A DNA stretch of 64,000 nt from Psychromonas ingrahamii 37 (GTDB lineage: Bacteria > Pseudomonadota > Gammaproteobacteria > Enterobacterales > Psychromonadaceae): positions 186,001 to 250,000 of the forward strand of contig NC_008709.1 of assembly GCF_000015285.1 (NCBI RefSeq). Reading direction: 5' to 3'. The position numbers were made by a program, and so were the translations under genes. Below are positions 1 to 64,000 of the stretch, in pieces (the stretch's first letter is position 1; the number at the start of each line of letters is the position of its first letter). A model generated the notes under the pieces. It made no database searches. It had not been told where the DNA came from and saw only the letters and a list, made by a program, of their open reading frames with translations.

Positions 1-2
1 GT

Positions 3-68
3 GTTGGGACACCAATACAAGAAATGAGGACTTTTTTATCAAAGGTTATAGAATCTGTTTTACTGTAA
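3..68 (+). CDS. C-terminal tail of an upstream protein (partial)
   Basis: A frame open from the window edge gives a 22-residue tail ending at a TAA at 66-68. The tail is protein-like (GTPIQEMRTFLSKVIESVLL), but too short to assign to a family. The c-di-GMP gene that follows on the same strand about 100 bp later could be its operon partner. This rests only on an open frame at an edge, so confidence is low. Confidence 0.3.
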   Translation, partial: VGTPIQEMRTFLSKVIESVLL

Positions 69-169
69 GTAATAATAAAATTTTTTAATAGATGATTGCA
101 AGAAAATTAGGCAACAACAATACATTTAAAAAACGTATACATTACTTATAAATATGAAGGGTTAATATT

Positions 170-556
170 ATGAGTTTGGATGCCAATAAAAAACTGCTCT
201 TTGAACATCAAAAGGCGGAAAAGCTGGCTGCTGAATTAGTCATTGCCAATAAAAAATTGTTATTTGAGCATGAGGAAAAAGAAAAACTGGCTGCTGAGTT
301 AATCATTGCCCGTGAATTTCGTATTGCCGCCATCATATTTGAATCTCAAGAAGGTATGCTTGTCACAGATGCGAATAAACATATTCTTCGTGTGAATAAG
401 GCCTTTCCCACATTCAACTTGGAAGTGCACCACATATTTCATTATAGATTTCAAAAGGTGTCTTGTAACCTAGGCACTTTCTTGGTCTTGAGTTTAGTAT
501 GTTTTCTATCTCTCCTATTCGCTTATGAGAGACTAAAGCAAAGTCAGTTCCTTTAG
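170..556 (+). pseudogene. 5' fragment of PAS-GGDEF-EAL gene, cut by IS30
   Basis: N-terminal part of a c-di-GMP turnover protein; its 3' part is at 1462-3051. Residues 1-50 form a charged coiled coil made of two near-identical ~23-residue repeats (ANKKLLFEH..EKLAAEL). A PAS domain then begins (FESQEGMLVTDANKHILRVNKAF). Host sequence stops at 406; codons after that are IS DNA, and the frame ends by chance at 556 inside the element. The start ATG has an AAGGG Shine-Dalgarno sequence 8-9 nt upstream. Removing the IS and one target duplicate joins VNKAF to TRISGY in frame, giving a 608-residue protein. As it stands the gene is interrupted. Confidence 0.85.
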
Positions 557-1458
557 GTAGAAATCGCCTAATCAAACCATTCACTTGCTCTACAGCTCCT
601 TTTTCCCAGCTATGGTAGGCTTGGCAAAAATAAGATTTACAGTCTAATTTTTCGTTAACTTTTAAGTGTCCGGCGTTTTCTGAACCATTATCATAGGTTA
701 CCGAGCAAACAAAATCATTAGGGTGATTTGCCAGTTTTTTTATCAGTGCATTTTTTGTGGCTAATGCTTTTTTAGAACTTAATTTTGTTATATGTGACAT
801 TCGAGTTACTCGCTCAACCACGACATTCAATGCAAGCTTTCGTCCCTTCGACTCTATAGAATCACTTTCCCAATGGCCGGGGATTGAGCGATTATCTATT
901 TCTTCAGGGCGCTCTAATATACTGGTTTTTAAACTGGTTTTAGCCACGTATGCCCGACTTGGATATTTCATTCTACGACGCTTATGTTTCCTAGGGAGAT
1001 AAATAATAAGCTCTTTAGCCTCTTTGTAGATATATTGATAGATAGACTCATGGCAGATATATTTCTCTTCGCCAGTTAGCTTTAAACGGCCTGAAATAAG
1101 CTCAGGAGTCCATCCTATTTTTAACTTATTAATCACATACTGTTTCGTTCCTTCATTGCTTAACCTCCCTTTAGTTACTCTTCTACGCATTCTCATTGCA
1201 TAGTAACGCTGAGCTGAATGAGGGTAATAAGTAGGCACATAATACTGCGATTCATTTCTTTTGACTTCCCTGCTTATTGTCGTATGAGATCTGCTTAATA
1301 AATCTCCAATCTTTCGAATTGACATTTTTCTGTAATGAAACCAATTAAAAATTAACTTTCTTTCATGCAAGGATAGGTGTGAATATTTTTGTCCCATAAT
1401 ATGCCTCCAAATTAACTAAAGAATAGTTTAAGTGGTGCACTTCTATGTTGAACAAGGG
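407..1458 (-). mobile_element. IS30-family insertion sequence (1052 bp)
   Basis: A complete IS with one transposase gene on the minus strand. The 27-bp terminal inverted repeats lie at 407-433 and 1432-1458; both ends start CCC, share TTCAAC, and end in a perfect GAAGTGCACCAC. A 3-bp direct repeat TTT flanks the element at 404-406 and 1459-1461, the target duplication size expected of IS30-family elements. The clean duplication and intact transposase suggest a recent insertion. It splits the PAS domain of the c-di-GMP gene. Confidence 0.93.
414..1397 (-). CDS. IS30-family transposase
   Basis: A 327-residue DDE transposase. The N-terminal region (about 1-60) is an HTH_38-type helix-turn-helix (HLSLHERKLIFNWFHYRKMSIRKIGDLL, SHTTISREVKRN). 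The C-terminal DDE core includes WESDSIESKGR (first Asp), SVTYDNGSENAGH (second Asp) and the HSWEKGAVEQVNGLIRRFLP region (Glu). Length is at the short end for the family but complete. The ATG has a strong GGAGG upstream. The stop codon lies inside the left inverted repeat, as in many compact IS30 elements. No disruption is visible, so it is probably active. Confidence 0.93.
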   Translation of the reverse strand: MGQKYSHLSLHERKLIFNWFHYRKMSIRKIGDLLSRSHTTISREVKRNESQYYVPTYYPHSAQRYYAMRMRRRVTKGRLSNEGTKQYVINKLKIGWTPELISGRLKLTGEEKYICHESIYQYIYKEAKELIIYLPRKHKRRRMKYPSRAYVAKTSLKTSILERPEEIDNRSIPGHWESDSIESKGRKLALNVVVERVTRMSHITKLSSKKALATKNALIKKLANHPNDFVCSVTYDNGSENAGHLKVNEKLDCKSYFCQAYHSWEKGAVEQVNGLIRRFLPKGTDFALVSHKRIGEIENILNSRPRKCLGYKTPFEIYNEICGALPS

Positions 1459-3051
1459 TTTACTCGCATTTCAGGCTACAGTGCAGAAGAGGTTATTGGA
1501 CAGACACCCAAGCTCTTTAGCTCAGGCCGACAAGACAAAGTGCTCTATAAGGCGATGTGGAACAGTATCAATACCACCGACGCATGGGAAGGTGAAATCT
1601 GGAATCGCCGCAAAAACGGTGACACCTATTTAGCGCATATGACTATTGCCTCAGTGAGAGACACGGGCAAGATGATCTCTAATTATGTTGCTACGATCAC
1701 CGATATTACCCTAAACAAAGCCGCCTCAGAAAAAATCAATAACCTCGCCTACTTTGATCAAATCACTCAGTTACCAAATCGTCTTTTGTTAGTTGATAGG
1801 CTTAATCTCGCCCTAGCTGAAAGTGCGCACAGTAACCATCATGGTGCATTACTATTTATTGATTTAAACCAGCTTAAAATCATCAACAACACCCACGGGT
1901 ACAGTGTGGGAAATTTACTGTTAAAAGAAGTAACTGCTCGCTTAACTCAGATTGTAAGAAAAGCTGATACCATCGCCCGATTAAGCGGTGATGAGTTTGT
2001 AATACTTTTAGAAAAATTGAGTGAGCGAGACATTGAAGCTAACACCGAAATCCAAAATATTGCTAAAAAAATTATTTTTTTATTAACTCAACCTTACCAG
2101 CTCAATATGCACAAATATCGTGGCACCATCAGTATCGGCGCAACAATATTCAATGGGAATGAATTTGCATCGGAAAAACTGTTAAAGCAAGCTGATATTG
2201 CTATGCATCAATCTAGGCTCGCAGGGCACAATCGCCTTTGTTTCTTTAATCAAACAATGCAAGAGGCTATTACAGCCCGTGCCGAGATGGAACATGAACT
2301 ACGCGAAGCGATTGAACACAATCAATTTCAGCTATATTATCAAATACAGGTTAGCAGTTCTGGTCAAGCATTAGGGGCTGAAGCTTTAATCCGTTGGCAA
2401 CATCCAGAAGATGGTTATATTTCCCCCTTTAACTTTATCCCTTTAGCCGAAGAAACAGGACTTATTTTACCAATAGGGGAATGGGTATTAAACACAGCCT
2501 GCGCTCAACTTAAAAAATGGCAAAAAAAACCACTGACACAAGATCTTGTACTCGCCGTTAATGTAAGTGCTCTACAAATTCATCAAGAAGACTTTGTAGA
2601 GCAACTAAAAAGCATCCTGCAAAAGCATGAAATCACCCCTGAACGACTTAAACTAGAACTAACTGAAAGTATGTTGGTAGAAAATGTCAGTGGCATTATT
2701 ACCAAAATTAATACACTGAGAAAAATAGGTGTTTTATTCTCATTAGATGACTTTGGTACGGGTTATTCTTCTTTACAATATCTTAAAAAATTGCCCATCA
2801 ATCAATTAAAAATAGACCAGTCATTTGTGCGTGACCTTCTCACGGATACCAATGACAGAGCGATTGTACGCACCATCATTACCATGTCACATAATTTAGG
2901 TATTAACGTTATTGCCGAGGGTGTAGAAACGGTAGAACAAAGACAATACTTGTTGAGTGAAGGCTGTATGAATTATCAAGGCTATCTATTTAGTAAGCCC
3001 GTACCAATTGATGAGTTTGAAGCGTTGATTTTTCGTTTAAGTGACACCTAA
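1432..3051 (+). pseudogene. 3' fragment of PAS-GGDEF-EAL c-di-GMP protein
   Basis: The rest of the gene begun at 170. Host DNA resumes at 1459-1461 (target duplicate); the open frame can be read from a GTG inside the IS right end, but I see no good ribosome site there. Domain order: rest of PAS with PAC (TRISGYSAEEVIG to ITDITLNKAAS), GGDEF domain with signature SGDEF in place of GGDEF, then an EAL domain with GAEALIRWQ, ELTESMLVEN, DDFGTGYSSL and KIDQSFVRDL. EAL residues for Mg2+ binding look intact, so phosphodiesterase activity is likely in the uninterrupted protein. Cyclase activity is uncertain because of the Gly-to-Ser change. The separate fragment may or may not be translated. Confidence 0.85.
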
Positions 3052-3570
3052 TTTTAAACAGTGAGGGTTACCAATGTTACAGAAAGTCCAAACTCACTAT
3101 TAAACAGCAATCACTATACGAAAGCGCAAGTTTACTCAATTGCTTGAGCATCCGGGGCCTAACCTAATTACCAAAAAATCAACAGAAAAGTTATCTGTAA
3201 AGAGTGCTTTTTAAACTTACCAGGGGTCGATTATAGAGACCATTTTTTGTTTTATAAGGCGCTTTGGGGGCGAAAGCGCCTCAGCGAAATAGTTTAAGCA
3301 GTGCATGAATATTCAATGACTTTGTTGGTAAGAGACTTTGATTTTTCTCCCAGATGTGAGAAAGCTGCCGCACAGTTGGTGACAAAAAGAATGGAACTCT
3401 CCAAATTTAACCACCGCCTCTAGTGTTTCTGGCAACTTTAGGTCGGTCATTTGAGAAACTGGGAAAAGAAGGGAATTTTAAAAGCACAGTTTTCAATTAA
3501 TAACGGCGATCTAGGTTGCGTATGCTAAATAAATATAATATCTTTTTCTCAAATCAAACTAAATATAGAT
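3052..3570. other. Intergenic region with a perfect hairpin and one tiny ORF
   Basis: No gene of normal size is visible. At 3258-3265/3273-3280 there is a perfect 8-bp GC-rich stem (GGCGCTTT/AAAGCGCC, 7-nt loop) without a T-run, so it is not a convincing terminator. On the minus strand 3450-3313 could encode 45 residues starting MTDLKLPETLEAVVKFGE, which looks protein-like but matches nothing I know. The stretch probably contains remains of decayed genes. Confidence 0.35.
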
Positions 3571-3792
3571 ATGACAAAACATTTTTTAGATAATTCTAAC
3601 GTAATCGAGTTCTTATGCGAAACTGCCAATAAATTTGTGGAAGAGAAATTCGGAGATGACGGTTACTGTGTTGATGAAGAAGGATCGGGTTACACCGAAG
3701 AAGCACAAGAATATTTCGACGATACATATGATAAAATTGAGGGTGACCTGAACGATATGTTGGGGGTTTATAGAATTGAGGACGATGAGTGA
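3571..3792 (+). CDS. Small highly acidic hypothetical protein
   Basis: 73 residues, about one third Asp or Glu, with very few basic residues. I do not recognise a family. There is no signal peptide or membrane segment. Such a charge profile is seen in DNA-mimic and anti-restriction proteins and in some immunity proteins; that is only an analogy, strengthened slightly by its place among mobile and defence genes. A weak hairpin plus T-run at about 3905-3929 could end its transcript. The upstream 60 bp are very AT-rich. Real-gene status is likely but not proven. Confidence 0.5.
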   Translation: MTKHFLDNSNVIEFLCETANKFVEEKFGDDGYCVDEEGSGYTEEAQEYFDDTYDKIEGDLNDMLGVYRIEDDE

Positions 3793-3945
3793 AGTATGTT
3801 TTATCTCATAATGCTCCTAAATTGAGAGAATGTTGCTTGGTGTTAACTGAGCATTGAAAAAAATACTCTTAATTTCACATAACCCCGTTATATAACACTT
3901 CAGAAGGCTACCTAAATGGTGGTTTTTTGTATCTACCCATACTGA

Positions 3946-4155
3946 TCAACAATATATCTTAGGTATATCATGCCATTTGATTGTGTATTGCGGTGTTAAA
4001 AATTGTCGGCGCATAGCCCACTTTTCATCGATTCCTTGACTGGCGAGTAGCGCGGTATCAGTACCGTATTTTTGATTAATATTATCCAGCACTTTCACTA
4101 ATCTATTATCACTTTTCTATTCGCTAGCAGCCAGTCGCATAGAGGATTCAATAAT
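3946..4155 (-). pseudogene. umuC: Remnant of umuC 3' end (DNA polymerase V)
   Basis: Translation of the minus strand gives an interrupted but recognisable UmuC C-terminus: RLVKVLDNINQKYGTDT, then WAMRRQFLTPQYTIKWHDIP, ending TGA at 3946-3948. This resembles the DUF4113 tail of UmuC (INxxYG ... Wxm+R..LSPxYTT+W.dlP). An in-frame TAG lies upstream of it, and the rest of the gene (about 350 residues) and umuD are absent. The fragment sits directly downstream of the helicase stop codon, so a deletion probably fused the two. The family call is from memory of the motif. Confidence 0.6.
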
Positions 4156-4161
4156 CATCAA

Positions 4162-5559
4162 CTATATCGGGCTAAACGCTTCAATCAGTTTTTCTCTAAA
4201 GCCACCAAAAGATTCAAGATAAGCAGGGGTATAGTTTTTTTTATTTTCTGATGGTGCATCGTTTAAATTGTCCGAGAAAGCTCCATCATCGAATAATGAC
4301 ATCATTAATGGTGGTTTCAAGTCAGTTGAAGATGAAGCTGATTTTTTATTAGCAGTAGTTATATCAAATTGCTTAGCAATAGCATTACCGCGTACTAAGA
4401 CATTAGAATCAGGCAATTCTTGATCTATTCGGTGGGCAAATATACTTAACTTTTCTTCAGCAAAAGTGAACAACCAAGCCTCCTGATTTACAGCCTCATT
4501 TACTCTTAAAATTCGACCTAAAACTTGTCTGAAATACAGCTCAGTTTTAACCCGGCTTAAATGGCAGCAAACCTGTAATCTGGGTATGTCCGTACCTTCT
4601 GCAACCATGCCAACACTGACAATCCACTCTGTATTACAGAAACGAAAATGTTTGATTCGTTCAGCTGCATCCGGCTCTTTATATGTCACAATAACGGCGG
4701 TTTGCTGGAACTGTTCAGTGAGCATTTTCAATATCTGCTGTGCATGTTCCACCGATGAAGCAACAATGAGTCCGCCTGCATCTTGGTTAAACTGCCTGAT
4801 TTCAGCGAGTTTATTACAGCCTTTTTGCAAGATATATTGAATAACTACCTCATGACAGATTAAATCCTGATAAGAAATTAAAGGTGCTTTTAATAAATCA
4901 TGCAGTGAGTTAAAGACTTTCGTTTCTTGCTCTTTGGTCGTCACTGATATTTCTTCGTTATCAATTAAAACGATTTTGGGGTTTCTGCAAACGCCATCAT
5001 CGACAGCTTGTTGTAGTGAATAGGTGTAATCACATTGAATTTTATTATCGGGATCGCTGTAATTAGCAAGCGCAATGGGGATGAGATCCGATCGCCAAGG
5101 AGTCCCGGTTAGCGCTAAAGTATACGCAGCCTGTTCTTGAATGTGTTGCACTATATCCTGCCCCCAGGCGTTCGCATCATCAAATGAGGAGCCTGAGCAG
5201 TGATGGATCTCATCAAACACCACTAACACTCTATTATTCTTAATAATCTTCCAGTTGTCTTCGTTAAAAAACCGCATGTTCTGATAGGTATAAGAGCAAC
5301 CAATAGCGCCAATAACACCATCGAAATTACAATTGAGTCGACGTGCAAAGGTATTCTTAATCCCTTCAGCCACAGTAATCGATGGCGAGAAACATAAAAC
5401 AAAATCTATTTGCTTTGTGTCAAACAAATATCCTGCAACTTCAGCGGCTAATACGGTTTTCCCGGAAGCGGGTGTTGCTAAACATAAAAAGTGCTTACTG
5501 ATTTCTAAATAATGATTTTTTGCTGTGGTTAAACATTCTTGTTGCCAAGCTCTTAGCAT
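4162..5559 (-). CDS. SF2 DEAD/DEAH-box helicase-like protein
   Basis: 465 residues. Motifs in order: Walker A ATPASGKT (about 29-36), motif II DEIHH (about 116-120), motif III LTGTPWR, motif V VAEGTDIPRLQ, motif VI QVLGRILR. This is the two-RecA core related to type III restriction Res subunits and RadD/Irc3-type helicases, but no nuclease domain is visible. The C-terminal 90 residues are low complexity (KKSASSSTDL...SEN). The start overlaps the stop of the upstream small gene by 7 bp, so the two are co-transcribed and probably cotranslated. A defence or DNA-repair role is likely; exact function unknown. Confidence 0.8.
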   Translation of the reverse strand: MLRAWQQECLTTAKNHYLEISKHFLCLATPASGKTVLAAEVAGYLFDTKQIDFVLCFSPSITVAEGIKNTFARRLNCNFDGVIGAIGCSYTYQNMRFFNEDNWKIIKNNRVLVVFDEIHHCSGSSFDDANAWGQDIVQHIQEQAAYTLALTGTPWRSDLIPIALANYSDPDNKIQCDYTYSLQQAVDDGVCRNPKIVLIDNEEISVTTKEQETKVFNSLHDLLKAPLISYQDLICHEVVIQYILQKGCNKLAEIRQFNQDAGGLIVASSVEHAQQILKMLTEQFQQTAVIVTYKEPDAAERIKHFRFCNTEWIVSVGMVAEGTDIPRLQVCCHLSRVKTELYFRQVLGRILRVNEAVNQEAWLFTFAEEKLSIFAHRIDQELPDSNVLVRGNAIAKQFDITTANKKSASSSTDLKPPLMMSLFDDGAFSDNLNDAPSENKKNYTPAYLESFGGFREKLIEAFSPI

Positions 5560-6122
5560 GGTTGATATCCCGTGACCGTATAACCCAGTAATTTTTGTAA
5601 CGCATGCACTTTGCCAAGAAGTTGGACGGATTGATTTTTAGTTTGCAGTTGGTGCTGCTGAAGTTTTTCTTTTAATTCCGGAAAGCGACTAGAAAGGCGC
5701 TTGTATTCATTTACTTCTTCAATGCTTGCGTTTAAATCAATTTCATAAGTCATCAGCTCTTTTTCTAGCAAGGCTTTGTAATTGATGGTTTTAGGCGCTT
5801 GCTTAATGATTTTTGGAGAAGAACTTTTCTTTTGTTTATCACCCCGTTTCATCGGAACAATCGTAGAGGCAAAGAACTTCTCTGTTTTTGAATATAAAAC
5901 ATTTTTTATTCCGTCATCAACAAGGTCCGTTCGCTTTAATAGTCCTTTATCTACACCACGTAATAATTGACGGTAGATAAATTTTCTAGCCTCTGTTGAA
6001 TCCGTAAATTCAGCATGTTCATGCAATAGAGCGTCTTTAGCTGCTATCACAGAGAAGTCATTCATTTGCTTTATCACCAAAAGAGAATGCAAAAAAACAT
6101 TCATATTAACTTTCTGACTCAT
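5553..6122 (-). CDS. Small helicase-partner protein, possibly VspR-like regulator
   Basis: 189 residues, first gene of the helicase operon. Residues 1-75 look like a winged-helix region (EARKFIYRQLLRGVDKGLLKRT...LYSKTEKF). Residues 110-170 are predicted coiled coil (ALLEKELMTYEIDLNASIEEVNEYKRL..FPELKEKLQQHQLQ). The pattern recalls the VspR family of Vibrio pathogenicity-island regulators, but I could not check this. The gene overlaps the helicase start. A palindrome at 6172-6187 lies about 50 bp upstream of its start and probably controls the operon. It could be a DNA-binding specificity subunit for the helicase. Confidence 0.65.
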   Translation of the reverse strand: MSQKVNMNVFLHSLLVIKQMNDFSVIAAKDALLHEHAEFTDSTEARKFIYRQLLRGVDKGLLKRTDLVDDGIKNVLYSKTEKFFASTIVPMKRGDKQKKSSSPKIIKQAPKTINYKALLEKELMTYEIDLNASIEEVNEYKRLSSRFPELKEKLQQHQLQTKNQSVQLLGKVHALQKLLGYTVTGYQPC

Positions 6123-6171
6123 TATTAGACCTTTATTAAAACAAGCTGATTATTTCTTGTGTGACTGGATT

Positions 6172-6187
6172 GCTCTGCAAGCGGAGC
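6172..6187. promoter_or_regulatory. Operator copy 1 upstream of helicase operon
   Basis: GCTCTGCAAGCGGAGC: 5-bp arms (GCTCY/GGAGC) around a 6-bp spacer. It matches the two copies near the XRE gene and lies about 50 bp upstream of the minus-strand operon start. Probably a binding site for the XRE regulator encoded at 6455. Confidence 0.6.
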
Positions 6188-6387
6188 AATTATTCATTAG
6201 TTACTCTGGAATATCAATAGTTAAAATCAGGGTAAATCCAGAAATCACAAGTCAGTTTTCATATTTCATCTTTAACCTTAAAGCATCTTCGTTAACTGCT
6301 TCTTGTTTCAGATATACGAAAAAAGTAGCTATATCTTTGTAAGTTATTCAGTACTAAGAATTAAATAATTATCATCTATCTTTAATT

Positions 6388-6403
6388 GCTCCTTAAGCGG
6401 AGC
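6388..6403. promoter_or_regulatory. Operator copy 2 upstream of XRE gene
   Basis: GCTCCTTAAGCGGAGC: perfect 5-bp arms with 6-bp spacer, followed 7 bp later by a half site GCTCTGCGAG at 6411-6420. Same sequence family as the sites at 6172 and 6434. Confidence 0.65.
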
Positions 6404-6433
6404 ATTTTTTGCTCTGCGAGATGGGAAGATGAC

Positions 6434-6449
6434 GCTCCACTAACGGAGC
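6434..6449. promoter_or_regulatory. Operator copy 3 overlapping XRE ribosome site
   Basis: GCTCCACTAACGGAGC: perfect arms, 6-bp spacer. Its right arm (CGGAGC) also supplies the GGAG Shine-Dalgarno sequence for the ATG at 6455, so protein binding here would block the gene's own expression. Confidence 0.65.
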
Positions 6450-6454
6450 AGTAA

Positions 6455-6679
6455 ATGAATACCATTGGTAAAAAAATTCGAGAAATTCGTAAGCAACGAG
6501 GATTAACACAAGAGCAGTTGGCTGCCGCATGCTGTTTGTTAGGTTTTGATCTTAGTCGTAGTACGTTAGCTAAAGTTGAATCTCAAAATAGGCAGGTAAC
6601 AGATTATGAAATTAGATATTTTGCTCAAGCATTAAAAGTGAGTGAAGGAGATTTTTTTATAAATAGCGAGCAAAAATAG
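6455..6679 (+). CDS. Small XRE/Cro-CI family DNA-binding regulator
   Basis: 74 residues, essentially one HTH_3 domain: IGKKIREIRKQRGLTQEQLA (helices 1-2), then SRSTLAKVESQNRQVTDYEI (recognition and following helices). No effector domain. It is divergent from the helicase operon, and three matching palindromes occupy the region between them, one overlapping its own ribosome site. I infer autoregulation and repression of the helicase operon, a common arrangement for defence modules. It could instead be a controller (C) protein for the restriction locus downstream, since the hsdM remnant follows 150 bp later on the same strand. Confidence 0.8.
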   Translation: MNTIGKKIREIRKQRGLTQEQLAAACCLLGFDLSRSTLAKVESQNRQVTDYEIRYFAQALKVSEGDFFINSEQK

Positions 6680-6830
6680 TTACACTGTAACTATTTTGTG
6701 GCGTAGAAGTACCGATTTAACCCTTTTCTTAGTACTCCTCCAACTTCTGAAACTCCTCCAAATCAGCATTTGGTATCAAATATTTAATTATTTCTATTTT
6801 GGTTTCGCCTGATATTTTTTATTTTAAGTT

Positions 6831-7517
6831 TTGGTAAACAAACGACCCAATGTATTACACACCAATACATTGTCTGAAAACCTACAAGACATTCAACCCA
6901 GTAATCAACACAGCATAATACTGGCAAATCCACCCTTTGGCGGTAAAGAGCGCAAAGAAGTACAACAGAACTTTCCGATACAAACTGGAGAAACCGCATT
7001 TTTGTTTTTACAGCACTTTATTAAAATGCTGAAACCCGGTGGCCGCGCCGCCATTGTCATTAAAAACACCTTTTTAAGTAATACCGACAACGCCGCCATT
7101 GCCCTGCGTAAAGAACTATTGGAAAACTGTAATCTACATACGATACTCGACTGCCCTGGCGGCACTTTTATAGGTGCGGGTGTAAAAACCGTAGTGTTAT
7201 TTTTTACCAAAGGTGAACCCACGTTAAACACATGGTTTTACGAGCTTAATGTAGGCCGTAATATGGGGAAAACTAATCCACTGAACGACAACGATTTAGC
7301 CGAATTTATTGAATTTCAAAAAAGTTTTGCTGATTCAGATAAATCTTGGTCATTAGCGGTGAGTGATATAAATCAAGCCACCTATGACTTGTCGGTTAAA
7401 AACCCAAATATAGAAGAAGCCGCACCATTACGTGAGCCTAAAGTCATTATTGAAAATATTATCGCGCTAGATAAAGAATCAGAGGCTATTTTAGCTAAGA
7501 TTCAGGGATTACTGTAA
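6831..7517 (+). pseudogene. hsdM: Truncated type I methyltransferase subunit HsdM
   Basis: 228 residues corresponding to the C-terminal half of HsdM, which is normally about 480-520. Catalytic motif IV NPPFGG is present near residue 34, and the following N6-adenine methylase core can be followed (LKPGGRAAIVIKNTFL, DCPGGTFIGAGVKTVVLFF). The N-terminal helical domain and the SAM-binding FxGxG motif I are missing; no trace is seen in the 150 bp upstream. The reading frame begins at a TTG without a clear ribosome site. It is next to hsdS (1-bp overlap), so this was an hsdMSR operon. Methylation is very probably lost. Confidence 0.85.
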
Positions 7518-8719
7518 TGGAATGGAAAACAGAAAAACTGGGTAACGTTTGTGAAATTATTAAACGTGGTATTGCACCGAAATATGTTGATGAAGGTGGT
7601 ATATGTGTAATTAACCAAAAGTGTATTAGAGATCATACTGTTAATTATTCATTAGCAAGGCGTCATAATCTAATCATAAAAAGTGTCAATGAAGAGCGAT
7701 ATGTTCAAGTTGGTGATGTATTAATTAATTCAACTGGAACAGGTACCCTAGGGCGAGTTGCTCAGGTGAGAAATATGCCTATAGAGCCTACAACTGTAGA
7801 TACACATGTAACTATTGTAAGACCTAAAAACGGTTTATTTCATAACGACTTCTTTGGTTATATGCTCATTAAGATCGAGGAAGAGATTACTTCAGCTGGA
7901 GAAGGTGCAAGCGGTCAGACTGAATTAGCAAGAACTAAACTACAAAATGATTTTTTCGTTTCATACCCTGATTCAATCCAAGAACAAAAACGCATTGTGG
8001 TACTGCTCGACACCGTGTTTGCCGACTTAGAACAAACCCGCACAAAAACCGAACAAAACCTAAAAAATGCCCGCGAGTTATTCGACAGCTACTTACAACA
8101 ATTATTCAGTAAAAAAAGCGAAGGATGGGTTGAGAAAACATTAAGTGAAATTGCACATGTAGGTACCGGGGGAACCCCGCTAAAATCAACAATTGGATTC
8201 TGGGGGGGAGACATTCCTTGGTATTCTTCTGGTGAGTTAAACGACACGTATACATTAGCTTCAAAAAATAAAATTACAGAAGTAGGGTTAAGCGGATCTA
8301 ATGCGAAATTATTCCCAAAAGGCTCGTTGTTAATAGGTATGTATGACACAGCAGCTTTAAAAATGTCAATTTTAGATCGCGATGGGACATTTAACCAAGC
8401 TGTAGCGGGTGTTAAACCGAACCCCAAAATAAATTTAGAATTTATACTTCATTCAATTAACGTTATTAAGCCAGAGTTATTAAAGCTTAGAAGAGGCGTC
8501 CGTCAAAAAAATCTCAATCAAAGTAAAATTAAAAATATACCAATTAGGTTACCAACAATTGCAGAACAAATAAAAATTGTCGCTGAAATTAATGATCTAG
8601 AAGAAAAAACTAATTTATTGGTAAATATTTATAGTCAAAAAATAACTTCAATAGACGAACTCAAAAAATCGATCTTACAAAAAGCCTTTAGTGGAGAGTT
8701 AAGCACAGTGGCTAAGTAA
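7517..8719 (+). CDS. hsdS: Type I restriction-modification specificity subunit HsdS
   Basis: 400 residues with the usual two-half layout. TRD1 covers about 1-150 (WKTEKLGNVCEIIKRGIAPKY), then a conserved central helix (QEQKRIVVLLDTVFADLEQTRTKTEQ), TRD2 from about 200 (WVEKTLSEIAHVGTGGTPLK..FWGGDIPWYSSGEL), and a distal helix (IAEQIKIVAEINDLEEKT...LKKSILQKAFSGEL). It recognises the bipartite DNA target for the methylase and nuclease. The gene is complete. It overlaps the hsdM fragment and is followed by hsdR 36 bp later. TRD sequences are AT-rich compared with the conserved helices, usual for exchanged TRDs. Confidence 0.92.
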   Translation: MEWKTEKLGNVCEIIKRGIAPKYVDEGGICVINQKCIRDHTVNYSLARRHNLIIKSVNEERYVQVGDVLINSTGTGTLGRVAQVRNMPIEPTTVDTHVTIVRPKNGLFHNDFFGYMLIKIEEEITSAGEGASGQTELARTKLQNDFFVSYPDSIQEQKRIVVLLDTVFADLEQTRTKTEQNLKNARELFDSYLQQLFSKKSEGWVEKTLSEIAHVGTGGTPLKSTIGFWGGDIPWYSSGELNDTYTLASKNKITEVGLSGSNAKLFPKGSLLIGMYDTAALKMSILDRDGTFNQAVAGVKPNPKINLEFILHSINVIKPELLKLRRGVRQKNLNQSKIKNIPIRLPTIAEQIKIVAEINDLEEKTNLLVNIYSQKITSIDELKKSILQKAFSGELSTVAK

Positions 8720-8755
8720 TCACCGGTAAATAATTTTATAACACAGGTAAGTGTC

Positions 8756-11338
8756 ATGAATAGAAACGAATCTGAAACCCGCGCTGACTTAATCTCGCCA
8801 AAATTGGCCTTAGATGGCTGGGGAACCACTGAGCGCAGTATTATTCGCCGTGAGTTCGGCATTACCGCAGGCCGTATTTTAGGGGGTGGTAAACGAGCCT
8901 CAAGCCTGAGTAGTGATTATGTTTTAGAATTCCAAGGCCGAAAACTTGCCGCCGTTGAAGCTAAAAGAGAAAGCTTAAGTTATACAGAGGGTGTTCGCCA
9001 AGCGAAAGACTACGCTCAACGTTTACAATGCCGTTTTGCCTATGCCACCAACGGGCATGACATTTACCAAATAGATATGCTAACGGGTTTTGAGCAGTTA
9101 GTAGATAACTACCTAAGCCCAGCCGACATGTGGCGCTTGTGCTTCGAACCCGTCACTGGAAAAACAGAGCCTGACTATACTGCCACATGGCGGACACGTT
9201 TTGCACAAATACCCTTTGAATTTAAAGGTGACTGGCAACCTCGTTATTACCAAGAAAACGCCATTAACCAAGCATTAGAAGCCATAGCGTTAGGTAAAGA
9301 CCGCATACTACTTGCTCTTGCTACAGGCACGGGTAAAACCTGTATTGCCTTTCAAACCGCATGGAAGTTATTTCACAGTCGTTGGAGTTTACAAGCGGCT
9401 AAAAACCCCAGTAATGCTAAAAAACGCCCTCGTATTTTATTTTTGGCTGACCGTAATATATTAACCAAACAAGCCTTTAATGACTTTGGTGCTTTTGGCG
9501 AAGATGCCGTGGTGCGTATTACCCCGAGTGAAATTAAAAAAGCCAAAGGTGTACCTAAAAACGCCAGTATCTTTATGGCTATTTTCCAAACCTTAATGAC
9601 AGATTCGGCTAGCAACCCAACTAACGACAGTGATGAGGAAGAATTGCCGGAAGACGAAGACTACAGCCTACCTATAGTTACCGACACCAGTAATTGTAAT
9701 TTCAGACAATACCCCGAAGACTTCTTCGATTTTATTATTATTGATGAATGTCACCGTGGCGGTGCCAATGACGAAAGCTCATGGCGCGATATTCTTAACT
9801 ATTTTGCGCCTGCTGTGCAATTAGGTTTAACCGCGACACCAAAGCGTACTGACAATGTCGACAGCTATAAATACTTTGGTGAACCCGTTTACAGCTACAC
9901 ATTAAAAGAAGGGATCAACGACGGATTTTTAACGCCCTTTAAGGTGTATCCAATTGTCGGCACGATGGACGAATACCAATATACCCCGGGAGATGCGGTG
10001 ACGTTTAAAGGCGAACCCGAAGCAGGCCGAGTATATAAAGAAGGTGACTTTAACCGCATCATCACTATGCCACAGCGCGAACAAAAACGTGTGCACTATT
10101 GGATGGATCACATCAACCCACATGATAAAACCATCGTATTTTGTGGCACACAAGAACACGCGGGCATGGTGCGTGATTATATTAATCAATACGCAGTGCA
10201 AAAGGGTTGGACAACCAACCCAACGTATTGTGTACGTATTACCGCTAACGATGGCGCGGCGGGTGAGAATGATTTAAGAACCTTCTGCGACAACGAAAAA
10301 ACCATACCAACCATATTAACTACGTCGCGTAAGTTATCCACTGGCGTAGATGCTCGTAACGTACGTAACATCGTACTAATGCGGCCCTGTAATAACATGA
10401 TTGAGTTTAAGCAGATTATTGGTCGTGGTACGCGACTGTACGACGGAAAATCATTTTTTACCGTGTATGATTTTGTAAAAGCACATCATAATTTTGCAGA
10501 TCCAGAATGGGATGGTGAACCATTACCTCCTAAAGAAAAACCAGACGAACAACCTTGTGATATTTGTAATGTCAGCCCATGCATTTGCATCTGTGAGGTT
10601 TGTGGTTTTAACCCATGTAACTGTAAAGACGACACACCAAACGAACCCTGTGGCGAATGTAATCAATCTCCTTGCCAGTGTCTAACTGAGCCTTGTAATA
10701 ACTGCGGTGATACACCTTGTAGCTGTAATACGGATGACGACGATGGGAATACGGGCAGACCAGATAAAATATTCATTACCCTAACCGACGGAAAAGTACG
10801 CCAAATACAACACATGAAAAGCGTATTGTTTATGGGTGCCGATGGTGAAATGCTCACCGCAAAACAATTTGTAGAACAACTGTTTGGTGACTTACCACGT
10901 TTTTTTGGTAACGAAGATGAATTACGCCAAATATGGAGCAATCCAAGCACACGCGAAAAGCTATTAACTGATTTGTATGAAGCGGGTTACGATGATGAAA
11001 AACTCGATAGCATGAAAGACATTATCGATGCCAAAGACAGCGACGTATATGACCTATTAGCCTTTGTAGCCTACGCAAAAGACACCCATACCCGTAAAGA
11101 ACGTGTCGCAACGGCGAAACCGGGTATATCTAGTGAGTTCACCTACAAACAAGTCGAGTTTATCGAATTCATATTAGATAAATACATAGAAGACGGCGTA
11201 CAAGAATTGGCAGCTAAAAAAATGCGCAGTTTGGTAGAACTTAAATACAACACCATAAGCGATGCCGCAGCAGAGTTTGGTTCACCGGCAGCAATACGTG
11301 ACACGTTTATCGGCTTTCAGAAGCATTTGTATCAGTAG
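8756..11338 (+). CDS. hsdR: Type I restriction endonuclease subunit HsdR with Cys-rich insert
   Basis: 860 residues. An N-terminal PD-(D/E)xK nuclease (DYVLEFQGRKLAAVEAKRE) is followed by the SF2 translocase: Walker A ATGTGKT, DECH box (IIIDECHRGG), LTATPKRTD, and QIIGRGTRL. Residues about 599-657 hold four CxxCx4CxC units in tandem (for example CDICNVSPCIC, CGECNQSPCQC), 16 cysteines in all, then an acidic linker and the C-terminal helical region that docks on the M2S core (about 670-860). All catalytic motifs look intact. ATG with AGGTAAG upstream. With hsdM broken, the enzyme probably cannot assemble on DNA. Confidence 0.92.
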   Translation: MNRNESETRADLISPKLALDGWGTTERSIIRREFGITAGRILGGGKRASSLSSDYVLEFQGRKLAAVEAKRESLSYTEGVRQAKDYAQRLQCRFAYATNGHDIYQIDMLTGFEQLVDNYLSPADMWRLCFEPVTGKTEPDYTATWRTRFAQIPFEFKGDWQPRYYQENAINQALEAIALGKDRILLALATGTGKTCIAFQTAWKLFHSRWSLQAAKNPSNAKKRPRILFLADRNILTKQAFNDFGAFGEDAVVRITPSEIKKAKGVPKNASIFMAIFQTLMTDSASNPTNDSDEEELPEDEDYSLPIVTDTSNCNFRQYPEDFFDFIIIDECHRGGANDESSWRDILNYFAPAVQLGLTATPKRTDNVDSYKYFGEPVYSYTLKEGINDGFLTPFKVYPIVGTMDEYQYTPGDAVTFKGEPEAGRVYKEGDFNRIITMPQREQKRVHYWMDHINPHDKTIVFCGTQEHAGMVRDYINQYAVQKGWTTNPTYCVRITANDGAAGENDLRTFCDNEKTIPTILTTSRKLSTGVDARNVRNIVLMRPCNNMIEFKQIIGRGTRLYDGKSFFTVYDFVKAHHNFADPEWDGEPLPPKEKPDEQPCDICNVSPCICICEVCGFNPCNCKDDTPNEPCGECNQSPCQCLTEPCNNCGDTPCSCNTDDDDGNTGRPDKIFITLTDGKVRQIQHMKSVLFMGADGEMLTAKQFVEQLFGDLPRFFGNEDELRQIWSNPSTREKLLTDLYEAGYDDEKLDSMKDIIDAKDSDVYDLLAFVAYAKDTHTRKERVATAKPGISSEFTYKQVEFIEFILDKYIEDGVQELAAKKMRSLVELKYNTISDAAAEFGSPAAIRDTFIGFQKHLYQ

Positions 11339-11350
11339 AAAAAGGCTGTA

Positions 11351-11473
11351 ATGAAAACGGGTTTTAGAGAAGGGTATTATTTAAATATCAATGAAAAAGA
11401 AACACTGGCAATAAGAGATGCTCTGGTTGCAGTACTGAATGATATTAGCACCACCAGTGCCATACCAATTTAA
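11351..11473 (+). pseudogene. Small ORF, probably frameshifted hypothetical gene
   Basis: A 40-residue frame (MKTGFREGYYLNINEKETLAI...) starts 12 bp after hsdR. Another frame continues from about 11467 with protein-like sequence (LILDGDKLIILEPSIIENDYV) up to about 11545, where it runs into the convergent HAD gene. Together they suggest one ~65-residue protein broken by a frameshift near 11465. I recognise no family. Confidence 0.35.
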
Positions 11474-11541
11474 TATTGGACGGGGATAAGTTAATAATTT
11501 TAGAACCTTCAATAATAGAAAATGATTATGTAAAACTACTG

Positions 11542-12213
11542 CTATCTAATATCAGCCAGAATATGACGATAATCAGTAATAAATGGGTAGCCTTTTAGTT
11601 GTTCTTTTTGCAGGGGGGGGCGTTGAGAGTCTGGATTTGCAACTGCAAGGAGGTACTTAATACCGAAACTCTTAGCGCTGTCTAAAATGGTTAAACTATC
11701 ATCTACAAATAAGGTGCTTTCACTATCAAAATTAAGATCAGCTTGTAGTTTCTTCCAAAGAGTTTGAGATTCTTTTGTTACACCATATTGATGAGTAGAT
11801 ATTAGGCGGTCAATATGGCTATCTAATGCGGTTTTTTCTACTTTCAGTGAGAGGCTATTAGGGTGTGCGTTAGTCACTAATACAACCTCTTTTTTAGCTG
11901 CTTTTAGTGCATCTAAAAATGGAATTGTATCAGGTCGTAATGATATTTTATCTTCAATTTCCCTCTTTAAGTCAGTAATAGGCAAACTTAGCTTTTCTTC
12001 CCAGTAATCTAGGCAGTACCATTCTATTTTCCCTGCTACATTATTGGTTTCATTTTTTAAATATGACTTTGCCTGAACCAGTGTAAGATTATGATATTCT
12101 GCGTAGCGCATAGGTAAGTGCTCACGCCAAAAAAATGAGTCAAAGTTAAGATCAAGCAATGTTCCATCCATGTCTAGCAACACTGTTTTAATGTTATTCC
12201 AATTTAATTCCAT
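11542..12213 (-). CDS. yrfG: HAD-family GMP/IMP nucleotidase YrfG-type, island copy
   Basis: 223 residues, close to the family's usual ~222. All four HAD motifs are present: nucleophile DMDGTLLDL (about 15-23), motif II VTNAH, motif III Lys in GVTKESQTLW, motif IV LFVDDSLTILD. YrfG enzymes dephosphorylate GMP and IMP in the cytoplasm. The gene follows the recombinase operon by 78 bp on the same strand. It is a diverged homologue of the 5'-truncated copy at 19197 on the opposite strand (for example VAGKIEWYCLDYW against VAGSLDWYCYDYW). I infer a spare copy carried by the element to replace the target gene it destroys. Confidence 0.85.
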   Translation of the reverse strand: MELNWNNIKTVLLDMDGTLLDLNFDSFFWREHLPMRYAEYHNLTLVQAKSYLKNETNNVAGKIEWYCLDYWEEKLSLPITDLKREIEDKISLRPDTIPFLDALKAAKKEVVLVTNAHPNSLSLKVEKTALDSHIDRLISTHQYGVTKESQTLWKKLQADLNFDSESTLFVDDSLTILDSAKSFGIKYLLAVANPDSQRPPLQKEQLKGYPFITDYRHILADIR

Positions 12214-12291
12214 CTTTTATTCCATAGTCATTACAAGTAATTAATTATAAATTAAAATAAGCTTTTGAATATTAACTCTTTTCTTTTGTTA

Positions 12292-12819
12292 CTATATCAA
12301 CCCTAGCTTGCTCTTAACATCAAGTGACATGTTATCAAGAAGTCGCTGGTACACTCCATCTACAGTTTGAAGTTGAGTCTCTTCATGATTTTTCAATAGG
12401 TCTTTGTGTTCGTTAACTAAATCTTCTTTATTTCTACTCTGCAATCCATTTTTCACAGTTAGAATACGCTTTTCTTTAGCCTCTTCTAATTGCTTATTAA
12501 GTTGATTAAAAAATCTAAGTAATGATTCAGAGTAAGCAGTGGAGTGAAACAAGGGTTGAGCTGTCTTTCCTGTTGCTCGTGCCACTTCAGATTTTTTAAT
12601 CTGATAGTTTGATTTTATAATGTATTGTGATTTTAGACCATGCTTTTTAATATAAGCCTTCTTTTTTTTATTTAGCAAGAGTAATGCATTGTAAGCATTA
12701 AGTGAGCTATTTTCGCTACTTACCCACTTGGGGATTTTCTCTTTTTCTACTTCCTCCAACGGCTCATTCGATAACTCATCTGCATCTAAAAATTGCTCTA
12801 GGTAACCATCATCCATCAT
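12292..12819 (-). CDS. TnpC/GmtX-like small accessory protein of recombinase operon
   Basis: 175 residues. The middle (about 70-110) has a helix-turn-helix-like stretch (KKSEVARATGKTAQPLFHS) as in TnpC-type helpers of Tn554-like elements (VAR.AGVSR..LY), followed by a long coiled coil (LNKQLEEAKEKRILTVKNG to about 155). The N-terminus is acidic. The gene overlaps the upstream recombinase by 4 bp (ATGA). In Tn554, TnpC helps set insertion orientation and efficiency; in Gamma-Mobile-Trio elements the small partner is GmtX. Which family applies here is not determined. Function by position is fairly safe, name is not. Confidence 0.6.
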   Translation of the reverse strand: MMDDGYLEQFLDADELSNEPLEEVEKEKIPKWVSSENSSLNAYNALLLLNKKKKAYIKKHGLKSQYIIKSNYQIKKSEVARATGKTAQPLFHSTAYSESLLRFFNQLNKQLEEAKEKRILTVKNGLQSRNKEDLVNEHKDLLKNHEETQLQTVDGVYQRLLDNMSLDVKSKLGLI

Positions 12820-15569
12820 TTCGCTCCATCTATAGTTTTTTGTGCAATATCTATGCTCTCTTGTAAGTGGTTGATGAACTTGTTGTACTTTTCGTCTTGG
12901 CTGTTATTTCGTAATTTTTTAATCTGTGAAATAGCTAATTGTAAAACAGGAAGGTGCTGTATTTTGATAAATGCAGGTAACTCAGGGTTACGACATGCGG
13001 CCACATCAATACTTGTGTAGACCACAATACCGATGTAATTTCCCTCAGTGATGTCTGCATTGATACACCCTAGGCATAACTTAGGGGATGCATTACGGCG
13101 TTGAGGGATCCCATTTTGCGAGCATTTAGCTCTTTCCTCTGTTCCAGATCTTAATAGGCATGTTACCCATGGATTTGGTTTTATAGAACCTATACGGTCG
13201 CTGATTTTTTGGGACATTTTAATGTAGTCTTCATTTGAAGCTATATTAGTTATATTAACGACTTTGTTCAAATAACTATCAAATCCACCGGTATAGTTTC
13301 GTTGGTCATCCTTGAGTGCAAGTAAGTGTTGACGGACAATATCGTTGATCACATTTCGTTGTGAAATTTCATACACGGCACTCATTTCTTTATCTCGTAG
13401 ATATGCCATAAAAAAATCATCGTTTAAATGTTTAAAGTTAGCGCGTATAAACCTGCCAACATTACCACGGTAGCGACGTAATACCGCTTCAGCCCATATG
13501 TGGCGAAGTGCATGAGGGGTAGGATGAGTTGCACGTTGTAAAAATTCTTCTTTGATATGTTTTACTGTTGCTTGGTCCAGTGTAATTCCTGACTTGAGTG
13601 ACATTTTAGTATCATCAGACAAGTATTTTTCCAGTAAAGCCCGCTCTTCTGTTTTAAGTGAACCTTCTCGGTAACCTTTAAGTTTTTTACCAAATGATTG
13701 TTGGTTGACTTGATTAGCCAAAAGGTAGCAAGGGAGTTCCTCACGCAATTGATCTCGTAAGCCCTGTAGTGCTTGAGTTTGGCTCTGTTGTAAGTTATGG
13801 TTTTTCGATAATTTCACTAGCTCGGATTGCTGATGATTCGAAAGTGTCGTGTCCTTTTGCAACACTATCAGTTTTTCTAATTCATCTAACTCTTCAAACA
13901 AGCTGTAATAATCAATAAAACCTTGCCAGATTCTACTGACCCGATTTGTAATAACCTTGTTAATCGAGGCCTTTTTCATTGCTGAATGCAAACAAGGCTT
14001 ATTAATACCTGACTGATTTAATGTAGCTAATTGTGTCGCTAATAAATAGCCAGATAAAGTGATTTCACGGTTAAGAGGTGTATTTTTACTGGTTTTTGGT
14101 ACTATCCATTTGACATGAAATTGATAGGGTGTGTAGGTGCTATCAAGAACATCTTTATTCACACTAATATGGATATTGTTGAGTGCGAAGCCAAATTCGG
14201 TGGCTCGCCACCCTGTTAATGCAACAAATAAGGTTACACCTGCTGATTCAACATTCATTAAAGCTCGTTCTAATTTTCTAACTCCGATAGTATGTGTAAT
14301 TTTATTAAATCGTTGTAGCTTATCGCACATCGAATGGTGCTCTTTAAAGAAAGATACCACGCTATTGATATCAATTGGTGTAGTTTGAGTGACACTATCT
14401 ACGATTCCATTAAAATCAGATTCAGACCACTGTGGTTTTAGCTTTGGATGCGTTGATCTTAATGATGCTATAAATTCCTTTATAATGTTTAAGCGTGATT
14501 TACCATTTTTACCATAGTAACGAGCAAATAACATTGATCTAACAAATTCTTGATTATCAAAACGGTTTTCTGGTAAACCTAATTTGACTATAATGCTATT
14601 AATAGTATCCAGTTTAAAGGCATTATTCTGTTGTATTACAGCATAATAATGCTTAAAAAAAAGGCAGTGTACAATCTCAACTATACCCTTTAGGGTTGGG
14701 AGAGATGTTTTTTTTATTTCCCTTCCTCTTATTTCATTACTAGGTATACCCATAAGAATTTCTGAGCATACTAGCTGAATAACATCGGTATATTTATACC
14801 CCATTTGCCTACTTACTTCAGTTGACATTTCACTCATGGTTAGCCGGCAAGCTGTCGCATAAGAAATCTGTTCTTCAAACGTTTGAGAGCAAAAATCAAT
14901 ATAATGACGGCCAGTGTCGAGACCGAGAAAATTAAATGACCCTCCTTTTTGATAATCAGAAAAAGTAATGCCTAATACATTTAAACATGAGTTGTTAATC
15001 GCATCTTTGTATTTATTATAATGTAACCGAGGTAATAGAGAGGGACAGCCATAAATTTTTAACGTTTGAAGCAAAAGTTTTATGTTTAAAAAGTGTAATC
15101 GAGTGCGATAAGCCGGTGGATAAAACCGTAAATTTAGTCCTTCCTGATTTAGGTTATAGCTTAGTAGGTATGTAAAAAAGTCCTCTAATTCACTTTCAGC
15201 AATATAGGTGATTTGTTTGTTTGCAAGGTAACTAAACAATAAAGATAATACATCTAAAATTTTTATTGACGATTGATAGGTTACTTTATCTTCGTGCTGA
15301 GATAGCCAGAGTAGCTTAGCAAACTCTTTTGTAGTTACACGTATTAAATCACTTTTAGAAGAAAGTGAAACTTCCCGTACAAACTCCGTGTAAGGGAGGT
15401 TGAAATGGTTGAAATTGATTGATATTTTTTTCTCTCGGTCGGTGAAAATCCATAGATCATCGGTAATAGTCACACTGTTAATCGGTGATAATTGCTGCAA
15501 TAGATCATCTAGCATGTCCATAAAATTTTGATAGGCAGAAGTCTTAGCATGTAAATCAGTTTCTCTCAT
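12816..15569 (-). CDS. Large tyrosine recombinase (TnpB/GmtZ-like)
   Basis: 917 residues. The N-terminal ~430 residues match nothing I know and are mostly helical. The tyrosine recombinase core follows: box I Arg in LFVALTGWRATEFG (about 445-460), box II HALRH (near 675), a downstream His in NFKHLNDDFF and candidate nucleophile Tyr in DDFFMAYL. The C-terminus has a cysteine cluster (CLLRSGTEERAKC, LCLGC, AACRNPE) that may bind zinc, as in the tail of TnpB-type proteins. It is 1 bp from the 776-residue protein and overlaps the small gene by 4 bp. Probably an active strand-transfer subunit of a multi-recombinase element. Confidence 0.75.
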   Translation of the reverse strand: MRETDLHAKTSAYQNFMDMLDDLLQQLSPINSVTITDDLWIFTDREKKISINFNHFNLPYTEFVREVSLSSKSDLIRVTTKEFAKLLWLSQHEDKVTYQSSIKILDVLSLLFSYLANKQITYIAESELEDFFTYLLSYNLNQEGLNLRFYPPAYRTRLHFLNIKLLLQTLKIYGCPSLLPRLHYNKYKDAINNSCLNVLGITFSDYQKGGSFNFLGLDTGRHYIDFCSQTFEEQISYATACRLTMSEMSTEVSRQMGYKYTDVIQLVCSEILMGIPSNEIRGREIKKTSLPTLKGIVEIVHCLFFKHYYAVIQQNNAFKLDTINSIIVKLGLPENRFDNQEFVRSMLFARYYGKNGKSRLNIIKEFIASLRSTHPKLKPQWSESDFNGIVDSVTQTTPIDINSVVSFFKEHHSMCDKLQRFNKITHTIGVRKLERALMNVESAGVTLFVALTGWRATEFGFALNNIHISVNKDVLDSTYTPYQFHVKWIVPKTSKNTPLNREITLSGYLLATQLATLNQSGINKPCLHSAMKKASINKVITNRVSRIWQGFIDYYSLFEELDELEKLIVLQKDTTLSNHQQSELVKLSKNHNLQQSQTQALQGLRDQLREELPCYLLANQVNQQSFGKKLKGYREGSLKTEERALLEKYLSDDTKMSLKSGITLDQATVKHIKEEFLQRATHPTPHALRHIWAEAVLRRYRGNVGRFIRANFKHLNDDFFMAYLRDKEMSAVYEISQRNVINDIVRQHLLALKDDQRNYTGGFDSYLNKVVNITNIASNEDYIKMSQKISDRIGSIKPNPWVTCLLRSGTEERAKCSQNGIPQRRNASPKLCLGCINADITEGNYIGIVVYTSIDVAACRNPELPAFIKIQHLPVLQLAISQIKKLRNNSQDEKYNKFINHLQESIDIAQKTIDGAK

Positions 15570-15570
15570 A

Positions 15571-17901
15571 TTACATTCCTAAATGAGAAGTGAAATGGGG
15601 AGGAAGATGTGCGGCATATTTTAGATAAAGAGCCTTTCCCTTCTTCATGGATTCCATTGAAAATTTCTTTTCATGCAGTAATGTTGAAACATATTCAGCC
15701 ATAGGTAGTACTGTAAATAATAAGAACTCAGGCGATTTCGATGCGAGTGACTTGTATTTTTTACTCACTTCTGCCTCGTAATGATAAAACTTCATCACTG
15801 TTTCAGGGGCATCAACTAAAAGTATCACATCAGCTAGTTCTGTATGATGGACCTTATTTGATTCTATAAACCCTAATTCATCTACGCGCCCACTCTTTTG
15901 TCCTGTTATTGTTTTAATCCGATTTAACAGATCGGTTTTGTGTGAATTTATTAACTCAGCAGCTTGCGTAAATTCACTATTATAAGACTGGATTTGTGCT
16001 TTAGATGGGCTGAACACATTAATATACATATCTTGCATTACAGCCCGTGTTACCCGCCCGCAGCTATTGAGCCATTGTAGGCTAGCCTCGGTCCGATAAT
16101 TTTTTTGCTCAGTTTCATTAGAGTGAGAATTGTAGTTTTGCATCATTGTGGGGCTGAAAGAATCTGATCGAGCGTGAATAGCACTATTTTTAATTGCTGA
16201 AAGACCAAATATATTTTTATTACAGTAGGTCTCACACCTTTCCTGCCATTTCTCCCGGCTAGCCTCAGTAGTAGTACTAGATTTCCTACTTTGGTCAACA
16301 CGGTATTTTTCATAATCGACACCGCTCCTTATAATAAGATTAAAAGCTTCAATAAAGACTGATGTTGTATTATGTTTTTGTAGCGCATGGTTTATGTCTA
16401 AATTGATGGTAGATGTTGCAAGCAACGAAATTAAAGGTGCTAATAATCCCTGTTGATATGTTGTCATACCGCCATCATTATATGATGTAGTTAAAGCACC
16501 TAAATCAATTTTCCTGTTCGCTGTATTGTCATTAATAAAACTCAATACAGCCTTCCCCATTGTGCTATTGGCTTTGATATCTTTTAGGTAATGCGTAGCT
16601 TGCGATCGGCCTTTAAAATAACTGCTAGATATATGTGTAATGATGCCATTCCTGCGTTTCAAAAAGTTAAAATCACTTAACTTTAGCTTTGCAATATCTG
16701 AAGGTTGAACACTTTGGTAGGCCATTAACCATTGAAATAGCAGATGCTCTGCCTTACAAACAGGCAAAATACCTTTTTTCTCGCTATGAGCATACTCTGA
16801 AATAGCATATAAAAATTGATGTGAGAACAGCCACGATTCAGTAATGCTAAAGCGATCCGTGTTTCGTTTGTCCTTATCTACTATAAACCTTTCAACGTAT
16901 TGTTCTTTATGAAACCTAGCTAAGGAATCCCCAATAGAATTACTTTTACACCATGAATGAAGAATAATTTCAAATGCTATGCCTAAATATTTATTCTGGC
17001 AGGGGCTTTTTTTGTAAGTTTTTTGTAGGTAAGCCAATTGCTCAGTGATATGAGGGTAGATATAACAGAGCCAACGCTTACGTTTATCTTTAAATTCTTC
17101 AGCTGAAAAATCTGCTTTTTTGGGGGCTGGCATTGGAATCAGTATCTGATGAGTAGTTATATTATTCTCTTTAAAGAATTCGATTAGTGCGTATTTAGCC
17201 TGCTGTATACTGTAAAGTGCTACTTCAGCAGTAATACGGAGTGATAAACTTAATGCTTTCGGCGATGCCAATCTATTAAATAGCTCATTACCAATGCCTA
17301 TATCATCTCTACGCAGCCAACTATGAAAAGAAAACCAGTCTGTTAGGGTATATGATTCTTGCTTCTCTGAGGGGGCTGCTTTTGTTTTATTAAGCACCCC
17401 AAGGTATTTATATTGTTCTGCACTTAATAGGTTAGAGAATGGCTCGTAGGCAATGCTAAAATAAATAAATTTTCTTATGCTTTTAAGACCGGTAGATTGA
17501 GGCTTTACTCCCATTTTTTTTACACGAAACTCTTCGTAATCTTTAAATATTCTAGTTCTGTTATTTTTGGTGATAGTTCTTTCATTGAGATATTCAATAA
17601 AACTTACTACAGTTCGACGGTATATAACGCGATTTGATATAGCCTCTCTGTCTGTGAAATATATAATATAAAAAGCAGTATAAAGAGCCGAAAAAATAAG
17701 TTTTTTATATTTACAATTTATATCACTTAACCTAACCGTTTTTGCGACGTTTTTCCTCATCGCGGGGATAGTGAATTGTGTGCTTTCTGGGATAAATAGA
17801 GGCCTAATGACACCTTGGTTATTATTCCACTCTGTAATAATTTGTTGGGACTTTATATCGTTTTCATCGGACCTAGTGGTGTCATCCATATCTGTAGTCA
17901 T
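15571..17901 (-). CDS. Recombinase-like protein of mobile element, catalytic residues not evident
   Basis: 776 residues, second gene of the operon, overlapping the first by 20 bp. A region at about 385-480 looks like the start of a tyrosine-recombinase catalytic fold (LLFQWLMAYQSVQPSDIAKLKLSDF, then the strand HISSSYFKGRSQ). The expected box I Arg is replaced by Gln-Ser-Val-Gln and I find no HxxRH box or obvious nucleophile Tyr. It may be a structural, catalytically dead partner. Tight coupling with two true recombinases implies a role in the same complex. Tn554 and Gamma-Mobile-Trio elements have comparable large partners. Confidence 0.6.
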   Translation of the reverse strand: MTTDMDDTTRSDENDIKSQQIITEWNNNQGVIRPLFIPESTQFTIPAMRKNVAKTVRLSDINCKYKKLIFSALYTAFYIIYFTDREAISNRVIYRRTVVSFIEYLNERTITKNNRTRIFKDYEEFRVKKMGVKPQSTGLKSIRKFIYFSIAYEPFSNLLSAEQYKYLGVLNKTKAAPSEKQESYTLTDWFSFHSWLRRDDIGIGNELFNRLASPKALSLSLRITAEVALYSIQQAKYALIEFFKENNITTHQILIPMPAPKKADFSAEEFKDKRKRWLCYIYPHITEQLAYLQKTYKKSPCQNKYLGIAFEIILHSWCKSNSIGDSLARFHKEQYVERFIVDKDKRNTDRFSITESWLFSHQFLYAISEYAHSEKKGILPVCKAEHLLFQWLMAYQSVQPSDIAKLKLSDFNFLKRRNGIITHISSSYFKGRSQATHYLKDIKANSTMGKAVLSFINDNTANRKIDLGALTTSYNDGGMTTYQQGLLAPLISLLATSTINLDINHALQKHNTTSVFIEAFNLIIRSGVDYEKYRVDQSRKSSTTTEASREKWQERCETYCNKNIFGLSAIKNSAIHARSDSFSPTMMQNYNSHSNETEQKNYRTEASLQWLNSCGRVTRAVMQDMYINVFSPSKAQIQSYNSEFTQAAELINSHKTDLLNRIKTITGQKSGRVDELGFIESNKVHHTELADVILLVDAPETVMKFYHYEAEVSKKYKSLASKSPEFLLFTVLPMAEYVSTLLHEKKFSMESMKKGKALYLKYAAHLPPHFTSHLGM

Positions 17902-19105
17902 TTATTTCCTCGCTTGCTTCAAAGCTTTCTTTTATATGACAGCTACGAATATAGTTTTTTGTCGTTGTAGGGGCTGATTTACTCGACCCACTGTGTCCCA
18001 GTAGAGCCGCTACGGCAAGGTATACTTGAGATGTTGTAGTCACATTATCAATGGCGATATTCCACTGCTTTGAGAAAAAATAAAACTTATCAGTAGCAAA
18101 GCTATGTCTCAAAATATGATGAGTATGCCCTTTTTCTAGAAGCTGGCCATAAGCTGGTAACAATCCTTTTTCTTGGATTAACATTACTTTGTTACGCACA
18201 ATGTTAAATATCTTAGTGGCTCGTGCGGCTGCGATAGGTTTGGCGCGTGTGGAATTGGAGTCGTTTAAGAAAAAACTATCACTATCGGATTCAGGGCGCT
18301 CCATTTCGTAATATTCTTTAAATCTCCTGAGTAAATCGCTGTGTATATATACTTTGCGAGAGCTTCCGCCGCTGTGTCGTTTTGCCTTTGAGAAACGCCC
18401 TTGCAAATAATATTCAAATTCGGATTTCTCTGGGTTATCTTCCATATCTTCAAACAGGGAAAGTAATCCTTTATGCGTTTTAGTTCCTATGCGGAAATCA
18501 TTTAATAAGAAGCCTTGGTTTTCTTTAGATCGTAAACCGCATTCCCCTCCTGTACGTAATAATAATTCATCACGAATAGACTCTGTATTGTGATAAAGGA
18601 TATTGCGTAATTCTGGCGTGAAATATTTAACACTAGTGCGTTTTTTGGTGTTGGAACGAGCTGTATTTCGAAGCGCAGGCCTAATGCGTAAGACTTTGGG
18701 ATAAGGAATAATCCCTGTGTGATAGAGGTAATTATAGTATGAAGTTAATGCTTGAATACTCTGTTTTACAGATGCTTCGCCTAGGCTATTTTCCTCAATA
18801 AGGATGTTGTTAACATAGTTATTCAGCAATTCGCTAGGTAGGTTTTGATGGGTCTCTATAGAAACAAATTCACTCTGATTGGAATAGAACTCTAGCCAAT
18901 GTAAAAACTGTTCTAGTCTATTTAAAATAGATGTGGATGTGGTTTTTTCAATTTGATTTTCAATAAGAATATTATTCTTATTTATCGCATAAACAATTAA
19001 ATTTTTAGTTAAAAAATTAGAGAAAAAGCAAGGCAATACGATAGGGCTAAGATCGTCTTTAGTAAATAACTTGCAACCATGATGTATAGAACTAAAACTC
19101 AACAT
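17882..19105 (-). CDS. Tyrosine recombinase / integrase (TnpA/GmtY-like)
   Basis: 407 residues, first gene of the operon. The N-terminal SAM-like core-binding domain is at about 50-140 (RLEQFLHWLEFYSNQ..SVKQSIQALTSYYNYLYHTG). Catalytic residues: Arg in TGGECGLRSKENQGF, Lys in the beta-hairpin region (KAKRHSGGSSRKVYI), box II HHILRHSFATDKF, LLGHSGSSKSAPTTTKNYI with the nucleophile Tyr. All pentad positions are present, so it should be active. It reads away from the junction with truncated yrfG, which lies 91 bp upstream of its start, the usual place for an integrase next to an attachment site. Confidence 0.88.
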   Translation of the reverse strand: MLSFSSIHHGCKLFTKDDLSPIVLPCFFSNFLTKNLIVYAINKNNILIENQIEKTTSTSILNRLEQFLHWLEFYSNQSEFVSIETHQNLPSELLNNYVNNILIEENSLGEASVKQSIQALTSYYNYLYHTGIIPYPKVLRIRPALRNTARSNTKKRTSVKYFTPELRNILYHNTESIRDELLLRTGGECGLRSKENQGFLLNDFRIGTKTHKGLLSLFEDMEDNPEKSEFEYYLQGRFSKAKRHSGGSSRKVYIHSDLLRRFKEYYEMERPESDSDSFFLNDSNSTRAKPIAAARATKIFNIVRNKVMLIQEKGLLPAYGQLLEKGHTHHILRHSFATDKFYFFSKQWNIAIDNVTTTSQVYLAVAALLGHSGSSKSAPTTTKNYIRSCHIKESFEASEEINDYRYG

Positions 19106-19196
19106 ACAAAACCTATTTATTTTTCTTAGGTTAAAGAATAGTTGTAGAACATAATTAAGTCAATACGATTTTAACTATAAATATGTGGGGTAACTT
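19106..19196. other. Element end: integrase promoter region and junction with yrfG
   Basis: This AT-rich 91 bp separates the integrase start from the point where yrfG homology resumes (TTGCTCGATTTA, codons LLDL). It must hold the integrase promoter on the minus strand and the right attachment site. An in-frame TAA at 19191-19193 closes any read-in to yrfG. The exact crossover cannot be fixed without the empty site. Confidence 0.55.
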
Positions 19197-19802
19197 TTGC
19201 TCGATTTACATTATGACAACCATTTCTGGATGGAGTATGTACCCAGTCAATATGCTAAGAAAGCGCATATTTCATTAGCACAAGCAGAGCATCATATGTC
19301 CGCGGAGTATGCAAAGGTTGCGGGAAGCTTAGATTGGTACTGTTATGATTATTGGAGTGCTACCCTAGGCTTAGATATCCATCAATTACAGTACCAAACA
19401 AAGCATAAAATTCAATTGCGCAGTGATACTCTGTGGTTTTTGGAATACCTGAAAAAGTTAAATAAACGGGTTATTATGTTAACCAATGCTCATCGTAGTG
19501 GCATAGCATTAAAGATGCAACAGTGTGAAATTACACATTACTTCGAAGCCATTGTTTCCAGTCATGATTATCAGATAGCGAAGGAAAACCGGACTTTTTG
19601 GCAAAAGGCTGCAGAGCAACATGGCGTCGATTTTAAGCAGTCTTTATTTATTGATGACAATGAAAAAATACTGCAGGTTGCACAGCAAGTTGGCGTTGCT
19701 TACTTACGCGGTATCAAAACGCCAGATAGCGAAAAACCTGCGCAAGAGATGCAATATTTTCAGAGTATTAACCTATTTTCTGAATTATTAATACAGGAAT
19801 AA
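19197..19802 (+). pseudogene. yrfG: Host yrfG (GMP/IMP nucleotidase), 5' end removed by insertion
   Basis: 201 residues from a TTG, matching YrfG from LDL onward. Motif II LTNAHRS, motif III region (IAKENRTFWQK) and motif IV LFIDDNEKIL are intact. The start codon and the nucleophile motif DMDGT are missing; sequence upstream is the mobile element and an in-frame TAA is 3 bp before the TTG. Without the nucleophile Asp the product cannot be a phosphatase even if translated. The gene is convergent with mrcA. The 5' half should lie at the other end of the island, outside the window. Confidence 0.85.
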
Positions 19803-19868
19803 CAGATAATACTACTACTATTGTTAAATTTTTCTCTCTGTTATCTTATCTAAAAAGGCCAGCACCGT

Positions 19869-20126
19869 TATACCCATGTTACTTCCAGATGCTTTGTCAG
19901 AGGCAAGCTCGGAGACCAGAGCAAGACGCAACATAATGATTATTCTCTTTTCGATTGGTGCAACGCAGCGCTGGCTTTCGAGCTTGCGCCCCGTAGGGCA
20001 AGGAAAATTGCGCTAATCTGCGTTGTTATAAAATCTCTATGTACAATAACGATACTTCAATTTTATGCCTAGCATTTCAGCACAATTTTCCTTGCTGACT
20101 TTGCATCTTGAAGTATCATGGGTATA
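19869..20126. repeat. MITE-like element with 24-bp terminal inverted repeats
   Basis: The ends are inverted repeats: 19869-19892 (TATACCCATGTTACTTCCAG then ATGC) and 20103-20126 (complement of TATACCCATGATACTTCAAG then ATGC), 22 of 24 positions matching. The 258-bp interior has no ORF but contains further paired pieces such as ttttccttgc near 20090 and its relatives near 20005. It lies between the convergent yrfG remnant and mrcA. Non-autonomous repeats with a TATACCCATGATACTTC end are, from memory, common in marine gammaproteobacteria. Confidence 0.65.
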
Positions 20127-20135
20127 TACTGAAAT

Positions 20136-20169
20136 GACTTAAAGATGCTGATTTCTGCATCTTTAAGTC
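20136..20169. terminator. Perfect 13-bp hairpin downstream of mrcA
   Basis: GACTTAAAGATGC pairs perfectly with GCATCTTTAAGTC around an 8-nt loop, 17 bp after the mrcA stop. No strong T-run follows on either strand, so it is either a weak terminator or a REP-like palindrome. Its core (GATGC...TCTGCAT) is shared with the hairpin at 52265. Confidence 0.5.
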
Positions 20170-20185
20170 AGTACTGGAATCTGTG

Positions 20186-22741
20186 CTAGAACAGTTCATC
20201 AACAGAAGTAGGGGCGTTGTAGGGTATATCCTGATTACCCTCTGTTTTGAAGACAGCCGTTCGATTCATATATTCAGTGGGGACAGAATCTGCTCTGAAA
20301 TATTCAAACAATGTAGTGTGATCTGTCTCGTAAGTTAACAGTCCCGATTTTCGGTCGATACGTACGGTCGAAATCGTGGAGGGAGTGTCTACTGTTACCC
20401 GTGGGTTTGATAAAGCCGTTTCCTGCATAAATTCTATCCAGGCAGGTTGAGCTGTCCTTGCGCCATACTCACCCCCTGTGGCTTGATCTTTATCAAGATT
20501 ATTGTTGTAGCTGGTTCTGCCTAAATCAAGATTGAAATCATCAAATCCAACCCATGATGTGGCTACAGTATTACCTGCAAAACCAGAAAACCAGGCATCT
20601 TTCGATCCGTTTGTGGTGCCTGTTTTTCCACCCATGTCATGGCGCTCCAAAGCCCGTCCAGCACGCCAGCCTGTACCATTCCAACCGCTATTATGTTGCC
20701 AGCTGCCTCCTCCCCAGATTGCTGTTTTTAATAATTCACGGGTTAAAAATGCATTTTCAGCGCTAATGACTGCCGATGCAATTTGATCTGCACTTACGGG
20801 TGAAATAGGGCAAATATTAGCGCTTTTGTCTAACTCTGTTTGTGTTGCGATAAATTGCTGGTTATCTCCCTGTTGCGCATAAAGCTCAGCACAATAAGAG
20901 CAAACAATTTTAGGATTAGCCTGATAAATAACGCTTCCATAAGCATCTTCAATACGCTCAATAATATAGGGCTCTATTTTAAAGCCTCCGTTGGCGATAA
21001 TGGCATAACCTGTTGCGAGATTTAATGGCGAAATAGAGGCAGAGCCTAACGCTATGGTATTATTTTGGGGCAGATTCTCTCTCTCAAAACCATATTTTTC
21101 CAGCTGGTTGGTCACTTTTGTTAATCCGAGATCCTGTACCAGGCGAACGGAGACGACATTTTTAGATTGTCCGAGAGCTTGACGCAAGCGAATCGGGCCG
21201 GCATAAACCTCCGGCGAGTTTTTTGGTCTCCAGGCTGTACTTCCCGCCCATTCATTAATGGGGGCATCATTAACCAAAGTGGCTAACGTATAACCACTAT
21301 CCAGTGCTGCAGAGTAGATAAATGGCTTGATATTGGAACCCACTTGACGCTGCGCTTGCGTCGCACGATTAAATTTACTCTGTTCAAAACTAAAACCACC
21401 AACCATAGAAGTAATAGCCCCATCCTGTGGATTAAGAGAAACAAATGCCGCGCTGACCGCGGGATATTGAGATAATTCTAATTTTTGTGCAATTTCACGA
21501 ACCCATATTTGTTGGCCAACAGCAACAATGTCAGATGCTTTTTTAGGCTCTGTCCCTTGTCTGGAATTTGTGATGAAGGGTCTGGCCCATTTTAAACCAT
21601 CCCAATCGATCTCTTGCAAGGCTCCCTGGCTATTTTTAGTGATCACTTTAATAGCCTGTTTGTTAACCTCGACAACTACTGCAGGCTGCAGATCGCCAGA
21701 GTCAGGTGTTTGGTTTAAACTTGAAACTATCGCCTTGGTACTCCAATTTTCTGCCGGCGCTTGCCATAACACTTTACTCGCACCGCGGTAACCATGACGT
21801 TTATCATAATCATGGAGGTTATTAAGTGTTGCTTTGTTAGCAGCTTGCTGGTCAATTTTATTGATCGTGGTATAAACATTAAAACCTTCGTTGTAACTGC
21901 GTTCGGATCCATATAGTTCAATTAACTTATTACGCGCTATTTCTGCAACATAATGGGCCGATAGTGTTATCTCAGCGCCATGGTATGTCGCTGTAATTGG
22001 GCTTGCTTTTGCAGTTTCGTATTGATCTTGAGTAATGTAGTTTTCGGATAACATACGGTATAAAACCACATTACGACGCATCTCTGCATTTTTAGGCGAT
22101 GCGATCGGATTTAAATTCGAGGGTGCTTTTGGCAAGCCCGCCAGAAGGGCCATTTCTGCCAAAGTTAATTCTGAGACATTTTTGCCATAATAAACCTGAG
22201 CAGCTGCGCCAATACCATATGCTCGTTGTCCCAAAGCTATTTTATTCAAATAGAGCATCATAATTTCATCTTTAGTTAATATTTGTTCGAGCTGAACGGC
22301 AATAAAAACCTCTTTAATTTTACGGATGAATGTTTTGTCACGGGTTAAAAAGAAGTTACGTGCGACCTGCTGAGTAATAGTGCTGGCACCTTGCGTTGCT
22401 GAACCCGTTGAAGCCCATACAGTGGCTGCACGGATAATACCAATTGGATCGATCCCAAAATGTTGGTAAAAGCGACTGTCTTCTATCGCTATAAAAGCAT
22501 TAGTAAGCATCTCTGGAATATCCTCTTTGGTGAGAGGAATACGGCGTTTTTCTCCAAACTGAGAAAGTAGTTCACCATCAATACTGTAAACTTTCATTGG
22601 CACCTGTAACTGAATCTCGGTAATAGTGGCAACATCAGGTAAATCAGATTTTACGTGATAATAAATTGCGACTATGGCTCCAATACCCATTAAGCCTGTG
22701 AAAATTGAAAATAATACCAAACGTTTAATCCATTGCATCAT
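20186..22741 (-). CDS. mrcA: Penicillin-binding protein 1A
   Basis: 851 residues, the usual size for PBP1a. One N-terminal membrane anchor (about 8-28, LVLFSIFTGLMGIGAIVAIYY), then a GT51 glycosyltransferase domain (EDSRFYQHFGIDPIG with catalytic Glu; GASTITQQVARNFFL; KDEIMMLYLNKIALG), then an OB-like insert and the transpeptidase domain with SxxK in GSNIKPFIYSAAL, SKN in GQSKNVVSV, and KTG in MGGKTGTTNGSKDAW. It polymerises and cross-links peptidoglycan in the periplasm. It is divergent from pilM, the order found in many gammaproteobacteria. Start at the first of two adjacent ATGs; the second is equally possible. Confidence 0.97.
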   Translation of the reverse strand: MMQWIKRLVLFSIFTGLMGIGAIVAIYYHVKSDLPDVATITEIQLQVPMKVYSIDGELLSQFGEKRRIPLTKEDIPEMLTNAFIAIEDSRFYQHFGIDPIGIIRAATVWASTGSATQGASTITQQVARNFFLTRDKTFIRKIKEVFIAVQLEQILTKDEIMMLYLNKIALGQRAYGIGAAAQVYYGKNVSELTLAEMALLAGLPKAPSNLNPIASPKNAEMRRNVVLYRMLSENYITQDQYETAKASPITATYHGAEITLSAHYVAEIARNKLIELYGSERSYNEGFNVYTTINKIDQQAANKATLNNLHDYDKRHGYRGASKVLWQAPAENWSTKAIVSSLNQTPDSGDLQPAVVVEVNKQAIKVITKNSQGALQEIDWDGLKWARPFITNSRQGTEPKKASDIVAVGQQIWVREIAQKLELSQYPAVSAAFVSLNPQDGAITSMVGGFSFEQSKFNRATQAQRQVGSNIKPFIYSAALDSGYTLATLVNDAPINEWAGSTAWRPKNSPEVYAGPIRLRQALGQSKNVVSVRLVQDLGLTKVTNQLEKYGFERENLPQNNTIALGSASISPLNLATGYAIIANGGFKIEPYIIERIEDAYGSVIYQANPKIVCSYCAELYAQQGDNQQFIATQTELDKSANICPISPVSADQIASAVISAENAFLTRELLKTAIWGGGSWQHNSGWNGTGWRAGRALERHDMGGKTGTTNGSKDAWFSGFAGNTVATSWVGFDDFNLDLGRTSYNNNLDKDQATGGEYGARTAQPAWIEFMQETALSNPRVTVDTPSTISTVRIDRKSGLLTYETDHTTLFEYFRADSVPTEYMNRTAVFKTEGNQDIPYNAPTSVDELF

Positions 22742-22943
22742 TTATACGTACCTTAGAATTTGTTGCCATTAATTGATTTAAATTGTTACTCGTTCGCAAT
22801 AGATATCAGTATATAGTGATATTTGTGTAGTTAAAGAGGGAATTGTGACTTCACACCTTGGCACTTACTGATTTTAGAATTAATATCAGTCTAAACAACT
22901 AGTATTATTATCAACAGATTAAATTTATTTTAACAGGAATTTT

Positions 22944-24008
22944 ATGTTTAAAGGTCTAAAAAAATCCAATCCAAGTGCTTTGATTGGGATTGACTTCGGT
23001 TCAAGTGCAATTAAAGCAATCGCACTGTCTAAGAGAAAGGGCACGTTTCAAATAGATGCGGTTGCTGAAATAGCGGTTGAAAAAGGTGTTATTGTTGATC
23101 ATCGCTTTGAAAATATAGCCAAATTGACTGAAATTATTAAACAATTATGCAAAAAATTTCCCGCGTCATACCAAAATGTTGCAATTGCTGTTAGCGGTGC
23201 AGATGTTATTACCAAAGTTATCCCAATGAATACTAATTTAAATGATCAGTCTTTGGAATATCAAGTTGAAATTGAAGCCGAAAATAGTATTCCCTTCCCC
23301 TTAGATGAAATTTTTTTGGATTTTGAAATTATTCGTATCAATGCAAATAATCCGGACTTAAAAGATGTTTTAGTGAGTGCTGCGCGAAAAGATACTGTAT
23401 TATCGCAAGTGCATTGTATTGAGGAAGCCGGATTACAGGTGAAAATTGTTGATATTGCAAGCCATACACTGGCACGCGCTTGTAATTTGCTCTTTTCAAG
23501 TGACGATTTCGAGAAAGGTATTGCGGTTGTTGATATTGGTGCATCAGAAATGACTTTAAACATATTGCATCAAGGCCAAGTTATATTTTCACGGACTAAA
23601 AATCATGGCGGGGCTGTCTGCACACAGATGATAGCTGATCGTTATGGTTTAAAGCTGGATGAAGCAGAAAAAATTAAAATTGAGCGTGAATGGCCGATCG
23701 ATTGTGATATTGATGTCCTCGCACCCTTTATTACCATGACAGTGAATCATTTACGTTTTGATCTGCGCATGTTTACCAACGCACCCAAGAATATCGGCGT
23801 TGCGAAAATTATGCTGACTGGCGGGTGTCAATTACTGCCTGGATTAGCAGTTCAAATACAAGAGCAGCTCGACTTTGAGACTGAAATTGCCAATCCATTT
23901 CTCGAGTTTGAGTACAAAAATCCATCAGATAAAAGTTTGCTTCATCAGTTTTCCACCAAGTATATGATGGCCTTAGGGTTAGCATTAAGAGGGCAGGGTA
24001 ATGTCTAA
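22944..24008 (+). CDS. pilM: Type IV pilus assembly protein PilM
   Basis: 354 residues with the actin/FtsA-like fold: phosphate-1 motif GIDFGSSAIKAIAL near the N-terminus, phosphate-2 in VVDIGASEMTLNIL, and the adenosine motif LTGGCQLLPGL. PilM is the cytoplasmic ATP-binding partner that binds the N-terminal tail of PilN and links the inner-membrane platform to the motor. First gene of pilMNOPQ; a TTAACAGGAATTTT ribosome site precedes the ATG. It overlaps pilN by 8 bp. Confidence 0.96.
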   Translation: MFKGLKKSNPSALIGIDFGSSAIKAIALSKRKGTFQIDAVAEIAVEKGVIVDHRFENIAKLTEIIKQLCKKFPASYQNVAIAVSGADVITKVIPMNTNLNDQSLEYQVEIEAENSIPFPLDEIFLDFEIIRINANNPDLKDVLVSAARKDTVLSQVHCIEEAGLQVKIVDIASHTLARACNLLFSSDDFEKGIAVVDIGASEMTLNILHQGQVIFSRTKNHGGAVCTQMIADRYGLKLDEAEKIKIEREWPIDCDIDVLAPFITMTVNHLRFDLRMFTNAPKNIGVAKIMLTGGCQLLPGLAVQIQEQLDFETEIANPFLEFEYKNPSDKSLLHQFSTKYMMALGLALRGQGNV

Positions 24009-24558
24009 TATTAATTTATTGCCATGGCGGGATGAGCTTAAAAAGAAAAAGAAAAAAATGTTTTTGATTTTTTTAGGTTTAAGTTCTATTTTGATCCTGG
24101 GAGTGTCTTATTTAGGGAAGTTATATGTTGATGCCTTAATTGGCGCACAAAACCAGCGTAATGAATACTTGCAGGTCCAAAATACCATCCTGGACAGGCG
24201 CATTGCAGATGTGCGTCAAATCAAAAAAGAAAAGGAGGAGCTTGAACGCCGTATTCTTCTCATTCAAAAATTAGAAGAGAAGCGCAATTATGCAACGCAT
24301 CTCTTTAATATCTTGCCGCAAGTTGTCCCAACAGGTATTTATTTGAATAGTATCACATTTGCCAACGAACAAGTTGATGTTAGGGGGATGAGTGAGTCGA
24401 ATAATCGCCTTGCTGAAATGACCCGAAATATTGATAATTCTGGTTGGTTGGGAGAAGCTTATATTAGCTCTATCATTTCTGGACCGACCGAACCTATAAA
24501 ACTAAGTCAGTTCGTAATGAAATTTGTTGTCATTCCTGAAAGAAAAGGGGGAGAGTGA
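24001..24558 (+). CDS. pilN: Type IV pilus assembly protein PilN
   Basis: 185 residues. The short cytoplasmic tail carries the PilM-binding motif INLLPWRDELKKKKKK (residues 3-18), then one transmembrane helix (about 19-42), a coiled coil (about 55-95) and a periplasmic ferredoxin-like domain. PilN and PilO form the inner-membrane alignment complex. The start overlaps pilM, and pilO overlaps its end by 4 bp, which suggests translational coupling. Confidence 0.96.
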   Translation: MSNINLLPWRDELKKKKKKMFLIFLGLSSILILGVSYLGKLYVDALIGAQNQRNEYLQVQNTILDRRIADVRQIKKEKEELERRILLIQKLEEKRNYATHLFNILPQVVPTGIYLNSITFANEQVDVRGMSESNNRLAEMTRNIDNSGWLGEAYISSIISGPTEPIKLSQFVMKFVVIPERKGGE

Positions 24559-25130
24559 TGGATTTAAATGACTTAGATTTTGAAACTGTAGGCAGTTGGC
24601 CGGCGCTACACAGAGTGGTATTTATTGCGTGTGTCTGTGCTGTATTAAGTGGTGTTTTTTTTTATTTTATCACTATGCCACAGATAAATAATCTAGCAAA
24701 GGTTGAAGAAAAAGAAATTGCTTTAAAAAACGAGTTTAAGACAAAGGCTGCATTATCTTCTCATTTAGAAGAGTACCGCACGCAAATGGTCGATATTAGG
24801 CTTGTTTTCAAGGGTCTGCTTAACAGGCTGCCGAGTAGTGCAGAGGTAGCTAGTTTACTTGATGATATTAGTTTTGTTGGTGCCGATAATGGTCTGCAAT
24901 TTAAAAGCATTAACTGGGGAATTAAAACAGAAGGGGAGCTTTCTACTGAAGTGCCTATTAGTATTCAAGTTATTGGTCGTTATCAAGATCTCGGGAATTT
25001 TGCCGCAGATATTGCAGCGTTGCCGCGCATCGTCATTTTGGATAATCTAACATTGACGAAAGGTGAACAAGGTTTAATGACTTTAAATGTAATTGCTAAA
25101 ACATATCGTTATAAGGAGAGTCAAAAATGA
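24555..25130 (+). CDS. pilO: Type IV pilus assembly protein PilO
   Basis: 191 residues: an N-terminal cytoplasmic stretch, one transmembrane helix (about 21-42, RVVFIACVCAVLSGVFFYFI), a coiled coil (about 50-80) and a periplasmic domain (FKGLLNRLPSSAEVASLLDDIS..GLQFKSINWG) typical of PilO. Partner of PilN in the alignment subcomplex and contact for PilP. ATGA overlap with both neighbours. Confidence 0.95.
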   Translation: MMDLNDLDFETVGSWPALHRVVFIACVCAVLSGVFFYFITMPQINNLAKVEEKEIALKNEFKTKAALSSHLEEYRTQMVDIRLVFKGLLNRLPSSAEVASLLDDISFVGADNGLQFKSINWGIKTEGELSTEVPISIQVIGRYQDLGNFAADIAALPRIVILDNLTLTKGEQGLMTLNVIAKTYRYKESQK

Positions 25131-25651
25131 GGTTTTTTATCATTTTACTCATGACCTTTCCTTTATTCTCATGCGTGGATGCCGATATTGATGATTTAAC
25201 TCGCTTTGTTGCTGAAACTAAAACAAAAAATTATCCGCTCGATGATAAAGTTCCTACTTTTAAGCAAATTAATCCCTTAACTTTTACGCAAGCAACTGGT
25301 CGTAATCCTTTTAGCGAACCTACGGCTGAAGAAGTTGCGATTGCTGTCATTAATGCACCTAAAAGCTGTCCTCAGCCTAATTTGAATCGCAAAAAACAAG
25401 CTCTGGAGATGTATTCGCTTGATAACTTAACTATGCGAGGAACGGTAATGGTCGATCAGGTACTCTGGGGACTGGTGCAGGTAACGGGAGGCGAGTTATA
25501 CAAAATTAAACCCGGCTATTACTTGGGATTGAACCACGGTAAAGTCGTCAACATAGCAAAAGATAAAATTGATTTATTAGAGTTAGCCGTGGATCGGGAT
25601 GGTTGCTGGCAAGAACGGATAACAAAAATAATGTTAAGCTCGTCCGAATAA
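25127..25651 (+). CDS. pilP: Type IV pilus lipoprotein PilP
   Basis: 174 residues. The signal peptide ends in a lipobox LFSC with Cys near residue 16, so it is an inner-membrane lipoprotein. The unstructured linker is followed by a beta-sandwich domain (YSLDNLTMRGTVMVDQVLWGLVQV...YKIKPGYYLGLNHGKV), which binds the N0 domain of PilQ in the family. It connects the inner-membrane PilNO complex with the secretin. It overlaps pilO by 4 bp. Confidence 0.95.
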   Translation: MRFFIILLMTFPLFSCVDADIDDLTRFVAETKTKNYPLDDKVPTFKQINPLTFTQATGRNPFSEPTAEEVAIAVINAPKSCPQPNLNRKKQALEMYSLDNLTMRGTVMVDQVLWGLVQVTGGELYKIKPGYYLGLNHGKVVNIAKDKIDLLELAVDRDGCWQERITKIMLSSSE

Positions 25652-25678
25652 TCTTAAAACAGGGATGGAATAAGCGCC

Positions 25679-27748
25679 ATGAACACATCATATTTAAAAA
25701 CATTATTTAATATTTTTCCGCTGGTATTCTTGCTTTATTCCCCTATTGGATCGGCTGAATCACAACTTGGTAAGCTCGATATTAATCCTCTAGTGGACGG
25801 TAAATTTGAATTGAGGTTTGGATTCAACGAATCTATTAGTGGCTACCAAGATAAATTATATTATCGCCCGAACAAGTTAGTTATTGATATTAAAGACGCG
25901 AGTTCCGTTTTAGCGCTAAACCCGATTAAAATTGAAAAAGGGGGGATTAATAATGTTGCAACCAAGAGGACAGAAGAGGGGTTGCGTTTAACTATTACCC
26001 TTGACACTTTAATGCCCTATCGTGTTGTACAGGAAAATAGTCTTCTTTTTGTGCGTTTTGGTCATACCGGGGCTGATATCGCCGGGAGCGATAAACAGGA
26101 GCTTGCTCTGGCGTCCGCAGTTGTGCAAAATTCTGGCAGCCAAACAACAAAAACTGCAACGGAAAAGGTTAATGCATCAGCTCTATCCTCCAATCAGACA
26201 ACCCCTAAGGGTTACGTTAACAGTATTCATTCACTTGACTTTAAGCGTGGCTTAGAGGGACAAGGCAAATTATTAGTGTACCTTGATAACTCCAGTATAG
26301 CTGTCGACATTCGTCGTCGTAATAATCAGTTGATCGCTGAATTTCAGAGTACTTATATACCCGACGAATTATTATATATTATGGACGTTGTTGATTTTGC
26401 GACTGCAGTAGAAAAAGTGGAAACCTTTAAAGAAGATGGGAAAACGCGCCTTATTTTTGATATTAAAGATCAATACAACTATCGTTATGACCAGTTAGAT
26501 ACCCTGTTTATGATTGAAATCTCTGAAAAACTTCAAGATCAAAAAGAAAGTGCCTATCAGGGAAAAGCCATCTCTTTAAACTTTCAGGATATCCCGGTGC
26601 GCACTGTGTTGCAGTTGATAGCGGATTTTAATGGTTTTAATTTAGTCATTACTGATTCCGTCAGTGGGAATATAACCTTGCGGCTTGATGATGTGCCCTG
26701 GGAACAGGCCCTGGACATTATTTTAAAAGTTAAAGGACTTGGCAAGAGTCTGGACGGTAACGTATTAATGATTGCTCCTGCTGTCGAGTTAGCCGCAAAA
26801 AAACGCGAGCAGTTAGAATCAGAAAATGCTGTGGCTAATTTAGCGCCTCTGTATTCTGAATTTATCCAAGTCAATTATGCTAAAGTAGCTGATATCTCTG
26901 CTATGTTATCGAGTGATAAAACCAGCTTATTGTCTGAACGTGGTGCTGTTAGTGTTGATAACCGTACTAATACCTTGTTAGTAAAAGATACTGCAGCTGT
27001 GATTGATGCGGTGAAAAAGATGATTCAAATATTGGATATACCGGTTCGCCAGGTGGTGATAGAAGCGCGTATGGTCACTGTTGATGACTCGGTGAGTGAA
27101 GAGTTAGGTGTCAAATGGGGTATGACGTCAACAAGTAGTAGTACGGTTGATAGTTTAAATGTTAATCTTCCTGCTACCGATGCTGCTGGTACTATTGCCT
27201 TTAAGCTCGCGAAATTTTCTAATGGTGATATCTTAGATTTAGAGCTTTCTGCATTGGAAAGCGAGAATAAAGCTGAAATTATTGCCAGTCCGCGGATCAC
27301 CACGGCGAATCAGCAAACCGCCTATATCGAACAGGGTACAGAGATTCCTTATGTCGAGTCCGCTTCATCCGGAGCAACCTCCGTGGCTTTCAAAAAAGCA
27401 GTATTAAGTCTTACGGTGACACCACAAATTACACCCGATAACAAGGTGATCTTAGATTTGGAGATCACCCAAGATACCGTGGGTGAGACAGTTTCAGCCG
27501 GTACTGGTGAAGCTGTTGCTATTGATACGCAGAAAATTGGTACTCAGGTCTTAGTTGGTAACGGCGAAACATTGGTTTTAGGGGGTATTTATCAACAACG
27601 GAACTCAATAGCTGTGAGTAAAGTGCCTCTTCTGGGAGATATCCCTTATTTAGGTGCCTTATTTAGATCGACTAATGAGGAAAACACTAAGTCCGAGTTG
27701 TTGATTTTTGTCACACCAAGAATAGTCATGCAAACTAAATTCCGATAA
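25679..27748 (+). CDS. pilQ: Type IV pilus secretin PilQ
   Basis: 689 residues. Signal peptide (1-26), one or two AMIN domains (about 45-290, peptidoglycan binding), STN/N0 (about 295-350, ISLNFQDIPVRTVLQLIADF), N1 (YIQVNYAKVADISAML to KMIQILDIP) and the C-terminal secretin domain (about 450-685, VVIEARMVTVDDSVSEELGVKWG; VPLLGDIPYLGALFRS). It forms the outer-membrane pore for the pilus. Slightly shorter than the Pseudomonas protein through a short low-complexity AMIN linker. Last gene of the pil operon; aroK follows after 170 bp. Confidence 0.96.
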   Translation: MNTSYLKTLFNIFPLVFLLYSPIGSAESQLGKLDINPLVDGKFELRFGFNESISGYQDKLYYRPNKLVIDIKDASSVLALNPIKIEKGGINNVATKRTEEGLRLTITLDTLMPYRVVQENSLLFVRFGHTGADIAGSDKQELALASAVVQNSGSQTTKTATEKVNASALSSNQTTPKGYVNSIHSLDFKRGLEGQGKLLVYLDNSSIAVDIRRRNNQLIAEFQSTYIPDELLYIMDVVDFATAVEKVETFKEDGKTRLIFDIKDQYNYRYDQLDTLFMIEISEKLQDQKESAYQGKAISLNFQDIPVRTVLQLIADFNGFNLVITDSVSGNITLRLDDVPWEQALDIILKVKGLGKSLDGNVLMIAPAVELAAKKREQLESENAVANLAPLYSEFIQVNYAKVADISAMLSSDKTSLLSERGAVSVDNRTNTLLVKDTAAVIDAVKKMIQILDIPVRQVVIEARMVTVDDSVSEELGVKWGMTSTSSSTVDSLNVNLPATDAAGTIAFKLAKFSNGDILDLELSALESENKAEIIASPRITTANQQTAYIEQGTEIPYVESASSGATSVAFKKAVLSLTVTPQITPDNKVILDLEITQDTVGETVSAGTGEAVAIDTQKIGTQVLVGNGETLVLGGIYQQRNSIAVSKVPLLGDIPYLGALFRSTNEENTKSELLIFVTPRIVMQTKFR

Positions 27749-27918
27749 AACGCCTTTCCCAACTGTTTTTGAGCAGCAATTTATAAGCCTGAAGGTAATC
27801 TTTGGGCTTATTTTACTTATGGGCTTGCAATGGCTTATTAACAATTGCGATAATATACAACACTTCTCTTTTTCTAAAGGGTGTTCCCAGTAATTAATCA
27901 CTTGAGTAATAATTCAAC

Positions 27919-28434
27919 ATGGCAGAACAACGTAATATTTTCTTAATTGGCCCAATGGGCGCCGGCAAAAGCACAATTGGTCGTCATTTAGCACAAATGT
28001 TACACCTTGATTTTCTTGATTCTGATGCAGAGATTGAGAAAAAAACGGGTGCAGACATTGCGTGGGTTTTTGATGTAGAGGGCGAAGAGGGTTTCCGTAA
28101 TCGCGAACAAAGCATGATTGATGAGCTGACACAAAAGCATGGTATCGTTTTAGCAACAGGTGGCGGAGCACTTATTCGCCCTGAAAATAGGATACATTTG
28201 TCGGCACGAGGTATTGTTGTTTACTTAAAAACCAGTGTAAATAAACAGTTAGCCCGGACATTAAAAGATAAACGCCGTCCCTTATTACAAACAGATGATC
28301 CACGAACGGTATTAGAAGCATTAGCTGAAAAACGTAATGAGTTTTATGATGAAGTAGCTGATTATACGATGGAAACAGATGAGCAAAGCGCGAAGGTTGT
28401 CGCTAGTCAAATCATTGCATTATTGGATTTCTAA
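27919..28434 (+). CDS. aroK: Shikimate kinase I
   Basis: 171 residues. Walker [14 protein letters not shown] (about 11-23), shikimate-binding [11 protein letters not shown] and [14 protein letters not shown] loop, and the lid RRPLLQTD. It phosphorylates shikimate with ATP in chorismate synthesis. The stop codon overlaps the aroB start (TAATGG). The pilQ-aroK-aroB-damX-dam order is classic for gammaproteobacteria. Confidence 0.97.
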
Positions 28435-29504
28435 TGGAAAAAATAGTTGTAGCGCTGGGTAAGCGTAGTTATCCGATATCAATTGGTGAAGGTTTATTAA
28501 CTCATGCTGAGTTATTCAAATCGGCAATCAAGGGCAAAAGGGTCATGATTGTCAGCAATGAAATCGTTGCGCCTTTGTATTTAGCTTGTTGTAAAGAGAC
28601 TTTAATTGATTTTCAAATTGATGAAATTATTTTACCCGATGGTGAAAAGTTCAAAAATTTACATACTTTTGAAATCATTTTAACTGCTTTGCTGTCTAAT
28701 AAACACGCACGTGATACGACTATTATTGCGCTGGGTGGTGGGGTTATCGGTGATATGGCTGGTTTTGCTGCCGCTTGTTATCAGCGAGGAGTACCCTTTA
28801 TCCAAGTGCCAACAACCGTTTTATCACAAGTTGATTCTTCCGTTGGTGGAAAAACCGCGGTTAATCATCCTCTGGGTAAGAATATGATTGGCGCGTTTTA
28901 TCAACCTCAGTCAGTTATTATTGATATAGATTGCCTTAAAACATTACCTGCACGTGAATTTTCAGCGGGAATGGCCGAAGTCATTAAATACGGCATTCTT
29001 TATGATCAGGCATTTTTTATCTGGCTTGAAGAAAATGTTACCGCGATTAAAACCTTACAACCCGCTGCTATTACCTATATGATTAAACGTTGCTGCGAAA
29101 TTAAAGCTGAAATTGTCTCTCTGGATGAAAAAGAGGGTGGTATTCGCGCATTGTTGAATCTTGGACATACCTTTGGTCATGCGATAGAGGCTGAGCAAGG
29201 TTATGGTAATTGGCTGCATGGTGAAGCTGTTGCCTCAGGTATGGTACTGGCTGCAAAAACTGCTTTAAACCTTGGCCTCATTGAATCTGCACAAATTGAG
29301 CAAATTATATTATTAATTAAACAGTTTGATCTGCCCGTTAATGCACCAGAAAATATGCATTACGATCAGTTTTTCGATCATATGCAACTCGACAAAAAAG
29401 TATTAGATGGCAAGTTACGTTTGATTTTACCAACCTCGATCGGTCGCTGTGAAATATTTGATAATGTGAGTGAAACAGTTCTTCGCAGTGTTATAGAGTC
29501 TTAA
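28434..29504 (+). CDS. aroB: 3-dehydroquinate synthase
   Basis: 356 residues. NAD-binding [20 protein letters not shown], substrate region [34 protein letters not shown], and the metal-binding GHTFGHAIE with the second His in [10 protein letters not shown]. It converts DAHP to 3-dehydroquinate, the second step of the shikimate pathway. It overlaps aroK by 1 bp, so they are probably coupled. A 203-bp gap follows before damX, with no hairpin I would call a terminator. Confidence 0.97.
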
Positions 29505-29707
29505 ATTGACGATGCTGAGTCTAATATAATCAGTTGGGTGAAAAGAATAAAAATCATATTTTATGAAATGTAGCAGCGAATAGGCTGATCTCTTTTTTTA
29601 GTAGATTATTTTTATTGATAGCTAGTGTGTAAAACACAGTCTTAATAAGAATCATATTATAAAACAATACGTTATCTATTAATAGAGTCATTTAATGAGC
29701 AGAAAAT

Positions 29708-30643
29708 ATGAGTACTAATTCTGGATATGATAAACAACCTTCATGGGTTAAAGAAAATTTATCTCAACTCTTATTATTACTTGCAATGTTGATGGTTGTT
29801 GTAAGTTTTACTGTTTATCTTTTTTCCAGTTCATTAAGCGAATTGATCGATCCAGTTGATCCCGATGCAGCACAAAAAAGGGTTGTGAATAAAGCACCCG
29901 AGACAGTCATTACTGAAAATTGGTATAAGGATCAGCAGGGTCCGATAGAAAATACGACGTACAAAGTTGGCGCTAGTGACCTTAGTGATCAGCGGGTGGT
30001 TATTTCTAAGGAGGAACTGATTGGCTTAGAACAACGTTATCGTATTGATCTTGTGGATATAGAAAAAGAGCCATTGCTGGATAAAATTGAAAATCAACAG
30101 CCTGCTGAAAATCAACTACCAACGGAAAGTCAACTACCAACAGAAAGTCAAAATCAACAGCCTACTAAAATGAGACCGGGCAATAATGATCAGCCAAACA
30201 GATCAATTATAAAGATGGATGATTCATCTGATTCGCAAATTGACGTTGTTAACGGAGAGGCCGAATTATTTTCATCGCTAGAAAAAAGTGATCATTTTCT
30301 AAAAGATGCCGGGCAATTCAATGAGCTTAATTTAATATTGAGGCCGGTAGAGAGTCTGCTTGCTAAGTCACCCTCTTTATTTACTCTAAGATTAGCTGAT
30401 ATGCCAACGAGGGAAAAACTGCAGGCCTTTGTAGTGCTACATGATCTGCTTAAAGAAAATATTTATGTTTACCGGAGCATTAGAAATAATAAACCTTGGT
30501 ATGTTGTTCTGCTTGGCGAATATAGCAGTTTTAGCGCCGCAAAAATTGCCCAGCAAGATTTACCCGATGCTTCATCTGAGTTGAGATCACAAGTGTTCAC
30601 CTACAAAGAGATCCAGCAGGATTTACAATTAAAAAATGACTAA
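29708..30643 (+). CDS. damX: DamX cell-division protein with SPOR domain
   Basis: 311 residues. One transmembrane helix (about 20-41, LLLLLAMLMVVVSFTVYLF), a long low-complexity linker with repeated NQQPxENQLPTESQ units (about 130-155), and a C-terminal SPOR domain (about 225-305, FTLRLADMPTREKLQAF..YRSIRNNKPWYVVLLGEY) that binds denuded septal peptidoglycan. It lacks the N-terminal AAA region of larger DamX proteins. It overlaps dam by 8 bp. Confidence 0.88.
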   Translation: MSTNSGYDKQPSWVKENLSQLLLLLAMLMVVVSFTVYLFSSSLSELIDPVDPDAAQKRVVNKAPETVITENWYKDQQGPIENTTYKVGASDLSDQRVVISKEELIGLEQRYRIDLVDIEKEPLLDKIENQQPAENQLPTESQLPTESQNQQPTKMRPGNNDQPNRSIIKMDDSSDSQIDVVNGEAELFSSLEKSDHFLKDAGQFNELNLILRPVESLLAKSPSLFTLRLADMPTREKLQAFVVLHDLLKENIYVYRSIRNNKPWYVVLLGEYSSFSAAKIAQQDLPDASSELRSQVFTYKEIQQDLQLKND

Positions 30644-31463
30644 AAAAAATCGTGCATTCCTAAAATGGGCAGGTGGTAAATTTACACTCACTGAACAAAT
30701 CAACCAACGTTTGCCTGAAGGTAGACGTCTTATCGAACCCTTTGTCGGAGCGGGCTCTGTCTTCCTAAACAGTAACTTTGATGAATACCTGCTTAATGAT
30801 ATTAATCCTGATTTGATCGAGATGTATAAGATCGTCAAACGTAAACCGAAACAGTTTATCTGTGACGCCAAATACTATTTCCAGGATGCATTTAATAACG
30901 AGGCTATCTATTATCAACTGCGTAGTGAATTTAACAACTGCAAAGATGTTTATAAACGTTCATTATTATTCCTTTATCTGAATCGTTTTGGTTATAACGG
31001 GTTATGTCGTTATAATAAAAGTGGTGGTTTTAATGTGCCATTTGGACGCTATAAAAAGCCTTATTTTCCAGAAAAAGAGCTGCTTATTTTTTCTGAAAAA
31101 TCTAAAAAAGCGACTTTTACCTGTAAACCCTATCAGAAATTATTTCAGTATTTACGTGATGATGATGTCTTATATTGCGATCCCCCCTATGTGGCGCTGA
31201 GTAAAAGTGCATCATTTACCAGCTATGCAAGTGATGGTTTTAGCTTGGATGATCAAGCTAATCTTGCCAAACTTGCGCGTGAGTCAAAGTGTAGCGTTTT
31301 AGTGAGTAACCACGACACTATTTTAACTCAGGAGCTCTATCGGGATGCTTTCTGCGACAAGATACAGGTCTCTCGAACCATCAGTAGTAAATCATCAACC
31401 CGTCAACCTGTGGGGGAGTTATTCGCACTGTTTGATGCACAACTTTCTACCCGCGTAAAATAA
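30636..31463 (+). CDS. dam: DNA adenine methyltransferase Dam (GATC)
   Basis: 275 residues. SAM motif FLKWAGGKFTL (about 8-18), FVGAGSVFLN, and catalytic motif IV DPPYVAL. YNGLCRYNKSGGFNVPFG is a Dam signature that contacts the GATC site. It methylates GATC for mismatch repair and replication timing. The start overlaps the damX stop, the standard arrangement. Intact and of normal length. Confidence 0.97.
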   Translation: MTKKNRAFLKWAGGKFTLTEQINQRLPEGRRLIEPFVGAGSVFLNSNFDEYLLNDINPDLIEMYKIVKRKPKQFICDAKYYFQDAFNNEAIYYQLRSEFNNCKDVYKRSLLFLYLNRFGYNGLCRYNKSGGFNVPFGRYKKPYFPEKELLIFSEKSKKATFTCKPYQKLFQYLRDDDVLYCDPPYVALSKSASFTSYASDGFSLDDQANLAKLARESKCSVLVSNHDTILTQELYRDAFCDKIQVSRTISSKSSTRQPVGELFALFDAQLSTRVK

Positions 31464-31675
31464 AAAATTGCTATTTAACAGTTGTTTCCGTTTTAACTAT
31501 TTAAATTACAATGTGTTATAAAAAAATGACAATAAGTGTGATCTGAATATTTACAAGCTGTTAGGCATAAGTAAGAAAACTAACAACAATCATCTTGAAT
31601 AGAGCCAATAAAAAATAGTTTGTTTGCTTTTGCTTCGGTAGAATACGCATTCACTTTAGCAAACGGAAACCTATC

Positions 31676-32344
31676 ATGACCGATTATTTAATTGCCCCTT
31701 CAATCCTTTCTGCTGATTTTGCACGGTTGGGGGAAGATGTTGAAAAAGTATTAGACGCTGGTGCTGATGTAGTGCATTTTGACGTAATGGATAATCACTA
31801 CGTGCCTAATTTAACCATTGGTCCGATGGTTTGTAAGGCCTTACGAGACTATGGTATTACAGCGCCAATCGATGTACATCTTATGGTAAAACCGGTCGAT
31901 ACTATGATAGTTGAGTTTGCAAAAGCAGGCGCATCGATTATTACCTTTCATCCTGAAGCCTCTGATCATGTGGATCGCTCCTTACAGTTAATTAAAGAAC
32001 ATGGTTGTAAAGCGGGTTTAGTGTTAAATCCAGCTACTTCATTAGAAGTATTAACCCATGTTATGGATAAACTCGACGTGGTGTTATTAATGTCGGTAAA
32101 TCCAGGTTTTGGTGGCCAATCATTTATTCCGCACACCCTTGAAAAATTACGTCAGGTCAAAAAATTGATCACTACCAGCGGCCGCGATATTCGTTTACAG
32201 GTTGATGGTGGTGTTAAAACTGACAATATTAAAGAAATCGCAGAGGCAGGTGCAGATATGTTTGTGTCTGGCTCCGCCATTTTTAATCAGCCTGATTATA
32301 AGGTTGTCATTGATAAAATGCGCGGTGAGTTAGCTAATATTTAA
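31676..32344 (+). CDS. rpe: Ribulose-phosphate 3-epimerase
   Basis: 222 residues, full-length TIM barrel: [20 protein letters not shown] at the N-terminus, [18 protein letters not shown] with metal His and catalytic Asp, [16 protein letters not shown], and [13 protein letters not shown]. It interconverts ribulose-5-P and xylulose-5-P in the pentose phosphate pathway. A 210-bp AT-rich gap after dam may hold its own promoter (TAGAAT -10-like at about 31640). trpS follows 10 bp later. Confidence 0.97.
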
Positions 32345-32354
32345 GGATAGAAAA

Positions 32355-33356
32355 ATGACTAAACCAATAGTTTTAAGCGGTTGCCAGCCTTCGGGATCGT
32401 TAACCATAGGCAACTATATGGGCGCGTTGCGTCAATGGGTTGAGATGCAGAAAACCCATGACTGCCTTTTTTGTCTGGTTGATTTACATGCGATTACTGT
32501 TCGCCAGGATCCACAAGCACTGCGCAAAGCAATTTATGATGGTTTAGCTATGTATCAGGCTGTGGGTATTGATCCACAAAAAAGTACTATGTTTATTCAG
32601 TCACAAGTGACGGAACATGCAGAACTTGCATGGATATTAAACTGTTATACGCAGATGGGTGAGTTAAACCGTATGACCCAGTTTAAGGATAAATCACAAA
32701 AGAATATTACTAATATTAATGTGGGATTATTCAGTTACCCGGTATTGATGGCTGCCGATATTCTTATTTATGGGCCTAAACATGTGCCTGTGGGCAGTGA
32801 TCAAAAACAGCATCTTGAATTAGCACGTGATATTGCGATCCGTTTCAATAATGCCTATGGTGATACTTTTGTGGTGCCTGAGCCTGCTATTCCTGAACAT
32901 GGAGCACGTATTATGAGCCTGCAGGAGCCAACTAAGAAAATGTCAAAGTCCGATGATAATGTTAAAAACTTTATTGGTTTGCTGGAAGATCCAAAAAAGA
33001 TTTTGAAGAAAATTAAAAGTGCGGAGACAGACTCTGATCAGCAGGCGCGTATCTATTTTGATCCTGTTGAAAAGCCGGGTATTTCAAATTTACTCACCTT
33101 GCTTTCCTGCTCGACGGGTAAGTCTATTGAAAGCCTGATCCCTGAATATGAAGATAAAATGTATGGTCATCTAAAGAGCGATACTGCAGACGCCGTAGTG
33201 AATCTCTTAGAACCAATTCAAGCCCGCTTTAAAGAGTTGCGGAAAGATGAGACTGCATTACAAGCGATTGCGCGTGCCGGTGCACAGAAGGCGCGTGTAC
33301 GTGCTGCTGATACATTAGCGAAGGTTTACGATAAAGTCGGTTTTTTACCAAAATAG
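32355..33356 (+). CDS. trpS: Tryptophanyl-tRNA synthetase
   Basis: 333 residues, class I synthetase. The HIGH-like motif is [16 protein letters not shown] (TIGN) and the KMSKS loop [10 protein letters not shown] is intact. [16 protein letters not shown] is the tryptophan-site signature. Charges tRNA-Trp in the cytoplasm. Co-oriented with rpe and closed by the terminator at 33376-33418. Confidence 0.98.
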
Positions 33357-33375
33357 CCTGTTTATTGAATAAAAA

Positions 33376-33418
33376 TAAAAAGCGCAGTGTTTGTTAATAA
33401 CAACCACTGCGTTTTTTT
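33376..33418. terminator. Bidirectional terminator between trpS and gloA
   Basis: Stem CGCAGTG (33383-33389) pairs with CACTGCG (33405-33411), with A-run on the left and seven Ts on the right. It can serve trpS (+) and gloA (-), which converge here. Confidence 0.8.
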
Positions 33419-33430
33419 ATGCAAAGTGCT

Positions 33431-33844
33431 TTATGACCCTGCACCCAAACCCTTGCCAGCGTCTTTTTTATTAATTAATTCGATCTGATAACCATCGGGA
33501 TCCTTAACAAAAGCGATCACTGTTGTGCCGCCTTTAACCGGCCCTGCTTCACGGGTAACTTGACCGCCCATCTTTTTTATCATTTCACAGGTAGCGTAAA
33601 TATCATCGGTTTCAATAGCGATATGTCCGTAAGCATTGCCTAAATCATATTCTGTTGTGCCCCAATTGTAAGTGAGCTCGAGTACAGTAGTATCAGACTC
33701 GTCCCCATAACCTAAAAATGCCAGCGTATATTTATAATCAGCATTTTCAGATTGACGCAGTAATTTCATCTGTAAAATATTGCTGTAAAAATCGATCGAT
33801 TTTTGTAAATCTGCAACACGTAACATGGTATGTAATAAGCGCAT
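33431..33844 (-). CDS. gloA: Lactoylglutathione lyase (glyoxalase I)
   Basis: 137 residues, a VOC-fold dimer subunit. The four metal ligands are placed as in E. coli GloA: His in RLLHTMLRV (5), Glu in [10 protein letters not shown] (56), His in YGHIAIET (74) and Glu in GYQIELI (122). It isomerises the methylglyoxal-glutathione adduct to lactoylglutathione. Complete; shares the terminator with trpS. Confidence 0.96.
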
Positions 33845-33910
33845 TTTGAATTCCTATTTTTAATGTGGAGGTGCATAACAATAACCAGGTGCTATAAATA
33901 TTGGCTATAA

Positions 33911-33932
33911 AAAAGCCACCTTACAGGTGGCT
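33911..33932 (-). terminator. Terminator of the cytochrome c gene
   Basis: AGCCACC and GGTGGCT form a perfect 7-bp stem with loop TTACA; read on the minus strand a run of six Ts follows. It lies 25 bp after the stop of the cytochrome gene. Confidence 0.8.
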
Positions 33933-33956
33933 AAATTAGATAATTCATCTTACAGA

Positions 33957-34394
33957 CTAAAGGCCAGCGGTTAAGAACGCAATAGTTGATGCTATTTCCT
34001 GTTCGCTACAGTCACCACATGTGCCTTTTGCAGGCATAGAATTATAGCCTTCTATCGCATGTTTTAGCATTATTTCAGCACCCTGTGCTATACGCGGTGC
34101 CCATGCGGCTGCATCGCCTTTTTTCGGTGAGCCAAGCACACCTGTCGCATGGCAGGCCATGCAGTAAGTGTTATAAATTTTCTCACCTGATCTTGGGCCT
34201 GCGGGTTCAGCTGAAACTGGACTTTGCTGGGCGGTCATTATTTCACCATCTAAATAAACGCTACCTACCGGTGCAATACGTTCAGCAATGGCTGCTTCAG
34301 AAAGATCTTGTGCAAAGCCTGCAGTGCTGAAGAGGCTTATTGTTAAGCCCATAAGCAGGGTAATACGTTTAATAAGGTTCACGGTAAACTCCAT
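33957..34394 (-). CDS. Cytochrome c5-type monohaem protein
   Basis: 145 residues. Cleavable signal peptide (about 1-28, ending STAGFAQ). One haem site CMACH (about 81-85) with NTYCMACHATGVLGSPKKGD, distal Met in YNSMPAKGTC, and an extra CGDC pair typical of cytochrome c5. Periplasmic electron carrier of uncertain partner. Followed by its own terminator. Confidence 0.92.
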   Translation of the reverse strand: MEFTVNLIKRITLLMGLTISLFSTAGFAQDLSEAAIAERIAPVGSVYLDGEIMTAQQSPVSAEPAGPRSGEKIYNTYCMACHATGVLGSPKKGDAAAWAPRIAQGAEIMLKHAIEGYNSMPAKGTCGDCSEQEIASTIAFLTAGL

Positions 34395-34479
34395 TTTTCT
34401 GTTGTGTAAGGATTTGTAGATATTATAAAAGTGCCAATTATAACGAGGTTGATTATAACTACCAACGCCTTTATTAGGA

Positions 34480-35076
34480 TTATCGCTTCCAGTTCACTAT
34501 TTTTTTCTCTTTCCCGCTAAAAATTCGGCGAATATTGCCGATATGGCGAAGCAGAATTAATATCGACAGCATACAAACGGATATTGTATATTCAGGATTT
34601 ATCTGCTCGACAAAAAAGGGCGCCACAATAGCTACCACGATCGCCGCCAATGAAGCATAACCACTAACGGCAATAGTAAATAACCAAGTTAAAACCAATA
34701 ACCCGGTTAAATCCATGCCTAAAGGCAATAAAGTACCTAAACCGGTGGCGACCGCTTTGCCGCCTTTAAATTGAAAATAGACCGGGAAAATATGCCCAAG
34801 GCAGGCTGCGATAGCAATCACACCAATCATAATAGGCGAATAACCCCAAAAATAAGCCAGGTAGACAGGAATAGTACCTTTTAACAGGTCAAAAATAAGC
34901 ACAGCACTGGCAGCTTGAGCAGCATGTAAACGTAACATGTTCGTGGCCCCAGGATTTTTCGACCCTGCAGCGCGAGGATCTGGCCACCCTTTGACTTTAC
35001 ATAATAAAATCGCTCCGTTAAGCGAACCAAACAGGTAGGTACCCAGAATAAATATTAAAGTCATCAGGTTAATCAT
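34480..35076 (-). CDS. plsY: Acyl-phosphate glycerol-3-phosphate acyltransferase PlsY
   Basis: 198 residues, five to six transmembrane segments. Conserved loops: GSLNGAILLCK, DPRAAGSKNPGATNMLR (SKNPGATN is the glycerol-P site), and FPVYFQFKGGKAVATGLG. It makes lysophosphatidate from acyl-phosphate. The organism also has plsB at 59011, as other gammaproteobacteria do. Divergent from folB, the usual order. Confidence 0.96.
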   Translation of the reverse strand: MINLMTLIFILGTYLFGSLNGAILLCKVKGWPDPRAAGSKNPGATNMLRLHAAQAASAVLIFDLLKGTIPVYLAYFWGYSPIMIGVIAIAACLGHIFPVYFQFKGGKAVATGLGTLLPLGMDLTGLLVLTWLFTIAVSGYASLAAIVVAIVAPFFVEQINPEYTISVCMLSILILLRHIGNIRRIFSGKEKKIVNWKR

Positions 35077-35201
35077 TTCTATATATTTCTCCCTGTTCAG
35101 GTAACATACGGTACAGCTATATTGATGCTCTTTATTTCTACGATAGTACGTGGATTTTTTGTTAAGTGGTAGCGTTTTAACTTATTCCGACAGGTTGCAA
35201 A

Positions 35202-35555
35202 ATGGATATTATTTTTATTAAACAGTTAGAAGTCATTAGCTCAATTGGTGTATATGACTGGGAAAAATCGGTACAGCAAAAACTCTATTTTGATTTAGAG
35301 ATGGCATTCGATAATAAACCCGCAGCAAGCAGTGATGATATTAAACTCGCACTTAATTATTTTAGTGTTTCAGAAGCGGTGACTAAATTTGCCCAAACGC
35401 ATCAATTTGAGTTAATTGAAACCATGGCAGAATCCGTTGCTGCGCTTATTATGGCGGAGTTTGCAGTGCCCTGGGTTAAAGTGAGACTACATAAACCCGG
35501 GGCTTTGCCAAAGGCACAAAGTTTAGGGGTACAGATTGAGCGTGGTGTTCGTTAA
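35202..35555 (+). CDS. folB: Dihydroneopterin aldolase
   Basis: 117 residues, full length. Signature LEVISSIGVYDWEKSVQQKL with active-site Glu and FELIETMAESVAALI, then VRLHKPGALPKAQSLGVQIER. Forms 6-hydroxymethyl-dihydropterin in folate synthesis. Its stop overlaps the folK start (TTAATGG), so the two steps are coupled. Confidence 0.95.
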   Translation: MDIIFIKQLEVISSIGVYDWEKSVQQKLYFDLEMAFDNKPAASSDDIKLALNYFSVSEAVTKFAQTHQFELIETMAESVAALIMAEFAVPWVKVRLHKPGALPKAQSLGVQIERGVR

Positions 35556-36049
35556 TGGCAGCCGTTTTTATTGGCGTCGGCTCCAGTATCAACCGATCTG
35601 AGAATATTCGTTTAGGTATTGCGGCATTACAAGCTGAGTTTGGTGAGTTACTGCTTTCTCCTCTTTACGAAAGTGAAGCTGTTGGTTTTTCAGGGGTTAA
35701 TTTTTACAATTTAGTGGTTAAATTGCATACTGAGCAAAATATTGTCGAATTAATTAAAAAACTTAAAGGCATAGAGAAGCAGCATGGCCGCCCGGAAAAG
35801 TCATCTAAGTTTACCCCAAGAACCTTAGATTTAGATTTACTTTTATACGACCAGCAGATAGATCCTGATATTGATTTACCGCGCGGCGAAATTTTAAAAA
35901 ATGCATTTGTATTAAAACCCTTATCCGAGTTAGCACCAACATTAAGACACCCTGTTCTGGGTGAAACCTATCAAGCCTTGTGGCGGAATTATCCGCAACA
36001 AAAGCAAAAATTGTGGAAAGTATCAAAACAGCTTCCCGATCATTATTGA
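35555..36049 (+). CDS. folK: HPPK, 2-amino-4-hydroxy-6-hydroxymethyldihydropteridine pyrophosphokinase
   Basis: 164 residues. VFIGVGSSINRSENIRLGI at the N-terminus, KKLKGIEKQHGR, FTPRTLDLDLLLYD (metal-binding DLD) and LPRGEILKNAFVLKPLSELAP. The usual RxxxxPR-H motif is PRGEILKNAF here; the family's HP is replaced by PRGE, a mild variant. Adds pyrophosphate to the product of FolB. Confidence 0.93.
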   Translation: MAAVFIGVGSSINRSENIRLGIAALQAEFGELLLSPLYESEAVGFSGVNFYNLVVKLHTEQNIVELIKKLKGIEKQHGRPEKSSKFTPRTLDLDLLLYDQQIDPDIDLPRGEILKNAFVLKPLSELAPTLRHPVLGETYQALWRNYPQQKQKLWKVSKQLPDHY

Positions 36050-36076
36050 TCACTTTATTTTATATATGAGATAAAA

Positions 36077-36880
36077 ATGTCCGAACTTCAAATTGTTGTA
36101 TTAGCTTTAATTCAGGGATTAACTGAATTTTTACCTATTTCCAGCTCAGCTCATCTGATTTTACCATCACAACTCTTAGGTTGGCAGGATCAGGGTTTAG
36201 CCTTTGATTTAATACTTAACATTGGCACATTATCAGCGGTCTTAATCTATTTTCGGATGGAGGTCATTAATATGTCGAGAGCCTGGGTTGGCTCTCTGCG
36301 CGGTAAAGGAGAAACACAAGATAGTCGCCTTGCCTGGTGGATTCTTTGGTCGACAATACCAGCCGCTTTAATTGGTTTTTTTGGTAAATCACTGGTTGAA
36401 ACCTATTTACGTAGTGGTTATGTGATTGCAGTAACAACCACTGTTTTTGGTTTACTGCTGTGGTGGGCTGATGCGAACGCCAAACAGGTAAAAACAGAAT
36501 ACCAAACGGGCTTGAAAGGGGCTTTATTTATTGGTTTTGCCCAAGTATTAGCCTTGATCCCAGGTACTTCTCGTTCAGGTATTACTATTACTGCAGGTTT
36601 AATGTTGGGTTTGACCCGCAATGGCGCTGCGCGTTTCTCCTTTTTAATGTCTATTCCGATTATTGCCATGGCCTCCGGATATGATTTGCTTAAATTTATT
36701 TTATCCGACGAATATGTTGACTGGGGTCCTTTGTTTTTAGGTGCGGGGATCTCCTTTGTCAGCGCTATTTTATGTATTCACGTATTTCTAATCCTGCTCA
36801 ATAGAGTCGGCATGATGCCTTTTGTTATCTATCGTTTGCTGTTAGGTGGTTTTTTGTTTTATATTTTGTCGGGCACCTAG
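36077..36880 (+). CDS. uppP: Undecaprenyl-diphosphate phosphatase UppP/BacA
   Basis: 267 residues, about eight membrane helices. Two family motifs: [20 protein letters not shown] (E-rich/PISSSAH) and [18 protein letters not shown] (PGTSRSG). It recycles the undecaprenyl carrier for peptidoglycan and gives bacitracin resistance. The last seven codons (YILSGT, stop) already belong to the first unit of a 46-bp tandem repeat. Confidence 0.96.
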
Positions 36881-37050
36881 ATTCAACAGGTTCAGTGGTT
36901 TAGCTTATATTTTGTCGGGAGCCTATGTTCAGCAGGTCTAGCGCTTTAGCTTATATCTTGTCGGGCACTTAGATTCAACAGGTCCAGTGCTTTAGCTTAT
37001 ATTTTGTCGGGCACCTAGTTTTAACCGGTCTAGTGCTTTAGCTTAAATTT
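36859..37050. repeat. 46-bp tandem repeat, 4.2 copies
   Basis: Units start at 36859, 36905, 36951, 36997 and (partial) 37043, exactly 46 bp apart. The common core is TTATATTTTGTCGGGCACCT, then AGATTCAACAGGT and a TTTAGC end. Copies differ at several positions, so the array is not brand new. ACCT/AGGT pieces in each unit could pair. The first unit is the 3' coding end of uppP. The array fills the gap between uppP and fetB, which converge. Confidence 0.85.
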
Positions 37051-37057
37051 GAGCAGG

Positions 37058-37783
37058 TTAAGTGATTGAGCTGTTATTTTTTATGGTGTTTTTATTAAGC
37101 ACTAAAAAACAAGCCGAAGAAATGCCTGCCGAGGCAAAGACCATACACATCACTACTATTTGGTACCTTGCCGCAATAAAGGGGGAGGTACCGGATAAGA
37201 TTTGTCCAGTCATCATGCCCGGTAAGGAGATCAATCCAACCGCAAATAACGCATTAATATTTGGGATCATTGAAGCATGAAATGCAGTTTTACGCGCATT
37301 AATATAATCTGCCTCACGCGACAACTCAGCATAAAAACGTTCTGCTGAAAGACTGACGCTATTCATACAGTTGGCAAAAATCATGCCCGCTAATGGGATC
37401 ATGGTTTGTACCTGATACCAGGGCTGTAATGTTAAAACGCCCTGGGTAATAATTAATAAGGTAAAGCCACCGCCTATTGCAACGGATATCATCGTTCGTT
37501 TTAATAATGGCAAACGCAGCTCTTTAATATTGCCTAAGGCAATCCAACTGGAAAATAGGACCATCAGCATTAACAACAGCACAACAATCCAAGCATTAGC
37601 ACCAGCAAAAAGATAATTAAGAAAATAACCGACTAACAGCAGTTGTACTAACATGCGAGAAAGTGCATAGAGAGCAAATTTTCCGTTTAGTGACCATTTA
37701 AATAAAATAACGATCACCAAGAAAACCGGAATAAAGGCAATAGCCAAGTTATGCAATGGGAGAATAGTCAGTGAATTAGACAT
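37058..37783 (-). CDS. fetB: FetB/YbbM-type ABC transporter permease (UPF0014)
   Basis: 241 residues with about seven transmembrane helices. The family signature is MIPLAGMIFANCMNSVSLSAERF, followed by GLISLPGMMTGQILSGTSP. E. coli FetB pairs with the ATPase FetA in iron export; no fetA-like ATPase is adjacent here, so the partner must be elsewhere or the function differs. The 3' end abuts the 46-bp repeat array. Confidence 0.85.
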   Translation of the reverse strand: MSNSLTILPLHNLAIAFIPVFLVIVILFKWSLNGKFALYALSRMLVQLLLVGYFLNYLFAGANAWIVVLLLMLMVLFSSWIALGNIKELRLPLLKRTMISVAIGGGFTLLIITQGVLTLQPWYQVQTMIPLAGMIFANCMNSVSLSAERFYAELSREADYINARKTAFHASMIPNINALFAVGLISLPGMMTGQILSGTSPFIAARYQIVVMCMVFASAGISSACFLVLNKNTIKNNSSIT

Positions 37784-37828
37784 TTTCCGCCTCTTTAAAT
37801 TAAGTTGCGATCGTAATAAGTCAGTCGA

Positions 37829-39058
37829 TTATACGCTGTGCTTCTGTTTATACTGTTCGACTGATCGAATACGTGCATGTTTTAACTGAGCTTTAATCTC
37901 TGCACCTTGATATCCTTGCTTAATAATTGGTTGTACATCAACTAACTGTGCCACTTGAAAAGCACGCCAAATATAATCTGCACTGGGGTAGTCTTTCTCT
38001 TCAAAACCGGTTCGGCCCTTAGAGTCGGCAACGCAGCACTGTAACATTTGCGAAAACCGTTCAGGCTTACGCCATGCATCGTTTTGATCCATTAATGTGA
38101 TTAGGCTGTCTGCTTCTAACTCCAACCCCTTATGGATAAGCGTATGGTGCTCACTGACTAAACAGGCCAATTCTCTGCATTCATTGGGTATTTTAAGACG
38201 TTCACATAAGTTGTTAATCAGCTGCAAACCCAATTTCCCATGACCTTTATGGCTGGGCCAGAGTTCCTTGGGTGTTAGCGCCTTACCAAGGTCGTGTACC
38301 AGGCAGGCAAAACGAAACGCAAGTGAATCGGATAATTTTACTGATTGTTCTACAACCATTAAAGTATGTATGCCAGTATCAATTTCAGGATGCCATTTTT
38401 TAGGTGCAGGAACACCAAATAATGCTTCAATTTCGGGGAATAAAAGCGGCAGAGCACCACAGTCGCGTAACACCTGGAAATAGATCTGCGGGTTATTGGT
38501 TTTTAACGCATTTGCGGTTTCCTGCCAAACCCTTTCTGCGGTCAGATGATTTAACTCACCACTACTGCTTAAGCTGCGCATCAGATCGAGCGTTTCCGGG
38601 GCAATTTTGAAGCCTAAATCGTAAAAACGCGCAGCGAAGCGTGCAACGCGTAAAACGCGCAACGGATCTTCGCTAAATGCTGTCGATATATGACGCAGGG
38701 TTTTGGTCTGTATATCCTGCAGCCCGTGGTAGGGATCAATCAACTCTCCCTGTGGTGATTGTGCAATGGCATTAATGGTTAAATCTCGGCGTTTTAAGTC
38801 TTCCGTGAGAGTGACATCCAGGCCAGCGTAACATTCAAATCCATTATGACCGGAACCTTTTTTTCGCTCAGTGCGTGCGAGGGCATATTCATCACCCGTT
38901 TGAGGATGGATAAAAACGGGAAAATCTTTACCTACTTGCTGAAAACCTAACTTTAATAGTTTATCCGGGGTGGCTGCGATCACTACATAATCTCGATCTT
39001 TAACCTTAAGTTGTAATAATTGATCACGAACTGCGCCTCCAACTAAAAATATTTGCAT
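37829..39058 (-). CDS. cca: CCA-adding tRNA nucleotidyltransferase
   Basis: 409 residues, class II family. N-terminal catalytic motif [20 protein letters not shown] with the DxD pair, [11 protein letters not shown], the [12 protein letters not shown] template region, and a C-terminal HD domain ([12 protein letters not shown]). Adds or repairs the 3' CCA of tRNAs; the HD domain gives phosphatase/phosphodiesterase activity in E. coli. Complete. Confidence 0.96.
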
Positions 39059-39134
39059 TGTTTTTCCTCTTTATGTCTTAGTTAGTTATTATATGCAATA
39101 ACTTCTCTTGTCACTATTTTCTTTGGATTTTGTT

Positions 39135-40889
39135 ATGTATCAAGATTTTTTCTCTTTAAAAGAGCAACCCTTTTCGATCTCGCCTGATCCCGATTTTTTA
39201 TTTTTGAGCAACCGTCATCAAGAGGCAATAGCCCATTTGCAATATGGTGTTCAAGGTAACGGCGGGTTCGTCTTATTAACTGGTGAAGTGGGTACGGGAA
39301 AAACCACTGTCTGCCGTAAATTATTGCAGGAGATCGGTGCAACCACCGATATCGCTTTTATTTTAAACCCGGCTTTAACTGATATTGAATTGCTGGCCAC
39401 TGTCTGTGATGAATTTCATATTGATTATGAAAAAGATAAGATCAGTTTAAAATTATTATTTGACAGCTTAACCGCTTGGATGATGAATAACCATCATCAA
39501 GGACGGAGTGCGATTGTATTAATTGATGAAGCACAACATCTTAGCTTCTCGGTATTAGAGCAACTCCGTTTGCTCACCAATATTGAATCCAATAATAAAA
39601 AACCATTACAGGTCATTTTAATTGGCCAAACCGAGTTACAGCAAAAACTGAAGCAGCCTGAGTTGCGCCAATTGGCACAGCGAATTAGCGCACGTTACCA
39701 TCTGATGCCTTTGACGGAGCAGGAAAGCGTCTATTATATCCAGCATCGATTGAATGTTGCGGGGGTAAGTTTTCCGATTTTTGAACACCGGGCAGTAAGA
39801 GAAGTTTTTAAGCGCAGTCAGGGAGTCCCGCGCTTAATTAATTTACTTTGTGATCGTAGCCTGCTCTGTGCATACACTCAAAATTCATTAAAAGTGACGG
39901 TGTTGATGGTAAAAAAAGCGAGTGATGAGATGGCGCTTTCACCACCTCAAACACTTTTTAATGCGATCTTCAAAAGCAGTTGGCGATTTATTGCTTTGAG
40001 CCTATTGGCTGTCTTCACTGCTTTTCAGGCTCCTGAACTGTTGAACCGCTTTAAAGAGGTCAAAGCACAACCGGCAGAATTAATCATACCAGCTATAGCT
40101 GCCACATTAGGTGAGTCTCTGCCAGAACTGATCGTGCCTCCGGAAGAACATATTACGCCTCTGCCAGAAAATATTGTGCCTCCCGAAGAGCTCATCGCGC
40201 CTCCCGCAGAATATACTGTGCCAACCGAATTGGAACAAGCCACCGAGGTTGGAGTATTACAGAAGAATGAATCTCCTGACTGGTTTGATAATTATGAGTT
40301 ATTAGATATTTCCAATGCAACCTTTGCTAATGCCCTATTAAATTTATATGCTGTTTGGGGGTATCAGGTTGATCCCGAAACGGTTAATTGTGAACAGGGA
40401 AAAAGTGTGTTGTTATCCTGTTATTCGGAAAATACCAGCCTGAAAAAATTAAAGCAGTTGAATTACCCCAGTGTGGTTAGACTTGAAAGGGATAATTTAG
40501 AAAGTTTACATGCGGTGCTTTATGCCATTAATGACAGCTACCAATTATTGATTGACGGGCAAGTTATTGAGGTGTCAGAAACCTGGTTTAACACCTACTG
40601 GTCAGGGGAGCTAACGGTACTTTGGCAGGCACCCTTTGAATTACAGGGTAACCTTAAATTTGGCCAGCAAAGTGAGCAAATAGCCTGGCTGGCGAGGCAA
40701 CTTAATAAGTTGCAGGGAATGCCGATTGAGAGTAAAAATCGCTTCGATTTGCCATTATTACAGCAAGTGATGCGTTTTCAGATAGAAAATGGCTTAAAAG
40801 ATGATGGTATTGTGGGCGAGCGAACCTTAATACCACTAATGCAAATAGTTAATTCTCAGTTGCCACGACTACAACAGGAAGTAAATTAA
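39135..40889 (+). CDS. gspA: GspA/ExeA-like ATPase of type II secretion assembly
   Basis: 584 residues from the ATG at 39135; a TTG at 39108 is possible but adds an atypical leader, and family members begin MYxxFF. AAA domain: Walker A TGEVGTGKTTVCRK (about 46-59), Walker B AIVLIDEAQHL. A transmembrane helix follows at about 275-295, then a proline-rich periplasmic linker of PPEE repeats and a peptidoglycan-binding domain at the C-terminus (FQIENGLKDDGIVGERTLIP). ExeA with ExeB inserts the secretin in Aeromonas. Overlaps the gspB-like gene by 1 bp. No other gsp genes are near. Confidence 0.87.
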   Translation: MYQDFFSLKEQPFSISPDPDFLFLSNRHQEAIAHLQYGVQGNGGFVLLTGEVGTGKTTVCRKLLQEIGATTDIAFILNPALTDIELLATVCDEFHIDYEKDKISLKLLFDSLTAWMMNNHHQGRSAIVLIDEAQHLSFSVLEQLRLLTNIESNNKKPLQVILIGQTELQQKLKQPELRQLAQRISARYHLMPLTEQESVYYIQHRLNVAGVSFPIFEHRAVREVFKRSQGVPRLINLLCDRSLLCAYTQNSLKVTVLMVKKASDEMALSPPQTLFNAIFKSSWRFIALSLLAVFTAFQAPELLNRFKEVKAQPAELIIPAIAATLGESLPELIVPPEEHITPLPENIVPPEELIAPPAEYTVPTELEQATEVGVLQKNESPDWFDNYELLDISNATFANALLNLYAVWGYQVDPETVNCEQGKSVLLSCYSENTSLKKLKQLNYPSVVRLERDNLESLHAVLYAINDSYQLLIDGQVIEVSETWFNTYWSGELTVLWQAPFELQGNLKFGQQSEQIAWLARQLNKLQGMPIESKNRFDLPLLQQVMRFQIENGLKDDGIVGERTLIPLMQIVNSQLPRLQQEVN

Positions 40890-41716
40890 TGTCAACAATT
40901 CTAGCGGCACTGCAAAAGCAAAAATCATCACCAGGCGCTCATTTTATCCAACAACCAGAGGTTGAAAAAGGACTGTTTAAATGGCGAGTTACTTTATTAA
41001 TATCCCTATTGGTTATCATCAGTTTATTAAGTGTATTACTTTATCTGCAACTTAACGGAGAGACGAATGGCATAAAGATAAAACAATCAATTGTGCTAGA
41101 TAAAGTGGTAGATGTGCTTGAAGTTGATTCTGATATTATGGAAGTTGATTCTAATATTATTAAAGTTGATTCTGACATTATTGAAGTTACCCCGCCCGCT
41201 GTTAATGAAGTGCCTATTAAAATAATCAAAAAAGCGCCCAAAGCCGTTAAGGAAATGACTTTTGTAACCCAACCTTTACCCGAGGTTGAAAAGCCTGAGC
41301 CACCCATAAAGTTAGTCCCGGACGAATCAACCACAGATGCTGCCAATTTAACCAGCGAGCTTGATTATTCGGCTGTTTCTAATGAGTTACAACAACGTTT
41401 TGAGTTCGCCTTAGCCGACAGTAAAAAACAGAATAAATTATCTCCGATCGAGTTAAGCCATGATGGCAGAGACCTTTATGAGATGGCCGGTAACTTTCAG
41501 CAAAAAGTGCCAAGCATAAGATATGATACACATATCTATTCGAGCATTGTAGAAGAACGTTGGATTAAGATTAATGGCAACAAATTAAAGGAAGGGCAGT
41601 TTGACCCCCAAGGAAAAATACAGCTGCTGGAGATTCAGCCCAATCGTAGTATCTTTCGATTGGATCGGCAAAGTTTTAGTTTAGAGTCATTAACTGATTG
41701 GAAGGTTAACAGATAG
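40889..41716 (+). CDS. gspB: GspB/ExeB-like type II secretion accessory protein
   Basis: 275 residues: short cytoplasmic tail (STILAALQKQKSSPG is a typical GspB start), one transmembrane helix (about 33-52), a periplasmic linker with a repeated EVDSDI/KVDSDI unit (four near copies, about 70-95), and a C-terminal T2SSB domain (LSPIELSHDGRDLYEM to SLTDWKVNR). Works with GspA. The linker repeat suggests slippage. Probably the last gene of the pair. Confidence 0.87.
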   Translation: MSTILAALQKQKSSPGAHFIQQPEVEKGLFKWRVTLLISLLVIISLLSVLLYLQLNGETNGIKIKQSIVLDKVVDVLEVDSDIMEVDSNIIKVDSDIIEVTPPAVNEVPIKIIKKAPKAVKEMTFVTQPLPEVEKPEPPIKLVPDESTTDAANLTSELDYSAVSNELQQRFEFALADSKKQNKLSPIELSHDGRDLYEMAGNFQQKVPSIRYDTHIYSSIVEERWIKINGNKLKEGQFDPQGKIQLLEIQPNRSIFRLDRQSFSLESLTDWKVNR

Positions 41717-41768
41717 TGCGACCCAAACGGCTTAAAGATCCATTTTCAAGCAGTTTGGGTATACAGTC

Positions 41769-42377
41769 TTACCAATTATTGTTGTTTTTCTTACGGCGTG
41801 GTAACGAAGGGATCAGCAAACCACACAGCAATCCAAAAAATAGCACACTGCCTCCATACAACATCCATTCCATTTTAACCCGTTCGTCCTTGGTATCCTG
41901 CAACAAGTCGAGTTCCAGATTAGTGGCTTTAAGCTCGATGATGTTTTCCTGCAAGCTGTTTTTCTCATTCTCTAGCGCTGCGATCAAGTTGTCTTTATCA
42001 ATGATTGATTGCTTTTGTTGATTCAATATCTCACTGTTTTTCTGATCAATATTTTGTAGTTTTATTTGTGCTTCTTGGAGCTCTTTTTGGATTGCAGGTA
42101 GCAAATTTTTTGCTGGTAAAGTCGTTTGTAACTGATCGCCTTTTACCCAGGCGGTTTTACCATTAGCAGTTTTTACTTGATAAAAACCTGTCTTTTTATT
42201 ATATGTTAAAGTTGTGACCGGACTGCCCACGTCAAGTGTGCCGATAATACGATATTCCCGGCTTGGTCCCGAATGCATATAAATGAAAATATCATCACTC
42301 ACATAGCGGGTTTCTGCAGTCGCATTCATGCACAGCATCAGCGAAATAACAGTGGTAATATAGATGAATATTTTCAA
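41769..42377 (-). CDS. ygiM: YgiM-type SH3 domain protein
   Basis: 202 residues. Signal peptide (1-21, LMCMNATAET), a bacterial SH3 domain (about 25-88, VSDDIFIYMHSGPSREYRIIG), a coiled coil (about 95-165) and a C-terminal transmembrane helix (about 172-190) followed by a basic tail (PRRKKNNNNW). This is the TIGR04211 layout. It sits in the cca/ygiM/ygiF neighbourhood as in E. coli. Function is envelope related but not established. Confidence 0.85.
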   Translation of the reverse strand: MKIFIYITTVISLMLCMNATAETRYVSDDIFIYMHSGPSREYRIIGTLDVGSPVTTLTYNKKTGFYQVKTANGKTAWVKGDQLQTTLPAKNLLPAIQKELQEAQIKLQNIDQKNSEILNQQKQSIIDKDNLIAALENEKNSLQENIIELKATNLELDLLQDTKDERVKMEWMLYGGSVLFFGLLCGLLIPSLPRRKKNNNNW

Positions 42378-42781
42378 TTTCAGGATCCTATTTATTAAAG
42401 TAAAAATTTATATCAAAAGAATTAATGAAGAGATCAATGATTGCGAAGGAAAAAATTAACACTAAAGTTGCATTCGATCGTTGTTCTCAACTTCACAAAA
42501 TCGCATAAAACGATTTTGAACAGCTTTAGCTAACCACAAAGTGGTGAAGAACAGGATGTTCTGAATAAAATTTACAACGCAGTTAGGGACAATTTTAACC
42601 AACAAGGGTGATCACTTTTTTATTTCTTTTGGTATTAGTCTATTTTAAAAGCAAAAACCACTAAGGAAAAGCCTTAGAGACAAAAAAAAGAGCCAGAGCT
42701 CTTTTTTTGTAATAACTACACCTATTCTACTTTAAAATGTTGATTTTTCATCCTGAGGTAGCATGAGTGTTAATCATTTAT
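42378..42781. other. Intergenic region with several short hairpins
   Basis: No ORF. Contains an 8-bp perfect stem CAAAATCG/CGATTTTG at 42496-42503/42511-42518, AGAACA/TGTTCT about 42551-42565, and the pit terminator at 42683-42708. The 5' part must include the promoter of the ygiM-like gene on the minus strand. Confidence 0.45.
42683..42708. terminator. Bidirectional rho-independent terminator after pit
   Basis: AAAAAAAGAGC pairs with GCTCTTTTTTT around loop CAGA. Strong, symmetrical, placed about 75 bp after the pit stop. A smaller stem CTAAGG/CCTTAG precedes it at 42661-42677. Confidence 0.85.
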
Positions 42782-44047
42782 TTAGCTAAAAATAGCTTTC
42801 ATCATATAGAAGAATATAATTGATAAACCAGCACCAATGGGTAGGGTTACTACCCATGAGATGACTATATTACGCACAACACCTAAGTTTAGTGCCGCAA
42901 TACCTCGCGCCATACCAACGCCCAAGACAGCACCTACTAACGTTTGTGTTGTGGAGATGGGTAAACCAGTTCCCGATGCGATAACCACGGTTGCTGCAGC
43001 TGCAAGCTCTGCAGCAAAACCTCGGCTTGGCGTAAGGTGGGTAATACCTGTGCCAATGGTGGCCATAACACGCCTACCAAAAATAGCTAAACCAAGTACA
43101 ATCCCTAAACCACCTAATGGCAATATCCACCACGCCAGTGCCGCTTTAGCCGCTATTTGGCCGTTGTTTTCAACAATGCTAACAACAGCAGCAAGTGGCC
43201 CGATCGCATTGGCGACATCGTTTGAACCATGTGCAAAAGCCATTGCACAAGCTGTCACTACCATCAATACGGCAAATATTTTTTCGACATTGGCAAAATG
43301 CATTTTTTTATCGGCTTTAGGATCGATTTTAATGCGGTTAATAAATATTTTACCAATCGCCGCAACAGAGATACCGACAATAGTGGCTAAGGCAAACGCT
43401 TCAAAGGTTGTAAAATGTAAACCAACATGTGATAGGCCTTTAGTAATAGTTACTAAAGAGAGCAGGAAACCCGCCAGAAACATATAAAATGGAACATAAC
43501 GCTTGGCATTCTTAATCGGATCTTGAGTATCAAATATTAATTTTTGCGAACTCATAAAAATCATATAAGCAATAATACCCGAGATCAGCGGGGTTATCAC
43601 CCAACTGCCAATAATACCCGTTACCTTGATCCAGACGACGCTGTCTACTCCTACTCCAACGGCAGAGAAACCAACGATTGCACCAACAATAGAGTGTGTT
43701 GTAGAAACTGGCCAACCAAAATAGGAGGCAATCATTAACCATACACCGGCGGCTAATAACGCCGACGTCATACCAAAGACTAATAATTCGGGTTGATCAA
43801 CGTAGAAGCTGGCATCGATAATACCTTTACGTATTGTTGATGTTACTTCACCACCCGCTAAATAAGCGCCTGCAAATTCAAAGATCATGGCAATAATGAT
43901 TGCCTGTTTGATGGTTAATGCTTTTGAGCCAACGGAGGTGCCCATTGCATTGGCAACATCGTTTGCACCTATACCCCAAGCCATAAGGAAACCAACAGCG
44001 CCCGCAAATAGTACAAGAATGCTTCCGTATGAAGTTAAAATATCCAT
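42782..44047 (-). CDS. pit: Low-affinity inorganic phosphate transporter Pit
   Basis: 421 residues, about 10-11 transmembrane helices. The two inverted PHO4 signatures are clear: GIGANDVANAMGTSVGSKALT near the N-terminus and AHGSNDVANAIGPLAAV in the second half. Proton- or metal-coupled phosphate uptake through the inner membrane. It follows the DUF47 gene by 16 bp, a widespread pairing in which the DUF47 protein modulates Pit. Confidence 0.95.
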   Translation of the reverse strand: MDILTSYGSILVLFAGAVGFLMAWGIGANDVANAMGTSVGSKALTIKQAIIIAMIFEFAGAYLAGGEVTSTIRKGIIDASFYVDQPELLVFGMTSALLAAGVWLMIASYFGWPVSTTHSIVGAIVGFSAVGVGVDSVVWIKVTGIIGSWVITPLISGIIAYMIFMSSQKLIFDTQDPIKNAKRYVPFYMFLAGFLLSLVTITKGLSHVGLHFTTFEAFALATIVGISVAAIGKIFINRIKIDPKADKKMHFANVEKIFAVLMVVTACAMAFAHGSNDVANAIGPLAAVVSIVENNGQIAAKAALAWWILPLGGLGIVLGLAIFGRRVMATIGTGITHLTPSRGFAAELAAAATVVIASGTGLPISTTQTLVGAVLGVGMARGIAALNLGVVRNIVISWVVTLPIGAGLSIIFFYMMKAIFS

Positions 44048-44063
44048 AAAAATCCTTTAAGCG

Positions 44064-44744
44064 TTATGAACGCGCAATCATAAGTTCGAGTTGATCACCG
44101 ATTGATTCAGAATGATCCGCAAGACGGCCTACCCATTCTAAAATTTGGTAAAGAAACATAACATCAACGGCATTGTAATGCTGTTCGACAGCAAAAAGAT
44201 CTGCGCGAAGTTTAATCTGTAAAGAGTCTGTATCATCTTCAATCGCGTCAAGTTCAGCAAGCATCTTAGTGACTATATCCACTTCGCGACCTTTAAAACC
44301 GGTTTCTAATAATTCATCCAGTTCATTAATGGCTTTTTGGGCCTGCTGTACGGCATCTAAACAACGTTGTAGATAGACCATGAAATTTTTTTCTATTTCA
44401 TGAGGTATTTGTAGCTTTCGGCCTAAAATCCGTCCCGCAATATCTTTTGCCGTATTGGCTATTTTGTCCTGACGGATAGCAAGCTCAATTAAATCACCAC
44501 GTGCAATAGGCATAAATAAACCTTTTGGTAATCTCAAGTGGAGCTTTCGTTTTAAAGCATCCGCTTTTTTTTCAAGCATGGACAGCTCTTTTCTTATCTC
44601 TTCCGCTTTTATCCAATCCTGTTCATTACTCGCTTTAAAAAAAGGGATTAATAACTCACTGCAAGCCGCAACTTTATCAATATGCGTCAGAATGGGTTTA
44701 ATTGGAGATTTGGCAAAAACTCCAAATATCGAGTTAATTGGCAT
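44064..44744 (-). CDS. PhoU-like DUF47 (TIGR00153) protein
   Basis: 226 residues, all helical, PhoU-like bundle: FGVFAKSPIKPILTHIDKV, IRKELSMLEKKADALKRKLHLRLPKGLFMPIARGDLIELA, and LEWVGRLADHSESIGDQLELM at the C-terminus. It is the usual accessory protein of Pit transporters, first gene of this two-gene operon. No catalytic site is expected. Confidence 0.93.
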   Translation of the reverse strand: MPINSIFGVFAKSPIKPILTHIDKVAACSELLIPFFKASNEQDWIKAEEIRKELSMLEKKADALKRKLHLRLPKGLFMPIARGDLIELAIRQDKIANTAKDIAGRILGRKLQIPHEIEKNFMVYLQRCLDAVQQAQKAINELDELLETGFKGREVDIVTKMLAELDAIEDDTDSLQIKLRADLFAVEQHYNAVDVMFLYQILEWVGRLADHSESIGDQLELMIARS

Positions 44745-44917
44745 AGGTGATCCTATTTATTAGGCCGTATTTAGCATACGAATGTTAAAATTCAATAAAA
44801 TTTCGCGCATGGTAACTTTCTTTTGCACATAATTGAATCTGAATTTAGTATAATTAAGCAATTATGACGATTTTTTTTGATCAATTACATTAATTTTAGA
44901 TAGGTTTTTTATAAATT

Positions 44918-46426
44918 ATGGAAACGGAAATAGAAATTAAATTTTTTTTTAATTCAGAATTTGCCTTGGAATTGGATGAAAAAGTCAATTTTCATCATGT
45001 TATTTCTAGCAAAAGACAATTATTACATAATGTTTACTTTGATACGGATAAACGCTCATTACGCAAAATGGGGATGGGATTACGGATCCGCAGTTTTGAT
45101 CAAAAATCAGAGCAAACCATAAAAACAGCAGGTCGAGTTATCGGCGGCTTACATCAGCGGCCGGAATATAATGAACCGATTGAAGGCTTGCACCCCGAAT
45201 TAGCAAAGTTCCAACGTAAAATATGGCCGGCAGATTGTGATATTAAGCAGCTTGAAAATGAACTGCTGCCGATCTTCAGCACCGACTTTAATCGCCAAAC
45301 ATGGGTGATCGAAATGCCGGAGGAGACGTTAATTGAGGTGGCTTATGACAGTGGCTTTATTGAAACAGATTTGGGCAAAGAAGAGATTTGTGAAGTTGAG
45401 CTTGAACTGCTTAAAGGAGATGAAAATCAGCTCTTCGTGTTAGGTGAAAAAATAGTTGAATTACCACAGGTAAGATTAGGTAATATCAGTAAGGCACAGC
45501 GTGGTTATATGCTGGCAGAGGGTATTGATTTTAAAGCTAAAGCGCTTGCTCCTTCACCTTTAATAAAATCAATGTCAGTCGAGCAGGCATTGTTGATTAA
45601 TCTGCAACATGGGCTACAGCATACCCAATATCATGAGCATTGTTATCTAGATTCTTTTGACGATGCCGCTTTATATCAATTATTACAAGGTATTAAGTTT
45701 TTACATCAAAACCTTAAATTATTTAAAAATGTGGTACCGCAAATATTAAATGCAGATTGGGTGGGAGAATTACACTGGCTGGCGCGCTCTTTTTCCTGTT
45801 TTGATGAACGTTTTATTTTGCAGAATATGTTGGAGGACAAGGGTTTTTACATCCGCAAATTACCTGATTTTAAATCATTAATTAAAAAATTAGAAAAGCA
45901 GTATAATGAACAACCGGACAGGCAAGCAATAAAGGATATTCTGACTTCAACACGTTATTGCCAATTTGTCCTAAAATTCACCAAATGGTTGATCCAATTT
46001 GAAAAAGAGCCCTTTTTCAGTCAAAAAACCAGCAGTATTGAGTCCTTCGCAACGGATTCATTAGAAGCAGGATGGCGAGAATTAAAACTGGCCAGTCACC
46101 ATCAGCAGTTTTCCATTGTGCAACTTTTGTCATATCAAGGGTTATTGGAGTCAAACTTGTTATTAGGATTATGTCTGGGCAATCTTTTTCCAGCGCAAAA
46201 AAGTAACACTTTTCATTCCTCCTGGTTAGATATTAAACAGGGTATCAAAGAGTTGGCGATGGTTAATATTGTCGCAGAATATGCAGAATTTGAGACAGAT
46301 AAGCGATTACAAGCAGAATATTTAAAATGGGTAACGCGTAAACAAAACTCATTATTACATGCACTGCAGCAATCTAAACAGCAAGCTATGTTAAAAAAGA
46401 GCTATTGGCAAAATGGCACTAACTAG
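44918..46426 (+). CDS. ygiF: Inorganic triphosphatase YgiF (CYTH-CHAD)
   Basis: 502 residues. The CYTH domain (1-205) opens with the ExExK signature METEIEIKF and has tunnel residues such as LRIRSF and IKTAGRV. The CHAD domain (about 215-500) is rich in His and basic residues and is thought to bind polyphosphate. E. coli YgiF hydrolyses tripolyphosphate. glnE is close by as in E. coli, but here the yjfI-JK block lies between. A TATAAT at about 44855 may be its -10 box. Confidence 0.92.
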   Translation: METEIEIKFFFNSEFALELDEKVNFHHVISSKRQLLHNVYFDTDKRSLRKMGMGLRIRSFDQKSEQTIKTAGRVIGGLHQRPEYNEPIEGLHPELAKFQRKIWPADCDIKQLENELLPIFSTDFNRQTWVIEMPEETLIEVAYDSGFIETDLGKEEICEVELELLKGDENQLFVLGEKIVELPQVRLGNISKAQRGYMLAEGIDFKAKALAPSPLIKSMSVEQALLINLQHGLQHTQYHEHCYLDSFDDAALYQLLQGIKFLHQNLKLFKNVVPQILNADWVGELHWLARSFSCFDERFILQNMLEDKGFYIRKLPDFKSLIKKLEKQYNEQPDRQAIKDILTSTRYCQFVLKFTKWLIQFEKEPFFSQKTSSIESFATDSLEAGWRELKLASHHQQFSIVQLLSYQGLLESNLLLGLCLGNLFPAQKSNTFHSSWLDIKQGIKELAMVNIVAEYAEFETDKRLQAEYLKWVTRKQNSLLHALQQSKQQAMLKKSYWQNGTN

Positions 46427-46452
46427 TCATTTTTTATACAGGAAAATAAATC

Positions 46453-46476
46453 ATTAGCACTTTAATCAGTGCTAAT
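46453..46476. terminator. 9-bp perfect hairpin after ygiF
   Basis: ATTAGCACT pairs with AGTGCTAAT around a 6-nt loop, 27 bp after the ygiF stop. No T-run. A second stem, CCCTGC/GCAGGG, lies at about 46493-46520. Convergent gene ends meet here. Confidence 0.5.
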
Positions 46477-46540
46477 AGCTATTCCTCTTACCCTGCTGTG
46501 CTGCTCTTTTACTGTGCAGGGCGAGATCTTTTTGCAATAA

Positions 46541-46882
46541 TCACTTAGGTTTGTCGTATTCACTCTGCTGTGCAAAGTGGGTTAACTCTTCAATAACTGA
46601 TTTTTTTATCTCTAATTGCTGATCAGCGGGTATCTGGTAACGTTCACCCAGCTGCTGGTAATCTTGATCACTTAAACTGACGGTTAAACGCGGGCGTTTA
46701 GGTTTTTTGTTTGTTGGTAAAGCAAGCAAATAGCGAATTTGCTCCGAAGGGCTAATACCCTTATCCAGTGCACTACGACGAATACTGTATTGCAGTTGCG
46801 TATCCATGTCGAAGGCAATTTGTACTGCTTTTGCCACATTGGCTGATTGCTGCCATTTTTTAGGTAACTCGCCCTTTACCAT
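46541..46882 (-). CDS. Small conserved protein at end of yjf operon
   Basis: 113 residues, no membrane segment. The middle reads like a ribbon-helix-helix-type region (IAFDMDTQLQYSIRRSALDKGISPSEQIRYLL), then a second similar stretch (LTVSLSDQDYQQLGERYQIPADQQLEIKKSVIEEL). The gene is 2 bp from yjfK and clearly in the same operon. I do not know a name for it. It could be a DNA-binding autoregulator of the PspA-like envelope operon. Confidence 0.7.
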   Translation of the reverse strand: MVKGELPKKWQQSANVAKAVQIAFDMDTQLQYSIRRSALDKGISPSEQIRYLLALPTNKKPKRPRLTVSLSDQDYQQLGERYQIPADQQLEIKKSVIEELTHFAQQSEYDKPK

Positions 46883-46884
46883 GG

Positions 46885-47532
46885 TTATTCTCCTTTAATC
46901 CATAACTCTGTAATTTCATTGGCAGGTCTTAAAAAAGACAGGTAGACATCGGTATCGCCATTTTCAAAAATAAAGATCTCAATAAAGCGCTGCTCCTGAT
47001 CCCCTGCTAATGAGTAAAACTCAAACTCACGGCCATGCCTTTCTTCATTAAACTGAGGAGGAGTACTGTCACGGTAATCTTCCTGATGAAAATAACCCGT
47101 AGTCATAAAATCCTGCTGAATATACTGCGCCGCAACCAACTCTGCATAGGGATGTTCGAAGGTGACTGGCTTTAAACATGCATTGCCAGGGGCTTCAAAA
47201 ATATTAGAAAAATCTTCTAAATCAAATAACTCCCCGACATCCTTGCGGGTCAGTAATAAACTGTACTTTATCAATTTTTGCGGGTTTTTAGGAAAACTGA
47301 TATAGACAGGTTGAGGATGCATACCCCGGCCTACAACCTGAATATAATGTTCATGTTTAAATTCGATTGTATTGATTTCGCTAACTTCAAGCTGCTGTTT
47401 ACGCATGGCTTTTGGAAGTGCAAAACTATCACCAAAGCTGAATATGTCACCCGCTTGCAGTTCGCTTGGATGGTTTAAACTGCGCGTTGGCAGCGGTTGC
47501 TTTTTAGCAAACAGTGATTTAAAGAAACTCAT
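46885..47532 (-). CDS. yjfK: YjfK-type protein (DUF2491)
   Basis: 215 residues, soluble, mainly beta. FFKSLFAKKQPLPTRS at the N-terminus, AGDIFSFGDSFALPKAM, QVVGRGMHPQPVYISF, and FHQEDYRDSTPPQFNEERHGREFEFY are family-like. Belongs with yjfI and yjfJ, the same trio as in E. coli. Function unknown; envelope stress by association with the PspA-like protein. Confidence 0.82.
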   Translation of the reverse strand: MSFFKSLFAKKQPLPTRSLNHPSELQAGDIFSFGDSFALPKAMRKQQLEVSEINTIEFKHEHYIQVVGRGMHPQPVYISFPKNPQKLIKYSLLLTRKDVGELFDLEDFSNIFEAPGNACLKPVTFEHPYAELVAAQYIQQDFMTTGYFHQEDYRDSTPPQFNEERHGREFEFYSLAGDQEQRFIEIFIFENGDTDVYLSFLRPANEITELWIKGE

Positions 47533-47602
47533 TATTTTTCCCTATTTAAAAAGAAAAAAACGCATCAGGTTCACTGAGTCGTTTGGCTGTCTATTTTATT
47601 GG

Positions 47603-48053
47603 CATTTATTTGGTTTCTAAACGCGCTAGAATCGATTGAGCATTTGATTGCTGTGTGCCAATGCCCAACCCTTGGAGCTTACTTTTTAATGAAGCACTGC
47701 TATTTATTCTTTTCGCATTTATTTGGTTTTTAAACGCGCCAGAATCGATTGAGCATTTGATTGCTGTGCGCCAATGACCGACCCTTGCAGCTTACTTTTT
47801 AATGAAGCAATGCTGTCTATTCTGTTCACATTTATTTGGTTTTTAAACGTGCCAGAATCGATTTCGCATTTAATTGCTGTACGCCAATGCCAGCCCCTTG
47901 CAGCTTACTTTTTAATGAAGCACTGCTGTCTATTCTTTCTCATTTATTTGGTTTTTAAACGTGCCAGAATCGATTGAGCATTTGATTGCTGTGCGCCAAT
48001 GCCAGCCCCTTGCAGCTTACTTTTTAATGAAGTATCGCTGTTTTCTGATTCAA
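47603..48053. repeat. 113-bp tandem repeat: four copies of the yjfJ 3' end
   Basis: Units begin at 47603, 47716, 47829 and 47941 (periods 113, 113, 112). The last unit is the true 3' coding end of yjfJ, and the other three lie downstream of its stop codon. The unit beginning 47716 still encodes LKSKLQGSVIGAQQSNAQSI in minus frame; others have small changes. The core shared on the plus strand is TTTAAACGYGCCAGAATCGA. The copies are not identical, so the duplication is not recent. They fill the whole gap between yjfJ and yjfK. Confidence 0.88.
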
Positions 48054-48627
48054 GCTGCTCCGCGGCTTTTAATTTATCATCGAATAGGGTCTGTTTTTGT
48101 TTAATACGCTCCAATGAATCTTTTGCACTTAACAGTTTTGAGTTACTGGCAACAAAATTATCGGTGATGGCTGATGTTGCTTTTTGCACGCTTTGTGTTG
48201 TTTTAACCATGCTTAACTGACGTTTATAGTCTGTTAGTTGGCGTTCACTTTTTTTAATTAATACTTTTAAACGATCTGCACTTTTTAAGTAACTTTCATT
48301 TGTCTGCTGCTGATCCGCCGCACTGTTTTCAAGTTCGGCAATTTTTTCAGCAACCTCAATGGCTAATGCTTCATTGCCCTGGTTAAGCGCCTGCATAGCA
48401 TAACCCTCATGCTCTTTAATACTTTCCTGTAATTGTGCCAGCTCTCTTGCTGCTTGCATCTGTTTGGCCATGACTTCTGTTAAATCACGTTTAGCGATGG
48501 TAACGTGTTTTTCTGAATCACGAATTTCCTGTTCAAAAATACGGGTTGAATTTGCATCAACAATAGCTTCACCCGTTTCGCGTACACCGCCACGTAAAGC
48601 GGTAATAATTTTTTTAAATATACTCAT
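47944..48627 (-). CDS. yjfJ: PspA/IM30 family protein YjfJ
   Basis: 227 residues, almost entirely coiled coil after a short amphipathic N-terminus (SIFKKIITALRGGVRETGEAIVDAN), as in PspA. ESIKEHEGYAMQALNQGNEALAIEVAEKIAELE is the typical PspA central helix. It probably protects the inner membrane as an ESCRT-III-like scaffold. The last 30 residues (KSKLQGAGIGAQQSNAQSIL...) are encoded in the first unit of the 113-bp repeat. It follows yjfI after 15 bp. Confidence 0.92.
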   Translation of the reverse strand: MSIFKKIITALRGGVRETGEAIVDANSTRIFEQEIRDSEKHVTIAKRDLTEVMAKQMQAARELAQLQESIKEHEGYAMQALNQGNEALAIEVAEKIAELENSAADQQQTNESYLKSADRLKVLIKKSERQLTDYKRQLSMVKTTQSVQKATSAITDNFVASNSKLLSAKDSLERIKQKQTLFDDKLKAAEQLESENSDTSLKSKLQGAGIGAQQSNAQSILARLKTK

Positions 48628-48642
48628 CTTTAATACTCCTAA

Positions 48643-49080
48643 TTAATTTAAGTAGCTGCTCATTTCATTAATCACTTCAAGACTGTTATCACTTAATGTC
48701 ACAATCTCCAATTCAATGTCATCAAGCGTTGAATTAATTGATAAAGCACCATTTAATACATATTTATCTTCAACTTTGGCAAATGAAGACAGTGGCATCG
48801 GAATATTCATTTCCAGCATCGCTTCCATCATATTGCCCCTTAGCTCTGGTTTCACTTCATTTTCACCCCAGAGGTAAGCGATACAAAGGATCTGGTTATC
48901 ACTAATAGAGATAAAGATAGGAATCTCTTCCCGTCCAATAACTTCAACCTGTAATACATCAATTTCACCCTTAATAGGTGTACAGTCAAAATTAAAACCC
49001 GTTTCACTATTATCATCCAGCTGATTAAGATGGGTCGCAATATTGTGAATATTCATAATACTCCTTATGGCCATTGACAT
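48643..49080 (-). CDS. yjfI: YjfI-type protein (DUF2170)
   Basis: 145 residues; mixed alpha-beta. FNFDCTPIKGEIDVLQVEVIGREEIPIFISISDNQILCIAYLWGENEV and MNIPMPLSSFAKVEDKYVLNGAL are family-like. First gene of the yjfI-J-K operon. Role unknown; it accompanies PspA-like proteins in many proteobacteria. The actual start could be the ATG six codons in (MNIHNI). Confidence 0.85.
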   Translation of the reverse strand: MSMAIRSIMNIHNIATHLNQLDDNSETGFNFDCTPIKGEIDVLQVEVIGREEIPIFISISDNQILCIAYLWGENEVKPELRGNMMEAMLEMNIPMPLSSFAKVEDKYVLNGALSINSTLDDIELEIVTLSDNSLEVINEMSSYLN

Positions 49081-49411
49081 TTAATGTCTCATTGACTGTT
49101 AATTTAGATTGCTTGTCATTATATGTCAAGCAATACAGAATAGGTCTTGTTATTATTTATTTGACCTACTATTGCCTGTTCGGTTTTACTTTTCAATCAT
49201 CAGGTCGATTTATTACTGAAAACTTGTAGCTATGGCTTATTTAAGTGTTTTTGCAAATACCAACTAGCGTGACATTTTTTCTTCAGTGTTAATAAGCTGA
49301 TATTGATCTGTATTGGGTATATTAATGAGATTTTTTACATAATAGCTAATTTAGTAGTAATCTTTAGTTATCTTTAGTAATTTATCTTATTTATTTGAGA
49401 GGGTGATTTGT
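49081..49411. promoter_or_regulatory. Divergent promoter region of yjfI and glnE
   Basis: 330 bp, very AT-rich, no ORF. An imperfect palindrome ATTGCTTGTCAT/ATGTCAAGCAAT at about 49110-49136 lies 30 bp upstream of yjfI and could be an operator. I see no clear sigma-54 element. GAGAGGG at 49397 is the glnE ribosome site. Confidence 0.45.
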
Positions 49412-52252
49412 ATGTCTTTATTAAACGATGCCGCGTTACATCATTTTGAAAATCTTAACAACCGGATAGATTTAAACTCTCTAAAGCTGTCACAGCATAC
49501 TGAATTAATGAAGGTTTTAGGATTAAGTGATTTTGTTGCAGAATCTTTAATTAAACAGCCGGCATTATTAACGGATTTGTTAGACAATGAATTACTCTCT
49601 TTGGCAGATCGTAAAGAAGTTATTACGACTGAATTAGAAAGTGCCATAGCGAAAGTCAAAGACGAAGTAACATTACATCGAGTTTTACGCTTATTTCGGC
49701 GCAAACACATGGTGGTGATTGCATGGCGAGAACTGCTGGGTAAAGCCCACTTGGTCGAAAGTTTAGATCATATCTCTTATTTGGCAGATCAATTGATTTT
49801 ACAATGCATGTCATGGCTATATAAAAAACAATGTGTTGAGCAAGGCATTCCGATGAATAACGAGGGAGTAAGACAACCTTTTTTTATTTTTGCGATGGGC
49901 AAACTGGGTGGAAAAGAGTTAAATTTTTCATCTGATATTGATCTTATCTTTACTTACCCTGAACGAGGTGAGACGCAAGGGGAACGGCGCCGTATTGATA
50001 ACCAGTCCTTTTTTACTAAACTTGGGCAACGCATTATAGGCGCATTACATCAAACAACGGTTGACGGTTTTGTTTACCGTGTTGATATGCGCCTGCGTCC
50101 CTTTGGTGAGTCTGGTCCCTTAATAACCAATTTTGCATCCATAGAGGATTATTATCAAAGTCATGGCCGCGATTGGGAAAGGTATGCAATGATTAAGGCG
50201 CGGGTGATGGGTGAAGAGGGAGATTACAAAACAACCCTCGAAGCGTTATTGAAACCTTTTGTTTATCGCCGTTATATAGATTTTAGTGCGATTGAATCAT
50301 TACGTAAAATGAAAGCCATGATCAGCTCCGAGGTGCGCAGAAAGGGGCTGAAAGATAATATCAAACTGGGTAAAGGTGGGATTCGGGAAATTGAATTTGT
50401 AGCACAAGCATTTCAATTGATTCGTGGAGGGCGCCGAGCAGAGTTGCAGTGTAAGGGACTGCGGGAAACCTTAAAAGTACTTGCTGAGATAGGCGAGGTG
50501 CCTAAGGAGCGAGTCCAAAGTCTGCTTGATGCTTATCATTTTTTACGTGCAGTAGAAAATGTTCTGCAGCAAATAGGCGATAAACAAACCCAGACATTAC
50601 CCGATAACGAGCTTGATAAATTACGTTTAATCACTGTAATGGGGTATTCCAACTGGCAAGATTTTTATTCTAAATTAAATCAAGAGATGGATAATGTTCA
50701 CGCTGAATTTAATTGGGTTATCGGTGATGATGAGGAGGCACATGACGAAGCCGATCAAGCATTATCTGAATTGTGGGCTTTACATTTAAGTCAGCAGGAA
50801 GCTACCCATTTGTTACATGAAAAGGGCTTGGATGAGTCGCTTGCCGCGCACTTTGCAACTGCGTTAAGCGCATTAAAAGAAGAGCTGAAAAAACGCCCGA
50901 TCGGGCCACGTGGTCAAGCTACCTTAGATAAATTGATGCCGCGTATGATTGAGCTTATATGCGTCTACCCGGATCCCGTTGAGCTACTCAACCGTATTAC
51001 CCAGTTATTATTAAAAATAATCAGTCGCACTGCCTATTTAGAATTATTAAATGAGAATGATGGGGCTCTAAAACAGCTCTTAAAGCTATGTAATGAAAGC
51101 ACCAGAGTCGCCTCTCAACTCGCTCGTCACCCCATTTTATTAGATGAACTCTTAGATCCGCAGCAACTCTATAAGCCCACTCAATTAGACAATTACCGAA
51201 CAGAGTTGCAGCTGTTTATGTTACGTATTCCCGAGGAGGATATGGAGCAGCAGATGGAAGCTCTGCGCCAGTTTAAGCAGATTCAATTTTTATATATTGC
51301 GGCAGCTGATATTGAAAAGTCCATTCAATTACCACAGGTCAGTGATCATCTCACTTATTTAAGTGAAGCGATCATGGATTATGTGGTACAGATTGCCTGG
51401 TTACAGATGGTCGACAAATTTGGTTTGCCGAGTAACGTGATCGGTTCTGATCGTAAAGGTTTTGCAGTTATTGGCTATGGAAAAATGGGCGGTATCGAGT
51501 TAGGTTATGGTTCTGACCTTGATGTGGTTTTTTTGCATGATGATAATATTAAAGGGGAAACAAACGGACGACGCAAAATAGATAATCAACTTTTTTATTT
51601 TCGTCTGGCGCAACGAATTATTCATTTATTTAGTGCACGCACCAATTCCGGAATTTTGTATGAGATAGATATGCGCCTGCGCCCATCTGGCGACTCAGGT
51701 ATATTAGTGTCCAGCGTTGCAAGCTATAAAAAATATTTACAAAATAATGCATGGACCTGGGAACATCAGGCATTGGTACGCGCCCGTGCCGTCTTTTTCG
51801 ATAAGTTAATATTGGCTAAATTTAATGAAGCCCGCGAAACGGTTCTATCGCAAGCGCGTAATAACAGTGCGTTAGCAACTGAGATTCGAGATATGCGGGC
51901 TAAGATGCGTAAACATTTAAGCCGGGAAAAAGAGGGACAGTTTGATTTAAAACAGTCTCCTGGAGGCATGGTTGATATCGAATTTTTTGCCCAATATTTA
52001 GTCTTAGCACATGCCTGTCACTGTGGTGAGGAGCTGTGTAAATGGTCCGATAATTTACGTATTTTCGAAACATGTCGAAAGTTGGGTTTATTAACGCTAG
52101 ATGAAGAAAAAAAACTGACCGGGGCTTATTGTGCCTTGCGTGATGCTACGCACCGATTAACCCTGAATAAAAAAACCCGGATCATTAAAGGTGATCAATT
52201 TATTCAGGAAAGGCAGAATGTAATTAAAATATGGGAGAAATTCTTAGATTGA
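49412..52252 (+). CDS. glnE: Glutamine synthetase adenylyltransferase/adenylyl-removase
   Basis: 946 residues from the ATG at 49412, exactly the E. coli length; the GTG at 49403 lies inside the Shine-Dalgarno sequence GAGAGGG and is rejected. Two nucleotidyltransferase domains with Gx10DxD signatures: GKLGGKELNFSSDIDLIFTY (removase half) and GYGKMGGIELGYGSDLDVVF (transferase half), each followed by a helical bundle. It sets GlnA activity in response to PII. Confidence 0.97.
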   Translation: MSLLNDAALHHFENLNNRIDLNSLKLSQHTELMKVLGLSDFVAESLIKQPALLTDLLDNELLSLADRKEVITTELESAIAKVKDEVTLHRVLRLFRRKHMVVIAWRELLGKAHLVESLDHISYLADQLILQCMSWLYKKQCVEQGIPMNNEGVRQPFFIFAMGKLGGKELNFSSDIDLIFTYPERGETQGERRRIDNQSFFTKLGQRIIGALHQTTVDGFVYRVDMRLRPFGESGPLITNFASIEDYYQSHGRDWERYAMIKARVMGEEGDYKTTLEALLKPFVYRRYIDFSAIESLRKMKAMISSEVRRKGLKDNIKLGKGGIREIEFVAQAFQLIRGGRRAELQCKGLRETLKVLAEIGEVPKERVQSLLDAYHFLRAVENVLQQIGDKQTQTLPDNELDKLRLITVMGYSNWQDFYSKLNQEMDNVHAEFNWVIGDDEEAHDEADQALSELWALHLSQQEATHLLHEKGLDESLAAHFATALSALKEELKKRPIGPRGQATLDKLMPRMIELICVYPDPVELLNRITQLLLKIISRTAYLELLNENDGALKQLLKLCNESTRVASQLARHPILLDELLDPQQLYKPTQLDNYRTELQLFMLRIPEEDMEQQMEALRQFKQIQFLYIAAADIEKSIQLPQVSDHLTYLSEAIMDYVVQIAWLQMVDKFGLPSNVIGSDRKGFAVIGYGKMGGIELGYGSDLDVVFLHDDNIKGETNGRRKIDNQLFYFRLAQRIIHLFSARTNSGILYEIDMRLRPSGDSGILVSSVASYKKYLQNNAWTWEHQALVRARAVFFDKLILAKFNEARETVLSQARNNSALATEIRDMRAKMRKHLSREKEGQFDLKQSPGGMVDIEFFAQYLVLAHACHCGEELCKWSDNLRIFETCRKLGLLTLDEEKKLTGAYCALRDATHRLTLNKKTRIIKGDQFIQERQNVIKIWEKFLD

Positions 52253-52264
52253 TAAAGATCAAAT

Positions 52265-52315
52265 TACCCAAATTATTTGAAGATGCTAAATCTGCATATT
52301 CAAATAATTTGGGTA
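52265..52315. repeat. 17-bp perfect hairpin / REP-like palindrome after glnE
   Basis: TACCCAAATTATTTGAA (52265-52281) pairs with TTCAAATAATTTGGGTA (52299-52315). The loop GATGCTAAATCTGCATA contains a second small pairing (GATGC/GCAT). No T-run. Starts 13 bp after the glnE stop. The loop core resembles that of the hairpin at 20136, suggesting a repeat family. Confidence 0.7.
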
Positions 52316-52360
52316 CAGTTACTGTGCTGTGATCTATTTTCAAAAGTAAATGACTCCTCT

Positions 52361-53281
52361 TTAATAGAAAGAGTCTTCGCCTTCCGGCCGTGTTTTAAAA
52401 CGACGATGAACCCACATATATTGCTCATCACATTCTAAAATCATGTTTTCAATCTGCTGGTTGGTTTTTTGTGCATCGGCCACCAGATCTTTACTGGGAA
52501 AATTTTCTATCTTTGGATAAAAGACTAATTCATACCCCTGCAAACCAGGAAGGCGTTTTAAGAATGCCGGGATCACACAGCCCTTGCTTAATCGTGCGAG
52601 CGTGCTGGTACCTGATATTGTATTAGTATTCTGCACTGTAAAAAAAGGTGCAAAAACACTGCTTTTATGGCGTCCATAATCGTGATCCGGCGCATACCAT
52701 AGGGGTGTGCCCCCTTTTAAGGTGCGTAACATGGCTTTAAAGTCGGAACGATCTAGCATCGCTTTATTTTCACGCATTCTGCCCCAGTAAAACCAGGAAT
52801 CTAAGACGGGGTTACGGTGTTTGCGGTAAACTGCGGCAGAAGGTAGTTGCAAGCCCGTAGCGCGTCCGGTCATTTCTAGAGGGAGAAAATGCGCCCCCAA
52901 AAAAATAATGGGTTGATTGTGCATTCTGGCTTGTTCAATATGCTCAAGGCCGCTCACTTTTAATAATCCCCGCACCCGCCAACTCGGCCAAAACCATGCC
53001 ATCCCTATCTCTAAGATCGCAATACCGGTATTTTCAAAATTTGTCTGCACTTTTGTAGTGATTTCACTCGGACTTAAGTTGGGAAAACATAACTCAATAT
53101 TCCGGTAGGCAATTTTATATCTGGATTTGGCCATACGGGCTGTAATCTGGCCCAGAAATTTACCGATAGCAAGTAAATGACCATAGGGTAAAAAAGAGCT
53201 TAAAAAAAGCAGTAAAATGCCCAACCAGGTTAGCCAGTATTTAGGATGGCAGAAATTGAGTTGTAGTTTGTAAGAGCTCAT
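52361..53281 (-). CDS. lpxL: Lipid A late acyltransferase (LpxL/LpxM/LpxP family)
   Basis: 306 residues. N-terminal membrane anchor (about 12-36), HTB acyltransferase motif HFLPLE in IIFLGAHFLPLEMTGR, RKHRNPVLDSWFYWGRMRENKAML, WYAPDHDYGRHKSSVFAPFF, and the C-terminal EQYMWVHRRFKTRPEGE typical of the family. Transfers a secondary acyl chain to Kdo2-lipid A. Which chain length (LpxL, LpxM or LpxP) cannot be told from sequence by eye. Confidence 0.88.
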   Translation of the reverse strand: MSSYKLQLNFCHPKYWLTWLGILLLFLSSFLPYGHLLAIGKFLGQITARMAKSRYKIAYRNIELCFPNLSPSEITTKVQTNFENTGIAILEIGMAWFWPSWRVRGLLKVSGLEHIEQARMHNQPIIFLGAHFLPLEMTGRATGLQLPSAAVYRKHRNPVLDSWFYWGRMRENKAMLDRSDFKAMLRTLKGGTPLWYAPDHDYGRHKSSVFAPFFTVQNTNTISGTSTLARLSKGCVIPAFLKRLPGLQGYELVFYPKIENFPSKDLVADAQKTNQQIENMILECDEQYMWVHRRFKTRPEGEDSFY

Positions 53282-53371
53282 AGGAGATTCACCGTAAAAA
53301 ATAATAAAATTATTCTACCTAATTCTCTGCTAAATGCATATTTTACCGTCTTTTTTCTATAATGCCTTTTC

Positions 53372-54775
53372 TTATAAGGTCATGTTGTGGGCGACCTGAG
53401 CAATTACCTGCAGCTCTCTTAATGACACTTTAAGGCCTGTTTGCTCAGGCAGAGTAAAATAATGTACTGGCTGCTTATAACTGCTCAGTTTATCCTGCAG
53501 GTAAATCTGTAGTTGTTGTTGTTTAATCTTACCATTTTCCCAATCTATAAAAGCTGCCGGGCGCTCTCCAAAAACAGGATCCGTTACAGCAACAATATAA
53601 GCCTGTTTAATATGTGCAAAGTTTAACAGTATTGACTCCAGTTCTTCAGCCTGAATATTTTCGCCACCGGAGATAATTAACCTGTCTGTACGACCTAAAA
53701 TACATAACTCATTGCCCATTAATGCGCCTAAATCTTTACTGGCAAACCATTGATCTTCAGGCAAACGACTGGAGTCTAAATGACCATTAAAATAGCCTGC
53801 AAAGCGCATTTTTCCACGTAAGCAGATCTCATTATTTATTATTTTTACCTGCTGACCGGGTAACAGGATCAATTTTTTACTGTTGGTGGAGGTGGCAACC
53901 TGTGAGCTCATCTCACTTAAACCATAACTTAAATGATACACAAACCCCCGTTGCCTGGTTTGCACCAACAACCGGTCAGAAAAAAGACTGCCACCCAGAA
54001 GAAGGTGTTTAATTGAGAGTTCCTTTTGCTGAAAATCTAAGCTGCTTAATAAACGATAAAGCTGTGTGGCAACCAAAGAAAGGTGGGTTATTTTCTCCTT
54101 TTTTAATAAACTAACACAGAGTTTTTCAGCGCTAACAACCAAGGTGGCTCCGGCTATCAATGTACGGATAACCGTTGCGAATCCACTGATATGGAACAGG
54201 GGCAATGACAAGAGATTTCTATCTTTTGCCCGTAATGCAATACCGTATTGTGAACCAATAGCACTATAATAATGATTGCTAAAACAGTGCATAACAGCCT
54301 TTGGCTGACCACTACTACCGGATGTGAAAATGATATTACAGACTTTTTGGGGATCTATTTTTAGCGGTGCAGGAGCCACTACCCCTTTAGGGTAAATTGA
54401 AAAGTCTATTGCAAGGCTGCTTAAATGCGAATGTTTTTGCGGATTGGCAAGCCAAATAAAGTCACTTTTCAGAACGTTTAAACGTTGCTCGATTTCAGCC
54501 GCACTAAAACGCGGATTTAAAGGACAGAAAATAAGCCCTAAGCGTATGCAGGTGAGCTGCAGTAAAATCACCTTAAGAGAATTTTCCGAGATACAGACTA
54601 ACCTGTCTCCCGCTTTTAAATGTAGATTCAGCAGCTGTCTGCTTAATATGTTGAGTCTATTGTCTAACTGCTGGTAGGTGAGCGAGACCCCGTCAGACTC
54701 GATGGCTAGCGCATTCGCATTGATAATCGCCTGATGACGGACAGGGCAAAAACTCAGTTGCTTGTCCATAGACAC
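53372..54775 (-). CDS. menE: O-succinylbenzoate-CoA ligase
   Basis: 467 residues, ANL superfamily. P-loop CNIIFTSGSSGQPKAVMH, YGLSEMSSQV, RTDRLIISGGENIQAEELES (hinge) and the short C-terminal cap. It activates succinylbenzoate in menaquinone synthesis. Its start lies 22 bp inside the menC 3' end, and the catalytic C-terminal Lys region (EQTGLKVSLRELQ) is unusual: family members have KxxR. Paired with menC, so the assignment is firm. Confidence 0.92.
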   Translation of the reverse strand: MSMDKQLSFCPVRHQAIINANALAIESDGVSLTYQQLDNRLNILSRQLLNLHLKAGDRLVCISENSLKVILLQLTCIRLGLIFCPLNPRFSAAEIEQRLNVLKSDFIWLANPQKHSHLSSLAIDFSIYPKGVVAPAPLKIDPQKVCNIIFTSGSSGQPKAVMHCFSNHYYSAIGSQYGIALRAKDRNLLSLPLFHISGFATVIRTLIAGATLVVSAEKLCVSLLKKEKITHLSLVATQLYRLLSSLDFQQKELSIKHLLLGGSLFSDRLLVQTRQRGFVYHLSYGLSEMSSQVATSTNSKKLILLPGQQVKIINNEICLRGKMRFAGYFNGHLDSSRLPEDQWFASKDLGALMGNELCILGRTDRLIISGGENIQAEELESILLNFAHIKQAYIVAVTDPVFGERPAAFIDWENGKIKQQQLQIYLQDKLSSYKQPVHYFTLPEQTGLKVSLRELQVIAQVAHNMTL

Positions 54776-55785
54776 TCCAAATGTTTAACTTGTTGATTAA
54801 TAGGTGTTTTATTATCTAACTTTTTATCTGAATTTTTATTTAAGATGGCACTTTCAAAAAATTTTAGCGTATCCAATCCGCAGGAAATATCGACCTCTTT
54901 TGACCATTGGCTGGCAAGAAAAGCTAATTGACTTAAACCCAGCGGCGATTCAAATGAGGAGCTGATACTGACACTTAGATGAAATTTTTTGGCTGTTTTT
55001 ATAAAATAATTTAGGCGCTCAAAGGAGCCGATCAGTGTCGGTTTTAAAATCAGAGCCTTGAAACATCGATGGTGCTGATACTGGAACTGCTTTTGCTGTA
55101 GGGTTTCATCCAAAGCAAGCTGCACCTCGTAACGCTCAGCCAGGTTGATATTATCGCTTAAGCTTGCTGTTGGCTCCTCAATATAATCAATCAATTGAGT
55201 ATTAATATTGGCAAAAAACAGATCTGCTTGCGCAAAAGTCCAGCTCTGATTTGCATCACAACGTATCAATAAATTATTATTGAGGGCACTTAATGCTGAA
55301 AATAGGGTTATATCCTTCGCAACGGATTGCCTGCCTATTTTTAATTTGACGCTATTGGGCTTATTTAATTGCAGATACTGTTTAAGCACACTGTGGTTAT
55401 CACCCTGCAATAGCGGGATGCTTTCCGCTGTTTTAAATAATTCTGAGATGGGTATGTTGTGTAAAATACAGTCAAGTGCAAATGCCACACTGGGGTATAA
55501 CAGGATATCGCTTTGGCTGTTTAACGGAGGGGTGTTTAGCAGCGCTATTATTTGTGCTGTCGCCTGTTGCAGAGTCTCCTTGCTAAAACCGGGTAAAGGT
55601 GCGATTTCAGCAAAATTAAACTCACCCTTATCATTTTGTACCTGCAGGATCACTCCCTCGCGAGCGGTGAGCTTAATCCCTTTAAAGACAATCGGTATTT
55701 TAAAGGGAAGTTGATAGCGAAATAGTTTAGCCTGTTGAAATATGGGTTTATTAATCCCTTGTTGCATCTGCGGCCTGTTAATCAC
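54754..55785 (-). CDS. menC: o-Succinylbenzoate synthase
   Basis: 343 residues, enolase superfamily. Catalytic Lys in SVKLKIGRQ (about 152), metal ligands Asp in RCDANQSW, Glu in DYIEEPTA and Asp in LALDETLQ, second Lys in ALILKPTLIG. Converts SHCHC to succinylbenzoate. Overlaps alr by 4 bp and menE by 22 bp. The rest of the men genes (menF, D, H, B) are not in this window. Confidence 0.94.
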   Translation of the reverse strand: MINRPQMQQGINKPIFQQAKLFRYQLPFKIPIVFKGIKLTAREGVILQVQNDKGEFNFAEIAPLPGFSKETLQQATAQIIALLNTPPLNSQSDILLYPSVAFALDCILHNIPISELFKTAESIPLLQGDNHSVLKQYLQLNKPNSVKLKIGRQSVAKDITLFSALSALNNNLLIRCDANQSWTFAQADLFFANINTQLIDYIEEPTASLSDNINLAERYEVQLALDETLQQKQFQYQHHRCFKALILKPTLIGSFERLNYFIKTAKKFHLSVSISSSFESPLGLSQLAFLASQWSKEVDISCGLDTLKFFESAILNKNSDKKLDNKTPINQQVKHLECLWTSN

Positions 55786-56858
55786 TCTTGGTAATGCAGG
55801 GTGACACGAGAGGTTAACTTGGTCACCAGTTCATAAGCGATAGTGCCTATCTTTTGTGCGACAATTTCTGCGGGTAATCCCTCGCCCCAGAGAGTCACAT
55901 CATCACCCACTTTATCTTGATTCATTAAGCCTAAATCAATCGTCAGCATATCCATTGAGATACGACCGACAATCGGAACTATTCGTCCATTGACCAGTAC
56001 AGGTGTACCCTCTGGTGCTAAACGCGGATAACCATCACCATAACCCATCGCTACCACCCCAAGTTGAGTATCATTTTGGGCTGTCCAATGAGCACCGTAA
56101 CCGACACTTTCTCTCGCTTTATGGTCACGTATTGCAATCAAACTTGATTTTAAGGTCATCACCGGACGTAATTGTAAATCCTTTGCTAATCTATCGGCAA
56201 AAGGTGAAATACCATAGAGGGCTATTCCCGGACGGACAGCATCAAAATGCGTCTCGGGCCAGGCAAAAACAGCCGCTGAATTAGCCAGTGATTTTAAGCC
56301 GCTGCCTGCTTGAATATACTGCTTAAATAAAGACAGTTGTTGCGCCGTGGCATTGTTATTCACCTCTTCAGCAGAATGGAAATGGGTGAGAAAATTAATC
56401 GGTTTTTGAACATTTATCGAGCCCTCCAAGCGTTTATAAACGGCATCAAACTGCTCCGGATGAAAACCTAAGCGGTGCATACCCGTATCCAGTTTTAACC
56501 AAATTTTCAGGGGATTAGGTAATTTGGCCTGCATAATCGCAGCAACTTGCTCCTGCGAGTGCACCACGCACTGTAAATCTGCTGCACTTAATGTAGCCAG
56601 ATCACCGTCCTTAAAAAAGCCTCCTAATAAAATAATTGGGTGCTTAATACCCGCGCTACGCAGTATTAATGCCTCACTTAACCGAGCCACGGCAAAAGCG
56701 TGCACATGTTGTAATTTTTGGGCTACTTTTACCATGCCGTGACCATAAGCATTGGCTTTAATCACTGCAATAATTTGGCTCTGTGGGGCCGTTTTCTGTA
56801 ATACCTGAAAATTGTGCTGTAATGCCTTTAAGTTAATAACTGCGCGTATGGTATCCAT
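55782..56858 (-). CDS. alr: Alanine racemase
   Basis: 358 residues. PLP lysine in AVIKANAYGHGMVKVA, DTGMHRLGF, GIALYGISPF, catalytic Tyr in ESVGYGAHW, and VGRISMDMLTIDL. It supplies D-Ala for peptidoglycan. It follows dnaB on the same strand, as in many gammaproteobacteria, and overlaps menC by 4 bp. Confidence 0.96.
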   Translation of the reverse strand: MDTIRAVINLKALQHNFQVLQKTAPQSQIIAVIKANAYGHGMVKVAQKLQHVHAFAVARLSEALILRSAGIKHPIILLGGFFKDGDLATLSAADLQCVVHSQEQVAAIMQAKLPNPLKIWLKLDTGMHRLGFHPEQFDAVYKRLEGSINVQKPINFLTHFHSAEEVNNNATAQQLSLFKQYIQAGSGLKSLANSAAVFAWPETHFDAVRPGIALYGISPFADRLAKDLQLRPVMTLKSSLIAIRDHKARESVGYGAHWTAQNDTQLGVVAMGYGDGYPRLAPEGTPVLVNGRIVPIVGRISMDMLTIDLGLMNQDKVGDDVTLWGEGLPAEIVAQKIGTIAYELVTKLTSRVTLHYQE

Positions 56859-56920
56859 AATTAAACTCTATTTATTATAAATTGGTTTAAGTAATTGCTT
56901 AACGGGCACCTGAGAAATGA

Positions 56921-58321
56921 TCAATCTTCCCCATGGTAAGCTGTACCGGTATATTCATCAAATCGTGAATAACGGCCCTGGAAGGTCAAACGAACCTTTC
57001 CGATCGGGCCATTACGTTGTTTACCGATAATAATCTCTGCAATACCTTTATGCTCACTTGCTTCGTTATAAATTTCATCCCGATAGATAAACATAATTAA
57101 ATCGGCATCCTGCTCAATCGCACCAGACTCACGCAGGTCGGAGTTAATGGGGCGTTTGTCTGCACGTTGTTCAAGGCCACGGTTTAGCTGTGAAAGGGCA
57201 ATAACCGGACAGCGCAGCTCTTTGGCTAGGGCTTTTAATGAACGTGAAATTTCAGATATTTCTAAGGTCCGGTTTTCACTTAATGAAGGTACGCGCATCA
57301 GCTGAAGGTAATCGACCATGATTAAACTAACACCACCATGATCTCGAGCAATACGACGCGCTCGCGAGCGTAATTCCGTCGGCGTGAGGCCAGAACTATC
57401 ATCAATAAACATATTCCCTTTTTGCAGCAGAATAGACATGGTCGATGATAGTGATGCCCAATCATTTTCATCCAGCTGACCGGTTCGTATTTTGCCCTGA
57501 TCAATTCGCCCAAGGGAGGAGAGGATACGGTTCATTATCTGTTCTGCAGGCATCTCCAGTGAAAAAATAACCGTTGGTTTGTCGGCATTTAACGCTGCGT
57601 GTTCGGCAAGGTTCATGGCAAAGGTTGTTTTGCCCATGGAAGGACGGGCTGCCACAATAATTAAATCCCCAGCTTGGAATCCCGTCGTCATCTGATCTAA
57701 ATCATTATAACCGGAAGATAAACCGGTTATACCATCGCGCGGGTTTTTGCATAAATCATCAATTTTTGCCACAGTCGCTTTTAAAATATCTTTAATTGCC
57801 TGTGGGCCTTCGCTTTTATTGCTGCGTGATTCAGCTATTTGGAAGACTCTCGTTTCAGCAAAATCAAGTAATTCATTACTATCTCGACCTTCTGTCTCAT
57901 AACCCGCTTCGGCGATTTCATTGGCAACACCAATTAATTCGCGAACAATGGCGCGTTCTCGGACAATATCGGAATAGTTGTTAATATTAGCTGCACTGGG
58001 GGTGTTTTGCAGCAGCTCTGCAAGGTAGGCAATACCGCCGACTCCTTCCAGCTCTTTCTTATTTTCAAGATGTTCGGAGAGAGTGACCAAATCAACCGGT
58101 ATATCTTCACTGCTCAGCCGTTCAATCATTGCAAAAATTTGACGGTGTGCTCTATGGTAAAAATCACGTTCAACAACCCGCTCGGCAACATCATTCCAAG
58201 CTTCATTATTAAGTAATAAACCACCAATTATTGCCTGCTCTGCCTCAAATGAATGGGGGACAGTTTTAATTGGCGTATTGATTTTGGGTTTCTGCTGCGA
58301 AAAGGGAGGTTTACCTGCCAT
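56921..58321 (-). CDS. dnaB: Replicative DNA helicase DnaB
   Basis: 466 residues. N-terminal helical domain (about 20-125), linker, and RecA-like motor: Walker A AARPSMGKTTFAMN, SLEMPAEQIMNRIL, Walker B SLIMVDYLQLM, SEISRSLKALAKEL, ALSQLNRGLEQR and the arginine finger region KQRNGPIGKVRLTF. No intein. Unwinds the fork as a hexamer. 62 bp before alr. Confidence 0.98.
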   Translation of the reverse strand: MAGKPPFSQQKPKINTPIKTVPHSFEAEQAIIGGLLLNNEAWNDVAERVVERDFYHRAHRQIFAMIERLSSEDIPVDLVTLSEHLENKKELEGVGGIAYLAELLQNTPSAANINNYSDIVRERAIVRELIGVANEIAEAGYETEGRDSNELLDFAETRVFQIAESRSNKSEGPQAIKDILKATVAKIDDLCKNPRDGITGLSSGYNDLDQMTTGFQAGDLIIVAARPSMGKTTFAMNLAEHAALNADKPTVIFSLEMPAEQIMNRILSSLGRIDQGKIRTGQLDENDWASLSSTMSILLQKGNMFIDDSSGLTPTELRSRARRIARDHGGVSLIMVDYLQLMRVPSLSENRTLEISEISRSLKALAKELRCPVIALSQLNRGLEQRADKRPINSDLRESGAIEQDADLIMFIYRDEIYNEASEHKGIAEIIIGKQRNGPIGKVRLTFQGRYSRFDEYTGTAYHGED

Positions 58322-58351
58322 TTTAAATCCTTAACTGAAAAGAATATTTAC

Positions 58352-58379
58352 TATTAACGGGAACGGGTTCCCGTTAATA
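58352..58379. terminator. 12-bp perfect hairpin between dgkA and dnaB
   Basis: TATTAACGGGAA and TTCCCGTTAATA form a perfect stem around loop CGGG. Lacks a T-run on either strand; could end dgkA weakly or sit in the dnaB leader. Confidence 0.5.
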
Positions 58380-58432
58380 AATATAAGATAGGGAACTTTT
58401 TGAGTGATGCTTGCACTCGCAAGCTAATCTCT

Positions 58433-58789
58433 TTATAAAAAGATAATTTCAATCCAAATATAAGCTGTTAAACCTAAGGCGACAAACACAGCTGCAGATC
58501 CCATATCTTTTGCCCTGCCGGCAAGTTTATTATGTTCAATGCCGACGCGATCGACCACGGCTTCAATGGCAGAATTAACAATCTCCAGAATCATGACCAA
58601 GATAATAGGCGTAATTAATAAAATACGTTCGATTTGAGATACTTCTAAAAAGCAGGCGATCGGAATTAAAATAATAGCTAATAAAAGTTCCTGGCGAAAC
58701 GCGGCTTCGTATTTAAAAGTACTTTTTAAGCCTTGCAGTGAATAGCCCATGGCTAAAATAATACGTTTGAGTCCGGTGTTTTTTTGCAT
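58433..58789 (-). CDS. dgkA: Diacylglycerol kinase
   Basis: 118 residues from Met at 58789 (MQKNTGLKRIILA); the frame extends 22 codons further up but E. coli DgkA has 122 residues and the extra part is atypical. Three membrane helices, with the active-site EAAFRQEL in the N-terminal half and ILEIVNSAIEAVVDRVGIEHNKLAGRAKDMGSAAV, the family signature. Phosphorylates diacylglycerol from membrane-derived oligosaccharide turnover. Divergent from plsB. Confidence 0.93.
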   Translation of the reverse strand: MQKNTGLKRIILAMGYSLQGLKSTFKYEAAFRQELLLAIILIPIACFLEVSQIERILLITPIILVMILEIVNSAIEAVVDRVGIEHNKLAGRAKDMGSAAVFVALGLTAYIWIEIIFL

Positions 58790-59010
58790 GAAAGGATAAC
58801 CTGTAAGCTGTTTTATTGGGGTGTTTAGTTTAACAAAACGCGAGGATAAGGTCACTTGCTCATTAGTCGCCGGAAGAATGATTTTTGTGCCTGTACTTTT
58901 ATTGGCAATCTTGGGCTCTCTTATATTTTGTGGGGCAGTTGTCTTTTTTTGTAGTTATTTACGCTGTTTTTTGATATTAGTATCTCAGCCAATAATAATA
59001 GGGACTCTCT

Positions 59011-61410
59011 GTGCTGGTAAAAGGCTCAATCTTTCATCGTGTTATCAATAAGTATTGGGTTAGCAACCATTACGTACCAGTGAATCCTGTGGCAGAATTA
59101 CAGCTTGATTTAAGTCGGCCTATTATTTATCTGGTCGCTCAGAATTGTGCAAGTGACCTACTCGCATTACAATCCTGCTGTTTACAGGCCGGGTTACCAG
59201 ATCCTTATAGACCAATAAATGTCGATCAGGAAAATTTAAGTGCCACTATTTTTATTGATGATAGTGTTTTATCTTCGCCTAAAGCTCAGTTACAAGACGC
59301 AGCCTATTTAAGGCAGTATCAACAATTATTAACCCTGCATCGCAGGCTGCCAAATCTGAATATTCAGTTACTGCCTGTTACTTTTTACTGGGGAAGAAAT
59401 CCCGGGAAACAGGGGAGAAGATCCTGCTTTGATAGGGTTGAGCAACGCTCGGTTGGTTCACTGCATAAAATAGGTATTGTACTGAAAAATGGCAAAGATC
59501 ATCTGCTCCGCTTTAATAAACCTATTTCAATTGCGGCCCTTAGGCATCGACTCGATCCGCAAAAAAGTGATCAGCAAAAAAACAGTGATAGTAAGCAATC
59601 GGCGAATAAACTTGCAAAAATTGCGCTAACCTATTTTGCCAATCAAAAACGTTATAGTATCGGTCCTAAATTGCCAAATCGTAGTGCTATGATCGAGGCT
59701 GTGTTACAGCAACCGCTTTTACGTAAAACTATTCGTACTGCAGCGCTAAGAGAGCAATGCAGTGAACAACAGGTCGATCGACAATGTCGAAAATATTTAC
59801 TTGAAATCAGTGCCAATTTTTCCTACCCGCTGTTACGTGTTTTTCGGCTTATTCTAAAAGGGCTCTGGAATCACCTTTACAGGGGGATTGAAGTTAATCA
59901 CGCAGAGGCGGTAAGGCAGGCGAATCAAAGTGGTGCAGAAATTATCTATCTGCCCTGTCACCGCAGTCATATGGATTATTTATTACTTTCCTATCTGTTA
60001 GTGGAGCAGGGGTTAGTGGCACCGCACGTTGCAGCGGGTGTAAACCTGAGTTTCTTTCCGTTAGGTCCTATTTTCAGACGTTCCGGCGCTTTCTTTTTAC
60101 GACGCACATTTAAAGGTGCTCCACTTTATGCTGCCATTTTTAATGCCTATTTTTCTATGTTATTTAAACAGGGTTATCCTATTGAATTTTTTAGTGAAGG
60201 TGGCCGCAGTCGCACCGGGCGTTTATTACCTCCCAAAACAGGACTTCTGGCGACCACATTACAAACCTATTTAAATCAACCTGAACGTAATGTGATACTC
60301 GTACCGATATATATCGGCTATGACCATATAATGGAAGTTAATACTTATATCAAGGAGTTGTCAGGGCAGAAAAAAGAGAAGGAAAGTGTTTGGCAACTAT
60401 TAGCGGCCGTTAAACAGTTGGGTAATTTTGGTCGCGTTTTTGTCAATTTTGGAGTGCCAATTAATATAAAAAAACACTTCGATCAACAGACTCCAAATTG
60501 GCAAAAAGCAGGGGTCGATGACAGACAGTTCAAAATACAGGTGCAGCAAGTTGCCCGGCAAGTGATGGTTGGTATTAATCAGGCAACGGCGGTGAGCGCA
60601 TTACCTTTATGCGCAGCCATTTTATTAGCCAGTAAAAACTTTCAATCTAAAAAAACAGTTTTTTTAGCGTTACTCGACAAGCACCAGCAATTGCTTGGAT
60701 TAAAGAGTGAAAATAGTTCTCTTACCTATGCAAAAGAGAAAAATTGCTTAGTTTATCGGCAAGCGTTAAGTATGAATAAATTTGAGCAGGATGGAGAACG
60801 CGTTTTTTGTTCAAAAAATCAAGCTATGCAATTAAACTATTACCGTAACAATATTGTGCATGTTTTTGCTTTGCCAAGCCTGGTTTGTCATGTATTGGGC
60901 TACTTAATGCGGATCAATAAAACCTTAAGCTTTGACAATATCATTTATTATGGAGCAAAAGTTTACCCCTTCTTAGCGGCGGACTATTTTTTAAAAATAC
61001 CCGTTAATATAGCGCTACTATTAGAAAATGAATTATCACAGTTACGCGCTATTGGTGTGTTTAAGTTTGAGAAGGGCAGGTATAGTGTCGTCGACGCTGT
61101 TTTGTTTAATGTCTTAGCGCAACATTTACAGGAGACATTTTTGCGTTATCAGCAGTTATTTGTACTACTGTTGAGCTGCAAATATTGGTCGAATGTCGAC
61201 CACCGCGCTATCTGTGTACAGGCGAAAGAAAATTGTCAGCCCTCGAGCATTGATTTTTTTGATGAAAAAGTAACGCATGTGTTTTTACAAACAATGCAAA
61301 ATGAGTACCCTGATTTTGTAACGCAGGAGCAGGGTGAAATATTGCAGGATCTTTTTGCCCCATTCTGCTCAATCGATTTGCAGCCTATAGAGAAGGAAAA
61401 GAAATGCTAA
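59011..61410 (+). CDS. plsB: Glycerol-3-phosphate acyltransferase PlsB
   Basis: 799 residues, GTG start preceded by AGGGA. Acyltransferase motifs: HRSHMDYLLLSY (block I), FFLRRTFKGAPLY (block II), EFFSEGGRSRTGRLLPPKTGLL (block III), VILVPIYIGYD (block IV). Makes lysophosphatidate at the inner membrane. Divergent from dgkA, as in E. coli. The last codons overlap the rhodanese gene by 7 bp. Confidence 0.97.
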   Translation: MLVKGSIFHRVINKYWVSNHYVPVNPVAELQLDLSRPIIYLVAQNCASDLLALQSCCLQAGLPDPYRPINVDQENLSATIFIDDSVLSSPKAQLQDAAYLRQYQQLLTLHRRLPNLNIQLLPVTFYWGRNPGKQGRRSCFDRVEQRSVGSLHKIGIVLKNGKDHLLRFNKPISIAALRHRLDPQKSDQQKNSDSKQSANKLAKIALTYFANQKRYSIGPKLPNRSAMIEAVLQQPLLRKTIRTAALREQCSEQQVDRQCRKYLLEISANFSYPLLRVFRLILKGLWNHLYRGIEVNHAEAVRQANQSGAEIIYLPCHRSHMDYLLLSYLLVEQGLVAPHVAAGVNLSFFPLGPIFRRSGAFFLRRTFKGAPLYAAIFNAYFSMLFKQGYPIEFFSEGGRSRTGRLLPPKTGLLATTLQTYLNQPERNVILVPIYIGYDHIMEVNTYIKELSGQKKEKESVWQLLAAVKQLGNFGRVFVNFGVPINIKKHFDQQTPNWQKAGVDDRQFKIQVQQVARQVMVGINQATAVSALPLCAAILLASKNFQSKKTVFLALLDKHQQLLGLKSENSSLTYAKEKNCLVYRQALSMNKFEQDGERVFCSKNQAMQLNYYRNNIVHVFALPSLVCHVLGYLMRINKTLSFDNIIYYGAKVYPFLAADYFLKIPVNIALLLENELSQLRAIGVFKFEKGRYSVVDAVLFNVLAQHLQETFLRYQQLFVLLLSCKYWSNVDHRAICVQAKENCQPSSIDFFDEKVTHVFLQTMQNEYPDFVTQEQGEILQDLFAPFCSIDLQPIEKEKKC

Positions 61411-61814
61411 TAGACGGAAGAGAATTGGTCGAGTCATTACGCAGCCAAGTGCAAGAGATAAGTGCAGCACAATTGCATGACATACTGCATAAAATACCGC
61501 ATGATGGCACGCAGGCCGTGCTGATTGATATTCGCGAAGTAGCGGAAATAGCTGCAGGCACTATCGCCAACGCTGTACTTATTCCCCGTGGCGTATTAGA
61601 GATGCAAATCAGCTCAGAAGAGAGTCTTAAGCGACGTTTTCCAACGCTTGAAATGCTGGCGGAGCAACCTGTTTATTTACTCTGCCGCTCCGGTGCGCGC
61701 TCTGTATTATCTGCAATCTCTCTGCAACAGATGGGATTTAAACATGTTTATTCCGTTGCTGGTGGATTTTTAGCCTGGCAGGCAGCGGGTTACGAGTGCA
61801 CTAATAAAATATAA
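61404..61814 (+). CDS. Rhodanese-like sulfurtransferase
   Basis: 136 residues, single rhodanese domain: LIDIREVAEIAAGTIANAVLIPRGVLEM, and the active-site loop LLCRSGARSVLSAISLQQMGF with catalytic Cys near residue 95. The ATG overlaps the plsB stop, so translation is probably coupled. Substrate unknown; a persulfide carrier role is the family default. Confidence 0.88.
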   Translation: MLIDGRELVESLRSQVQEISAAQLHDILHKIPHDGTQAVLIDIREVAEIAAGTIANAVLIPRGVLEMQISSEESLKRRFPTLEMLAEQPVYLLCRSGARSVLSAISLQQMGFKHVYSVAGGFLAWQAAGYECTNKI

Positions 61815-61835
61815 AAATCATCCTCAAAACTTTTG

Positions 61836-61878
61836 ATTTATTAACTTTTTTATTTATTAACTTTTTTATTTATTAACC
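61836..61878. repeat. 16-bp tandem repeat upstream of yigZ
   Basis: ATTTATTAACTTTTTT occurs twice in direct succession and a third partial copy (ATTTATTAACC) follows. The array ends 1 bp before the yigZ Shine-Dalgarno sequence GGGGAG. It could vary in copy number and alter the leader. Confidence 0.75.
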
Positions 61879-61893
61879 TGGGGAGCATTTGTG

Positions 61894-62517
61894 ATGGAGC
61901 CGTATTTTATCCCGATGGAAAATTTATTTTTTCAGGAGGAGATAAAAAAAAGTCGTTTTATGACTTATGTAGCTCGTATAGAGGGAAAAGAGCAGGCGTT
62001 AACCTATGTACATGGGATTAAAAAATCACATCAGGCAGCATCTCACCATTGCTGGGCTTATATTGGTGCTGCTCCCGATAACGATATGTGTATGGGACGC
62101 AGTGATGATGGTGAGCCTAAAGGCACGGCAGGCAAGCCTATATTGAGTACGTTGCAGGGTAGTCAGATAGGTGAAATTATTGCCGTTGTGGTGCGCTATT
62201 CGGGTGGCATAAAGTTAGGTACCGGTGGTCTGGTACGCGCCTATTCGAACGGGGTACAGCAATTAATAAAACAGCTTATAACAACTGAGAAACGTTTTTA
62301 TCAGCGCTACCAACTACACTGTGATTATGCGCAAATGGCACAAATAGAAAGTTTATTAGTGGTACTGTCGGGGCGCATTGTAGAAGTTGATTATTTGCAG
62401 TCTATTCAGGCGTTGATTGAAGTTGATCAACAGTTGTGTCAACAATTTATTGAAAAACTCGACTCCCTGACGCAGGGGCAAGTTATTGCCAAAAAAATTC
62501 CCATTACAGTGAGATAA
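61894..62517 (+). CDS. yigZ: IMPACT/YigZ family protein
   Basis: 207 residues from the ATG at 61894, 8 nt after GGGGAG; a GTG three bases earlier is possible. IMPACT domain: KKSRFMTYVARIEGKEQALTYV, HHCWAYIGAAPDND, SDDGEPKGTAGKPIL, and VVVRYSGGIKLGTGGLVRAYS. A DUF1949 C-terminal domain follows. Related to eukaryotic IMPACT, a translation regulator; the bacterial role is poorly known. 4 bp before trkH. Confidence 0.93.
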   Translation: MEPYFIPMENLFFQEEIKKSRFMTYVARIEGKEQALTYVHGIKKSHQAASHHCWAYIGAAPDNDMCMGRSDDGEPKGTAGKPILSTLQGSQIGEIIAVVVRYSGGIKLGTGGLVRAYSNGVQQLIKQLITTEKRFYQRYQLHCDYAQMAQIESLLVVLSGRIVEVDYLQSIQALIEVDQQLCQQFIEKLDSLTQGQVIAKKIPITVR

Positions 62518-62521
62518 CTCA

Positions 62522-63988
62522 GTGGCATTTCGTTCCATAATCAGAATAGTTGGCATGTTAGTCGGCTTGTTTAGCTTGACCATGTTACCGCCTGCATTCA
62601 TCTCAACCTTCTATGAAGGGGCGGCGGGTGAAGATGGAGGTAATTTTTTGGCTGCATTTGTGATGACTTTATTTATTGCTCTGCTGTTATGGATACCTAA
62701 TAGGCATGTTAAGAAAGAGCTGAGAGTACGTGAAGGTTTTTTAATTGTGGTCCTCTTTTGGGTAACCCTGGGCAGTGTAGGAGCCATTCCCTTTATGATG
62801 AGTTCGAGCATCGAAATGGATGCCGCTTCCGCTTTTTTTGAATCTTTCTCGGGCTTAACCACGACCGGGGCAACGGTTATTGAACAGCTTGATACGCTCC
62901 CAAAATCGATCCTTTTTTACCGGCAAATGCTGCAATGGTTCGGTGGTATGGGGATCATTGTTTTGGCCGTTGCCGTTTTACCCATGTTAGGTATCGGCGG
63001 AATGCAGCTCTACCGGGCTGAAGCTCCCGGGCCGGTAAAAGACTCAAAAATGACACCGCGTATTGCCGAAACTGCCAAGGCATTGTGGAATGTTTATCTC
63101 TTTGTGACCGTTGCTTGTATGCTGGCATTTTGGCTTGCCGGCATGAGTTTGTTTGATGCCATCGGACATAGTTTTTCAACGGTTTCTATTGGTGGTTTTT
63201 CAACTTACAACGAGAGTATTGGCCATTTTGACAGCAATCTTATTAACCTTATCACTGTGTTGTTTCTGCTTATTTCCGGGGTCAATTATGCGCTGCATTT
63301 TAGTGCCTTTTCCAGCCGAAAATTCTCTTTTAATATTTATCGGCAAGATCCGGAACTACGTGCTTTTATTTTTATTCAAGTATTATTAACCACTGTCTGT
63401 TTTATTGGATTGATGGGTCATGAAGTTTATGATTCAATTGAAAATACTTTTTCTCAGGCATTATTTCAGGCTGTTTCTATTTCCACCACTGCGGGTTTTA
63501 CAACCACTTCATTTCATGATTGGCCGGCGTTTTTTCCGATTTTATTGATTATGTCCAGCTTTATTGGTGGTTGTGCCGGGTCAACGGGCGGAGGTATGAA
63601 AGTTATTCGCATTTTATTGCTTAATTTACAGGGGATACGTGAGCTAAAGCGGCTGGTTCACCCCAAAGCGGTTTTTAAAATCAAATTAGCTAATAATGCG
63701 CTTCCGGACCGTGTTATTGAAGCTATTTGGGGATTCTTTTCAACTTATGCCCTGGTATTTGTTGTTTGTATGTTAGCGTTATTATTAACTGGTATGGATG
63801 AGCTGAGTTCCTTTTCTGCGACTGCCGCCATGCTCAATAACTTAGGCCCCGGGCTTGGAGCGGTGGCGCTTCATTTTAATGAAGTGAGTGCTGCTTCTAA
63901 ATGGATAATGATCCTTGCTATGTTATTTGGCCGGTTAGAAATTTTTACATTATTAGTTTTATTCACTCCTATTTTTTGGAAAAATTAA
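62522..63988 (+). CDS. trkH: Trk system potassium uptake protein TrkH
   Basis: 488 residues from a GTG. Four membrane-pore-membrane repeats with filter segments FSGLTTTGATVIE, FSTVSIGGFSTYN, SISTTAGFTTTSF and AMLNNLGPGLGA. The signature GGMGIIVLAVAVLPMLGIGGM is present. It takes up K+ with the cytoplasmic TrkA. Directly after yigZ, the standard order. Complete; stop 12 bp from the window edge. Confidence 0.96.
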   Translation: MAFRSIIRIVGMLVGLFSLTMLPPAFISTFYEGAAGEDGGNFLAAFVMTLFIALLLWIPNRHVKKELRVREGFLIVVLFWVTLGSVGAIPFMMSSSIEMDAASAFFESFSGLTTTGATVIEQLDTLPKSILFYRQMLQWFGGMGIIVLAVAVLPMLGIGGMQLYRAEAPGPVKDSKMTPRIAETAKALWNVYLFVTVACMLAFWLAGMSLFDAIGHSFSTVSIGGFSTYNESIGHFDSNLINLITVLFLLISGVNYALHFSAFSSRKFSFNIYRQDPELRAFIFIQVLLTTVCFIGLMGHEVYDSIENTFSQALFQAVSISTTAGFTTTSFHDWPAFFPILLIMSSFIGGCAGSTGGGMKVIRILLLNLQGIRELKRLVHPKAVFKIKLANNALPDRVIEAIWGFFSTYALVFVVCMLALLLTGMDELSSFSATAAMLNNLGPGLGAVALHFNEVSAASKWIMILAMLFGRLEIFTLLVLFTPIFWKN

Positions 63989-64000
63989 AAGATGACAATT

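Follow-up and report, generated by a model that had tools for sequence, protein, structure and literature searches.

SE-like island in yrfG of Psychromonas ingrahamii 37 and its probable role in replacing the gene that it split

The chromosome of Psychromonas ingrahamii 37 carries at one locus a yrfG gene interrupted at its active-site codons and a second, complete yrfG separated from it by a recombinase operon, which raises the question of whether the element that broke the gene also makes up for its loss. The window considered here is the whole stretch of DNA that was analyzed, 64,000 nucleotides of contig NC_008709.1, with window position 1 corresponding to genome position 186001; the element extends to the left of it, to approximately genome position 158077. 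We consider it likely that an SE-like element split yrfG and supplies its own replacement yrfG, and that its relatives act likewise on other targets (features in Table 1; published reports are cited throughout for those parts of them that were accessible).

Table 1. Features of the yrfG locus, in window coordinates
Feature	Position	Strand	Basis or detail
Right-hand 19.2 kb of SE-like island	1..19196		yrfG start at genome 158026-158076, rest at 205197; undivided site in G021
Cargo pair: ResIII-type helicase (465 aa) and 189-aa protein	4162..6122	-	
Cargo: type I restriction genes hsdS and hsdR	7517..11338	+	NF046051; hsdS by eye
Spare yrfG (YrfG2), 223 aa, DMDGT intact	11542..12213	-	NF011564, 267.6 bits
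srap-position gene, 175 aa, fourth in operon	12292..12819	-	present in 10/10 operons aligned
intB, large tyrosine recombinase, 917 aa	12816..15569	-	R455 K492 H686 R689 H714 Y723 in 10/10 aligned
Tfp-position gene, 776 aa, without catalytic set	15571..17901	-	second gene in 10/10 operons aligned
intA, tyrosine recombinase, 407 aa	17882..19105	-	R192 K240 H330 R333 H371 Y385
intA-proximal junction: C motif and presumed 6-bp spacer	19178..19203		both junctions compared with G021 site
Host yrfG 3' remnant, 201 codons, start and DxDGT gone	19197..19802	+	open frame

The split yrfG and its diverged counterpart

Host yrfG is present in two pieces, and the cut falls at the active-site codons, just after those for DxDGT. 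The 3' remnant lies at the edge of the operon and has lost both the start and the motif, as the original prediction had described, its frame beginning right after DxDGT. The 5' stub, comprising the first 17 codons, adjoins nudE outside the window (G000:C1:158026-158076), and from its position the island spans genome positions ~158077 to 205196 (window base 19196), with 47,120 bp between the two halves of the gene, so that the size of about 8 kb initially assigned to the element has to be corrected to approximately 47 kb. An undivided site, which the original prediction had suggested looking for in related strains, exists in the sister genome G021, where an unbroken yrfG stands between nudE and mrcA. 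The remnant is 92% identical to this intact gene, with a dN/dS of 0.115 (mrcA for comparison, 0.133), and it still passes the cut-off of 189 for the GMP/IMP nucleotidase equivalog NF011564, at 190.7 bits. When the entire genome was searched for YrfG, the remnant, YrfG2 and otherwise one weak match (E = 0.3) were recovered, with no second intact host yrfG.

YrfG2 is complete, diverged and of foreign origin. It is the first gene after the operon, on the same strand and 78 bp from the srap-position gene, and 81 of its 218 residues aligned with the remnant are identical (37%). Its best matches among 369 genomes of the class, at 57-59%, are in family f7 of the order; in a YrfG tree, which omits three loci without a recognized frame (L029, L038 and L102) and in which one genome enters twice, YrfG2 falls among other families of the order, and the remnant among its own genus. 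The low identity together with the different tree positions rules out a simple duplication of yrfG, in agreement with the original prediction, and the structural reading proposed there, namely that an element split yrfG after DxDGT and brought in, on the strand of the operon, a diverged but full-length yrfG from another source, has been borne out.

The split attB has been kept at both ends of the island, as seen when the stub and the remnant are compared with G021. The junctions of the window element and of those in G241, G218, G342 and G174 are compatible with a 6-bp spacer, a length that is assumed and not derived; in the window the presumed spacer is TGCTCG or TTGCTC, the register being uncertain by 1, and in G241 the presumed 6 bp agree between the two ends. 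The C/C' repeat, with registers set by eye in all cases, agrees at 9/19 positions in the window, a value equaled by 7.8% of shuffles and not significant alone, at 11/19 in G241 (shuffles 5.2%), 12/19 in G218 (<0.1%), 11/19 in G342 (0.6%) and 7/19 in G174 (26%). A donor-fingerprint comparison of TCCCTC or CCCTCG in the window with attB gave a weak agreement, with 4/6 matches. As for the cargo, HsdR scores 759.5 bits on the model for EcoAI-type R subunits, and visual inspection showed pairs resembling that of the helicase and the 189-aa protein close to the core genes in the elements of G218 and G250, ResIII being present in both the window and the G218 copy of the helicase.

The recombinase operon and its relation to known SEs

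The four-gene operon (12292-19105, minus strand) occupies the end of the island beside the remnant. Its positions are those originally predicted, but of the four presumed recombinases only IntA and IntB have catalytic residues. IntA matches the phrog_1 integrase family (E = 8e-12), and its catalytic set is complete in nine of ten aligned operons, with H330 replaced by Q in the other. The order catalytic, non-catalytic, catalytic, small is found in all ten, and corresponds to the order intA-tfp-intB-srap of published SEs, in which RHRY is present in IntA and IntB and absent from Tfp (PMC10214605). Profile-profile comparison with SE-6283, SE-6945 and plasmid relatives (eight Tfp and seven Srap) gave probabilities of 98.3 for IntA and 90.3 for IntB versus 0.5 for Tfp and 3.1 for Srap, where the known Tfp and Srap groups find one another at 69-99.8. 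The second and fourth proteins are thus not detectably SE-like by sequence, and the element is therefore termed a putative SE-like sister group.

Neither of these two proteins is named by families in Pfam, NCBIfam or PHROG above cut-off, nor is the 917-aa protein, and a PADLOC scan likewise names none of the three above cut-off. Nor did the Tfp alignment, compared with PDB sequences, give a match for the 776-aa protein, and a single-sequence structure model of this protein was dropped at a mean pLDDT of 33.4. Neither the 776-aa nor the 407-aa protein yielded a relative when genome contigs were scanned, and viral contigs and phage records held none of the 776-aa protein. A profile search of 369 genomes of the class, which scored at most two first-look candidates per listed genome, recovered the window's own element alone and gave no candidate on pSEA1, although that replicon has two known SEs; all counts given below consequently cover close kin only.

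Targets and spare genes in related elements

The question of whether such operons always sit in yrfG beside an extra yrfG received a divided answer: relatives are found in dgt, dinB and trmL, without a yrfG, and there they carry a dgt, dinB or trmL matching their own target instead. Taken literally, this is one of the outcomes that the original prediction had named as refuting it, but it is an informative one. In a first set, drawn from 394 genomes of the order and consisting of the window locus and six others (targets yrfG, dgt, trmL and, in four cases, dinB), each of the seven chromosomal loci has a full-length spare for its split target, both halves of that target being observed, whereas spares of the other three, non-matching targets were found in 0/21 combinations. 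The insertions fall at HDxGHPPFG in dgt, at DMDC in dinB and at PNTGN in trmL. A second set of 21 loci was screened for paralogs among open frames of at least 90 aa at E ≤ 1e-6, with at most seven pairs considered per locus, so that short or very diverged spares could escape; under these limits nine loci have a spare, one is a clear negative and 11 were scored neither way. In G1024, dgt is split and both halves are present, with no dgt-like spare between them at E ≤ 1e-4. Two plasmid relatives also gave negative results: in Methylobacter a nuclease/helicase gene is apparently split, and 52 kb contain no second copy of the helicase half, and in Marinobacter an HNH gene is split, and a search covering 58 of the 217 kb found no spare.

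Identity between spare and host genes ranges from 23 to 60% across elements. Nine DinB spares separate from 12 host genes into two supported clades, in a tree with two long branches flagged, and the labels change twice on it, versus a mean of 7.1 after shuffling (0/500 shuffles as low). The DinB spares are old, element-borne lineages, and the loci are not independent, as spare lineages are shared. The finding that related islands in other genes often carry a copy of the gene they split suggests that these elements replace the genes that they enter.

Replacement, competing explanations and known systems

In the explanation that we favor, the element would insert by tyrosine recombination, probably across the 6-bp spacer, into the strongly conserved DNA coding for the active-site motif of yrfG, separating the start of the gene, DxDGT codons included, from the remainder; its own complete and diverged yrfG, placed first after the operon, would keep the cell supplied with YrfG, now made by the element, and relatives would act alike on dgt, dinB and trmL. 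YrfG2 is predicted to be functional in the cell, and we infer that it is expressed and compensates for the lost gene. Published SEs move by copy-out and leave no empty site behind (PMC10214605); if this element does so as well, the loss would be permanent and a spare worth carrying. A more far-reaching proposal, that the SE-like lineage practices obligate gene replacement, with each subfamily targeting the active-site codons in a single conserved enzyme gene and carrying a long-resident version of its own, is tentative, and we rate it at somewhat less than an even chance. If it is true, each insertion would permanently swap a housekeeping allele, since copy-out movement would leave no repaired site, and the host would then depend on the element. 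Counting against the favored explanation are G1024, the 11 loci scored neither way, the plasmid relatives, the spare lineages shared among loci, the C/C' repeat of the window taken alone, the bcp growth data discussed below and the distribution of yrfG itself: five of 23 same-genus genomes searched, including three with a completeness of 99% or more, have no YrfG match at E ≤ 1e-5. The gene looks dispensable in the genus, and these absences suggest that rescue is not vital.

Islands hold many genes, and one lying in yrfG might happen to carry a yrfG without any functional link; elements with no apparent spare do exist, among them SE-6945 on pSEA1 (with bla after the operon), the plasmid relatives and G1024. 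As 47 kb is 1% of the genome, a given single-copy gene would by rough inference be included in such cargo by chance in about 1/100 of cases, and coincidence has to contend both with the agreement of target and spare throughout the first set, absent from the mismatched pairs, and with the spares of the second, so that it is already strongly disfavored and appears extremely improbable. The target-like gene might instead serve recombination as a resident att copy. YrfG2 and host yrfG agree at 26 of the 27 nt spanning the site, where 7/8 synonymous codons are shared versus 24/67 elsewhere (P = 0.004, a value that takes no account of the several targets examined), and the tgl of Tn552-II contains an att copy, and a part in transposition was proposed by the authors who described it (PMC12486829). 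Yet the DinB spares read DMDA, DLDC or DLDS where the host has DMDC, and the dgt spare also differs from the host at the site, which makes this role very improbable.

A further explanation is that alleles are replaced and not rescued, the element's version of the enzyme being one that would benefit the element or the cell through nucleotide pools, DNA repair or phage defense. The targets include the nucleotide and DNA enzymes YrfG, Dgt and DinB, the recA mobile element targets recA and protected E. coli from DNA damage (PMC4405046), and the divergence of the spares, the age of the DinB lineages and the genomes without YrfG are all consistent with it; TrmL, HslR and Bcp, however, do not fit one single benefit, and we regard this explanation as rather unlikely. 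The element could also be a GInt, a class that inserts site-specifically and is described as bearing at one end an integration operon of four genes, three of recombinase type and one small, with cargo of 2.5-70 kb that often includes restriction systems; one pair, in P. aeruginosa, lies at a duplicated target gene, nrd (PMC5385486). In GInts, taken from that description, the order is ginA-ginB-ginC-ginD and the motif-deficient protein is the third (GinC), whereas here the second protein is the deficient one and the third is complete in 10/10 operons; GInt identity is rejected on this gene order and considered improbable. The accessible description of GInts does not report a spare as cargo.

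Returning to replacement by an SE-like element, the carrying of a spare is already known from SE-6283 and bcp, a case that the original prediction does not name, and what is new here is the wider pattern across yrfG, dgt, dinB and trmL. In the accessible literature, spare target genes (bcp, recA, tgl) were remarked upon one element at a time; yrfG is not among the literature matches listed, and the main text of PMC10214605, as far as it was accessible, mentions no dinB, trmL, dGTPase or yrfG, though its 37 published SEs may hold cases. With the same match seen for four targets, and with DinB lineages that are borne by elements, what was an anecdote becomes a testable rule for how elements avoid or exploit the damage that they cause. 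Such a rule could account for odd duplicated or truncated housekeeping genes in gammaproteobacteria and would allow targets of such elements to be predicted from cargo; it also suggests occasional replacement of some core enzymes by mobile versions, which is relevant to gene phylogenies.

Among known systems, the recA mobile element of Vibrio cholerae S24 resembles the window element in using a specific site in recA and carrying a divergent recA, and differs in that its published description names a phage integrase and XerS; it has 9-bp terminal inverted repeats (PMC4405046). The Tn554-like Tn552-II of Staphylococcus likewise has a recombinase operon (tnpABC) followed by a target-like gene, and it carries along a biased 7-bp att, and "rescue" was suggested; unlike the window operon, its operon has three genes and no Tfp gene, its host is Gram-positive and its target is a YolD-like or plasmid gene (PMC12486829). 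SE-6283 (Tn6283) and the SE-6283-like elements of Vibrio share the gene order and the insertion inside a conserved chromosomal gene, at sizes of 13.8-41.3 kb versus 47 kb here (PMC5991714, PMC9345347). The target in SE-6283 is bcp and not yrfG, and its Tfp and Srap have no detectable sequence relation to the proteins at those positions here. A bcp knock-out grew faster than the wild type, not slower, and a strain with the SE element reached a lower final OD (PMC5991714, PMC9345347). In SE-6283, bcp is both split and carried at the same place, and its authors have already suggested complementation (PMC5991714, PMC9345347), which makes it a precedent for spare-carrying. As in the window, the complete, diverged homolog of the target directly follows srap on the same strand, at a distance of 114 bp, comparable figures being 78 bp in the window and 106 bp in G241. 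Like SE-6283 with bcp and the recA element with recA, the window element has entered a specific gene and has a complete, diverged homolog of that gene aboard.

The split yrfG locus and its element

In the Psychromonas ingrahamii 37 genome (a single contig of 4,559,598 bp; window G000:C1:186001-250000), the open frame of the host yrfG remnant begins directly past the DxDGT codons, which bears out the original prediction that this gene had lost its start and motif, and the predicted full-length spare (YrfG2) lies complete past the operon on the same strand. A genome search for an intact second host yrfG returned, besides these two, one weak match (E=0.3). An undivided site is present in a genome of the same genus (G021), where an unbroken yrfG, 92% identical to the remnant, is flanked by nudE and mrcA. 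The remainder of the window's gene starts at genome position 205197, 47 kb from its stub, which places the element at approximately 158077-205196 (47,120 bp), reaching 28 kb past the window's left edge. The presumed 6-bp spacer, read as TTGCTC or TGCTCG when both junctions are compared with G021, falls on the pair of Leu codons that follows DGT. The dN/dS of the remnant against the G021 gene (0.115) is similar to that of the intact neighbour mrcA (0.133; nudE, 0.05), and the break thus looks recent, or the remnant frame looks still constrained.

Judged by eye, the cargo includes a hexuronate pathway (KDPG aldolase, sugar-acid kinase, glucuronate isomerase, fructuronate reductase, TRAP transporter, mannonate dehydratase), and since this catabolism and transport cluster fills much of the island's left part, the element may bring a metabolic trait. 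Inside the window the cargo comprises a helicase pair and the genes of a type I restriction system; by eye, the methyltransferase-like gene preceding hsdS seemingly lacks its N-terminal half, so that the system may not modify DNA. A helicase and a small protein adjoin the core genes in three elements with different targets, possibly as an accessory or defence module. A transposase-like gene is flanked by two pieces of a PAS/GGDEF/EAL-type signalling gene.

Positions of the features discussed (window coordinates unless stated otherwise; L-numbers denote inspected sequence stretches)
Feature	Position	Strand	Remarks
Four-gene operon	12292-19105	minus	407/776/917/175 aa; genes overlapping or abutting
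YrfG2	11542-12213	minus	Complete, 223 aa, 78 bp past operon; NCBIfam GMP/IMP nucleotidase, 267.6 bits (cut-off 189)
Host yrfG remnant	19197-19802	plus	Same family, 190.7 bits
nudE	genome 157393-157947
yrfG, first 17 codons	genome 158026-158076		Adjoins nudE; ends GAC ATG GAT GGA ACA (D M D G T)
Hexuronate cluster	L054:14407-18941 onward, L055:391-8401		Genome 170-184 kb
Methyltransferase-like gene	6831-7517	plus	By eye
Helicase + small protein	4162-6122; L067:6643-8561; L069:2984-4992		By eye
Transposase-like gene	414-1397	minus	IS30-like by eye; within 170-3051
HD-domain gene and homolog, G1024	oriented 22277-22879 and 23429-24082		L176, L193
SE-6283 fourth gene (pSEA1)	L149:21460-21957

Targets and spares across loci

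Such operons do not always sit at yrfG with an extra yrfG: relatives split other genes, but each chromosomal element of the first set carries a homolog of its own target. Relatives of the 776-aa protein occur in 7 of 394 genomes of the order, the window's own included; among 72,556 plasmid records, 3 have one. In G241, dgt is split at HDIGHPPFG and a 492-aa Dgt is carried 106 bp past the fourth operon gene, while dinB is split past its DMDC codons in G218, G342, G174 and G250 and trmL past PNTGN in G312, with a complete DinB or TrmL carried. By tblastn (E<=1e-3), the own-target spare was present in 7/7 stretches, as against matches in 0/21 element/other-target pairs. Spare and host copy are 23-60% identical. 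In the window and G241 the spare follows the operon directly; in the five other loci it lies farther along the element. At the level of sequence, these loci show a target split at active-site codons together with a matching spare of foreign origin.

A second set, 395 genomes of G241's family, was searched after this rule had been noticed and gave matches in 23 genomes (24 loci, 21 new), with a spare in nine of the new loci, clear absence in one and 11 not decidable; gene names are presumed from motifs, save where a family search backs them. In G963, G802 and G783, dgt is the target (the second host half being visible in G783 only) and spares approximately 80% identical to that of G241 follow the operon directly. 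Five loci (G1085, G1109, G898, G862, G1019b) have dinB split, with both host halves and a spare, and in G1110 a HEWF-motif gene is split whose stub is 71% identical to a 271-aa gene past the operon, the second host half not being identified. The clear spare-less case is G1024, where both halves of dgt were recognised and the DNA separating them gave no Dgt match (E<=1e-4); its element also carries a 41% identical homolog of an HD-domain gene (YfbR-like by eye) located just upstream of the split dgt.

Among the undecided loci, G778 has, at the far end, a dinB that is truncated and, just beyond the intA end, a spare-type DinB that is itself short at its start. G1019a retains a dgt 3' part, with neither a spare in 54 kb nor the other half found; G1072 has a dinB 3' part at a contig edge and no spare in 32 kb, G805 an amidohydrolase-like 3' part and no pair, and G952, G988, G789 and G774 no identified split target. 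Stubs beside intA resemble hslR (RLDKWL; G916, G1028) and trmL (IPPNTG; G1055), which look like further targets, where contig ends preclude a check for spares (L173, L174, L209). Pooled over both sets, a spare is present in 16/28 loci, absent in 1/28 and undecided in 11/28, the loci being non-independent.

On the Methylobacter plasmid NZ_CP091425 the element is flanked by what, judging from the annotation, we take to be two parts of a nuclease/helicase gene, and the helicase half, used as query, had no second copy in 52 kb. On the Marinobacter plasmid NZ_CP152381 an HNH gene is split by the element; of 217 kb, the 58 kb searched held no HNH spare. The rule is therefore limited, at best, to chromosomal targets.

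Origin of the spares and the possible need for them

In a tree of 57 YrfG sequences the remnant groups with its genus (starred), while YrfG2 falls among other families of that order (unstarred, support 82-87). In 369 genomes of the class, the best matches to YrfG2 (57-59% identical) come from family f7, where the closest chromosomal operon is found as well; the closest operon overall is on a Shewanella plasmid. A tree of 21 DinB sequences, of which nine are spares, nine are host remnants and three are others, places the spares in two supported clades (99/95, 98/98), with 2 label changes where shuffling gives 7.1 on average, and the spares of G1085 and G862 are near-identical while their host genes are not; the DinB spares thus look like long-standing passengers of the element instead of captures from the present host. 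Across the site, YrfG2 and host yrfG have 26/27 nt in common, against 24/67 synonymous codons alike elsewhere (P=0.004, uncorrected). The G021 gene likewise has 7/8 synonymous codons in common there, and eight other YrfG have 0-3 of 7-8; chance, a shared att requirement and exchange are all possible explanations.

SEs (strand-biased circularizing integrative elements) are described in published work as moving by copy-out, with no empty site left and 6 bp carried along. If the same holds here, the insertion site would never be repaired, and an element breaking a useful gene would therefore gain by bringing a substitute. Arguing against a strict need, a YrfG match (E<=1e-5) is missing from 5 of 23 genomes of the genus (G012, G014, G016, G017, G018). 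As three of the five have a completeness of 99% or more, the gene looks dispensable in the genus. The published growth data concern bcp only: wild type and bcp::Tn6283 grew at similar rates, the final OD of the insertion strain was lower, and the bcp knock-out grew faster than wild type, not slower (PMC5991714, PMC9345347).

Relation to known integrative elements

The predicted set of four recombinases holds for the gene count and for IntA and IntB, with R-K-H-R-H-Y complete in 10/10 aligned operons for IntB and 9/10 for IntA (one Q for H), and fails for the 776-aa second protein, which lacks these residues. This order of catalytic, deficient, catalytic and small protein is the intA-tfp-intB-srap order given for SEs, unlike GInts, whose deficient protein is reported in third place (PMC5385486). 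Against profiles from SE-6283 and SE-6945 (both on pSEA1) and six related plasmid operons (eight sequences each for IntA and Tfp, seven each for IntB and Srap), IntA was matched with probability 98 and IntB with 90; the Tfp-position (0.5) and Srap-position (3) proteins had no detectable relation to this set, although its Tfp and Srap groups do find one another. The element is therefore treated as SE-like in build, with SE membership not proven. The SE-6283 fourth gene is annotated "bacterioferritin comigratory protein", a label probably borrowed from the neighbouring bcp.

Within a limited literature search, the SE-like group with unrelated-looking Tfp and Srap and the test of target-spare match across loci are apparently new, as are the targets yrfG, dgt, dinB and trmL (for dgt and trmL, as judged from the main text of PMC10214605). 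The principle itself is already described for SE-6283 at bcp (PMC5991714, PMC9345347), the recA mobile element (PMC4405046) and Tn552-II at tgl (PMC12486829).
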